A stretch of 40,055 nt of DNA, from NCBI GenBank assembly GCA_017848115.1, contig JAGAKZ010000014.1, positions 1 to 40,055 of the forward strand. Direction: 5' to 3'. Source of the DNA: Oscillospiraceae bacterium. GTDB taxonomy: Bacteria; Bacillota; Clostridia; Oscillospirales; Ruminococcaceae. A model generated the notes under the pieces. It saw only the letters and a program-made list of their open reading frames with translations, had not been told where the DNA came from and did not search any database. Within the stretch, counting starts at the first letter, position 1; each line of letters opens with the position of its first letter. A program made the position numbers and the translations under genes. Positions 1-40,055 of this stretch are shown in pieces.

Positions 1-1
1 A

Positions 2-550
2 GCCCCGACACCAAAATGTATTTGTTTTTATAACGGAACAAGCGAAAAAGACGACAAAACGATTTTAAAACTAAGTGATTCTTTTGATTCAGAGTCAGAT
101 ATAGAAGTCATAGTGACGATGATAAATGTAAATTACGGACACAATAAAGAATTGATGGAAGCATGCAAACCGCTGGAGGAATATGCATTTTTTATAGACA
201 GGGTTCGTATGTATCAAAAAGATTCGGACAATCTGGAAGAAGCGATAGATAAAGCAGTTGAAGATTTGCCGGATAATTCTATGATAAAACAGTTTTTAAT
301 GATAAACAAAGCAGAGGTGAAGCGTATGTGTATTACCGAATATGATGAAGAAAGAACGCTTAACGAGACAAGGGAAGAAGGAAGAGAAGAAGGTAGAGCA
401 GAAGGAAGAGCGGAAGGCAGAGAAGAAGGCGCATTGCAAACGCTTATAAAGCTTGTAACCAAAGGAATACTTACGTTGTCACAGGCAGCAGAAGAGGCAG
501 ATATGACAGTTGCGGAATTTGAAGCAAAGTGCGGAGAAATTTATCTTTGA
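2..550 (+). CDS. Rpn-family PD-(D/E)XK nuclease/putative transposase, C-terminal part
   Basis: The reading frame is open from the window edge, so only the C-terminal half is present. The visible text (TPKCICFYNGT, then NYGHNKELMEACKPLEEYAFFI) is the conserved second half of the Rpn family of recombination-promoting nucleases. The catalytic PD-(D/E)XK core would lie upstream of base 1. The tail holds a Glu/Arg/Gly-rich four-residue repeat (REEG/RAEG) followed by a short helical segment, typical of these proteins. The first internal ATG (113) lies inside the conserved region and is not the start. Family members promote RecA-independent DNA recombination and are common, multicopy and often decayed in gut Clostridia. 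It is convergent with rnfB. Confidence 0.75.
   Translation, partial: APTPKCICFYNGTSEKDDKTILKLSDSFDSESDIEVIVTMINVNYGHNKELMEACKPLEEYAFFIDRVRMYQKDSDNLEEAIDKAVEDLPDNSMIKQFLMINKAEVKRMCITEYDEERTLNETREEGREEGRAEGRAEGREEGALQTLIKLVTKGILTLSQAAEEADMTVAEFEAKCGEIYL
371..432 (+). repeat. 12-bp-period coding repeat (RxEG)n in the Rpn tail
   Basis: Five tandem imperfect copies of a 12-nt unit encode REEG, REEG, RAEG, RAEG, REEG. Such purine-rich repeats are usual in the C-terminal linker of Rpn-family proteins and can change copy number by slippage without changing frame. Confidence 0.7.
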
Positions 551-560
551 TTTTATTTTA

Positions 561-886
561 GTGAAAGAATTTGAAAGTTTTATCTTACATTTGAATTGTC
601 ATGGAAAGCCTTGCAGGCGGTTTTGAGAGAGCATGGTGTAAGTGGTGCTGAAACGGGTTCTCCAAGAGAAATTTTACAGCTTGGATATAAGACAGGTTTT
701 ATAAATGATTCGGCAGTGTGGTTGTTGATGCTAAAAAAACGCAATACATCTGTACACATCTATAATGAAGATGAAATAGATGAGATGGTCGTGCTTATAC
801 GTGACAGTTTTATTCAGGCATTTTCTGTATTGACTAAAACTCTTGAAAATAAAATAAATGACATTGATGCTCAGTGGGAGAGATAA
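561..886 (+). pseudogene. HepT/HI0074-like nucleotidyltransferase substrate-binding protein, frameshifted remnant
   Basis: The frame from the TTG at 596 encodes SWKALQ, then SPREILQLGYKTGFI, then RNTSVHIY. This is the pattern of the HI0074/HepT family, whose toxin motif is R-x4-6-H-x-Y. About 30 N-terminal residues are missing. The preceding bases still encode VKEFESFIL in another frame, and TFELSWKAL resumes in the present frame, so a frameshift lies near 585-590. Intact members are about 130 residues and pair with a MntA-type minimal nucleotidyltransferase, of which there is no trace here. It is most likely an inactive leftover of a MntA-HepT toxin-antitoxin pair; a short product started at TTG 596 cannot be excluded. 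Confidence 0.6.
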
Positions 887-890
887 AAAA

Positions 891-932
891 ACAGCAACAC
901 ATTTTCAGAAAATAACGAAAATGTGTTGCTGT
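891..932. terminator. Bidirectional terminator between HepT remnant and rnfB
   Basis: A perfect 16-bp inverted repeat (891-906 with 917-932, loop 907-916) has a T-run to its right on the plus strand and an A-run (885-890) to its left. It can therefore terminate the plus-strand genes and the minus-strand rnf operon. Confidence 0.85.
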
Positions 933-943
933 TTGATTTTTTA

Positions 944-1738
944 TTATACTCTTTCAATAACTTTAACAGGACATTTTTCAGCGCATTTACCGCAGTCCGT
1001 ACATTTGCTGTAATCAATAGAAGCGTGGAAATCTGTAACGGTTATAGCACCGCTTTCACAGGTCTTTTCGCACATTTTACAACCGATACAGCCATTTTTA
1101 CAGTTTAGCTTGGTAACTTTTCCGTTATCCTTTGATGAACACCTGATAACAGTTTTATTTGACTTTGGTTTTATTGAAATAAGTCCGTTAGGACAAACTT
1201 TAGCACAGCTTCCGCAACCAAAACATAAGTCGGGGTTAATGTGCGCTATATCATCTCGTATCGTTATTGCGTTAAATTCACAAACATTTACGCAGTCACC
1301 AAAACCAACGCAACCAAAGGAACAAGTGCTGTTTCCGGAGTAAAAACGCTTTACAGAGGCACAGGTCCTTATACCTGTAAAGTTGTACTTTATACCTGTA
1401 GCACGACAGTCACCGCTACAGTGGAGTACTGCTACTTCGGGGATTATTTCTGCAGAATTGTCACTGCCTGTAATTTTTGAAATAGCTTCGGCTGTCTTCG
1501 TTCCGCCGGGTTTACATAAATTTGAAGGTGCATTTTTTTCGATAATTGCATTGGCATAGTCACCACAGCCGGCATATCCGCAAGCTCCGCAGTTTGCCTG
1601 AGGAAGTACTTCGCCTATTTTTTCGATTCGTTCGTCTACCTTTACTTCAAATACTTTTGAAGCAACTGTAAGAAGTATTCCCGAAATAAGTCCCATTGAC
1701 GCAAATGCAATTACCGGTAAAACATAAGTAGTAAACAT
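944..1738 (-). CDS. rnfB: Rnf complex subunit RnfB (iron-sulfur electron carrier)
   Basis: RnfB is the ferredoxin-side iron-sulfur subunit of the membrane ferredoxin:NAD+ oxidoreductase. The 264-residue protein starts with one membrane anchor (about residues 5-27), then the Fe-S domain with NCGACGYAGCGDYA plus a later Cys. A polyferredoxin part follows with a variant cluster motif (CSFGCVGFGDCVNVC) and three classic CxxCxxCxxxC motifs (CFGCGSCAKVCP, CIGCKMCEKTC, CTDCGKCAEKCP). It is the last gene of the operon, 26 bp after rnfA, and runs into the bidirectional terminator. Length and motif order are normal for clostridial RnfB. Confidence 0.96.
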   Translation of the reverse strand: MFTTYVLPVIAFASMGLISGILLTVASKVFEVKVDERIEKIGEVLPQANCGACGYAGCGDYANAIIEKNAPSNLCKPGGTKTAEAISKITGSDNSAEIIPEVAVLHCSGDCRATGIKYNFTGIRTCASVKRFYSGNSTCSFGCVGFGDCVNVCEFNAITIRDDIAHINPDLCFGCGSCAKVCPNGLISIKPKSNKTVIRCSSKDNGKVTKLNCKNGCIGCKMCEKTCESGAITVTDFHASIDYSKCTDCGKCAEKCPVKVIERV

Positions 1739-1764
1739 CTATTAAGTTCTCCTTTCTGCAAAAA

Positions 1765-2343
1765 TCAGTTTCCAAGACCTGAGAAACCAAGGAAACTCAG
1801 TGAAAGAATAGCGGCTGCTATCAGTGTGGAGGGAATACCTTTGAAAGTTTCCGGGATATCGGCTTCTTCAACTTTTGAACGTACTCCTGAAAATATAAGA
1901 AGTACCATCATAAATCCGAGACCGGAGAAAAATGCATTTACAACTGACTGCAGAAATGAATATTCGTTATCAATATTGAGAATAGTAAGACCAAGTACTG
2001 CACAGTTTGTTGTTATAAGAGGAAGATATACGCCAAGTGCGTTGTAGAGCGGTGGCATAAGTTTTTTGAGTGCGATCTCAACAAGCTGAACAAACAGCGC
2101 TATTATAAGGATAAATGCAATAGTTTTCAGATATGTTATTTCAAGAGGAACAAGAATGGCATGATATATAGGGTATGTAACCATAGCGGCACAGACCATT
2201 ACAAAGGTAACAGCGGCACCCATGCCAAGACTTGATGATGCTTTTTTGGAAACACCGAGAAAAGGACATATGCCCATAAACTTTGAGAGTACAAAGTTAT
2301 CGGTGAGCATAGCCGCAAGCATAATTCCGAAATATTCTTTCAT
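1765..2343 (-). CDS. rnfA: Rnf complex membrane subunit RnfA
   Basis: RnfA is a 192-residue integral membrane protein of the RnfA/RnfE (NqrD/NqrE) family with six predicted membrane segments. With RnfE it forms the intramembrane core that binds a [2Fe-2S] cluster in characterised Rnf/Nqr complexes. The family signature is clear (NFVLSKFMGICPFLGVS near the start, LITTNCAVLG in the middle, with the conserved Cys residues). The ATG directly follows the last base of the rnfE stop codon, so translation is probably coupled. Confidence 0.95.
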   Translation of the reverse strand: MKEYFGIMLAAMLTDNFVLSKFMGICPFLGVSKKASSSLGMGAAVTFVMVCAAMVTYPIYHAILVPLEITYLKTIAFILIIALFVQLVEIALKKLMPPLYNALGVYLPLITTNCAVLGLTILNIDNEYSFLQSVVNAFFSGLGFMMVLLIFSGVRSKVEEADIPETFKGIPSTLIAAAILSLSFLGFSGLGN

Positions 2344-3009
2344 TTATTTTGTACCTCCTTTTTCTTCACAGGCAGATGAGCAGTTTCCGGAATTCGGACA
2401 GCCACTGCAACCAAGTTTCTCCGGTGGTTTTTTGTTGGCGAGCTTATTGATAAAAGCGATAACACAACCGAGTACAAAGAAACCGCCGGCAGGAAGTATG
2501 AACAGTGTCATATTCTGCATATACGGTATCTCTATGCCAAACCATGTTCCTGCGCCGAGTATTTCACGTATTGACGCTATGATGGTAAGAGCAAGTGTGA
2601 AACCAAGTCCCATTCCAAGACCGTCTAAAACAGAAGGCAGTACTTTGTTTTTGCAGGCGAACATTTCAGCACGTCCGAGTATGATGCAGTTTACTGTTAT
2701 AAGAGACAGAAACGTTCCAAGACTTTTGTAAAGTGCAGGAATATAACCTTTCATAAGCATTTCTATAAGTGTAACAAAGCTTGCGATAATAACAATATAG
2801 CAGGGAAGTTTTACGGACTTTGGTATTACATTTTTAAGAAGTGAGATAACTATATTTGAACCGATGAGTACAAATGTAGTAGCCAGTCCCATTCCTATGC
2901 CGTTTGTCGCTGTAGTTGTTACAGCAAGAGTAGGACACATTCCGAGAAGTCCGACAAGGGTAGGATTTTCTTTTATAAGACCTTTTGTAAATTCACGCAT
3001 ATAACTCAT
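2344..3009 (-). CDS. rnfE: Rnf complex membrane subunit RnfE, with Cys-rich C-terminus
   Basis: RnfE is a 221-residue membrane protein, a paralogue of RnfA (LVGLLGMCPTLAVT; LITVNCIILGRAEMFA). It is the partner half of the RnfA/E intramembrane core. It overlaps rnfG by 4 bp and abuts rnfA. The C-terminus carries a cytosolic extension rich in Cys (CSGCPNSGNCSSACEEKGG) with four cysteines after the last membrane helix. Such tails occur in part of the clostridial family; a metal or cluster role is only a guess. Confidence 0.95.
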   Translation of the reverse strand: MSYMREFTKGLIKENPTLVGLLGMCPTLAVTTTATNGIGMGLATTFVLIGSNIVISLLKNVIPKSVKLPCYIVIIASFVTLIEMLMKGYIPALYKSLGTFLSLITVNCIILGRAEMFACKNKVLPSVLDGLGMGLGFTLALTIIASIREILGAGTWFGIEIPYMQNMTLFILPAGGFFVLGCVIAFINKLANKKPPEKLGCSGCPNSGNCSSACEEKGGTK

Positions 3010-3539
3010 TTTAAGATATCCTCCTTGTGTTCCTGATATGTTTTCAGTGCTGTATCGGCAGCTGATTTTAAACCTTTAGAAGAAAATGTAGCACCGGTAA
3101 GAGCAGAAAATTCATAGTCTGAAGAATTTATTCCGATAAACTGTTTTACAAAGTTTTTGTCGTCACGTATTTTTGTTCCGAGACCCGGAGTTTCGCCGAG
3201 ATTTATAAAACTTATACCTTCCACACCATTGTCAGAAACTCCGACAAGAACATGGATTCCGCCTTTGGCATATCCGTTTGCTATTACTTCAAATGCAACA
3301 TCATTGTCACTGCTTACGATAACAGAATTTACATCTTCAAAAGTCATTACAGTTCCGTCTTCGTTTTTTAGCATGGTATATTCTTTTTCACCATAAAGCT
3401 CTGTAAGCCCTGCTTTTAACTCGTCGGTAATTATACCCGTAGTATCAACATATGTGAGATTGTATACTATAATAAGGAGTGCGGAAGCAACTGTACAGAT
3501 TATAGTGAGTACTGCAGGAGGAGCGATTTTTTTAAGCAT
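3006..3539 (-). CDS. rnfG: Rnf complex flavoprotein subunit RnfG
   Basis: RnfG is a 177-residue, single-anchor extracytoplasmic subunit with an FMN-binding domain. The flavinylation motif is visible near the C-terminus (SALTGATFSS), in which the Thr of TGAT carries covalent FMN in characterised homologues. The N-terminal membrane segment spans about residues 8-28. The TTPGLG-like segment (NLGETPGLGTKI) is also conserved. It overlaps rnfD by 8 bp upstream and rnfE by 4 bp downstream. ApbE, needed for its maturation, is encoded at the head of the same operon. Confidence 0.95.
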   Translation of the reverse strand: MLKKIAPPAVLTIICTVASALLIIVYNLTYVDTTGIITDELKAGLTELYGEKEYTMLKNEDGTVMTFEDVNSVIVSSDNDVAFEVIANGYAKGGIHVLVGVSDNGVEGISFINLGETPGLGTKIRDDKNFVKQFIGINSSDYEFSALTGATFSSKGLKSAADTALKTYQEHKEDILK

Positions 3540-4506
3540 TTTTAGTTTCCTCCTTTACAGGTTTTTTAGCGCCAAGCGGTTTTGTTTTTGTTATCATATC
3601 TATATACGGTGTCAGAATATTCATAAGAAGAATTGAGAAAGAAACACCTTCCGGATAGCTTCCGAAATTTCTTATGATAAATGTTATAAGTCCGCAACCT
3701 ATACCAAAAATGATTCTTCCTTTTGTGGTTATAGGTGTTGTTACATAATCTGTTGCCATAAAGAATGCACCGAGCATAAGACCGCCTGAAAGAAGCTGAT
3801 AAGGAACATCTCCGCCTGAGATAAATGTGAAAAGTGCAAGAGAGCCTATAAAGGAGAGCGGAGCGGCAGGTGAAATAACACGGGTTACCATAAGGAAAAC
3901 ACCGCCTATGATAAGTGCAAGTGCAGAAGTTTCACCAAGACAACCTCCTGTATTTCCGAAAAACAGGTCAGACAAGGAAGCGTTTTGTGAAACAAGCGGT
4001 GTAGCGCCTGTAAAAACTGTCTGAGAGTTTACTATAGCTGTTGTTTCAGAAAATGCTCCGGCTTTCCAGTAACCTGGGATAGCCCATGTAGTCATCTGAG
4101 ATGTAAATGAAACCATAAGTACTATACGTGCTACTATAGCAGGGTTTGCAAAATTTTGTCCGAGACCACCGAAGAGCTGTTTTACTATTGCTATGGCAAT
4201 AAAACTTCCGAGAATAGCGATCCAGAAAGGGAGCGTAACAGGGAGATTAAGCGCCAGAATAATTCCGGTTACCGCTGCACTGAGATCACTTATTGTCTGC
4301 GGTCTTTTCATTAGTTTTCGACAGAGATATTCAAAAAGTACAGCCGAACTGCAACAGACAGCAACAAGTGCTATAGCACGAAGCCCGAAAAATATTCCGC
4401 TTGCCACTATGGCAGGAATAAGGGCAATGATTACGGTCATCATTATTTTTTGCGTCGATACATCAGAATTCTGATGTGGTGATGATGATACTATTAAGTT
4501 TTTCAA
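3532..4506 (-). CDS. rnfD: Rnf complex membrane flavoprotein subunit RnfD
   Basis: RnfD is a 324-residue polytopic subunit (NqrB/RnfD family) with about nine or ten membrane segments. It carries covalent FMN on a Thr in a TGAT-type motif, seen here as FTGATPLV. The conserved MATDYVTTPIT segment near the C-terminus is also present. It forms part of the ion path coupled to electron transfer. It sits 23 bp after rnfC and overlaps rnfG. Confidence 0.95.
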   Translation of the reverse strand: MKNLIVSSSPHQNSDVSTQKIMMTVIIALIPAIVASGIFFGLRAIALVAVCCSSAVLFEYLCRKLMKRPQTISDLSAAVTGIILALNLPVTLPFWIAILGSFIAIAIVKQLFGGLGQNFANPAIVARIVLMVSFTSQMTTWAIPGYWKAGAFSETTAIVNSQTVFTGATPLVSQNASLSDLFFGNTGGCLGETSALALIIGGVFLMVTRVISPAAPLSFIGSLALFTFISGGDVPYQLLSGGLMLGAFFMATDYVTTPITTKGRIIFGIGCGLITFIIRNFGSYPEGVSFSILLMNILTPYIDMITKTKPLGAKKPVKEETKNA

Positions 4507-4529
4507 AATTATACCTCCATTGAGAATGT

Positions 4530-5807
4530 TTATTTCTTTTTAGGAATAAGAGCTTTTGCAAGCTGATTTGTCTCAGCGAGTCTTCTGTTTGCCGGACATA
4601 CGTAAGTACACGAGCCACAGTTCATACAAAGCATTACTTTAAGTGATTCAAGTGCAGAAATATTTTTCTTTATATATGCTTTTTCAAGTTCTGTCGGCAT
4701 AAGATTAAGAGGACAGGCACGTATACATCTTCCGCATCTGATACAAGCTGATTTTTCGGGTTCTTTGTAATCCTTTATAGCAAGGAAAGAGTTACTTGTT
4801 TTCGTAACAGGTGTATCGAGATTTATAAGACATGAGCCCATCATAGGACCGCCTGCTATAAGTTTTTCGATAGCTTCAGTATCAGTCTGAGCTTCCCTGA
4901 GAAGTTCGGTTATCATAGTTCCTATCGGTGCTATAACGTTCATTGGTTTGCCTACAGCATTTCCTTCTATCGTTATACGACGTCTTAGGAGCGGAATGCC
5001 TGTCTGAATGTATTTGTATATGAACGCTGTTGTAGAAACGTTCATGACGATTACTTTCTGATCAGACGGAAGTTCTCCCTCCATTACAACTCTTCCTGTA
5101 GTGGAATGGATAAGAACCTTTTCAGCACCCTGAGGATAGGTTGACGGTAACTTAAATATCTGTATTTCGGGTTCGTTTTCTGTAAGTTTTATAAATTCTT
5201 CAATTGCATGAGGTTTATTTCCTTCTATTGCAAGAATAGTTTTAGGAATGGAAAGATATTTCATGATAAGTCGTATTCCGCCAAGAACATTTTCGGGACG
5301 TTCAAGCATCTGACGATAGTCGGAGGTTATGTATGGTTCACATTCGGCGGCATTTATTATAAGTGTATCGATTTCATTTTTGGGATTAAGTTTGATGTGG
5401 GTAGGAAATCCTGCACCGCCAAGACCGCATACACCACTTTCACGGACTGCTTTTATAAAACTTTCCTTGTCGGTGACTTGGGGAATGGCGTACTGTATTT
5501 CTTCCTGTTTGCCGTCGGTATCGATTTCAACAGCTTTGCAGACTGTTCCGTTCATAAGTCTGTAATCAATGATATCTCTTACTGTTCCTGATACACTTGA
5601 GTGTATCGGTGCAGAGAAAAAAGCATCACTGTCGCCGATTTTCTGACCTACAAGAACATGGTCTCCTTTTTTTACAATAGGAGTACACGGTGCGCCCATA
5701 TGCATAGACATAGGAATCTTTACATATTCGGGTGTACGAAAACGTACTGCTTCATATTCAGCAGTATTTTTTTTGTGGTTGAGCTTTATGCTGTTAAGCT
5801 TTCGCAT
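4530..5807 (-). CDS. rnfC: Rnf complex NADH-side subunit RnfC
   Basis: RnfC is the peripheral subunit that binds FMN, NAD(H) and two [4Fe-4S] clusters. It shows the NuoF-like Gly-rich segment (GLGGAGFPTHIKL), the NAAECEPYI motif, and two cluster motifs near the C-terminus (CIRCGRCIRACP and CMNCGSCTYVCP). The frame is open from 5825, but I choose the ATG at 5807 (MRKLNSIKL). It lies 7 nt after a strong AAAGGAGT Shine-Dalgarno (5815-5822), and the longer form would begin inside that site. The Shine-Dalgarno overlaps the apbE stop codon, which suggests translational coupling. The product is 425 residues. Confidence 0.95.
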   Translation of the reverse strand: MRKLNSIKLNHKKNTAEYEAVRFRTPEYVKIPMSMHMGAPCTPIVKKGDHVLVGQKIGDSDAFFSAPIHSSVSGTVRDIIDYRLMNGTVCKAVEIDTDGKQEEIQYAIPQVTDKESFIKAVRESGVCGLGGAGFPTHIKLNPKNEIDTLIINAAECEPYITSDYRQMLERPENVLGGIRLIMKYLSIPKTILAIEGNKPHAIEEFIKLTENEPEIQIFKLPSTYPQGAEKVLIHSTTGRVVMEGELPSDQKVIVMNVSTTAFIYKYIQTGIPLLRRRITIEGNAVGKPMNVIAPIGTMITELLREAQTDTEAIEKLIAGGPMMGSCLINLDTPVTKTSNSFLAIKDYKEPEKSACIRCGRCIRACPLNLMPTELEKAYIKKNISALESLKVMLCMNCGSCTYVCPANRRLAETNQLAKALIPKKK

Positions 5808-5821
5808 AAAAACAACTCCTT

Positions 5822-6805
5822 TCATGAAGAAAATTTGAGATTTTCGCTTTTGTATATCTTTCCTTGAGAATCTATAGCAACTATACTATATTCATCCGTA
5901 TTGAGATGTTTCTGAAGATTTTCTTTTCCTTCTATAAAAATCAGAGTCGAAAGAAAATCGGAAATAAGTCCGTTATCACAAAACACCGTAACCGATGATA
6001 ATCCGCTGTCAGCCGGATAACCGGTCAGATTGTCGAGTATGTGATGATAACTTATATTTTCTAACTTTACACATCTTTCATAGTCACCGGAAGTTGAAAC
6101 GAAACATGGTCCCGTAGACACTGTTCCGGCGATAGAATCCTTATCGGCTTTGATCATAACATTGAAACTTCTCTGTTCATCATAGCTGTACAGAAGGGTA
6201 GACGAACCAAGAGATATTATTGCATATTCCGCATCACTTTTTTTTACAATATCAGAAACATAATCAAGAACATATCCTTTTGCAACCGAACCTGAATCAA
6301 GTGATATTTCATTTTTCAGAGTTATGAGATTATCTTTGATATCGATATTTTCATAGCCTGATTTATTAAGGTACCGCATGATAAGGGAGTTGTCGGGCAA
6401 GGCGCCGTTATCTATAGAACAGTTCCAGAGCTTTGTGACATTTCCTATGGTTATATCGAGTCTGTTTCCGTATATACTTTGTGCAAGGATAGTTTTCTTT
6501 ATCATATCGGTAAGTTCATTACTGCATACGAGCTGTTTTTTTTCGTTTAGTTTGTAAATTTCCGAATTTTCCGAGTAAATATCATATATAGTATCAAACT
6601 TTTGTATTTCCGATTTTAAAGTATCGGCTATATTACTGTCGGTTTTTATGGAAACAATAGTATCAAGCGAAAAAAACGTACTTGTATAATCTGATTTATT
6701 GTGATAAAATAGAAAAGGCAGTGTGCAAACAAGAATGATGATCATAATCAAAGCGACTATTTTTTTATTTATAGTTTTTCCCCCTCGGATAGATAAATTT
6801 TGCAT
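5822..6805 (-). CDS. apbE: FAD:protein FMN transferase ApbE (RnfD/RnfG flavinylation)
   Basis: ApbE moves FMN from FAD onto Thr of flavoproteins; its likely targets are RnfD and RnfG encoded next door. Family motifs are present: DSGSVAKGYVLD, STSGDYERC, YHHILDNLTGYPADSG and DFLSTLIF, in which the Asp and Thr belong to the metal site. The first listed ATG (6805) falls where transcription from the upstream consensus promoter should begin and has no Shine-Dalgarno. Eleven codons later a GAGGGGG site (6780-6786) precedes an in-frame ATA (6770-6772) by 7 nt. Starting there would give a typical anchor MNKKIVALIMIIILVC. I favour the ATA start but list the full open frame. No lipobox is evident, so the protein is probably anchored outside by its N-terminal helix. 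Confidence 0.92.
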   Translation of the reverse strand: MQNLSIRGGKTINKKIVALIMIIILVCTLPFLFYHNKSDYTSTFFSLDTIVSIKTDSNIADTLKSEIQKFDTIYDIYSENSEIYKLNEKKQLVCSNELTDMIKKTILAQSIYGNRLDITIGNVTKLWNCSIDNGALPDNSLIMRYLNKSGYENIDIKDNLITLKNEISLDSGSVAKGYVLDYVSDIVKKSDAEYAIISLGSSTLLYSYDEQRSFNVMIKADKDSIAGTVSTGPCFVSTSGDYERCVKLENISYHHILDNLTGYPADSGLSSVTVFCDNGLISDFLSTLIFIEGKENLQKHLNTDEYSIVAIDSQGKIYKSENLKFSS

Positions 6806-6811
6806 TCTTTA

Positions 6812-6840
6812 ATTATATAATAAAAAATATAGTTTGTAAA
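6812..6840 (-). promoter_or_regulatory. Sigma-A promoter of the apbE-rnf operon
   Basis: On the minus strand TTTACA (6840-6835) and TATAAT (6817-6812) are separated by exactly 17 bp. The expected transcription start is about 6803-6806, on top of the first ATG of the apbE frame, which bears on the choice of start codon. Confidence 0.75.
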
Positions 6841-6921
6841 GATGAAAATCAAAAAAAAAACGCAAAAATCATTCATTTTGCACGTAAAAATAATTAATTT
6901 TAATAAAAAGTATATGCATTA

Positions 6922-6930
6922 TGATATAAA
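6922..6930 (+). promoter_or_regulatory. Possible extended -10 promoter for the phosphatase-RluA genes
   Basis: TGATATAAA fits an extended -10 element (TG-N-TATAAA) about 70 bp before the gene at 7000. I see no good -35, so this is tentative. Confidence 0.35.
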
Positions 6931-6999
6931 ATTAACACAGAAAATTGCATAAACAGGAAAAATATTGAAGATAAAGTAAATGTAACGGAGGCGTTTGAT

Positions 7000-7617
7000 T
7001 TGAAAGGTTATAGAATACAAATAATAAGACATGGTCAGACTGAAGCTAACGAAAAGGGAATCTACATAGGAAAGACAGATTATCCTCTGTCCGAAAAAGG
7101 TAAAAAAGAGCTTGTAGACAAGCTTGATGAGTTTGATTATTCAGGTGTGGAGAGAGTTTACAGCAGTCCGCTCAAAAGATGTCTTGAAACAGCAGACATA
7201 CTGTTTGAAAATCGTGAGATACTCGTTGTAAATGATTTAAGAGAACTTGACTTCGGAGAATTTGAAGAAAAGAGCGTTGAGGAACTTATAAACAGAGAAG
7301 ATTATAAGGCATGGTTAAAAGGTGGCCTTGAAAATTCCGCACCGGGCGGTGAAAGTATAGCAGATATGATAACAAGAATATATCTTGCTCTCGACAAGAT
7401 AATAAAAAATATGATGAACGATGATCTTACCAGTGTTGCGATAGTTACACATTCGGGAGTAATTTCAAATATGCTTTCATGTTTCGGGCTTCCTAAATAC
7501 AAGCCTGACCAGATAACCTGCAAGGTAGGCGAAGGTTTTGAAATTTTAGTAACAGCTCAGATGTGGCAACAGGCTCAGGCTTTTGAGATAATCGGCAGAG
7601 TTCCTTTTTACAAATAA
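7000..7617 (+). CDS. Histidine phosphatase family protein (phosphoglycerate mutase-like)
   Basis: The 205-residue protein begins with the phosphohistidine signature IIRHGQTEAN (catalytic His11). It also has SSPLKRCLETA, the acid residue in RELDFGEFE (Glu82), and the second catalytic His in VTHSGVIS (His151). This is the CobC/GpmB-like branch of the superfamily. The substrate cannot be read from the sequence; alpha-ribazole phosphate is one possibility, but no cobalamin genes are nearby. The start is TTG, set by GGAGG at 6987-6991, 8 nt upstream. It is 21 bp ahead of the pseudouridine synthase, probably in one operon, and divergent from apbE. Confidence 0.88.
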   Translation: MKGYRIQIIRHGQTEANEKGIYIGKTDYPLSEKGKKELVDKLDEFDYSGVERVYSSPLKRCLETADILFENREILVVNDLRELDFGEFEEKSVEELINREDYKAWLKGGLENSAPGGESIADMITRIYLALDKIIKNMMNDDLTSVAIVTHSGVISNMLSCFGLPKYKPDQITCKVGEGFEILVTAQMWQQAQAFEIIGRVPFYK

Positions 7618-7638
7618 AATATTTACAGGAGCGGTATC

Positions 7639-8514
7639 TTGAAAGAACTTATATTTAAAAATGAGCATGACGAACCTGTAAATCTCGAACATTTTCTGCA
7701 TCGTGAAAATAATGTATCAAAAAAACTTATAACACGTTTAAAAAGGCAGAACATGGGTATAACTTGTGACGGAAAGCTTATCCGTACTATTGATGAAGTA
7801 CCGCCCGGAAAAACGGTCGTTCTTCATATAGAATCCGAAAACTCTCTTGAACCAAATTCGGAATTGTTTGTAAAAAGAGTTTTTGAAAATGAGTCATTTG
7901 TAGTTTTTGACAAACCCCAGCAGATGCCTGTTCATCCATCGATCAATCACTATTATGATACTCTCGGAAATTATTTTGCATATCTCTATCCCGATACGGC
8001 ATTCAGACCGGTAAATCGTCTTGACAGAAATACCTCAGGGCTTTGTGTGGTTGCAAAAAATCAGCATGAAGCGTACCGTCTGCAAAGTTCCATAACCAAA
8101 ACATACTATGCGATAATATGCGGAAAACCTGAAAATCTGTGCGGAAAAATAGATCTTCCGATAGCACGGGAAACCGAATCGATGATAAAAAGATGTGTCA
8201 GTGAAAGCGGACAGAAATCAGTTACAAATTATGAAGTGATCTCGTCATGTGAAAAATACTCATATGTAAAGATACAACTTGAAACAGGCAGAACACATCA
8301 GATACGTGTACATTTTTCTCATATAGGATATCCTCTTGCAGGAGATGACCTGTACGGAGGAAATTGTGAAGACATACAGTGTCAGGCTCTCCACTGCGGA
8401 GAACTTTATATCGCAGACAAGTCAGGGGAAAGACTTCATCTTTGTGCTAAACCAAATGAAAATATGAAATATATTCTGGAGAAGTATAAGATGAGTGACT
8501 GTAATTTATTGTAA
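7639..8514 (+). CDS. RluA-family pseudouridine synthase
   Basis: This enzyme isomerises uridine to pseudouridine in rRNA or tRNA. The 291-residue protein has an S4-like N-terminal segment (about residues 15-65), then the RluA catalytic domain with PVNRLDRNTSG, in which Asp129 is the catalytic residue. Also conserved are LETGRTHQIRVHFSHIGYPLAGDDLYGG and a typical C-terminus. Start TTG is preceded by AGGAG. The RluA/RluC/RluD subtype and target uridine cannot be assigned from sequence alone. Confidence 0.93.
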   Translation: MKELIFKNEHDEPVNLEHFLHRENNVSKKLITRLKRQNMGITCDGKLIRTIDEVPPGKTVVLHIESENSLEPNSELFVKRVFENESFVVFDKPQQMPVHPSINHYYDTLGNYFAYLYPDTAFRPVNRLDRNTSGLCVVAKNQHEAYRLQSSITKTYYAIICGKPENLCGKIDLPIARETESMIKRCVSESGQKSVTNYEVISSCEKYSYVKIQLETGRTHQIRVHFSHIGYPLAGDDLYGGNCEDIQCQALHCGELYIADKSGERLHLCAKPNENMKYILEKYKMSDCNLL

Positions 8515-8737
8515 TGAATTTGTAAATACTACACACTTTTTAATATGTGATGTTTTGGCAGTGATTTGGTTATTTGAAACAGAATTATGGTATATTAACA
8601 GAATTTTAAATGAAATATTTATAATAATCAAATATTTTGTATGTAGCAATCTTGACATAAATATAACAGATTAAATGTTTTTGATTATGCGAAATTAACA
8701 AAAAATAATTCAAATTAGATTTTTTTTCCAAAAACCA

Positions 8738-8765
8738 TTGCAATTTATTTTGAATCGGTTATAAT
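8738..8765 (+). promoter_or_regulatory. Promoter of the LysM/M23 peptidase gene
   Basis: TTGCAA (8738-8743) and TATAAT (8760-8765) lie 16 bp apart, giving a start near 8772. This excludes the upstream in-frame start at 8774 and supports translation from 8810. The rest of the 8515-8737 gap is very AT-rich and shows no gene. Confidence 0.7.
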
Positions 8766-8809
8766 AGTTACTAGTGTTACTGGTTTGTAATAAATCGAAG
8801 GGAGCTGTT

Positions 8810-10558
8810 ATGATGAGTAAAAAACGTCTTAATGGAGATGATGTACAAGACGTTTTCAGCAAGAGCGTAAGTGAAACTGAAACAGTGAAAAAACGTATGA
8901 CTTTTTCTAAGGCAATGATAAGACTCGGTGCATATGTAACCTATTGTCTTATATTTCTCCTGAAAAAACTGAACAAGATGTTCTGTGATGCTGTAAAGGC
9001 GTTCACTTCAAAGACAACAGCTTTGATTCTGGGAGTAATCAGAAAATTCAAGAGAATCGGAAGGTTGATATGTGTACCGTTTATATCATGTATCAAACCT
9101 CTGACAAAGGGCTTTAAGGCAAAACGTGCAAAGACAGATATGACAGTAAGCAGTATCCGTACTACAGCTGTTAAAGAGCTTATGTCCAAAGCTGTCAACT
9201 ATGCTGTGCCTGCTGCCGCAGTAGTTGTATTTGCTACTGTTATTAACAGTGCCTCCAAGGTAGACAAGGAAGTAAGTACTTCGTATGTTACCGGACAAGT
9301 GAGTGTAACTTCTGTTAATGAGAAGGCATTTATCGAGGCTACAAGTGAATTGGAATACGCTGAACAAATCTCGGAAAATTCCGTCGGTGACACAATGAAT
9401 ACAACACAGATCAGTTCTGTTTCTTTTGAAGAACCTTATGAAGTTTTCGAAAGAATCGTCGGAACAGATGATGTGAGTGTTGTTAAAGCAGTTGGCATTT
9501 ATATCGACAATGAATTTATCGGTGCTGTTATGAATGCTGATGAAATAAAAACTCAGCTTGACAGCAGACTAAAGGAAATTATGTCTGATTCTACAGTTAA
9601 AGATGCCGTTTATAAAAGAACTGTAGAATATAAAAACGGCAATTATGCTACAACGTCAGTTGTAGATGACGGGCAGATTTTAGAGTACATAAATGGTGGG
9701 ACACAGAGAAGTTATTATACTGTTGAGGCGGGAGATTCACTTATCTATATAGCCGAGCAGCATAATCTTACTTTTGAGGAACTTATGGCAATGAATCCGG
9801 AGATAACCGATCCTGATTTGTGTGTGATAGGTACACAGCTTGTAGTTGCTTGTGATCTTGAAAATATGCCTGTTATTGTAACAAAAACAATAGAAGAAAC
9901 AGTAGAAGTTCCATACGAAACAATGACTGTTGATACTGATTCTATGTATGTCGGAGAAACCGAGATACTTATAGATGGTGTGTGCGGTGAGGCAATAAAC
10001 ACTGTTGACGTTCGTTATGAAGGTCAGACAGAGATTGAAAGAGCTGTAGTTTCAACCAGGGTTGTAAGAGAACCAGTAGCAGAAATGCTGGCCGTCGGTA
10101 CCAGACAGTGCTCAAATATAGGTGCGCCATCATCATCGGAAACTGTTCTGAATGGTAATGGTCAGTTTATGTGGCCTGTAAATGGTGGATATGTAAGCGA
10201 TCCTTTTATCAGTAACAGAAATCACAAAGGATTGGATATAGGTGCCGCTGAAGGAACTGCTATATATGCTGCAGGTGCAGGAACGGTTATTGCTGCCGGT
10301 TGGAATACCGGAGGGTATGGTTACTTTGTAATGATAGATCACGGTGATGGATATGCTACACTTTATGCTCATATGAGCAAAGTTATAGCTACAAACGGTT
10401 CGACTGTAAGTTGTGGTGATCTTATCGGTGAAGTTGGAAATACAGGTGATTCTAACGGAAATCATCTTCACTTTGAGGTAAGATACAATAACGTTTGTCA
10501 GAACCCGGCGAACTACATCAGCGTAAATGCAACTCCTGCTGCAGTTGTAAGTGAGTAG
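8810..10558 (+). CDS. LysM-G5-M23 cell-wall metallopeptidase
   Basis: This is a membrane-anchored peptidoglycan endopeptidase of the LytM/M23 family. In order: a long basic cytoplasmic N-terminus, a membrane helix (about residues 131-147), an extracellular stalk, a LysM domain (about 304-347, YYTVEAGDSLIYIAEQHNLT), a G5-like domain (about 365-430), and an M23 domain (about 455-570). Zinc ligands are intact: HKGLD (His472, Asp476) and HLHFE (His552, His554). The start is one of two adjacent ATGs at 8810/8813 after an AAGGGAG site; the open frame extends upstream to 8774 but only to the predicted transcription start. It is a single-gene unit with its own promoter and terminator. The large basic N-terminus is unusual for the family. 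Confidence 0.92.
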   Translation: MMSKKRLNGDDVQDVFSKSVSETETVKKRMTFSKAMIRLGAYVTYCLIFLLKKLNKMFCDAVKAFTSKTTALILGVIRKFKRIGRLICVPFISCIKPLTKGFKAKRAKTDMTVSSIRTTAVKELMSKAVNYAVPAAAVVVFATVINSASKVDKEVSTSYVTGQVSVTSVNEKAFIEATSELEYAEQISENSVGDTMNTTQISSVSFEEPYEVFERIVGTDDVSVVKAVGIYIDNEFIGAVMNADEIKTQLDSRLKEIMSDSTVKDAVYKRTVEYKNGNYATTSVVDDGQILEYINGGTQRSYYTVEAGDSLIYIAEQHNLTFEELMAMNPEITDPDLCVIGTQLVVACDLENMPVIVTKTIEETVEVPYETMTVDTDSMYVGETEILIDGVCGEAINTVDVRYEGQTEIERAVVSTRVVREPVAEMLAVGTRQCSNIGAPSSSETVLNGNGQFMWPVNGGYVSDPFISNRNHKGLDIGAAEGTAIYAAGAGTVIAAGWNTGGYGYFVMIDHGDGYATLYAHMSKVIATNGSTVSCGDLIGEVGNTGDSNGNHLHFEVRYNNVCQNPANYISVNATPAAVVSE

Positions 10559-10588
10559 GGAAAACTGAATATTAAATAGTTTATATGA

Positions 10589-10619
10589 AACCGACATCGA
10601 ATTACGGTGTCGGTTTTTT
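10589..10619 (+). terminator. Rho-independent terminator after the M23 peptidase
   Basis: An 11-bp stem with one G-T pair (10589-10599 with 10605-10615, loop AATTA) is followed by a run of T. Confidence 0.85.
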
Positions 10620-10648
10620 GTACAAAAAATAAAGAAACACAATTTTTA

Positions 10649-10677
10649 TTGACATATCTTTTGTAATATTATATAAT
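10649..10677 (+). promoter_or_regulatory. Consensus promoter of the DtxR/MntR-type regulator
   Basis: TTGACA (10649-10654) and TATAAT (10672-10677) with a 17-bp spacer form a full-consensus sigma-A promoter. Confidence 0.85.
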
Positions 10678-10691
10678 GTCTATAAGAGTTT

Positions 10692-10707
10692 TTATTTTTA
10701 AAAATAA
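10692..10707 (+). promoter_or_regulatory. 16-bp perfect palindrome downstream of the promoter, possible operator
   Basis: TTATTTTTAAAAATAA is a perfect palindrome in the leader, 15 bp after the -10 box and before the GAAGGGAG ribosome site of the regulator gene. Its position fits an autoregulatory operator, but it is low-complexity AT sequence and could be chance. Confidence 0.3.
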
Positions 10708-10734
10708 TAAATTGTATCCTGAAGGGAGAATTAT

Positions 10735-11118
10735 ATGCCAAAATTATATGAATCAGGAGAAAATTATCTTGAAACAATCCTTGTTCTGAAAAATCGAGGA
10801 GTAGAAGTTCGCTCTATTGATGTTGTACATGAAATGGGTCTTTCTAAACCAAGTGTAAGCAGAGCAATGGGGATTTTAAGAGAGGGTGGATTTATTCAGG
10901 TTGATGCTGATGGATATATAACTCTTACGTCAGCCGGAAAAGAAGTCGCAGAATCAATATATGAGCGCCATCGTGTTTTTACCGAATGGCTTATTGATAT
11001 CGGAGTCGATCCGGAACTTGCCGCTGAAGATGCTTGTAAACTTGAACACGCTATCAGTTCGGAGTCGTTTGAAAAGCTAAAAGAGCATCTGAGAAAAAAG
11101 CATAACAAAAAAATTTAA
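10735..11118 (+). CDS. DtxR/MntR-family metal-dependent transcriptional regulator
   Basis: The 127-residue protein has the family layout. An N-terminal winged helix-turn-helix (about residues 5-65, with MGLSKPSVSRAMGILREGGFI as recognition region) is followed by the metal-binding and dimerisation domain (ERHRVFTEWLIDIGV and KLEHAIS, containing the conserved His and Glu). Length fits the short form without an SH3 domain. These proteins repress manganese or iron uptake genes when metal is bound. No metal transporter lies next to it; the downstream gene is a U32-like protein 30 bp on and may share the transcript. Confidence 0.88.
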   Translation: MPKLYESGENYLETILVLKNRGVEVRSIDVVHEMGLSKPSVSRAMGILREGGFIQVDADGYITLTSAGKEVAESIYERHRVFTEWLIDIGVDPELAAEDACKLEHAISSESFEKLKEHLRKKHNKKI

Positions 11119-11148
11119 AAATTATTAATATAATAGGGGTTGATAAAT

Positions 11149-12066
11149 ATGGCTATAAAATTTCATTTGCCTGATTTTGTAAGACACTTTAAACTTAATC
11201 TTTTACTTGCAGAAATGATGAAACAGACTCCGGAATTTTTCTATGATGATGTAGAAATCGGATCTGTATATGGTACATTTCCGACATCACTCTGGAATGG
11301 TGGAAGGTCTTTTGGCGGACGAATAGATCCTAAAACGATTGAATCTATACTCAAACAGTTCAACGACAGAAATATTCCTGTAAGATTTACATTTACAAAT
11401 CCAAAAATCAAGCTTGAACATCTTAAAGATCCTTTTTGCAACACTTGTCTTAAGATGGCAGATAACGGACTCAATGAAGTTATAGTTGTGTCTACATTGC
11501 TTGAAGATTATATAAGGATGAAGTATCCGAATTATAAAATAACAAGTTCAACCTGTAAACAACTTGAGGATATAAATGAGTTATCAGAAGAACTTGAAAA
11601 AGATTACAGTCTTGTAGTGCTTGATTATAACTGGAACAATAAGTTTGATGAGCTTGAAAAAATTCCTCATAAGGAAAAGTGTGAACTTCTTGTAAATGCT
11701 TGCTGTACACCTGCCTGTAAGAAGAGAAAAGAACATTATGATCATGTAGGTGAGTTTCAGATAAAGCTTACAGAGCATATGAAACACCCAAATGAACCTT
11801 TCAATCTTAAAGATTTTGACTGTCCTCAGATGGGTATGGCTCTTTACCAGACTACAGGTTATTCAACTCATATCAAGCCGGAAGATATTTACAACAAATA
11901 TGTTCCTATGGGATATGAAAACTTCAAGATAGAAGGACGTTCTGTACCGGATATAAATGTTCTTGAAACATATATGTACTATATGATAAAGCCGGAATAC
12001 AGAGACAGAGCAAGACTCTTCCTTACACTTATGCTTACAAGAAAACATAAGTATTTTAATGATTGA
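11149..12066 (+). CDS. U32-peptidase-like protein of unknown function
   Basis: The 305-residue protein has no membrane segment. Parts resemble the U32/TIM-barrel group: a CNTC pair, VNACCTPACKKRKEHYDH, FDCPQMG and FKIEGRSVPD. The clustered cysteines and the KIEGR-type motif recall U32 proteins, several of which use cysteines for an iron-sulfur cluster and act in RNA hydroxylation or collagenase-like roles. Sequence agreement is partial, so the assignment is tentative. I chose the ATG at 11149 because AGGGG (11135-11139) is placed correctly for it; the frame is open from a TTG at 11140. It lies between a DtxR-type regulator and a secreted peptidase. Confidence 0.7.
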   Translation: MAIKFHLPDFVRHFKLNLLLAEMMKQTPEFFYDDVEIGSVYGTFPTSLWNGGRSFGGRIDPKTIESILKQFNDRNIPVRFTFTNPKIKLEHLKDPFCNTCLKMADNGLNEVIVVSTLLEDYIRMKYPNYKITSSTCKQLEDINELSEELEKDYSLVVLDYNWNNKFDELEKIPHKEKCELLVNACCTPACKKRKEHYDHVGEFQIKLTEHMKHPNEPFNLKDFDCPQMGMALYQTTGYSTHIKPEDIYNKYVPMGYENFKIEGRSVPDINVLETYMYYMIKPEYRDRARLFLTLMLTRKHKYFND

Positions 12067-12099
12067 TAATGTGCTTTTAAGGAAATAATTGAGGATAAT

Positions 12100-13191
12100 A
12101 TGTTAAAAAAAATATCTGGACTTTTTATTTGTACAGCTCTTGTGGTAAATAGTTTCATATCAGCGCCGTCTGAAAAGGTTTTTGCGCAGGTTACTGTAAA
12201 AAGTATTTCCGCATCTGATGTTTATAAAATAAAACAAAGCATACTCGGAACAGTTACTCTCACTGCTGATGAGGTAAACAAATATGATCTCAACGGTGAT
12301 TCAAAAGTAAATGTTGTTGATTTGTCGGCTGCCAAGAGTATAGTGGTTTATAACAAAAAGCCTGCTTTTATGAACCTTGATGTGGCTATGGTAATGCAAA
12401 ATCCTGAGCTTCCTACAGGCTGTGAGGTAACAACGCTTACCATGCTTATGAATTATAACGGATTTGATGTATCAAAATCAAAACTGGCTGATCTTATGCC
12501 TAAGCTTAATTTTTATTACTACAACGGATCTCTTTATGGTGCTGATTTTATTACAACATTTCCGGGAAATCCTTATTCATCATCAGGATATGGTTGTTAT
12601 ACACCGTGTATGGTTACGACGTCAAAAAAATATTTTGAAAGTATAGGCAGTACCAGTCATTATCTTTCTGATATAACAGGAACAGATTTTAATGCACTTC
12701 TTGATCATGTTGCAATGGGCAGACCTGTTATGGTATGGGCTACGATGAGTATGATAGCACCTGTACTCACTACACGTTGGACAACTCCTGAAGGTAAGGC
12801 TGTTCAGTGGCTGGGAAATGAACATTGTCTGCTTATAACAGGATATGACAAGACTAAAGGAATAGTGTATGTAAACGATCCTTTGAAAGGAAAGGTTACG
12901 TATCCTGTTTCAACTATTTCCCTACGTTATAATCAGATGGGCAAATATGCAGCTATTATGCTCAAAAACGGTGAATCACCTGACACGCCTTCTAAACCTC
13001 CGATATCAAACGGAAAACATAAGGTAGGAGATGTGGTTACATATTCCGGTGACGTACACTATTCAAGTTATGGCGGTTCTACAGTTTATGTTAGTGGTAC
13101 TTTTGTGATAACTCAGATAGTAGAAGATGAAACACGTCCGTACAGAATTATGCTTGGAAATCAAGGATGGATTCCTTATGATGCTGTATAG
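12100..13191 (+). CDS. Secreted dockerin-like/C39-type cysteine peptidase
   Basis: This is a 363-residue exported protein. A signal peptide covers about residues 1-29. A dockerin-like stretch follows (about 35-85) with one full calcium loop (DLNGDSKVNVVD, residues 63-74). The papain-like peptidase domain of the C39_2 type spans about 90-300: catalytic Cys108 in LPTGCEVTT, His242 in GNEHCLLITGYD, and a likely Asp260 in VNDPLKG. A small C-terminal SH3-like segment ends the protein (residues about 305-363). Only one canonical dockerin repeat is evident, so cohesin binding is uncertain. The start ATG follows GAGG. Related dockerin-peptidases occur in cellulosome-bearing ruminococci. Confidence 0.85.
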   Translation: MLKKISGLFICTALVVNSFISAPSEKVFAQVTVKSISASDVYKIKQSILGTVTLTADEVNKYDLNGDSKVNVVDLSAAKSIVVYNKKPAFMNLDVAMVMQNPELPTGCEVTTLTMLMNYNGFDVSKSKLADLMPKLNFYYYNGSLYGADFITTFPGNPYSSSGYGCYTPCMVTTSKKYFESIGSTSHYLSDITGTDFNALLDHVAMGRPVMVWATMSMIAPVLTTRWTTPEGKAVQWLGNEHCLLITGYDKTKGIVYVNDPLKGKVTYPVSTISLRYNQMGKYAAIMLKNGESPDTPSKPPISNGKHKVGDVVTYSGDVHYSSYGGSTVYVSGTFVITQIVEDETRPYRIMLGNQGWIPYDAV

Positions 13192-13221
13192 ATACAGCAA
13201 ATGAAAAATATAGTTTCTATA

Positions 13222-13258
13222 CACCCACTCATGCGAAATATTCGGTTATGAGTGGGTG
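13222..13258 (+). terminator. Strong hairpin after the C39 peptidase gene
   Basis: A perfect 11-bp, GC-rich stem (13222-13232 with 13248-13258) with a 15-nt loop lies 30 bp past the stop codon. It lacks a long T-run, so it may be a weak terminator or an mRNA 3-prime stabiliser. Confidence 0.5.
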
Positions 13259-13345
13259 CATGTATGTGTCTTGAAGATGTTGATGTCACGCCTTGGCTCA
13301 TCTGTGCATAGTATGATATTGAAAATACTTATAAGAGGTGAGCGT

Positions 13346-13654
13346 ATGAAAGGTTATCTTCGGGTGAGAGTCTATACTTCACGAAAAATGTTCCCTATAA
13401 AAAATGCACGTGTGGAAATAAGCAGGTATGACGGGAAAAGTCAGTCGGTTCTTGTGAATGTACTTACTGATGAAAACGGAAATACAGGTGATATCGAATT
13501 GCCTGTTGAAGACGAAAAAATACCTGTGATGTACTCTGTGCGTACCCAGGCTGATAATTTTATTGAGGATGTAAGTGACGGTATCAGTGTATATAACGGC
13601 ATTGTTTCAATAAAATCAGTTGAACTGGTTCTCGATGGAATAGTGGAGGGTTAG
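13346..13654 (+). CDS. Carboxypeptidase-regulatory-like beta-sandwich protein
   Basis: The small protein (102 residues) shows a beta-sandwich pattern: GYLRVRVYTSRKMFPIKNARVEISR, then LTDENGNTGDIELPV and later SVELVL. It resembles the carboxypeptidase-regulatory/SpaA-type fold. Genes of this type commonly precede SpoIID/peptidoglycan-binding proteins in Clostridia, as here with a 3-bp gap. The frame is open from 13256, but ATG 13346 has a good GAGGTG site and starts exactly at the conserved domain. The role is unknown, perhaps a partner of the downstream wall-binding protein. Confidence 0.75.
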   Translation: MKGYLRVRVYTSRKMFPIKNARVEISRYDGKSQSVLVNVLTDENGNTGDIELPVEDEKIPVMYSVRTQADNFIEDVSDGISVYNGIVSIKSVELVLDGIVEG

Positions 13655-13657
13655 ACT

Positions 13658-14980
13658 ATGAATGTTAAGTTCACACATATTCCGGAGGAGATAATAGTAC
13701 ATACAGGACCATGTGATAAGCCGTGCAGAAATATAAATGTTTTTTTTGCAGACTATATCAAAAACACAGTTTCAAGAGAAATAAACCCATTATGGAACAC
13801 AGATGCGGCAGAGGCGATTATTTACGCAGTAACAACGTGCGTGCTATATAAAATAAATACAGGCTGGTACAGAAAAAAAGGATATGATTTTGATATAACA
13901 TTATGGCATGAGGAAGATATGCTTTATGAACCTGACAAGGAAGTGTATCTTAATATAGGAATAATGGTTGATGAGCTTTTTGATAACTACATCAGCATAG
14001 ACGGAGATTTTCCGGGACTTATAACCTGCAGTGACAGTGATTTTGAAAAATACAAGGAATTTGCCATAAGATGTGCAGAAGGTGGAATGAAACCTATAGA
14101 AATTCTAAAAGCATATTTTGGAGAAAATATTGAAATAACCGATAAAACTGTACATGACAATGATATTTTTGAATGTTGTACTTTTCCTTTAAAACATGGT
14201 GATATGGGCGAAAATGTCCGGATCATTCAGGAAAACCTTAATTTTATTTCACGTGATTTTCCTGCTGTTCCGTCAATAATGCCTGTAGAAAATTTCTTTT
14301 CAAAAAGCACCGAAGTTTCGGTACGATGTTTTCAGAAAAATTTTTATCTTCATGAAACAGGAGAGGTTGACAAGTCAACCTGGTATAAGATAAGAAAATA
14401 TTATTTTGATGCGTCAAGGTTGTACAGATATATAGATGTATCTAAAAATATTCTTACCAAAAATATTGATGATATAGATGATGAAGAAGTGATGTGTGCT
14501 CTTAATGTAGTAGAATATTTTAATCCGTATATAAATATAGAGATGCTGAGAACTTATGACAAAGATAAGCATATAAAAAATATTGAAGAATTTCAGGATT
14601 ATTATAACCTTGTGGTAACAGGTAAGTTTGATAACACCACTTTTGAAAAACTTGCAAAACTGATAACAGTGATAACTGACAATATTCCTGTTCGTTATTT
14701 TGATAACAGAGCCGGAATTTTTTCCGGAAAAATACTGTCGGAGGGAGACAGGGGAAATGAAGTGATAAGATTGCAGTCGTATCTGAGAACTATTTCTAAA
14801 AATAATCCAAAGATAAAGTTTTATGATATTACAGGAGTTTATGACGATGCAACTGAAAAGGCAGTTATAAACTATCAAAAATTATATGGATTACCTGCAA
14901 ATGGAATTGTAGGAGCGATAACCTGGAGAGGAATAGCTGACTTGTACAATTATTTTTTGTCAAGTACTTGCAATCACTGA
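13658..14980 (+). CDS. SpoIID-like protein with peptidoglycan-binding domains
   Basis: The 440-residue protein begins with PEEIIVHTGPCDKPCRNI and FFADYIKNTVSREINPLW, then WYRKKGYDFDIT. This is a SpoIID-related N-terminal domain (about residues 1-150) of the kind fused to peptidoglycan-binding repeats in Clostridia. After it come a first PG_binding_1 domain (FPLKHGDMGENVRIIQENLN, about 178-250), a degenerate middle repeat (about 305-345) and a last clear repeat (LSEGDRGNEVIRLQSYL to LPANGIVGAITWRGI, about 365-430). No signal peptide is visible, which fits proteins acting inside the mother cell or exported by another route. The assignment to sporulation cortex work is by family analogy only. 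Confidence 0.78.
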   Translation: MNVKFTHIPEEIIVHTGPCDKPCRNINVFFADYIKNTVSREINPLWNTDAAEAIIYAVTTCVLYKINTGWYRKKGYDFDITLWHEEDMLYEPDKEVYLNIGIMVDELFDNYISIDGDFPGLITCSDSDFEKYKEFAIRCAEGGMKPIEILKAYFGENIEITDKTVHDNDIFECCTFPLKHGDMGENVRIIQENLNFISRDFPAVPSIMPVENFFSKSTEVSVRCFQKNFYLHETGEVDKSTWYKIRKYYFDASRLYRYIDVSKNILTKNIDDIDDEEVMCALNVVEYFNPYINIEMLRTYDKDKHIKNIEEFQDYYNLVVTGKFDNTTFEKLAKLITVITDNIPVRYFDNRAGIFSGKILSEGDRGNEVIRLQSYLRTISKNNPKIKFYDITGVYDDATEKAVINYQKLYGLPANGIVGAITWRGIADLYNYFLSSTCNH

Positions 14981-14996
14981 CGATATATGTTATAAT
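14968..14996 (+). promoter_or_regulatory. Promoter of the DUF5702/TadG-like gene
   Basis: TTGCAA (14968-14973) and TATAAT (14991-14996) with a 17-bp spacer. The -35 overlaps the end of the preceding gene, so the large surface protein has its own promoter. Confidence 0.75.
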
Positions 14997-15041
14997 GTAT
15001 ATAATTTCTAAAGAAAAAAATGCTAAACAAGGAGAAAAATA

Positions 15042-18000
15042 ATGAAAAAGGAAGAGAGAAAAAGGAAAAAATCACTTAAAGCGTCAAGGGCATCAATTTC
15101 AATAATGCTTGCCTTTCTTATAATGCCCGTGTATTCATTTGCAGGTGTTATAGTTGACGGAGCCAGAATATCATCTGCAAGACGAATGGTTTCGGGAGCT
15201 GGAGAACTTGTAATGAATGCCGGGCTAGCTTCGTATGATGATGTCCTCAAATCAGTTTACGGTCTTTTTGCTATGTCCGAAGACGAAGAGGAACTTAAGA
15301 AAAATCTTGAAGTGTATTTTAATGAGACTATAAGTAATACAACACTTGCTGATAGCGGTGATGAAGAAACAAGAAAATATCTTGAAAGCATAAGAAGTCT
15401 TTTTTCAGAACCTGAAAAAGTAGAGTTCGATAACTTTGTAAAATTAAGTACAGATAACTTCGGAATAAGTCCGGTAGAGGGCGCTGTTCTTACAAATCCG
15501 TCTGTAATGAAAAATCAGATAGTGGAATATATGAAGTATCTCGGACCGGTAAGCATGGGAAAAGGTTTGATAGCTAAACTTGGAGCGTTTAAGGACTTCA
15601 ACAAACAGAGTGAGGTTATGGAGGCTAAAATTGAATACGAGGAAAGTCTCGGCGATCTCCAGGATTCACTTGAAAAAATCTATAAATATATAAATCTTTA
15701 TAACGAATACATAGTAACAATAGGCATTACTAAAGATACTATTAATGAGGATGTTAAATATATTGAAGAAAAGTATCGAGAAGCATCGTTCTACCTTGGA
15801 TTGTGCAGTGCTGAAAATATGATTATTTCGGATATTCCGTATTATTCGGAATTGGAATCAGATATCATCACAGAACATAATGATACAGGAACACCAGTTA
15901 TAGATATTGTAAGAAATTATCTTTACAGTTATATAACAGAAGATCCGGAGCTTACAGGTTTCGAAGGCACGTATTCTGATATATGTTTAAGTCCTGATAT
16001 ACTTTTTGTTTCTGAAGTAAGTAATCAGTTTATAGAAAATGATGAGTTCCCGAAAGATTATTATGTAGTACATACGCTTGTAAGTATGTATGAAAATGAA
16101 TATGATGGTTTAAGTGACGAAGATAAAGAAACCTATAAGGCGGAAAAAGATTTATACAGTGGGTATAAACAAGGAATCGAAGATCACAAAACATTGGCTG
16201 AAGGAATAAAGAGTAACTGGGAAAATGAAATAAACAGAATCTGCGGTGAAGTAGCATCAAGAATATCAGACACAATGAAAAAAATAGAATTAGCAATATA
16301 CTATCTTGATAATGTTAAAGATGGAATAGATGAACTGCTTACATGTCTGGACGAGTGTGAGAAAAAAGGAAATGAATGGGGCGATAAGATAGAGTCACTT
16401 TCCGAAGGCGAAATGCGTAATACAATGCAATCTGAATATGAAAGTGAAGTAAAACCGATAAGCAGAACAGATATATCCGATTTTGAGAAGGCTGTAGATC
16501 AAAATAACAGTGCCTTAAATGATGTTAAAGATTATTTTTCCAACATAAAGTTTTTTGGTTTTTTTGTCGGAGAAAAAGAGGATGATTATGCAGGAAAATA
16601 TTGGCCGTATATAGGCGCGAGAGCTATTTATGATGAAAGTGAAGCAAATACATATGCAGATGAGATTATGGAGAATTTCTCAAAACCGGATGATGAGATT
16701 TCTGTTGAGTTCAAAACAGTAGCAAGTGAATATTCTTTTTACAATTATCTCTGTGATGTGTGTAATCAGGAGGAACCTGAAACTTCTGAAGAAGATTCTA
16801 AAAGTTTTATGGATACCATGAAGGATCTTGGTGACACATCAAATATGAAAGAATCCGAGATTACAGAAAAGTCAAAAGAAGGAATTTCAGCTAATATAGA
16901 CGAAGAAATTGCAAAAGCGATAAAAGAAATGCGTGACTATGATGAGTCTTCCGATGAATATAATGTAGGAAATCCTGCTTCTTCGAATCATGAAGATATG
17001 CTCGACAATCAGAAAAACATTCTTGAGAGTACATCAGATTTTCTTAAAAATATAGGTGATCTTGCAGCATCTGTTGTGGAAGAAGGCGTTTATGATCTTT
17101 ATCTTACAGAGTATATAACAGAAATGTTTAGCTGTTACACATGTGATAAGCTTTACACAGGAGGAAATATTGAAGAAATATCTCCTGTTACGTTGAGTGG
17201 TGTTCCTATAAATGAAGATAACAATGTATTCTATAAGAGCGAAGCAGAGTATATACTGTGGGGAAATGAAGACATGAAGAAAAATCATACCTACACAAAT
17301 GCTCTGATATTTGGAATGCGATTTGTTTTGAACAATATCTACGCTTTTACAGACGCTGAAGTAAAATCAGTAACTCTTGCAGCTGCTACTGCAATAGCAG
17401 GTTGGACAGGCTTTGGTGTACCAATAGTGCGTACCGTCCTTATAATGTCGCTTGCTCTTGCCGAATCTGTACTTGACGTAAATGAACTCCTTGACGGAGG
17501 AGCAGTTCCTATCTATAAAACAAAGACAACCTGGCATATGAAGCCGTCAGGAATGATTAATGCCATAAAGGATCATGGTCAGGAACTTGCAAACATGGCA
17601 GCAGAAAAAGCCGGAGAAAAGATTGATGATATATTCGGAAAGCTTGAAAACTGTGCAAACAATGAAGTGGATAAGATCAATGAAACTATGCACGGATATA
17701 TAGATGAACTTTCAGAAAGTGCTGTAGAAACTGCAATGAATACAGTTATAGCACCTATTTATGATGTTTCTGTTTCGGTTATAAACAGTGCGGACGAAAC
17801 TATAACAAAAGAAAATATTGAAAATATGATTATTGAAAAGCTGAATCTCAATAATGCGTCAGCCGGCGGAGATGATATAGACTCAGTTGTACTTGGGTAT
17901 GTCACAGATTTTGCCAGAGAGAAAACAGGACAACTTGCAGATGCTATCTATCAGAACTATGCCAAAGTAAGTGAAAGCGCAAAAGATAAGATAGGTGATC

Positions 18001-18629
18001 TTAGAAAACAGGCACAGGAACAGATAGAAAACATTATCAAACCTGTAAAAGAAAAGGCGGATGCAAAAGTAGACGAGTACAGCAGTGCTCTTAAAGATGA
18101 AATAAGTAAAGGTTTAGAAAAGGCGGGAGATCAGGCAAAGCAGTATGCACAGGATATGGCAAATAAATATATTACCGGTGCATCAACTGCACTTACAGAA
18201 AAGTTAAGTCCTTCAAGTTCAAGCAAGATATCATTTTCAAAGGATTCAAAGACAACTTCCGGTAAGACTATAACTCTTACATATAAGGAATATCTTAAAA
18301 TATTTATTCTTCTCAACACATTATTTGATGAAAAAGAAGAAGCTATGCTTTCCAGAATTGCTACTCTTATACAGATAAATATGACAAACGGCATGGAGAA
18401 CATAGTTATAAACGAAAAAGAATATGAGAAGAGTGAAGACTTTAATATAACAGAAGCATATACTATGCTTGAAATGGAAAGTGAAGCTACAATAAACACA
18501 TGGTTTATGGGAATGTTTGTTCCAAACTACAACATGAATCCGGATGGAAGTACGTCCTATGATTTTGACTATTCCCATATCGCAGCAAAGGAGAAAAAAA
18601 TATCATATAAAGGAGTACTTAGTTATTGA
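15042..18629 (+). CDS. Very large DUF5702/TadG-like surface protein
   Basis: The 1195-residue protein has a basic start and one N-terminal membrane helix (about residues 18-38, RASISIMLAFLIMPVYSFAG), then DGARISSARRMVSGAGELVMNAGLASYDDVL and LYGLFA-like text. This is the hallmark of TadE/TadG-like DUF5702 proteins. Long acidic, coiled-coil-rich stretches fill residues 150-650. A hydrophobic segment with ALIFGMRFVLNNIYAFT and AATAIAGWTGFGVPIVRT lies at about 755-820, then more coiled coil, and a C-terminal region (1085-1195) with NMNPDGSTSYDFDYSHIA. Family members accompany Tad/Flp pilus assembly; no other tad genes are in the window. ATG follows AAGGAG. Function is unproven. Confidence 0.7.
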   Translation: MKKEERKRKKSLKASRASISIMLAFLIMPVYSFAGVIVDGARISSARRMVSGAGELVMNAGLASYDDVLKSVYGLFAMSEDEEELKKNLEVYFNETISNTTLADSGDEETRKYLESIRSLFSEPEKVEFDNFVKLSTDNFGISPVEGAVLTNPSVMKNQIVEYMKYLGPVSMGKGLIAKLGAFKDFNKQSEVMEAKIEYEESLGDLQDSLEKIYKYINLYNEYIVTIGITKDTINEDVKYIEEKYREASFYLGLCSAENMIISDIPYYSELESDIITEHNDTGTPVIDIVRNYLYSYITEDPELTGFEGTYSDICLSPDILFVSEVSNQFIENDEFPKDYYVVHTLVSMYENEYDGLSDEDKETYKAEKDLYSGYKQGIEDHKTLAEGIKSNWENEINRICGEVASRISDTMKKIELAIYYLDNVKDGIDELLTCLDECEKKGNEWGDKIESLSEGEMRNTMQSEYESEVKPISRTDISDFEKAVDQNNSALNDVKDYFSNIKFFGFFVGEKEDDYAGKYWPYIGARAIYDESEANTYADEIMENFSKPDDEISVEFKTVASEYSFYNYLCDVCNQEEPETSEEDSKSFMDTMKDLGDTSNMKESEITEKSKEGISANIDEEIAKAIKEMRDYDESSDEYNVGNPASSNHEDMLDNQKNILESTSDFLKNIGDLAASVVEEGVYDLYLTEYITEMFSCYTCDKLYTGGNIEEISPVTLSGVPINEDNNVFYKSEAEYILWGNEDMKKNHTYTNALIFGMRFVLNNIYAFTDAEVKSVTLAAATAIAGWTGFGVPIVRTVLIMSLALAESVLDVNELLDGGAVPIYKTKTTWHMKPSGMINAIKDHGQELANMAAEKAGEKIDDIFGKLENCANNEVDKINETMHGYIDELSESAVETAMNTVIAPIYDVSVSVINSADETITKENIENMIIEKLNLNNASAGGDDIDSVVLGYVTDFAREKTGQLADAIYQNYAKVSESAKDKIGDLRKQAQEQIENIIKPVKEKADAKVDEYSSALKDEISKGLEKAGDQAKQYAQDMANKYITGASTALTEKLSPSSSSKISFSKDSKTTSGKTITLTYKEYLKIFILLNTLFDEKEEAMLSRIATLIQINMTNGMENIVINEKEYEKSEDFNITEAYTMLEMESEATINTWFMGMFVPNYNMNPDGSTSYDFDYSHIAAKEKKISYKGVLSY

Positions 18630-18654
18630 GTTATGATTGTTTTCGTGTTATAAT
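18626..18654 (+). promoter_or_regulatory. Promoter of mscS (extended -10)
   Basis: TTGAGT (18626-18631) and TGTTATAAT (extended -10, hexamer 18649-18654) with a 17-bp spacer. The -35 overlaps the stop codon of the preceding gene. Transcription should start near 18661, so start codons before that are excluded. Confidence 0.7.
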
Positions 18655-18681
18655 TATCTATGTAAATTTTTGAAGACAGGC

Positions 18682-19638
18682 GTGATAATTATTAATACGA
18701 AAACAACAACAATAATGACAGATGAAACAATTTTACAAACCGGTTATGCAACTACATCAGAAACCTTGGAAACCACAACAGTGGTAAATGAGGTAGTAGA
18801 AGCATTTGCCGAAAAAGCAGAAGAAACAGCAGGAATTTTAGAAAAACTTTCAGATATGATGAGTGCAAAACTGCCCTCTATCATATTTGCAGTTATTATA
18901 CTTATCATAGGTATAATAGTTTCTAAATTCCTGCTTAAATTTATAAACAGAGTTATTTCAAGAGCAAATCTTGATAAGACAGCAAATGGATTTTTAAAAT
19001 CATTTATCAAGGCTATACTTTATGTTGTGGTTATTATTGTGGCACTAACCACACTTGGCGTGCCTATGGCATCAATAATAACCGTTGTCGGTGCAGCGGG
19101 TCTTGCTCTGAGCCTTGCACTGCAACAGTGTCTTACAAATGTAGCAGGCGGATTTATAATACTTTTCTCAAAACCTTTCAAAGTAGGGGATTTTATAGAG
19201 ATAAACAATATAATGGGTACTGTTGAAACCATATCTATACTTTATACAAGAATAGTAACTCCAGATAATAAGGTATCATATGTTCCAAACGGAGTTATTT
19301 CAAATGAAAATATAGTAAACCGCACCACAAAATCGGAAAGAAGGCTTGATCTTATCATATCTATAAGTTATGACAGTGATTTCAGAAAAGCATGTACCAT
19401 TATAAATGAAATACTTGAAGAAAGCACTTATGCTTTAAAAAATCCGGAGTCTGTTGTCGGAATGACAGCTCATGGTCAGAGTTCAATAGATATCGATGTA
19501 AAAGTATGGGTGAAAAATGATGACTACATGAATCTTAAATATGAAATACTTGAAAAATCAAAAGAACGTTTTGATGAAAACGGAATAGGTATCCCTTATA
19601 ATGTTTTAGATGTAAATATACACAGCAAAGGAGATTAA
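18682..19638 (+). CDS. mscS: MscS-family small-conductance mechanosensitive channel
   Basis: This is an inner-membrane channel that releases solutes on hypo-osmotic shock. After a polar Thr-rich N-terminus come three membrane helices; the third carries the Gly/Ala-packed pore pattern VGAAGLALSLALQQCLTNVAGG. The beta domain then begins with FKVGDFIEINNIMGTVETISILYTRI and VSYVPNGVISNENIVNRT. Length is typical of the short MscS class. The start is uncertain: the frame is open from 18637, but the promoter places the mRNA start near 18661. That leaves GTG 18682 (poor ribosome site) or ATG 18715. RadA follows after 1 bp, so the two genes are probably co-transcribed. Confidence 0.9.
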   Translation: MIIINTKTTTIMTDETILQTGYATTSETLETTTVVNEVVEAFAEKAEETAGILEKLSDMMSAKLPSIIFAVIILIIGIIVSKFLLKFINRVISRANLDKTANGFLKSFIKAILYVVVIIVALTTLGVPMASIITVVGAAGLALSLALQQCLTNVAGGFIILFSKPFKVGDFIEINNIMGTVETISILYTRIVTPDNKVSYVPNGVISNENIVNRTTKSERRLDLIISISYDSDFRKACTIINEILEESTYALKNPESVVGMTAHGQSSIDIDVKVWVKNDDYMNLKYEILEKSKERFDENGIGIPYNVLDVNIHSKGD

Positions 19639-19639
19639 A

Positions 19640-21013
19640 ATGGCTAAATCAAAAACACTTTATGTGTGCAGTAACTGCGGATTTGAAAGTTCAAAGTGGA
19701 ACGGAAGATGTCAGAATTGCGGAGAATGGAATACATTTGAAGAAACTCAGGCAGTATCTTCGTCAAAGGTCGTATCAGGCTTTTCTCAGCAGAGCAGAAG
19801 TCTGGTTGAAAAAATAGCAACTTTATCAGAAATAGATGTAGACAGTGATGTGCGTTATTATACTGGAGTTTCCGAGCTTGACCGTGTTCTCGGAGGCGGA
19901 CTTGTAAAAGGGTCGATAGTTCTTCTCGGAGGAGAACCGGGTATAGGAAAGAGTACTATACTTCTTCAGATATGTCAGTACATGGGTCAGGAACATTCTA
20001 TTCTGTATGTATCGGGAGAAGAATCAACAAGACAGATAAAACTTCGTGCCGACAGGCTTGGCGTAACAACCGAAAGCCTTTATCTTCTGGCGTCAAATGA
20101 CGTTGAATCAATATGCAGTACCATAGAAGAAAGTGAACCTGATATAGTGATCATTGACTCTATTCAGACTATGAGTCTGAGTCAGATAAGTTCAAGCCCC
20201 GGAAGTATAACTCAGGTCAGAGAATGCACAAATCTTTTTATGCATACGGCAAAGAAAAAGGAGATACCGATATTTATAGTAGGTCACGTAAATAAAGACG
20301 GCGCTATAGCAGGTCCTAAGGTCATGGAGCATATAGTAGATGCTGTTCTTTATTTTGAGGGTGAGAGACATCTGAGCTATCGTATACTCCGTGCTGTAAA
20401 AAATCGTTTTGGTTCTACAAATGAGATAGGTGTTTTTGAAATGCTTGACGTAGGGCTCCGACAGGTAGAAAATCCATCTGAAATGCTTCTTTCCGGAAGA
20501 CCTCACAATGTTTCGGGAACATGTGTTGCCTGTATAATGGAGGGTTCAAGACCTATTCTTGCCGAAGTTCAGGTGCTTGCTACAAAGAGCGGATTTGCGT
20601 CTCCAAGACGAATGACAACAGGTTTTGACTACAACCGCATGGCTATGATAGTAGCTGTTCTTGAAAAGCGAGCAGGACTTTTCTTCGGAACACTTGATAT
20701 ATATGTAAATATAGTAGGTGGTTTCAAGCTTGATGAACCGGCAGGTGATCTTTCGGTTGCGCTTGCTCTGCAGTCAAGTCTGCTCGATAAGCCTGTAAAT
20801 GAAAAAGTAATAGCATTCGGAGAAATCGGACTTGGCGGTGAGATACGTTCTGTATCACATATTCCCAATCGTATAAGAGAAGCAGAAAGAATGGGTTTTG
20901 AAATTTGTATAGTTCCGAAACAGACTCTTAAAGGTATAAATACTGAAAATTATAATCTTAAAATAATTGGTGTTACAAATATAAGACAGGCATTTGCCGC
21001 AGTAAACGAATAA
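19640..21013 (+). CDS. radA: DNA repair protein RadA
   Basis: RadA is a RecA-like ATPase that helps branch migration and processing of recombination intermediates. All hallmarks are present in 457 residues: an N-terminal zinc finger (Cys10, Cys13, Cys24, Cys27), Walker A GEPGIGKST (98-106), Walker B IVIIDSIQT, the RadA-specific KNRFG motif (254-258), and a C-terminal Lon-protease-like domain (DVGLR to the end). The AAAGGAG Shine-Dalgarno overlaps the mscS end. Length is standard. Confidence 0.97.
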   Translation: MAKSKTLYVCSNCGFESSKWNGRCQNCGEWNTFEETQAVSSSKVVSGFSQQSRSLVEKIATLSEIDVDSDVRYYTGVSELDRVLGGGLVKGSIVLLGGEPGIGKSTILLQICQYMGQEHSILYVSGEESTRQIKLRADRLGVTTESLYLLASNDVESICSTIEESEPDIVIIDSIQTMSLSQISSSPGSITQVRECTNLFMHTAKKKEIPIFIVGHVNKDGAIAGPKVMEHIVDAVLYFEGERHLSYRILRAVKNRFGSTNEIGVFEMLDVGLRQVENPSEMLLSGRPHNVSGTCVACIMEGSRPILAEVQVLATKSGFASPRRMTTGFDYNRMAMIVAVLEKRAGLFFGTLDIYVNIVGGFKLDEPAGDLSVALALQSSLLDKPVNEKVIAFGEIGLGGEIRSVSHIPNRIREAERMGFEICIVPKQTLKGINTENYNLKIIGVTNIRQAFAAVNE

Positions 21014-21037
21014 TATTTTTACACAGGAGAAATTAAC

Positions 21038-22336
21038 ATGAAATGTCCGGTATACAAAAAATGTTCAGGCTGTCAGTTACATAATCTTTCATACGAAGAA
21101 CAGCTTGAATTTAAACAGAACACAGCCCAGAGGTTACTCTCAAAGTTCGGAAAAGTTGAAGAGATAAAGGGAATGTACTACCCATACAACTATCGCAACA
21201 AAGCACAGGCAAGATTTATAACGGCACGAAACGGAAAAATAATATCAGGTATATATCAGTCAACGACAAACGGAATAGTATCAACTGATAGCTGTCTTAT
21301 AGAAGATAAAAAATCCGATGAAATTATAGTTTGCATAAGAGAGCTTATGAAAAAGTTCAAAATATCCACTTATGACGAATCAACAGGCACCGGATTTCTG
21401 CGTCATGTTCTTGTAAGAAGGGCATTTAAAACCGGAGAAATTATGGTAGTGCTTGCAGCGTTTACACCTATTTTGCCACACAAAAACGATTTTGTACATT
21501 TACTCCTTCAGACTCATCCGCAGATAAAGACCATAGTTCTTAATATCGCCGATGGAAAAGAAAATCTTGTGCTTGGTGACAGAGAGATAATTTTACATGG
21601 TGACGGATATATCGAAGATATTCTTTGCGGTCACAGATTCAGGATATCATCAAAATCATTTTATCAGATAAATCCGCAACAGACTGAAGTTCTCTACAAA
21701 AAAGCTATCGAGTACGCAAATCTTACAGGAAAGGAAACTGTAGTAGATGCATACTGCGGTATAGGTACAATAGGTCTTATAGCGGCAGACAAAGCACATA
21801 ATGTCGTTGCAGTCGAACTCAATAAGCAGGCAGTAAAAGATGCTATTGTGAATGCTAAGATCAATAAGGCGAAGAATATACGCTTTTATAATGAGGACGC
21901 AGGAGAGTTTATGGTGAAAATGGCACAGGAGGGCATGAAAGCAGATGTTCTGTTTATGGATCCTCCAAGAGCGGGCGCATCGGTTGAGTTTCTGAAATCA
22001 GCACTTAAACTTTCAGCGTCAAGGATAGTGTATATTTCATGCAATCCGCAGACACAGGCGAGAGATCTGGAGATTTTGGTCAAGGGCGGATATAAGGTTG
22101 ACATGATACAGCCTGTTGATATGTTTCCGCATACGAAGCACGTTGAGACGGTAGTACTTCTCTCCCACAAAGAAGTTGAAACCACAATCGACGTAAAAAT
22201 GGAGTTTGGTGAAGGTGAAGGAAAGTATTCGCTAAAAAAAATACAGGCGAAAGCTGAGAAGTTTAAGCCGAAAGAAAAAGTTACATACTCAAACTTCGCA
22301 GTTAAAAACTGCAAGTGCATCTTGAAAATTCAATAG
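21038..22336 (+). CDS. rumA: 23S rRNA (uracil-5-)-methyltransferase RumA/RlmD with foreign C-terminus
   Basis: This SAM-dependent enzyme makes m5U in 23S rRNA (the RumA/RlmD/RlmCD group). It has iron-sulfur ligands Cys3, Cys9, Cys12 and Cys86; the SAM site DAYCGIGTIGLIA; DPPRAG; catalytic Cys in YISCNPQT; and DMFPHTKHVETVVLLS near the normal end. After that motif it carries an extra tail (TTIDVKMEFGEGEGKYSLKKI to KEKVTY) like those added when mobile elements integrate in this gene. The tail should run on about 60 residues, but at 22286 it enters the left inverted repeat of an IS, which encodes the last 17 residues and the TAG. The catalytic part is complete, so the enzyme is probably active. 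Confidence 0.92.
   Translation: MKCPVYKKCSGCQLHNLSYEEQLEFKQNTAQRLLSKFGKVEEIKGMYYPYNYRNKAQARFITARNGKIISGIYQSTTNGIVSTDSCLIEDKKSDEIIVCIRELMKKFKISTYDESTGTGFLRHVLVRRAFKTGEIMVVLAAFTPILPHKNDFVHLLLQTHPQIKTIVLNIADGKENLVLGDREIILHGDGYIEDILCGHRFRISSKSFYQINPQQTEVLYKKAIEYANLTGKETVVDAYCGIGTIGLIAADKAHNVVAVELNKQAVKDAIVNAKINKAKNIRFYNEDAGEFMVKMAQEGMKADVLFMDPPRAGASVEFLKSALKLSASRIVYISCNPQTQARDLEILVKGGYKVDMIQPVDMFPHTKHVETVVLLSHKEVETTIDVKMEFGEGEGKYSLKKIQAKAEKFKPKEKVTYSNFAVKNCKCILKIQ
22286..22336 (+). repeat. IS left terminal inverted repeat
   Basis: The inverted partner is 23219-23269. The arm is read through by rumA and supplies its last codons and TAG. It contains the internal palindrome GCAGTTAAAAACTGC. Confidence 0.75.
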
Positions 22337-22352
22337 ATAGAGAAAAAAATAT

Positions 22353-22418
22353 AGTATGTAATCTCCAAAAATGTTATAATGAAAGTACCACCAATCACTA
22401 AAAAGGAGATTACATACT
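22353..22418 (+). promoter_or_regulatory. RBS-sequestering hairpin around the IS promoter
   Basis: A perfect 14-bp inverted repeat (22353-22366 with 22405-22418; 15 bp with the next T-A pair) spans the transposase promoter. The right arm contains the GGAG Shine-Dalgarno. A transcript from the internal promoter starts between the arms and leaves the site free. A read-through transcript from rumA carries both arms and would mask it. This is the logic known for IS10 and IS50. Confidence 0.6.
22372..22380 (+). promoter_or_regulatory. IS transposase promoter (extended -10)
   Basis: TGTTATAAT is an extended -10 element (hexamer 22375-22380), and the -35 region is poor. The predicted start near 22387 lies between the two arms of the hairpin. 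Confidence 0.55.
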
Positions 22419-23195
22419 ACGTCTGAAATTATAACACAAAAAGCAGAAGAAAACAAGCAAATTTCAGAAAGAATTAAAAGTTTTATGAAAAGATTTGAAG
22501 TTTCGTCTGCACTGAAATCATCCAATGCAGTTAAAATCAAAGGATTTGCTGTAATAGAGATATTTCAGTATCTTTTTATGCTAGTATTTGCACATCGTTC
22601 AATCTACATGGATATGAAAAGAGATACTGTACCGTTCGCTAAAGATACTGTATATCGTTTTCTTAATTCAGCACGTATAAACTGGCTTAAGTTCACAACC
22701 AGATTATCTGCAAAAATCATAGAAGAAGCTATAGAGCCTCTTACTTCAGAACAACGCAAAAATGTCCTGATAATTGATGATTCTGTTTTTGAAAGAAACC
22801 GTTCTAAAAAGGTTGAACTGCTCACTAAAGTTTTTGATCACGCAAAAAGAAAGTATTTTTACGGTTTTCGTATGCTTACACTAGGCTGGTCAGACGGAAA
22901 TACGTTTATGCCTGTAAACAGTGTTCTTTTGTCTTCAGAAAATGATAATACAGTAATGAATATTCCAGAAGAAATCGATAAGAGAAGTAATGCATACAAA
23001 AGAAGAAACCTGTCAAGAAGCAAAGCCACTGACGCTATGATCACACTTATCAAGGAAGCCAAAGCAGCCTGCATTAAAGCAAGCTATGTTTTATTTGATA
23101 GCTGGTTTGCTTCACCGGATTCGATATGTAAAATCAGAAATCTTGGATATGAAGCAATTCCAGATACGTTAAAAATCAAGTTAAAAGCTGCTTGA
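22419..23195 (+). pseudogene. IS4-like DDE transposase, C-terminally truncated and with a lost start codon
   Basis: The protein matches the DDE transposase type with FAKDTVYRFLNSARINW, VLIIDDSVFERNRSKKVELL, YGFRMLTLGWSDGNTF and YVLFDSWFASP, giving the first and second catalytic Asp. After LGYEAI it changes to an unrelated tail (PDTLKIKLKAA), so the third catalytic residue and about 40 percent of the protein are missing. The frame is open upstream of the first ATG (22485) and encodes SEIITQKAEENKQISERIKSF. The codon where the start should be is ACG (22419-22421). The hairpin partner strand implies T at 22420, that is, an ancestral ATG. It is inactive. Confidence 0.75.
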
Positions 23196-23218
23196 TTTAG
23201 TTACTTTTGCGGTACTTA

Positions 23219-23269
23219 CTATTGAATTTTCAAGATGCACAGTCATTTTTGATGTGCGAAGTTTGAGTA
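23219..23269 (+). repeat. IS right terminal inverted repeat
   Basis: Inverted partner of 22286-22336, with imperfect internal bases. It ends two bases before the helicase-derived reading frame becomes recognisable. Confidence 0.75.
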
Positions 23270-23470
23270 ATTATTACAAGAGATGTAGATGAACGAATTA
23301 CCCATAACATATTTTATACAGCAATCACACGCTCTAAGAAGGACTTGAAAATCTATTGGAGTCCGGAGACGCAGGAAAAGGTCATAAATGCGTTTGAGAT
23401 TTCTGATTCCAAGAAGGATGCGAGCATTTTTGCGGCACAGACAGGATTGAAGATGAAGAAGATTAAGTGA
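23267..23470 (+). pseudogene. C-terminal stump of a UvrD/RecD-like DNA helicase
   Basis: Directly after the IS the frame reads VIITRDVDERITHNIFYTAITRSKKDLKIYWSPETQ, without a start codon. The FYTAITRSKK stretch is the last helicase motif of the UvrD_C_2/RecD group (compare xYVAlTRAk). Only the final 67 residues survive; the ATPase core and everything before it was removed at the IS junction. The stop lies 21 bp before the next gene, with that gene's Shine-Dalgarno in between, so the helicase was once the upstream member of the same operon. Confidence 0.7.
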
Positions 23471-23491
23471 TTGCAAGAGGAGGTAGATTAA

Positions 23492-25531
23492 ATGCATTTT
23501 ACGATGAATTTAAATGGACAAGTAAATCAGATGCGACTTCCGAAAGCTAAAGCACTGTGGCCATTGTTTGAAACGATTGTCAATTCCATACAGTCATTGG
23601 AGGATATGAAAGAATGTGAGGAACCTACTGTAACGGTGGTTGCAAATCGCATAGATTATGGGCAGTTGACAACTGATGGAGAAGAGGAAATAAATCACTT
23701 TGAGAATTTTGTTGTAACTGACAATGGCGAGGGATTTACGGAAAAGAATTACAAATCATTTTTAGAGGCATATTCTACATTGAAAATTGCAAAAGGATGT
23801 AAAGGAATAGGAAGATTTTTGTGGCTCAAGGCATTTGCAAAAGTGGATGTCCGCAGTATTTATTATGAAAATGGAAAGTGGTATAAAAGAGAATTTGAGT
23901 TTTCCTTAAAGAAGGTAGTTGAACCTGAAGAGAATTGTATTGAAATCGAGCCTCCAGAGAATATGCAAAATTATACGCAGGTTTCATTGCGGGGATTTAA
24001 AAGTGATTATCGAGATGAAGTAGCATTATCTTTGGAAAGTTTAGCTAAAAAGATAATAGAGCATTGCTTGCCATACCTTATTATTGGTGGATGTCCTAAA
24101 ATTGTGATAGAGGATAATTTAGGTGAAAGATACATCCTGAATGAGTATTATAAAAATCTATATAAAGATACGTTACATAGAGATGATATTGTCATTAAAG
24201 GCAAGGCATTTTCTTTATATCACATGACTGTAAATGAAGGGGCAGAGAAACACGAATTGCATTTGTGTGCTAACAATAGAGAAGTTAAATCGTATGATTT
24301 GGCAAAATATATTCCTAACTTAGATAGAAAAATTGTAACAGATAAGCAATCATATTATTATGTAGGCTACATGACAGGAGCATATTTAGATGAATCCGTT
24401 AATTCTGAAAGGTTTGAATTTAGTTTTTCAGAAGCACCTTTGTTGGAGAGTATTGGAGAGCGTGAATTAACGGATGCTGCATTGGAATATATAAAAATAT
24501 ATCTAAGTGATGATTTGATTAAAATCAAAGATGAAAAGAAGAAACGCATAGATGAATTTGTAAGATGTAAAAAGCCACAATATAGATATTTGTTAAATCA
24601 TAGGAATGATGTCTATGATGAGATTCCGGTAGGTCTTTCTGATGAGAGGCTTGATTTAGAATTGTATAAACAAGAGCAGAAATGGGAGTTTGATATTGCA
24701 AAGCAAAAGACTCAAATAGAAGAAAAACAGAAGAATAGTGCTACCAATACAGAACAATTTATGGATTTATTTAACTCATATTGCTCAAGTGTTACACAAC
24801 TAAGTCAGGCGAGTTTGGCAGAATATGTTGTGAGAAGAAAAGCTGTAATCGATTTGCTTGAAAAGGCGTTGGAAATTACTGAAGCGGGAAGTTATAGTAA
24901 GGAATCACGATTGCATTCAATTATTTGTCCGATGCAGATTACATCAGATGAAGTACAGTTTGAGGAAATGAATTTGTGGTTGATAGATGATCGATTGGCA
25001 TATCATCAGTTTTTATCATCAGATCAGCCGATGAGAACACTTCCAGTATTGGAAAGTGATGTGATAAGAAGAATGGATATAGCAATTTTTGATAAAGCTA
25101 TATCATATTCGGCAGAAGAGGATGCAATCAATTCCATTACTATTGTAGAGTTGAAACGGCCTCAAAGAGATGATTTGGCTGCAGATGACAAAAATCCATT
25201 AAATCAGGTGTTGCGTTATGTGTCTGATATAAAAGCAGGTAAAGTGAAAAAGGCAAATGGTAGAGGTTTTGGTAATGTACAAAACGCAGCATTTTATTGT
25301 TATGTTATCGCTGATATAACAGATAGTCTTATTGAAGATGCAGAAAATGCAGGTTTAAATCGCACTCCGGATGGAGAGGGGTTTTTTGGATACAATACTC
25401 CAAGAGGTGCATATATAGAAGTTATTTCTTATGATAAACTTGTAAAGGATGCTAAAAAGAGAAATCAAGTATTATTTGATAAGTTATTTCGACCAAAAAC
25501 TGAACATATAATTGCGCTGAATGGAGATTAG
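23492..25531 (+). CDS. GHKL ATPase fused to a PD-(D/E)XK-like nuclease domain
   Basis: The 679-residue cytosolic protein has an N-terminal Hsp90/MutL-like ATPase: E27 and N31 in ETIVNSIQ, DNGEGF (77-82) and KGIGRF (104-109). The middle (about 180-470) is helical and charged. The C-terminal domain (about 470-679) shows RMDIAIF (Asp529), IVELKRP (Glu553, Lys555) and a following Gln572 in NQVLRYV. This is the D-ExK-Q order of a PD-(D/E)XK nuclease. ATG follows GAGGAGG. It is the first intact gene of the island and the former partner of the lost helicase. ATP-gated DNA cutting is a reasonable guess from the architecture; I do not know a named family. Confidence 0.75.
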   Translation: MHFTMNLNGQVNQMRLPKAKALWPLFETIVNSIQSLEDMKECEEPTVTVVANRIDYGQLTTDGEEEINHFENFVVTDNGEGFTEKNYKSFLEAYSTLKIAKGCKGIGRFLWLKAFAKVDVRSIYYENGKWYKREFEFSLKKVVEPEENCIEIEPPENMQNYTQVSLRGFKSDYRDEVALSLESLAKKIIEHCLPYLIIGGCPKIVIEDNLGERYILNEYYKNLYKDTLHRDDIVIKGKAFSLYHMTVNEGAEKHELHLCANNREVKSYDLAKYIPNLDRKIVTDKQSYYYVGYMTGAYLDESVNSERFEFSFSEAPLLESIGERELTDAALEYIKIYLSDDLIKIKDEKKKRIDEFVRCKKPQYRYLLNHRNDVYDEIPVGLSDERLDLELYKQEQKWEFDIAKQKTQIEEKQKNSATNTEQFMDLFNSYCSSVTQLSQASLAEYVVRRKAVIDLLEKALEITEAGSYSKESRLHSIICPMQITSDEVQFEEMNLWLIDDRLAYHQFLSSDQPMRTLPVLESDVIRRMDIAIFDKAISYSAEEDAINSITIVELKRPQRDDLAADDKNPLNQVLRYVSDIKAGKVKKANGRGFGNVQNAAFYCYVIADITDSLIEDAENAGLNRTPDGEGFFGYNTPRGAYIEVISYDKLVKDAKKRNQVLFDKLFRPKTEHIIALNGD

Positions 25532-25557
25532 CTTTATTAGTGGAAAGGAGGCAGCAG

Positions 25558-26988
25558 ATGAAACTTACAGATATGACAATTGAAGAAATGTGTACGACTA
25601 CAGAAAAGCAGTCATTTGACCGTAAGAGTGCAAAGATAGAAGCGACAGCAATTGCTACTCCGATGATTGCGTTTGCAAATGCAGACGGTGGACTCTTAGC
25701 TGTAGGTATTGAAGATAATGGCGAGATTACTGGAATTGATGATTATGCGAAGAATATCAATGAAATACTTCGTGCCGGATATGATTTTTGCCAGCCGTCT
25801 ATTTTCATTGAAAAGGAAGCAGTGGATTGCATTGATAAGAATGGAAATGCAAATCATATTTTACTTATTAAAATTCCGCAAAGTGCAGACATGCATGTAA
25901 ACCATAGAGATGAAGCGTTCTTGCGTGTTGGCGACAGGTCAAAGAAACTTACCTTTGATGAGCGTATGGAACTTATGTATTCTAAAGGAATGCGTTTTTA
26001 TGAGGACGAGCCTGTATATCGCAGTACATTAGATGATATTGATATGGAATTTGTTGCAAAGTATTGTGAGAAGATTGGCTACGGAAAGACTCCAGAAGAG
26101 TATATTAAGCAGAATAAAGATTATATTGTAAATGTTGCAGGTCGCCAAGAAATGAGCGGTGCCGCTATTATGATGTTTGGAAAAGAGCCGCAGAGATTTT
26201 TTCCAAGGTCACGAGTTCGTTTTATACGATATGAAGGTACAGAGGCAAAGGTCGGCGCAGAGATGAATGTTATTAAGGATAAGATGTTCCAAGGGCGTAT
26301 TCTTGATTTGGTAGAACAGACCATTGAGTATGTGAGAACACAGATTAAGGAGCATACTTATCTTGGACCAGATGCACGATTTGTGACAGAACCGGAATAT
26401 CCGGAATTTGCATGGAAAGAGATTATTGTAAATGCAATTGCACACCGTGATTACAGCATAAAGGGTACGGATATTCAGATCAAGATGTTTGATGACCATA
26501 TTACAGTGGAGAGTCCTGGAACACTTCCGGGGACTGTGCGACTTAATAATATGCGTGAGATACATTTTTCAAGAAATCCGAAAATGGCACAGCTTTTACA
26601 TGAGTATGAATATGTACGTGAGTTCGGTGAAGGCGTAGACCGTATGTATCGAGAGATGGAAGAGGCAGGTTTACCGGAGCCGGAGTATAAGACAGTTGCT
26701 TTCATGGTGCATGCTACGATTAAGAATAAGAAGTATCTTGTGGGTTCTGAAGCGACAACTCCACAAGTTAACCCACAAGATAAAAAACAAGTTACTCCAC
26801 AAGATAAAATATTGGAATTTTGTAAAATTCCACGAAGTAAGAATGAAATCGTTGCTTATATGGGCTATAAAGATCCAAGATATTTTACGAAAGAGTATAT
26901 GAAGCCGTTACTTAAAAATGGGGAACTGGTAATGACAATACCAGATAAACCTAATAGCAAAAATCAAAAGTATGTGACTAAGAAGTAG
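25558..26988 (+). CDS. AlbA_2/Schlafen-type ATP-binding protein with winged-helix tail
   Basis: The 476-residue protein has an N-terminal AlbA_2 (Schlafen-like) domain (about residues 8-130: FDRKSAKIEATAIATPMIAFANADGGLLAVGIEDNGEI). The HATPase_c_4 region follows (WKEIIVNAIAHRDYS, then the SPGTLPG and EFGEGVDRM segments). A Gln/Pro/Thr-rich linker (TTPQVNPQDKKQVTPQDK) leads to a C-terminal winged helix. Proteins of this build are usually annotated as transcriptional regulators or ATP-binding proteins and are frequent in defence islands. ATG 25558 is placed behind AAAGGAGG. It is 26 bp after the nuclease gene and 42 bp before the sacsin-like gene, so one operon is likely. Confidence 0.85.
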   Translation: MKLTDMTIEEMCTTTEKQSFDRKSAKIEATAIATPMIAFANADGGLLAVGIEDNGEITGIDDYAKNINEILRAGYDFCQPSIFIEKEAVDCIDKNGNANHILLIKIPQSADMHVNHRDEAFLRVGDRSKKLTFDERMELMYSKGMRFYEDEPVYRSTLDDIDMEFVAKYCEKIGYGKTPEEYIKQNKDYIVNVAGRQEMSGAAIMMFGKEPQRFFPRSRVRFIRYEGTEAKVGAEMNVIKDKMFQGRILDLVEQTIEYVRTQIKEHTYLGPDARFVTEPEYPEFAWKEIIVNAIAHRDYSIKGTDIQIKMFDDHITVESPGTLPGTVRLNNMREIHFSRNPKMAQLLHEYEYVREFGEGVDRMYREMEEAGLPEPEYKTVAFMVHATIKNKKYLVGSEATTPQVNPQDKKQVTPQDKILEFCKIPRSKNEIVAYMGYKDPRYFTKEYMKPLLKNGELVMTIPDKPNSKNQKYVTKK

Positions 26989-27030
26989 CGTTGTATCTAA
27001 GAAACATTTGCAAAAAGGTGTGATTAAAAG

Positions 27031-30000
27031 ATGAAACTTGATGAAGAAATACTTAAAGGAAAGCAATATATCGATAAATTGAGACGAGAATATATTGAGA
27101 ATCATACTCGCTTTCAGGAACGTGATGAACTTATTGCCGAAAACAATATAGAAAAAAGAGATATAAAGGGATATCATGGACGCGAAATACTTGAATTATT
27201 ACAAAATGCAGATGATGCTTACCAAAAGAGTATTGATAAAGGGGAGAAGCCTCGATGTGAGCTTAAAGTAACTATTTGCTATAAGGGGAATGTTTTAACT
27301 GTTACAAATACAGGAACTTGCTTTGATGAAGCAGGAATTAAGGCAATTGTACATGGAAATAATAGTCCTAAATCAGGAAAATACATTGGAAACAAGGGGA
27401 CAGGATTTAGATCTGTCTTAAATTGGGCAGAAAAGGTTAGAATATTTTCGGGGAACTATAATGTTGAATTTTCTAAAGAAATAGCCGAGAAAATTCTTGA
27501 AGAATACAAGGAGAATCCTCAGATAAAAAAGCAAATACAGAAGAACAAGAACCTCTATATTCCCATGTTGGCAGTTCCGGTTTATATTGAGAATGGTAGA
27601 TATAATGACACCACAACTATAGAGGTTGTTATTGATTCGATGAAATTAAATGACGATTTTTCTGTGTCTATGCAAATTAAGAATATAGACCTTAGAATAC
27701 TGTTGTTTCTCCCTAATATTAGCCAGATTGAAATTATTACGGATGATAATTGTATAGTTTATAGAAGAAATAATAATCAAGGTGTTGCAGAGAGTATTAC
27801 CTTGGAAAAAATTGTTGATGAAAACGTGGAAATGCAAGAGGAGTTTTACCTTTATAGAAAAGTAATTACTAATGCAATTGAGGAAGATGAAGTTTTGAAA
27901 GATATTCAGCTTTCTATTGCAGTACCTCTTGACATGGATACATTTATGAGCAGATATATTTATTCGTATTTTCCTTTGTTGGATACGGAATCACCTTTTA
28001 ATTGTGTTTTGCATGCATCATATGCACTTGGAGATCACAGGAACACGGTTAATGTTAGCAAAGAGAATAAAAAAATAATAGAAGAGCAGTTATTGTTTTT
28101 AGTTGAGGTTGCCAATCAATTTGTAGATAAAGAACAGTATGATATTGCATATAATCTTTTAATTCCTACTAATTTTTCAAGTAACAAGTGGAGATTTACT
28201 TCTCCATTTGCAAAGTTTGAACTAGAGGATTACTATTTGGAAATATTATCAGAACAGAAAATTTTCCGAACTGTAAATGATGAAAATATTTCAGTTAAAG
28301 ATAAACCTAAGATGATAAGTGGAAATTATCCAGAGTTTTTCAGAGATAAAGGATTTGAAGGTTTATTGAACTCCTTGTTAGACAATAGGATGATATCGTT
28401 GATTGAAATACTAGCAAAGAGAAAAGAAATTGATTTATATTTTGAAGAGAACGAATTGTTACTGATTATTAATTCGCTTTCTAATGATTGGGATATAAAA
28501 AAACAAGTTGAAACATTTGTGTGGTGGAATACGAGATATAGAAAGTCAATTCCTAATTTGTTAAAAACACAAGAGCATAAATGGCTAAAATATCAAGAAG
28601 AATGTTATTTTCTAATCGGTGATTTTGATGAAAAAGGGTTACCGTCTTGGGTTAAAATACCGGCACTACATAAAGAGTATCAACAAGAATTATTCAATAG
28701 AGCCGAGGGATTACAGGAAGTAATAAGTATAAGAGAAAGAGATAAGGAACCACAGATCTCACGTATTATTTGTCAAAATAATATATTTCCGACAATTAAT
28801 TTTAAATACAGAGATCGTAGCAATATCATATCAACAGTAAATTCATCTGTGGACACATACAATAAGGCGATTGATTTTGTAAAATGGTTATGGGGAAATT
28901 ATAGAAAAGAAGTTGATTGGAATCCGCCGGGGCGTACAGAAGGAACAAGATTTAAATATATTTTTCCTAATGCGAGAGATAAGAGTACCCAAGATAGTGA
29001 AAAATTATTTTGGGGATTACAATACAACAATTTTTTAGCGGAAAAATTGTTTGATAATAGCTTTGGTCAGTTTCCACAAATAGAGGTTTTCAATATTAGT
29101 GTAGAGGAGAGTGCTGCGTTTCAAGAATTTATAAGTAAGTATGGTGTTAGGAAGTATCCTGTAATAGAAGTACAAAATGTATACCCGTTGGATTCGTATT
29201 CAAATGAATATGAAAATGAAATAAAATTACATGGGGATATAGGTTGTTCAACAACTGTTACTTGTAGGTATCAATTACCATACATTAAGAATCTTGTAGA
29301 TTTATTAAGGAAATTATCAACTCGAGAAATTGTTGAATGGATAATTAAAGATTCAGAACTTTATGTTTGTTTGAGTAGTCCATTCTATTTTCAAAATGCA
29401 AAAATATCTTATTATGGTAGCCGACAACAAGTAAAACGTTATTATTGGGATAAAATAAAAAATTACATTTTGGAAGTGTTTAATGAGGTTAGATGGATTG
29501 AAATCGAAGACAAAAGGTATTCGCCAAGACAAATTTTGCAGAATTTTAGGTCTAGAAACAATCAAAGATTTGTTGGCATTGTTCCTGTTATTAGCATAGA
29601 GATGCTGGAAAAGATAGCAGAAGAATTGCATGTAGACATAGGTGTAGTGCAAGAGATTTTTAATAAATTTAGTTTTGGAGATAAGATTACAGATTTGAGT
29701 TCGGAAGACTTTTATGGTTTAATGCTGCGACTTCCGGAGTTAGATTTTTCACGTAGTGCCGAATTATCAAAAGCTATATATAGAATTATTGAGCAACCAG
29801 CGTTTTCGAGAAAATTTGAAAACTCTGATAACAAAAATAGGTTTTTTGTTGAAGGCAAGATATTAGTCAAATATAAAGGGCAGTTGCAGTATGTTTTAGC
29901 AAAAAATGCTTACCTTCCAAGTTCAAAAATAATAAGTAAAAAGAATGTTCCAATAGTTGAAAAGGGACAAAGAACCAATAACAGAAATTTTGTTACATTA

Positions 30001-31617
30001 TTTGGATGTCAGGAGTATACTAAGGAGTATACTGTTGACCCTGGTAGTGTTTCTATTAGTGATGCAAACAGTAGTTTTCAACAATATTATCAAGATTTTA
30101 AGAAGTATGCTCGTGCTTATGCAGAGAATAATGATAATATAGAAAAGTATGGTAAGAATCTGAATATTACACTAGTGAATAGAATTGTAATATTAGAAGT
30201 TGGGAATCGAGTCACAATTGATGAAGAATATATGTGCATTCGTGATACTATGACAAATTGGTACATAACTGTGTTTGGTAAAGAATTTGATGTCAATACT
30301 GTTTCTGAAATAATAGAAAATATTTATACAAACATAGCGAATACACCCGGTTTTGAGGCGAGTAAGCTAGGTGAATTATTTAGAACAAAAGATAATAGTA
30401 ACAGGGAGTTTTTGATAAAAAAAGATTTTGGTTCATTAAGTGTTATAGAGGATGCATCTTACCAAAATGAAATTAGAAATAACTTCATAAAAGTGCTTAA
30501 AATTATTGCACCAACATATGAGATTGATAAAATCACGATTGATTTTGAAAATTTCTTTAGTAATAAAAATGGAGCTTGTATTATTAGTTTGTTCAAAGAA
30601 ATAGAGACAGACATTGAAGAATTTAGAAATAAGGGATTTGTGTATAATTTGGACTTGGTTCCATATTTTTGCGAAGTACTTAAAAATTTTCTTCAAATGG
30701 AAAAGAGAAGGTTTAAAGATTATTTGTTTACACGAGCGAAGTTGGATGACAAGTTACAAAAGGACTTTGTTAGTACGGTTTATAGATTTGAGCAATTTTC
30801 AATTCCTGAGTATATAAATTCTGTTATGTTTAGTGTTGAAGATAAAGTTGTTGAGACTTTTGGTGAATGGAGAACTTCTGAAGATGTATTTTCTGCAAAT
30901 GATGAGTATGTAAAGAATTATGAAAAAATGAATCCTCAAAAGCTGTATGAAGATGAAATTTCTAATGATGTGAACACACAACAAATGATTTACTTTGGGA
31001 AAGAAAAAGCGTTCAATGAATGGGTAGAATCACATAAAAAGTTAGAGGAAACAAATAATATGTCGGAGAATCCTTATTCAAGATATATAGAGGTGGTACC
31101 GAAGGTTAATGAGGTTTCATATAATCAAGGCGCAAATGCTACAGGAGGAGCTAATACTGGTAACAGGAATAATAAATCAATAGGAACTTATACTCAAAGC
31201 CTTGACGAAAAACGTAATAGAAACAAAAAAATACTTGGTAATAAAGGCGAGTTGTTAGTTTATAATTTGCTTTGTAAACGGGTTGGAAAAGAAAATGTGT
31301 TTCCTAGATCAGAAGCTTTTATTGAATTAGGAATCATAAAACCAGGTCAAGCTGTATCTGGAGGATATGATATTTCATATTATGGTGAAGATGGAATAGA
31401 GTATTTTGTAGAAGTAAAAACTGGCGACGGGAAAAGTTTTATTATTTCACCTGGAGAACTTCAATATGCGAAAGATAATGCAGAAAAGTATAAGCTGATT
31501 ATTGTTTATGATGTAGATGTGGAGGAACCTAAGTGTATGGAGTTACCAATGAGGTTTTGGGAAGATTCAAAATTTAGAAAGAGAGAAATTGTAGAAAGAA
31601 TTGAATTTGAATTTTAG
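27031..31617 (+). CDS. Giant sacsin-like ATPase with C-terminal DUF3883 nuclease-like domain
   Basis: The 1528-residue protein starts with a sacsin/Hsp90-type ATPase: GYHGREILELLQNADDA (Glu55, Asn59), VTNTGTCFDEAGIKAI and GNKGTGFRSVLNW (120-132). About 1200 residues of middle region follow that I cannot assign; they are Lys/Asn/Glu-rich with no membrane segments. A Gly/Asn-rich linker (about 1355-1375) leads to a DUF3883 domain (about 1385-1528): NKGELLVYNLL, GYDISYY, YFVEVKTG and FIISPGELQYA. The Asp and ExK pattern is that of restriction-endonuclease-like folds. Related proteins sit in restriction and defence neighbourhoods. The gene is intact, without stops over 4.6 kb, so it is under selection or recently acquired. 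Confidence 0.82.
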   Translation: MKLDEEILKGKQYIDKLRREYIENHTRFQERDELIAENNIEKRDIKGYHGREILELLQNADDAYQKSIDKGEKPRCELKVTICYKGNVLTVTNTGTCFDEAGIKAIVHGNNSPKSGKYIGNKGTGFRSVLNWAEKVRIFSGNYNVEFSKEIAEKILEEYKENPQIKKQIQKNKNLYIPMLAVPVYIENGRYNDTTTIEVVIDSMKLNDDFSVSMQIKNIDLRILLFLPNISQIEIITDDNCIVYRRNNNQGVAESITLEKIVDENVEMQEEFYLYRKVITNAIEEDEVLKDIQLSIAVPLDMDTFMSRYIYSYFPLLDTESPFNCVLHASYALGDHRNTVNVSKENKKIIEEQLLFLVEVANQFVDKEQYDIAYNLLIPTNFSSNKWRFTSPFAKFELEDYYLEILSEQKIFRTVNDENISVKDKPKMISGNYPEFFRDKGFEGLLNSLLDNRMISLIEILAKRKEIDLYFEENELLLIINSLSNDWDIKKQVETFVWWNTRYRKSIPNLLKTQEHKWLKYQEECYFLIGDFDEKGLPSWVKIPALHKEYQQELFNRAEGLQEVISIRERDKEPQISRIICQNNIFPTINFKYRDRSNIISTVNSSVDTYNKAIDFVKWLWGNYRKEVDWNPPGRTEGTRFKYIFPNARDKSTQDSEKLFWGLQYNNFLAEKLFDNSFGQFPQIEVFNISVEESAAFQEFISKYGVRKYPVIEVQNVYPLDSYSNEYENEIKLHGDIGCSTTVTCRYQLPYIKNLVDLLRKLSTREIVEWIIKDSELYVCLSSPFYFQNAKISYYGSRQQVKRYYWDKIKNYILEVFNEVRWIEIEDKRYSPRQILQNFRSRNNQRFVGIVPVISIEMLEKIAEELHVDIGVVQEIFNKFSFGDKITDLSSEDFYGLMLRLPELDFSRSAELSKAIYRIIEQPAFSRKFENSDNKNRFFVEGKILVKYKGQLQYVLAKNAYLPSSKIISKKNVPIVEKGQRTNNRNFVTLFGCQEYTKEYTVDPGSVSISDANSSFQQYYQDFKKYARAYAENNDNIEKYGKNLNITLVNRIVILEVGNRVTIDEEYMCIRDTMTNWYITVFGKEFDVNTVSEIIENIYTNIANTPGFEASKLGELFRTKDNSNREFLIKKDFGSLSVIEDASYQNEIRNNFIKVLKIIAPTYEIDKITIDFENFFSNKNGACIISLFKEIETDIEEFRNKGFVYNLDLVPYFCEVLKNFLQMEKRRFKDYLFTRAKLDDKLQKDFVSTVYRFEQFSIPEYINSVMFSVEDKVVETFGEWRTSEDVFSANDEYVKNYEKMNPQKLYEDEISNDVNTQQMIYFGKEKAFNEWVESHKKLEETNNMSENPYSRYIEVVPKVNEVSYNQGANATGGANTGNRNNKSIGTYTQSLDEKRNRNKKILGNKGELLVYNLLCKRVGKENVFPRSEAFIELGIIKPGQAVSGGYDISYYGEDGIEYFVEVKTGDGKSFIISPGELQYAKDNAEKYKLIIVYDVDVEEPKCMELPMRFWEDSKFRKREIVERIEFEF

Positions 31618-31665
31618 GTTTCTCAAAAGCGTAATGATTCTAAGAAATGGAGTGATGTTGAGGCG

Positions 31666-31695
31666 TATGTTCCCGACATTAATATCGGGAACATA
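31666..31695. repeat. 30-bp near-perfect palindrome after the giant ATPase gene
   Basis: Arms of 11 bp (TATGTTCCCGA at 31666-31676 and its complement at 31685-31695) flank ATTAAT, with one mismatched pair. There is no T-run, so it is more likely an operator or structured RNA than a terminator. Its outer 8-mer recurs at 31728-31735 and 31766-31773. The surrounding gap 31618-31962 has no gene that I can support. Confidence 0.6.
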
Positions 31696-31791
31696 CCTTG
31701 AGTGTATGGGAGTAATCAATGAAATACGGAACATACATAACTATAGAAAGAACTACTTTCTTCGATATGTTCCCTTTAACAGTAAAACTCC

Positions 31792-31821
31792 TTGATTTAT
31801 TCCCTTATACTTCGGTACAAT
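31792..31821 (+). promoter_or_regulatory. Promoter of the PD-(D/E)XK-like gene
   Basis: TTGATT (31792-31797) and TACAAT (31816-31821) with an 18-bp spacer. Transcription should begin near 31828, just before the 26-bp repeat, so the leader RNA begins with the repeat-derived hairpin. Confidence 0.5.
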
Positions 31822-31832
31822 AAATTAAGACA

Positions 31833-31858
31833 GACATCAAATCGGAACAATCGAGCCA
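31833..31858 (+). repeat. 26-bp direct repeat, copy 1
   Basis: Identical over 26 bp to 33532-33557. It starts GACATCAAATCGG and ends CGAGCCA. The two copies enclose a single gene. Confidence 0.85.
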
Positions 31859-31876
31859 AGTGCTCGATATTGATGT
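31833..31876 (+). promoter_or_regulatory. Leader hairpin formed by repeat copy 1 and following bases
   Basis: The repeat can fold on its downstream bases. Outer arms are GACATCAA and TTGATGTC; the inner stem is TCGAGC and GCTCGA around a CAAGT loop, with an internal bulge on the left side. It would form at the very 5-prime end of the transcript. Confidence 0.45.
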
Positions 31877-31962
31877 CAGAGGTAGTTTTTGAGGGAACAA
31901 GTCTAGAAAAGGACGTTGGGAATGTTTGTTCTGAATTGATGGTAATATACAGAGGAGAAACG

Positions 31963-33510
31963 ATGAACAAATTTGAATATTTATATCATAGGAAGCAGCA
32001 ATTAGAAAAAGAAATTGCAAAAAATGATTTGTTTAAATTAAGTAAGAAAGACGCAATCCAGTGTGTAATGATAAAAGTGGGTATGATGTATTCTTTTTTT
32101 CATATAGACCATGATAAAAAACAAGAATATATGAAAAGGCTAATAGGGACGAATGCGACATATATCGATGAAATTACTTTTTTTCAAGAGTCGCTAAAAT
32201 GGATATGTAGGTGGTGTTCGGAATATTGTGCTGATGAGAGCAAGTATAATGAAAAAATATTAGCAGAACAAGTATATGAATTAATGGGATTAGCATATGC
32301 ATACAACGAATTTATTAAATATTCCTTTTATCACAGTAAACACGTAGTATCTCACAATACAATTGGAAATAGTATACAGTTTGATTATATAAATGAGGAG
32401 AGTCACCAAGTTCATGAGTTATATGATACATTGAATCGAAAGAGTTCTGAAGGAAGAGCATTTTTAGACAGTTTTGGTAAGAGTATAAATGTGTCTGGTG
32501 TGAAAGCAATAGAAATTGTTCATAGAAGTGACTTTAGTTTTAATTACAATTTTAACTTTGGAAAATTTTCTTTAAAAGATTATGAAGAGATTTCTGTTGC
32601 GTTGAATAATTACGTAATGAGAAAAATGCTTAATAGCCATGTGTTGATTCCTGGAGAGGCAGGTATTTCTATATGGGAAAAAGAAGAGCTAGTTAAGATG
32701 TTAGCTGAAGAATCAGGAATAGCCAAAGAAAAAGTGGAAGAAGTGATTGATTTCTTTCAATATGATACAAGAGATAAAAATGCAGACTTGTCATTGAATT
32801 ACTTTTTCGAATTGGATAATAATAGAATAATGCTTTCAGACGCAATATTTAGTATGCAAAGACCAGCGACTAACGCTTTAAGAATTTTAGCAAAACATCA
32901 GTCTAAATTATTTGAGAAAGAACAAAATATGTTTGAAATAGAGCAGAAAAACAGGATAAAAGATATTGTAGAAGAAAGATTTTTAGTTGCCAAGAATTTG
33001 ACTAAAGAACAGGAAATAAGACCAGGAATGGATATGCTGGTGTATGACAGGGTTCATAATCATTTGCAGGTATTGGAATTAAAGTATAAAATTCCGGTTG
33101 ATTCTGAAAGAGACATAACTAATTTAGATGAGATGTTGGAAAAGGCATATACACAGCTGGAATGGGCAAAGAAATATGTCGATGAACATGAAGACATATT
33201 AGAAGAGTATTTCGGCGCTGAGTATATAGGAATAACTCCTAAGACAGTAGATTGCTTTGTGGTAACAAATTATACGATTGGAACGGGAGCAAGTTGTCAA
33301 TTGCCTTCTCCTATTTTATTGGAGGAACACTATTTACAATTGATGCAGAATGATGTGGGAATGCAGCATGTTCATAAAGCACTTCACGACAAGAAAAAAT
33401 GTACTGTTGGAGAGATAAAAAAGCGTTACGCTAGATATCGTTTAGTTGATTTCAAAATCAAGATTCCAGAAACACTAATGGTAGTAAAGGGTGGGGGTAA
33501 TATGGTTTGA
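31963..33510 (+). CDS. PD-(D/E)XK-like nuclease-domain protein of unknown family
   Basis: I do not recognise the 515-residue protein as a whole. Residues 1-230 are helical, rich in Lys, Tyr and His, with no membrane segment. Near the C-terminus it shows PGMDMLVYD (Asp357, Asp362), LQVLELKYK (Glu372, Lys374) and a following YTQLEWAKKYV (Gln398). This is the D-ExK-Q order of restriction-endonuclease-like folds. ATG 31963 follows AGAGGAG; the frame is open from further upstream but passes through the promoter and the direct repeat. The gene is the only one between the 26-bp repeats and has its own promoter, so it looks like a one-gene insertion or cassette. Confidence 0.65.
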   Translation: MNKFEYLYHRKQQLEKEIAKNDLFKLSKKDAIQCVMIKVGMMYSFFHIDHDKKQEYMKRLIGTNATYIDEITFFQESLKWICRWCSEYCADESKYNEKILAEQVYELMGLAYAYNEFIKYSFYHSKHVVSHNTIGNSIQFDYINEESHQVHELYDTLNRKSSEGRAFLDSFGKSINVSGVKAIEIVHRSDFSFNYNFNFGKFSLKDYEEISVALNNYVMRKMLNSHVLIPGEAGISIWEKEELVKMLAEESGIAKEKVEEVIDFFQYDTRDKNADLSLNYFFELDNNRIMLSDAIFSMQRPATNALRILAKHQSKLFEKEQNMFEIEQKNRIKDIVEERFLVAKNLTKEQEIRPGMDMLVYDRVHNHLQVLELKYKIPVDSERDITNLDEMLEKAYTQLEWAKKYVDEHEDILEEYFGAEYIGITPKTVDCFVVTNYTIGTGASCQLPSPILLEEHYLQLMQNDVGMQHVHKALHDKKKCTVGEIKKRYARYRLVDFKIKIPETLMVVKGGGNMV

Positions 33511-33531
33511 TAAATTGTTAGTAAAAAAAGG

Positions 33532-33557
33532 GACATCAAATCGGAACAATCGAGCCA
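33532..33557 (+). repeat. 26-bp direct repeat, copy 2
   Basis: Exact copy of 31833-31858. Here it reads in frame (DIKSEQSS) straight into the rumA-type HVETVVLLS segment, whereas copy 1 is followed by unrelated bases. Confidence 0.85.
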
Positions 33558-33876
33558 TGTTGAGACTGTTGTTCTTCTTTCCCAACTCCGACAGAAACCG
33601 GATGATTATATTGAAGTAGATATTGATGTGATCGAGTTAGAGGGTACAGCCGTAGAGAGCAAAGCGACCTACGACCAGATTAAGAAATATGTTTTTGAGC
33701 AGACTGGTTTAAAGGTTTCTAATCTTTATATTGCGCAGACGAAGAAAAAGTGTGGATTGGAATTGGGAGAGAATTTTAATCTGCCTAAATCGGAAAATGC
33801 AAAGCAACCACAATGTCCGGAGGATAAGGAAAGAGCGATTGTGGAGGCGTTGAAGTATTTTAAAATGGTAGAGTGA
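33538..33876 (+). pseudogene. Detached rumA-type C-terminal tail (mobile-element end)
   Basis: The frame encodes SSHVETVVLLSQLRQKPDDY, then ESKATYDQIKKYVFEQTGLKVSNLYIAQ and QPQCPEDKERAIVEALKYFKM. This is the tail sequence that accompanies element-disrupted 23S rRNA uracil methyltransferase genes. It has no methyltransferase domain in front and no good start; a small protein from TTG/ATG near 33628 is possible. The KATYDQIKKYV...GLKVSNLYIA part is homologous to the tail interrupted by the IS in rumA (KEKVTY). It marks the right edge of the island. Confidence 0.6.
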
Positions 33877-33950
33877 TTGTGAAGCTATGAATATAAATGT
33901 TTTAATAGGGTAATATTGAGACTCAAATTTGAAGTCTGTGGAGGAGTGAC

Positions 33951-34406
33951 ATGTTGATAAAAGAGTGTACAAATCAAGATGTTCCGCAATTGGCATTGAT
34001 GAATAAACATCTGATTGAGGATGAAAAAAGTAGTAATCCTATGAGTGTTGCAGAACTGGAAAGTAGAATGAGTGATTTCATAAATGATGACTATAATGCC
34101 TATTTTTTCATTGAAGATGAAACAATCTTGGGATATGCACTAATAAGGCATACTTCAACACCGCCATATTTACGTCAGTTCTATATTGAAAGGGATTTTA
34201 GACGCAAGCATCATGGAAAACAAGCATTTTATCAACTAATGGAATACATACAAGCAGATACAATTGATATTGATGTATTACCATGGAATGAGAGAGGACA
34301 CTCATTTTGGAAAAGTTGCGGATTTGATGATACATGTATCCACAGACCAAAGTGTGGGAAACTTGTACACCGTATTTTGAAAAGAGAAATATTCATTTTT
34401 ATGTAA
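33951..34406 (+). CDS. GNAT-family acetyltransferase with altered C-terminus
   Basis: The 151-residue protein has the GNAT fold: [33 protein letters not shown] (acetyl-CoA loop R-R-K-H-H-G-K) and [19 protein letters not shown] as motif B. After TCIH the last 20 residues ([19 protein letters not shown]) do not fit. The DNA there belongs, in another frame, to the end of a different GNAT gene, so a deletion has joined two genes. GGAGGAG precedes the start. The substrate is unknown; activity is possible because the core is complete. Confidence 0.78.
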
Positions 34407-34525
34407 ATAAGTGTGGATTTCATATTGTGGAGTTTTGGAACGAAAAGAATCCAGACCCGAATATGCCAATGGATTTTGTGGGTGATGGAAAGGAAGGAAT
34501 GTTTCGTTTTCAGAAGAAAATGTAG
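34338..34525 (+). pseudogene. C-terminal fragment of a second GNAT acetyltransferase
   Basis: In the frame of 34334 the text [26 protein letters not shown] followed by [11 protein letters not shown] and GMFRFQKKM is the usual last third of a GNAT enzyme. It overlaps the altered end of the upstream acetyltransferase in another frame. The acetyl-CoA site is missing. Confidence 0.6.
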
Positions 34526-34549
34526 AATTTGAATTTGATGGTGTTTTAT

Positions 34550-35065
34550 ATGAGAACAACGAATGTTATTGTTCTGCCTTATGACAGAGCATGGAAATCT
34601 TCTTTTGAAAAAATAAAAAAGGAAATTGAAGGTGTAATCGGTGATTTGATTGTTGATATTGAACATGTTGGAAGTACATCAGTTGAAGGACTTTCTGCTA
34701 AACCTTGTATTGATATTGATGTAGTAATCAAAGATTATTCGGTATTTGAAGATGTTGTTCAAAAATTAGAAACGATTGGCTATATATACGAGGGTGATCT
34801 TGGAATCAAGGATAGGGAAGCGTTTAATTACTCAAATAAACCACATTTGCAAACGCACCATTTATATGTGTGTCCACAGTATTCAGAGGAATTACATCGG
34901 CATGTTACATTTAGAGATTTTTTAGTAAATAATAACGAAGCAGTAAAAAAATATAGTCTAGTAAAGGAGACGGCTGCAAAACTATTTCCAAATGATATTG
35001 AGAAATACATAGAATACAAATCGCCTTGCATTGAAGAATTATACAAACAATGTGGGTTGAAATAA
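34550..35065 (+). CDS. GrpB/UPF0157 family protein
   Basis: The 171-residue cytosolic protein has the GrpB-family nucleotidyltransferase-like signature: VLPYDRAWKSSFEKIKKEI, then IEHVGSTSVEGLSAKPCIDIDVVI, HHLYVCP and FRDFLVNN. Members often occur as accessory genes or fused to CoaE; no defined reaction is established for the stand-alone form. The frame is open from 34529. I chose ATG 34550 because the conserved text begins right after it, though no strong Shine-Dalgarno precedes either start. Confidence 0.85.
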   Translation: MRTTNVIVLPYDRAWKSSFEKIKKEIEGVIGDLIVDIEHVGSTSVEGLSAKPCIDIDVVIKDYSVFEDVVQKLETIGYIYEGDLGIKDREAFNYSNKPHLQTHHLYVCPQYSEELHRHVTFRDFLVNNNEAVKKYSLVKETAAKLFPNDIEKYIEYKSPCIEELYKQCGLK

Positions 35066-35180
35066 TTTAGCAAATTTCAGGCTTCTGTTGAGTCTGAAAG
35101 CACGCGAAGATTGGAAGTTTTACATGAGTAAGCAGGCGAAGTTGGATTATGTATATTACGAAAAAAATAAGGAGAACATT

Positions 35181-36017
35181 ATGTCAGTACAAACAGATTT
35201 CGAGAAAGAATTTGAAACAGAAGAATATGAAATGCTTATTTTAGTACAAGCATCATGTGGGGGAGCAGTATGTATAAAAGATATGCTGAAACCATCAGTT
35301 GATTTTCTTGCATCCATAGATTTGCGCAATGGTCAGTTTTTTCATGAGAAAGGCCATGTTGAATGGCTTATAAAAGAAGATAATAAACGTAAGGGGTGGG
35401 GATATGATTTTGAGCAATTTGGTATTTATCGTGTCGTTGTTAGGAAATGCATACCTCAAAAATTACAACCATATCAATTACATTATATGAACAACAGATA
35501 TATGCTAATAAGAGTACTGGAAGAAAATGCTTCAAACGAAAAATTGGAAGCATTGAAGGAACATTATTCAAAACCTATTTCTACGGAAAACGAATTAGGT
35601 ACTTTTGTTTTGGATAGAGAGTTTTCGTGGTTTGAAGGAAGTATAAATTGGAATGGTGTAGAGGCAACTGTATATTTGGAAACAGACGAAGAAGATGGAG
35701 ATACTGCTGAACAGGCAATGGCTGTCCTAAAAAGTGTAATTGAGAATATTGTGGATAACGATAATAAGTATCGTGAGTTTGCGGCGCAAGAACTTACAGG
35801 ACTTGCAAATGAGTGGTTGAGTGAATCAGATGAAAGCGATGTAGAAGAAATTACACAAGAAACATTTGCTAAACGTATGGAAATTAGTGAAGTAACAGTT
35901 AGTCCCGATGGAAGCTTGTCATTACTTTATCATGACGATGATATGTTTTGGGGGCATGTTATAGAAATAATAGTTGAGCCAAATGGTGAAATTACAAGTG
36001 CTAATATAGCTGGATAA
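35181..36017 (+). CDS. DUF2262 domain protein
   Basis: The C-terminal half carries the DUF2262 pattern: GTFVLDREFSWFEGSINWNGVEATVYL, LANEWLSE, FAKRMEISEVTVSPDGSLSLLYHDDDMFWGHVIEI and ITSANIAG. The function of this domain is unknown; it is frequent among polymorphic-toxin and accessory gene neighbourhoods. I start at ATG 35181, 6 nt after a perfect AAGGAG. The frame is open from 35088 (KAREDWKFYMSKQAK...), which could be a longer form or the leftover of another gene. The product is 278 residues. Confidence 0.78.
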   Translation: MSVQTDFEKEFETEEYEMLILVQASCGGAVCIKDMLKPSVDFLASIDLRNGQFFHEKGHVEWLIKEDNKRKGWGYDFEQFGIYRVVVRKCIPQKLQPYQLHYMNNRYMLIRVLEENASNEKLEALKEHYSKPISTENELGTFVLDREFSWFEGSINWNGVEATVYLETDEEDGDTAEQAMAVLKSVIENIVDNDNKYREFAAQELTGLANEWLSESDESDVEEITQETFAKRMEISEVTVSPDGSLSLLYHDDDMFWGHVIEIIVEPNGEITSANIAG

Positions 36018-36105
36018 ATTAAAAAATCAAGCGTCATACAAGATTATTAGCATACCTAACTTTCAGTAATAATGAGAGATGAATTTGAAGTTGTAGAGGT
36101 ATTAC

Positions 36106-36723
36106 ATGAGTAATCCGTGGGAAAAAATAGAATTAAGTGATTATGAAAATCATATGAGTTTAGAAAACGTTTATCAGTTACAAATTTTGAATAAAATGAT
36201 GCAAGAACAGTTCGAGACTTATGACATTAATACAATAATGATTCTCGGAATAGCAGGTGGAAATGGATTGGAGCATATTGATAAAAGTAAAATTAAGAAA
36301 GTATATGGAATTGATGTTAATCAGGAATTTTTAATTGAATGTAAAAAACGTTACAAAGAGTTGGGAGATATATTTGAAACAATTTGTACGGATTTATTGG
36401 ATGACAATTTACAACTGCCATGTTCGGATTTCCTTGTGGCTAATCTTTTGGTTGAATATATAGGTTATGAATGCTTTCAGAAGATTGTTAGATTAGTAAA
36501 ACCGTTATATATATCTTGCATTATACAAATAAATACTGGTGATTCTTTTGTATCAGATTCACCGTATATACATGCATTTGATTGTTTGGAGGAAGTCCAT
36601 CACCAGATGGAAGAAAAAAATTTAATTGATTGTATGGCTAAGATTGGTTATCAGATTAAACAAACGATGGATGAAGAATTGCCAAATGGGAAAAAATTTA
36701 TAAGATTAGACTTTATTCGATAA
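36106..36723 (+). CDS. Class I SAM-dependent methyltransferase-like protein
   Basis: The 205-residue protein has a Rossmann-type SAM site: IMILGIAGGNGLEHI, the acidic residue after strand 2 in VYGIDVNQEF, and ICTDLLDD, then DFLVANLLVEYI. No substrate-specific motif is evident. GAGG precedes the ATG, and the AATTTGAAGT leader motif (36082-36091) lies 14 nt upstream. It is probably an accessory small-molecule or protein methyltransferase. Confidence 0.78.
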   Translation: MSNPWEKIELSDYENHMSLENVYQLQILNKMMQEQFETYDINTIMILGIAGGNGLEHIDKSKIKKVYGIDVNQEFLIECKKRYKELGDIFETICTDLLDDNLQLPCSDFLVANLLVEYIGYECFQKIVRLVKPLYISCIIQINTGDSFVSDSPYIHAFDCLEEVHHQMEEKNLIDCMAKIGYQIKQTMDEELPNGKKFIRLDFIR

Positions 36724-36746
36724 ATTCCAATTTGTAGGTGAGATAA

Positions 36747-37337
36747 ATGGAGACGCTTGTGAAGAAAATAAAAGGTTACCTCCCGCTCTTTTTAACAATG
36801 CTGAAAATAGGGTTGTTCACCTTTGGCGGTGGATACGCTATGATAGCTCTGTTTGAAAATGAGTTCGTAGAAAAAAAGAAATGGCTTGAAAAAGATGAAT
36901 TTTTGGATGTTGCAGCGATTGCCGAATCCACACCCGGTCCTATTGCTATCAATGCAGCAACTTATATAGGATACAAAAATGCCGGAATTATCGGCTCAAT
37001 TATTGCTACGCTTGGCATTTGTATTCCGTCGTTTATTATTATCTACGCTATATCACTGTTCTTTGATGCGTTTCTTTCGTTGACGTTGGTTGCATACGCT
37101 TTCAAGGGTATTCAGATATGCGTGGTGTATCTGATCCTTACAGCAGGGCTGAAGATGCTGGCGCATATGAAAAAAAACGCATTTAACATTATTATTATTT
37201 CGATAACGCTTATCTGCATGGTCGTGTTTTCGATGTTTGCGGTGAAGTTCTCAACGATATTTTACATAATGATCAGCGGAGCCTGCGGTGTAGTGGTATA
37301 TCTTCTCGGCAAAATCAGGAAGGAGGAGAAACAATGA
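36747..37337 (+). CDS. Chromate transporter, first half-size subunit
   Basis: CHR-family protein of 196 residues with about six membrane segments. The signature FTFGGGYAMIALFENEFVEKKKW and AAIAESTPGPIAINAATYIGY matches the short-chain ChrA type, in which two half-size proteins work as a pair. It exports chromate in characterised members, but gut homologues are untested and may move other anions. It overlaps the second subunit by 4 bp (ATGA). Codon use (more GC-ending codons) differs from the neighbouring AT-rich cassette genes. Confidence 0.92.
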   Translation: METLVKKIKGYLPLFLTMLKIGLFTFGGGYAMIALFENEFVEKKKWLEKDEFLDVAAIAESTPGPIAINAATYIGYKNAGIIGSIIATLGICIPSFIIIYAISLFFDAFLSLTLVAYAFKGIQICVVYLILTAGLKMLAHMKKNAFNIIIISITLICMVVFSMFAVKFSTIFYIMISGACGVVVYLLGKIRKEEKQ

Positions 37338-37906
37338 TGTATCTCAAATTGTTCTTAACCTTCCTTCAAATCGGTGCATTCTCCTTTGGCGGCGGATACG
37401 GAATGATCTCGCTGATAAGAGAAAAGGTCCTGATGTACGATTGGCTTACCGAGGAAGAAATGCTCAATATGATTGCCGTAGCTGAATCCACTCCCGGACC
37501 GATAGCAGTTAATATGGCAACCTTTGTTGGTTCGGCACAAGGTGGTTTTCTCGGTGCTCTCCTTGCTACGCTTGGTGTGGTATTGCCATCGTTTATTATC
37601 ATTCTCATAATCGCAGCTTTGATACGCAACTTGCTGAAATATGCAGGTGTAAAGGCATTCCTCGGCGGTATCCGTCCGTGCATTGTTGGTTTGATACTCG
37701 CAACGGCAATCACGATGTTTATGAGTACGGCAATCGGCTTCAGCAGCATAGATGATGCACTTGCTATAGACTTCAAGGGCATTATTATATTTGCCATATT
37801 GATAGCAATCAGCATCGTAGCAAAGCTTGCATTTAAGAAAAAACCATCTCCGATACTGATGATACTTATATCGGCAGGGCTTGGTATGCTGATTTATTCA
37901 TTATAA
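37334..37906 (+). CDS. Chromate transporter, second half-size subunit
   Basis: The 190-residue paralogue of the preceding gene (FSFGGGYGMISLIREKVLMYDW; AVAESTPGPIAVNMATFVG) has about six membrane segments. In short-chain ChrA pairs the two subunits have opposite topologies and act together. Translation is coupled by an ATGA overlap. There is no separate promoter between them. Confidence 0.92.
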   Translation: MMYLKLFLTFLQIGAFSFGGGYGMISLIREKVLMYDWLTEEEMLNMIAVAESTPGPIAVNMATFVGSAQGGFLGALLATLGVVLPSFIIILIIAALIRNLLKYAGVKAFLGGIRPCIVGLILATAITMFMSTAIGFSSIDDALAIDFKGIIIFAILIAISIVAKLAFKKKPSPILMILISAGLGMLIYSL

Positions 37907-37973
37907 AAGCTTTGATAAACAAATTCCAATATGTAGAAGAGTTAGAAAATTTGAAGTTGACGGATGTTTTAAT

Positions 37974-38303
37974 ATGGTACTTTTAGTTGTTGTTACACAA
38001 AAAGCTATTACAAATAGTGGTTTGTATCAATTCGAGTTGTTTGAAACAAATGTTAAGGAATTAATACATAAAGCGTGTCAAAATGATATAGAAGTAATTT
38101 TTGTTAGACATGACGATGGAGTTGGCAATGAATTAACAAAGGGGAATGAAGGCTTTGAAATATATGAAGGCTTTCAACCTATGGATGACGAAGTTATTTT
38201 TGATAAAAATGTAAACAGTTCATTTAAGGACACGGGATTATATGCATATTCAAACATCCTGTTCAGAAATAGTTCTTTTGTTTTAAGAACGATTTTAGGA
38301 TAA
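37974..38303 (+). pseudogene. Isochorismatase-family cysteine hydrolase, truncated and mutated
   Basis: The text LLVVVTQKAITNSGLYQFELFE, EVIFVRHDDGVGNELTKGNEGFEIYEGF and FDKNVNSSFKDTGL is a clear isochorismatase-like hydrolase. The first catalytic Asp (normally LLVVDVQ) is Val. The frame goes out of register after DTGL and ends before the region with the catalytic Cys. Only about 60 percent of the usual length of about 180 residues remains. It is not expected to be active. The AATTTGAAGTT leader motif lies at 37948-37958. Confidence 0.75.
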
Positions 38304-38353
38304 AAGAATAAAACAGGATAATTTTATAATTAATGAAAAGGAGAAATTGTATT

Positions 38354-38906
38354 ATGGGTATGAAAGAGGCGTTTGAAGTTTTTTTTTGAGGAGATGTGCA
38401 AGAAATATATACCAAGTATTCCGTATAGGGAAGGAATTGTATCGAAAGAATTGCTTCTTCTTGACACGCTTAAGGGCGGTTACGCAGAATGGAGACCAAG
38501 ACTTCAGGAAGAAAAGATTTCTTTTGAAAAAATTGAAGAAGAACTTGGATTTACGATTCATCCACAGATAAAAGAATTTTTAAACACTTATTGGTTTCGT
38601 ACATTAGAAGCAAAAATGGAAGTGTGCGAAAAAAAAATATCTTTTACATTAATGCAATTGATACCAGGTACTCGTTTTGATGAGCTTATAAGAACACGAT
38701 TTAACCGTAGTGAAGCACATTATTTGAGAGATAATAATTATTTCTTGATTGGAACATATTGTAAAGTCGATAAAGTAGATAGTTATTTGGTTCAAGTAAA
38801 TAATGAAACATGTGAAGTAACTGCTGTTCATGTAGGTGATCGTCGCTCTATTAAGCTAGCGAATTCAATTGAAGATTTACTTATGAATATGAAAGGAATA
38901 TGGTGA
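38354..38906 (+). CDS. Syd/SUKH-like protein with a T9 frameshift near its start
   Basis: The natural start is ATG 38354 behind AAAAGGAG, reading MGMKEAFEVFF; a run of nine T (38379-38387) then brings a TGA. With eight T the frame would continue into EEMCKKYIPSIPYREGIVS and the whole 38373-38906 frame. The remaining protein fits the Syd group of the SUKH superfamily (PYREG, GYAEWRP, FLNTYWF, FLIGTYCKVDKVDSYLVQVNNETCEVTAV). Most SUKH members are immunity proteins against toxins; Syd itself binds SecY. Slippage could switch it on and off, or it is simply broken or an assembly error. Confidence 0.68.
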
Positions 38907-39175
38907 AAAATGTGAAAATATATGTTTGGGAAAATTTAAATGAAGTTGAATATTTTTCGAGAAAAGAATCTGTTTTAAACGAAAATGGTGATCAAGTTAT
39001 TAAAGAAATAATATTTCCTAAGACTGCATCATTGTCTGCAAAATTTATAAGAACACCAAATAAATATAAGTATACACATTTCGTTGAGATTGATGTTGCA
39101 GGATTAGATGTTGTAAAAGGAAGAAATGGTGTTTATGTTATACTAAATAATCAAAACTTAGACATTGCAGGATGA
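38900..39175 (+). CDS. Small hypothetical protein
   Basis: I do not recognise this 91-residue protein. It overlaps the Syd-like gene by 7 bp (ATGGTGA), has no membrane segment, and looks like a small beta-rich domain (KIYVWENLNEVEYFSRKE; FVEIDVAGLDVVKGRNGVYVIL). It sits between two immunity-like genes, so an immunity or accessory role is possible but not shown. A GTG at 38903 is an alternative start. Confidence 0.55.
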   Translation: MVKNVKIYVWENLNEVEYFSRKESVLNENGDQVIKEIIFPKTASLSAKFIRTPNKYKYTHFVEIDVAGLDVVKGRNGVYVILNNQNLDIAG

Positions 39176-39220
39176 ATTGTAAGAACAGGACAAGTTGGAA
39201 AATGAACAAGGAGTGATAAA

Positions 39221-39514
39221 TTGCAATATTTACATGTGATGTGGGAACATAATTTCATTGATGAACCCCAAGAATTTTACATGGAGCTTAATGACGAAAG
39301 ATTTCAAGAAAGAGTATTAGAATTTTATGAAGACGGTAAAATTGCATATGCTACATATAGCTATGAATATAATACATTCTTGGCAAAAGAACAATATCCT
39401 GAAATAAATGAAATTAATACAATAGAAGAGTTCTGTGCAGAAATAATCAATAAAGAAGAATTCGAAAAGCTCTGGAGTTCAAAAGTTACAAATAACATGA
39501 TTTCGAATTTATAA
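39221..39514 (+). CDS. DUF6881-like small protein
   Basis: The 97-residue protein fits the DUF6881 pattern: YLHVMWEHNFIDEPQEFYMELNDERFQERVLEFYEDGKIAYA, then EINEINTIEEFCAEIINKEEFEKLW. The domain is uncharacterised and common as a stand-alone gene in toxin-immunity neighbourhoods. The TTG start is supported by AAGGAGTG 6 nt upstream. Confidence 0.7.
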   Translation: MQYLHVMWEHNFIDEPQEFYMELNDERFQERVLEFYEDGKIAYATYSYEYNTFLAKEQYPEINEINTIEEFCAEIINKEEFEKLWSSKVTNNMISNL

Positions 39515-39543
39515 ACGATTGTTTTATGACAAATAGTAATCTA

Positions 39544-39586
39544 GCATTTATAATTATTGTATATATCAAACAATAATTATAAATGC
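39544..39586. repeat. 16-bp perfect inverted repeat between the DUF6881 gene and the Fic stump
   Basis: Arms 39544-39559 and 39571-39586 are perfectly complementary around an 11-nt loop. There is no T-run. It could terminate transcription weakly from either side or be a remnant end of a small element. Confidence 0.55.
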
Positions 39587-39620
39587 GAAGTGTGACAGAA
39601 AGTTTTACTGCATTAGGCAA

Positions 39621-39923
39621 TTAATCGCTTTCTATCAAATTGAGAGGTAATATATGATTGTTTTCCTCGTCACGGTTGCGGGGCGTTGTCTTATCACGGA
39701 CTAGTTGCAGCAGACGTGTGTTAGTTGTGCGGATACCCTCGATTTCATTCGAAGCCTCAGTGCTCTGCACCTTTGCAATCTCAATAAGGCGGTCAAGCTC
39801 CGCAGGCTTCTGCTTAAGATAAAGTTCCTGCCTACCCTTGTATTCATGAATCTGTGCTACAAGTCCGATAATTTCGCTGTCCCAAGAACGACTTGCAAGT
39901 TCGCTATAGTCGAAGTTTCTCAT
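39621..39923 (-). pseudogene. Fic-family protein, N-terminal fragment
   Basis: The 100-residue text RSWDSEIIGLVAQIHEYKGRQELYL, STEASNEIEGI and KTTPRNRDEE is the N-terminal domain of Fic-type AMP-transferases, including the inhibitory helix motif S-x3-E-G. It then ends in an unrelated tail (NNHILPLNLIESD), and the catalytic HxFx(D/E)GN(G/K) motif is absent. A good GAGGAG precedes ATG 39923. The fragment lies opposite in direction to the cassette genes and is probably non-functional. Confidence 0.7.
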
Positions 39924-40030
39924 ACACTCACACTCCTCTCTATATAATCTTGCAATTTTCTTAAAATATCTATCGTTTTCTCCGTTTTTCTTCGATTTTC
40001 ATTTTTGATATTGGAATGAAGCGGAATAAT
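39920..40030 (-). other. Possible end of a gene upstream of fic, no start visible
   Basis: A minus-strand frame reads HSNIKNENRRKTEKTIDILRK and on to a TGA that overlaps the fic ATG as ATGA. Such an overlap suggests a former upstream gene in the fic operon, but no start codon or Shine-Dalgarno is visible before an in-frame TAA. I cannot name it. Confidence 0.25.
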
Positions 40031-40055
40031 AAAGAGTAGTTATTGACAGATTACA

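Follow-up and report, generated by a model that had tools for sequence, protein, structure and literature searches.

The window, a stretch of 40,055 bases that makes up one entire contig of a draft genome (108 contigs, 81% complete), carries at the 3' end of rlmD what we read, with a probability of about 0.78, as a partly eroded defence island: a series of presumably independent anti-phage genes that all point in one direction. These genes look like stand-alone defences that have already been described, not like the parts of one new multi-gene system. Genes 1-3 of the row are co-directional and separated by gaps of 8-42 bp, with strong ribosome sites on genes 1 and 2. The positions of the genes and the GHKL-type ATPase domains of three of the proteins, which had been proposed from the DNA alone, were confirmed; the proposed defence-like content was also borne out. 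Genes 1 and 3 each fit a described stand-alone defence.

The rlmD/rumA-type 23S rRNA methyltransferase gene (21038..22336, + strand) keeps its own body up to HVET (22139) and then runs into a different tail. The stretch HVETVVLLS occurs twice, at 22139 and at 33556, and at the second site RlmD comparison identified a displaced rlmD 3' tail (33556..33876, + strand; HVETVVLLSQ...YFKMVE), with 53% identity across 105 residues to the C-terminal end of a same-genus RlmD (L045). The gene cluster sits between rlmD and this displaced tail. When RlmD ends were compared at 12 of 15 RlmD loci, the window included, seven stopped within about 15 residues past HVE, which is an ordinary end, and five, including that of the window, continued with differing tails. 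RlmD tails thus vary, but the strong evidence for an island comes from a sister genome (G241). There, the window's 20522-22158 and 34034-36979 lie in order on one contig, at 98.4% and 98.9% identity respectively, and are 42 bases apart; the intervening 11.9 kb (22159-34033), missing from the rlmD site of this genome, is therefore variable. Gene 1, gene 3 and P0004, a further frame of the island, had no match anywhere in G241. G241 does not offer a clean empty site: the start of the next gene is missing there too, and the site carries its own short tail.

Serine-integrase elements that sit in streptococcal rumA and exchange its 3' part are described in PMC4701971. Like these rumA/rlmD elements, the island lies in the 3' part of the gene and comes with an exchanged tail, the old 3' tail being displaced as in an rlmD-targeting element; unlike them, it showed no integrase. 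Using Pfam on the six main + strand frames between 22.4 and 33.5 kb, we found no site-specific recombinase, only the IS transposase. With no serine integrase among these frames, we do not file the island as an rlmD-targeting integrative element; it is at most a remnant of one. The closest relative of gene 1 (locus L002) is likewise found downstream of rlmD, in this case one whose end is near HVETCVLL, and between the two is a recombinase frame that, by eye, reads as a serine recombinase. We infer that an integrase once placed the island at rlmD.

The left end of the island holds an IS4-type element with 22-bp inverted ends (22315..23240). Against a model of 449 positions, its transposase frame (22485-23195, 236 aa) matches positions 9-236; inspection by eye showed no matching target duplication, and the same genome has two partial IS matches besides this copy. 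Beside the element, on its left, the tail of rlmD is cut off at KVTY. This tail, up to KVTY, has matches in 3 of 118 other family genomes; at one locus (L063) it continues 66 residues past the window's KVTY end, at another (L064) it also continues past this point but has an earlier stop codon inside the tail, and at L065 it is broken. To the right of the IS there remain 67 codons of the C-terminus of a RecD-like (UvrD_C_2) helicase (23267..23470, + strand). Since both truncations lie at the IS, most of the helicase was likely removed by a deletion with one end at the element. The original prediction had likewise attributed the loss to an IS event, and the shortened sequence on both sides agrees with it. 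The helicase would have belonged to a neighbouring module and have been lost in this deletion.

Gene 1 (23492..25531, + strand) encodes a GHKL ATPase fused to a PD-(D/E)xK nuclease, an assignment that draws on motifs, a predicted model and published descriptions. The GHKL domain scores below the cut-off in Pfam alone; a predicted model and fold comparison give the N-terminus a GHKL fold, and the GHKL ATPase motifs are invariant in 15/15 aligned sequences. The same holds for the D-ExK-Q nuclease residues. The invariant nuclease residues are E471, D529, E553 and K555 (15/15 aligned sequences); read by eye, E471 would be the first E of an E-D-ExK motif, in a nuclease domain whose model is of low confidence. 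PMC2292703 (2008) describes paraMORC3, in which GHKL and S5 domains are joined to an E-D-ExK nuclease at the C-terminus; a subset of these proteins stands alone. According to PMC12137116, VcSduA, which has the same GHKL plus nuclease build, protects against phages and requires both E27 and K557 for defence; that paper assigns it to Shedu type I-D.

Gene 1 shares with VcSduA and paraMORC3 the N-terminal GHKL ATPase and the C-terminal PD-(D/E)xK nuclease. Its catalytic glutamate and ExK lysine fall at nearly identical numbers to those of VcSduA, E27 and K555 matching E27 and K557 by position (the VcSduA numbers being taken from PMC12137116 alone); in two Vibrionaceae relatives of gene 1, the corresponding residues are E27 and K556. 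Gene 1 differs from both in being tightly packed with two further ATPase genes. It also differs from Shedu in that SduA_C is not recognised in it, the likeness to VcSduA coming from the paper's description and the residue numbers. The SduA_C model matched 0/15 members of the gene-1 family at E 0.01, and an hhalign comparison between gene 1 and a protein of the Shedu kind (SduA_C 90.8 bits) was weak (E 0.01, probability 4%), although its alignment does pair the ExK motif, one glutamine and the final strand. We therefore label gene 1 paraMORC3/VcSduA-like, a known kind that it fits, and take the Shedu name from the paper. PADLOC matched neither gene 1 nor any of the 15 gene-1 sequences, and a search against sequences of solved structures gave chance-level matches only (best E 0.42). 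By analogy with VcSduA, an ATP-driven GHKL clamp dimer would most likely control the C-terminal PD-(D/E)xK nuclease, which would attack phage DNA directly.

Gene 2 (25540..26988, + strand) encodes, according to profile searches, a protein with SLFN_AlbA_2, HATPase_c_4 and Fic-like_C regions. Both AlbA_2 and HATPase_c_4 are clear in Pfam, and the protein scores 434 bits against PHROG 12156, which is labelled DNA helicase. A sequence search of solved structures returned one uncharacterised protein (3lmm). PADLOC models for pAgo/Aga proteins gave 149 bits at best, which we took to be off-target. Counting gene 2, HATPase_c_4 occurs at 10 places in its own genome; one or two such places were found in 16 of 60 other genomes of the family. 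We accordingly rejected gene 2 as a specific partner, and because of the same counts the presence of an AlbA_2-type neighbour may be due to chance. Gene 2 encodes a protein of a common type, probably a nucleic-acid-binding regulator or accessory.

Gene 3 (27031..31617, + strand) encodes a sacsin-type ATPase with a C-terminal NOV_C/DUF3883 region and is a near-full-length match to the PADLOC TmtA profile, which we take to be Tiamat. The best model, PDLC03964, gave 994 bits over residues 11-1520 (profile positions 10-1528 of 1538), and PADLOC reported six TmtA models and PDC-S36 in all. Of the island's genes, PADLOC thus recognised gene 3, as TmtA, and returned nothing for gene 1 or P0004. The DUF3883 region keeps a D...ExK pattern (GYD 1445, VEVK 1460); a table in PMC3710099 lists DUF3883 as a novel REase domain. 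At E 1e-30 the TmtA model matched in 3 of 397 other phylum genomes, once at full length, and this sole full-length relative is 23-25% identical to gene 3 over two matched stretches. The protein itself had no match at E 1e-10 in 391 other family genomes. No TmtA was found in phages or, in a search for close relatives only, in viral contigs; 15 plasmid records matched, every one partially. In G789, the relative of gene 3 adjoins type I R-M-like genes, with neither gene 1 nor gene 2. Gene 3 resembles Tiamat in its near-full-length profile match, sacsin-type ATPase and DUF3883 region, and differs in standing third in a row. On sequence grounds, it fits the known TmtA/Tiamat kind. Its sacsin/Hsp90-like ATPase would most likely control its own C-terminal DUF3883 nuclease.

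Directly after gene 3 we read by eye a palindrome, GTATGTTCCCGA...TCGGGAACATAC (31665..31696), that is possibly a transcript end, though it has no T run; it was absent from the list of a terminator scan. Further ATGTTCCC-like stretches lie downstream of it. Beyond is P0004 (31792..33510, + strand), a frame of 572 codons with a likelier start at ATG 31963 and a PD-(D/E)xK-like pattern, GMD...LELK. Pfam, NCBIfam, PADLOC and PHROGs gave nothing above chance for it, and it had no relatives in plasmids, in 246 other family genomes or, in a search for close relatives only, in viral contigs. P0004 is flanked by two copies of a 26-bp direct repeat on the + strand (31833..31858, and 33532..33557, which runs into the rlmD tail), which possibly mark a second, stacked insertion at the rlmD site.

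Relatives of gene 1 were found in 59 plasmid records, in one phage record and in 1 of 395 other family genomes, where the stretch examined was 3.4 kb. The two closest named relatives come from Lachnospiraceae bins and the third from an Oscillospiraceae bin, which would make a Lachnospiraceae host probable. The neighbours of 20 relatives vary: annotated ones include type I R-M, Shedu, SAVED and AbiE, reading by eye added type III R-M-like and DUF1156/DUF499-like genes, and some loci have no defence genes; the plasmid loci L066 and L071 carry no annotation. In the viral contig L027, the relative lies, by eye, amid phage structural genes; at L027:7896-13214, it adjoins a large methylase-like gene. 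On a Vibrio plasmid, a type I R-M operon is followed by two overlapping genes, one a Shedu gene with an SduA_C score of 90.8 bits and the other a gene-1 relative (L008:8610-12004). Among the helicase loci, a RecD-like helicase of a Lactiplantibacillus plasmid (L036:2710-7320) is paired with an ATP-binding protein of GHKL-like reading, and at L033:3184-8125 a caspase-like and two TIR-like frames were seen by eye upstream of a RecD-like helicase.

The original prediction had regarded the row as one unnamed system with the helicase first. By blastp (E 1e-4), we screened the frames of 31 loci for genes 1-3, P0004 and the remnant of the helicase: 20 gene-1 loci (3/3 genome contigs, 2/2 viral contigs, one family genome and 14/59 plasmid records), 3 TmtA-type loci, two of which are short matches, and 8 helicase-tail loci (3/3 genomes and 5/7 plasmid records). 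The four-gene order did not recur at any of them, and at these loci the proposal of a single helicase-first system is not supported. Neither TmtA nor the RecD-like helicase lies near gene 1 (0/20), neither gene 1 nor gene 2 occurs at the TmtA-type loci (0/3), and neither gene 1 nor TmtA at the helicase loci (0/8). A gene-2 relative was found at 2/20 gene-1 loci, as the next gene in L002 and about 6 kb off in L003, a count in which blastp would overlook distant AlbA_2 proteins; at one helicase locus (L035), such a relative lies about 3.7 kb from the helicase. These counts speak against genes 1-3 being one composite system, in which genes 1 and 3 would be nuclease effectors, the AlbA_2 protein a sensor or regulator, and the helicase would once have fed DNA. 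In favour of this unlikely reading, the short gaps and single direction of the genes point to a shared transcript, and that could in turn mean a shared function. L002 also fits it: there the next gene after the gene-1 relative (80% identity) is a relative of gene 2 (24% identity), and the one after that reads by eye like a helicase. PMC2292703 describes, as a theme, predicted operons that combine GHKL ATPases with helicases and nucleases. The window resembles the MORC/paraMORC restriction operons of that account in having GHKL ATPases beside a helicase and nucleases; theirs, as described there, have SFII helicases and often methylases, whereas the window has a RecD-like stump and no methylase. 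A narrower version, to which we give still less credence, is that a Lachnospiraceae GHKL-Shedu nuclease, the adjacent AlbA_2/HATPase_c_4 protein and a helicase form an unnamed composite defence moving between rlmD sites, with one damaged copy, joined to TmtA, in the window and a further copy in L002. No description of a row of genes 1-3 with a helicase was found in the literature searched. A named multi-gene system was also rejected, PADLOC having returned nothing for gene 1 and P0004, TmtA/PDC-S36 for gene 3 and pAgo/Aga for gene 2.

It is about as doubtful as that narrower version that the genes remaining after the IS deletion are no longer expressed. The helicase remnant, the transposase frame shorter than its model and the cut rlmD tail would suit such decay, as would the 50 promoter-like sites, no more than in shuffled sequence (mean 54.1, sd 6.9). 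Against it, the frames of genes 1-3 and P0004 are long and open, their motifs are intact, and ribosome sites on genes 1 and 2 are strong. That the junctions are an assembly error is very improbable: the genome is fragmented and incomplete and the contig is no longer than the window, but both flanks match a single G241 contig in order at 98-99%, and the island genes are closely packed in one direction. We retain the reading of a partly eroded stack of separate defences. By analogy with VcSduA, they would most likely be independent nuclease defences under ATPase control.

Gene 1 adds a gut Clostridia example to the GHKL-Shedu family, and beside it stands P0004, a nuclease-like gene that is nameless in all four protein libraries. 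If our reading is right, the window would show how, in a gut bacterium, known single-gene defences can accumulate at rlmD and how a stack of this sort can be worn down by an IS.
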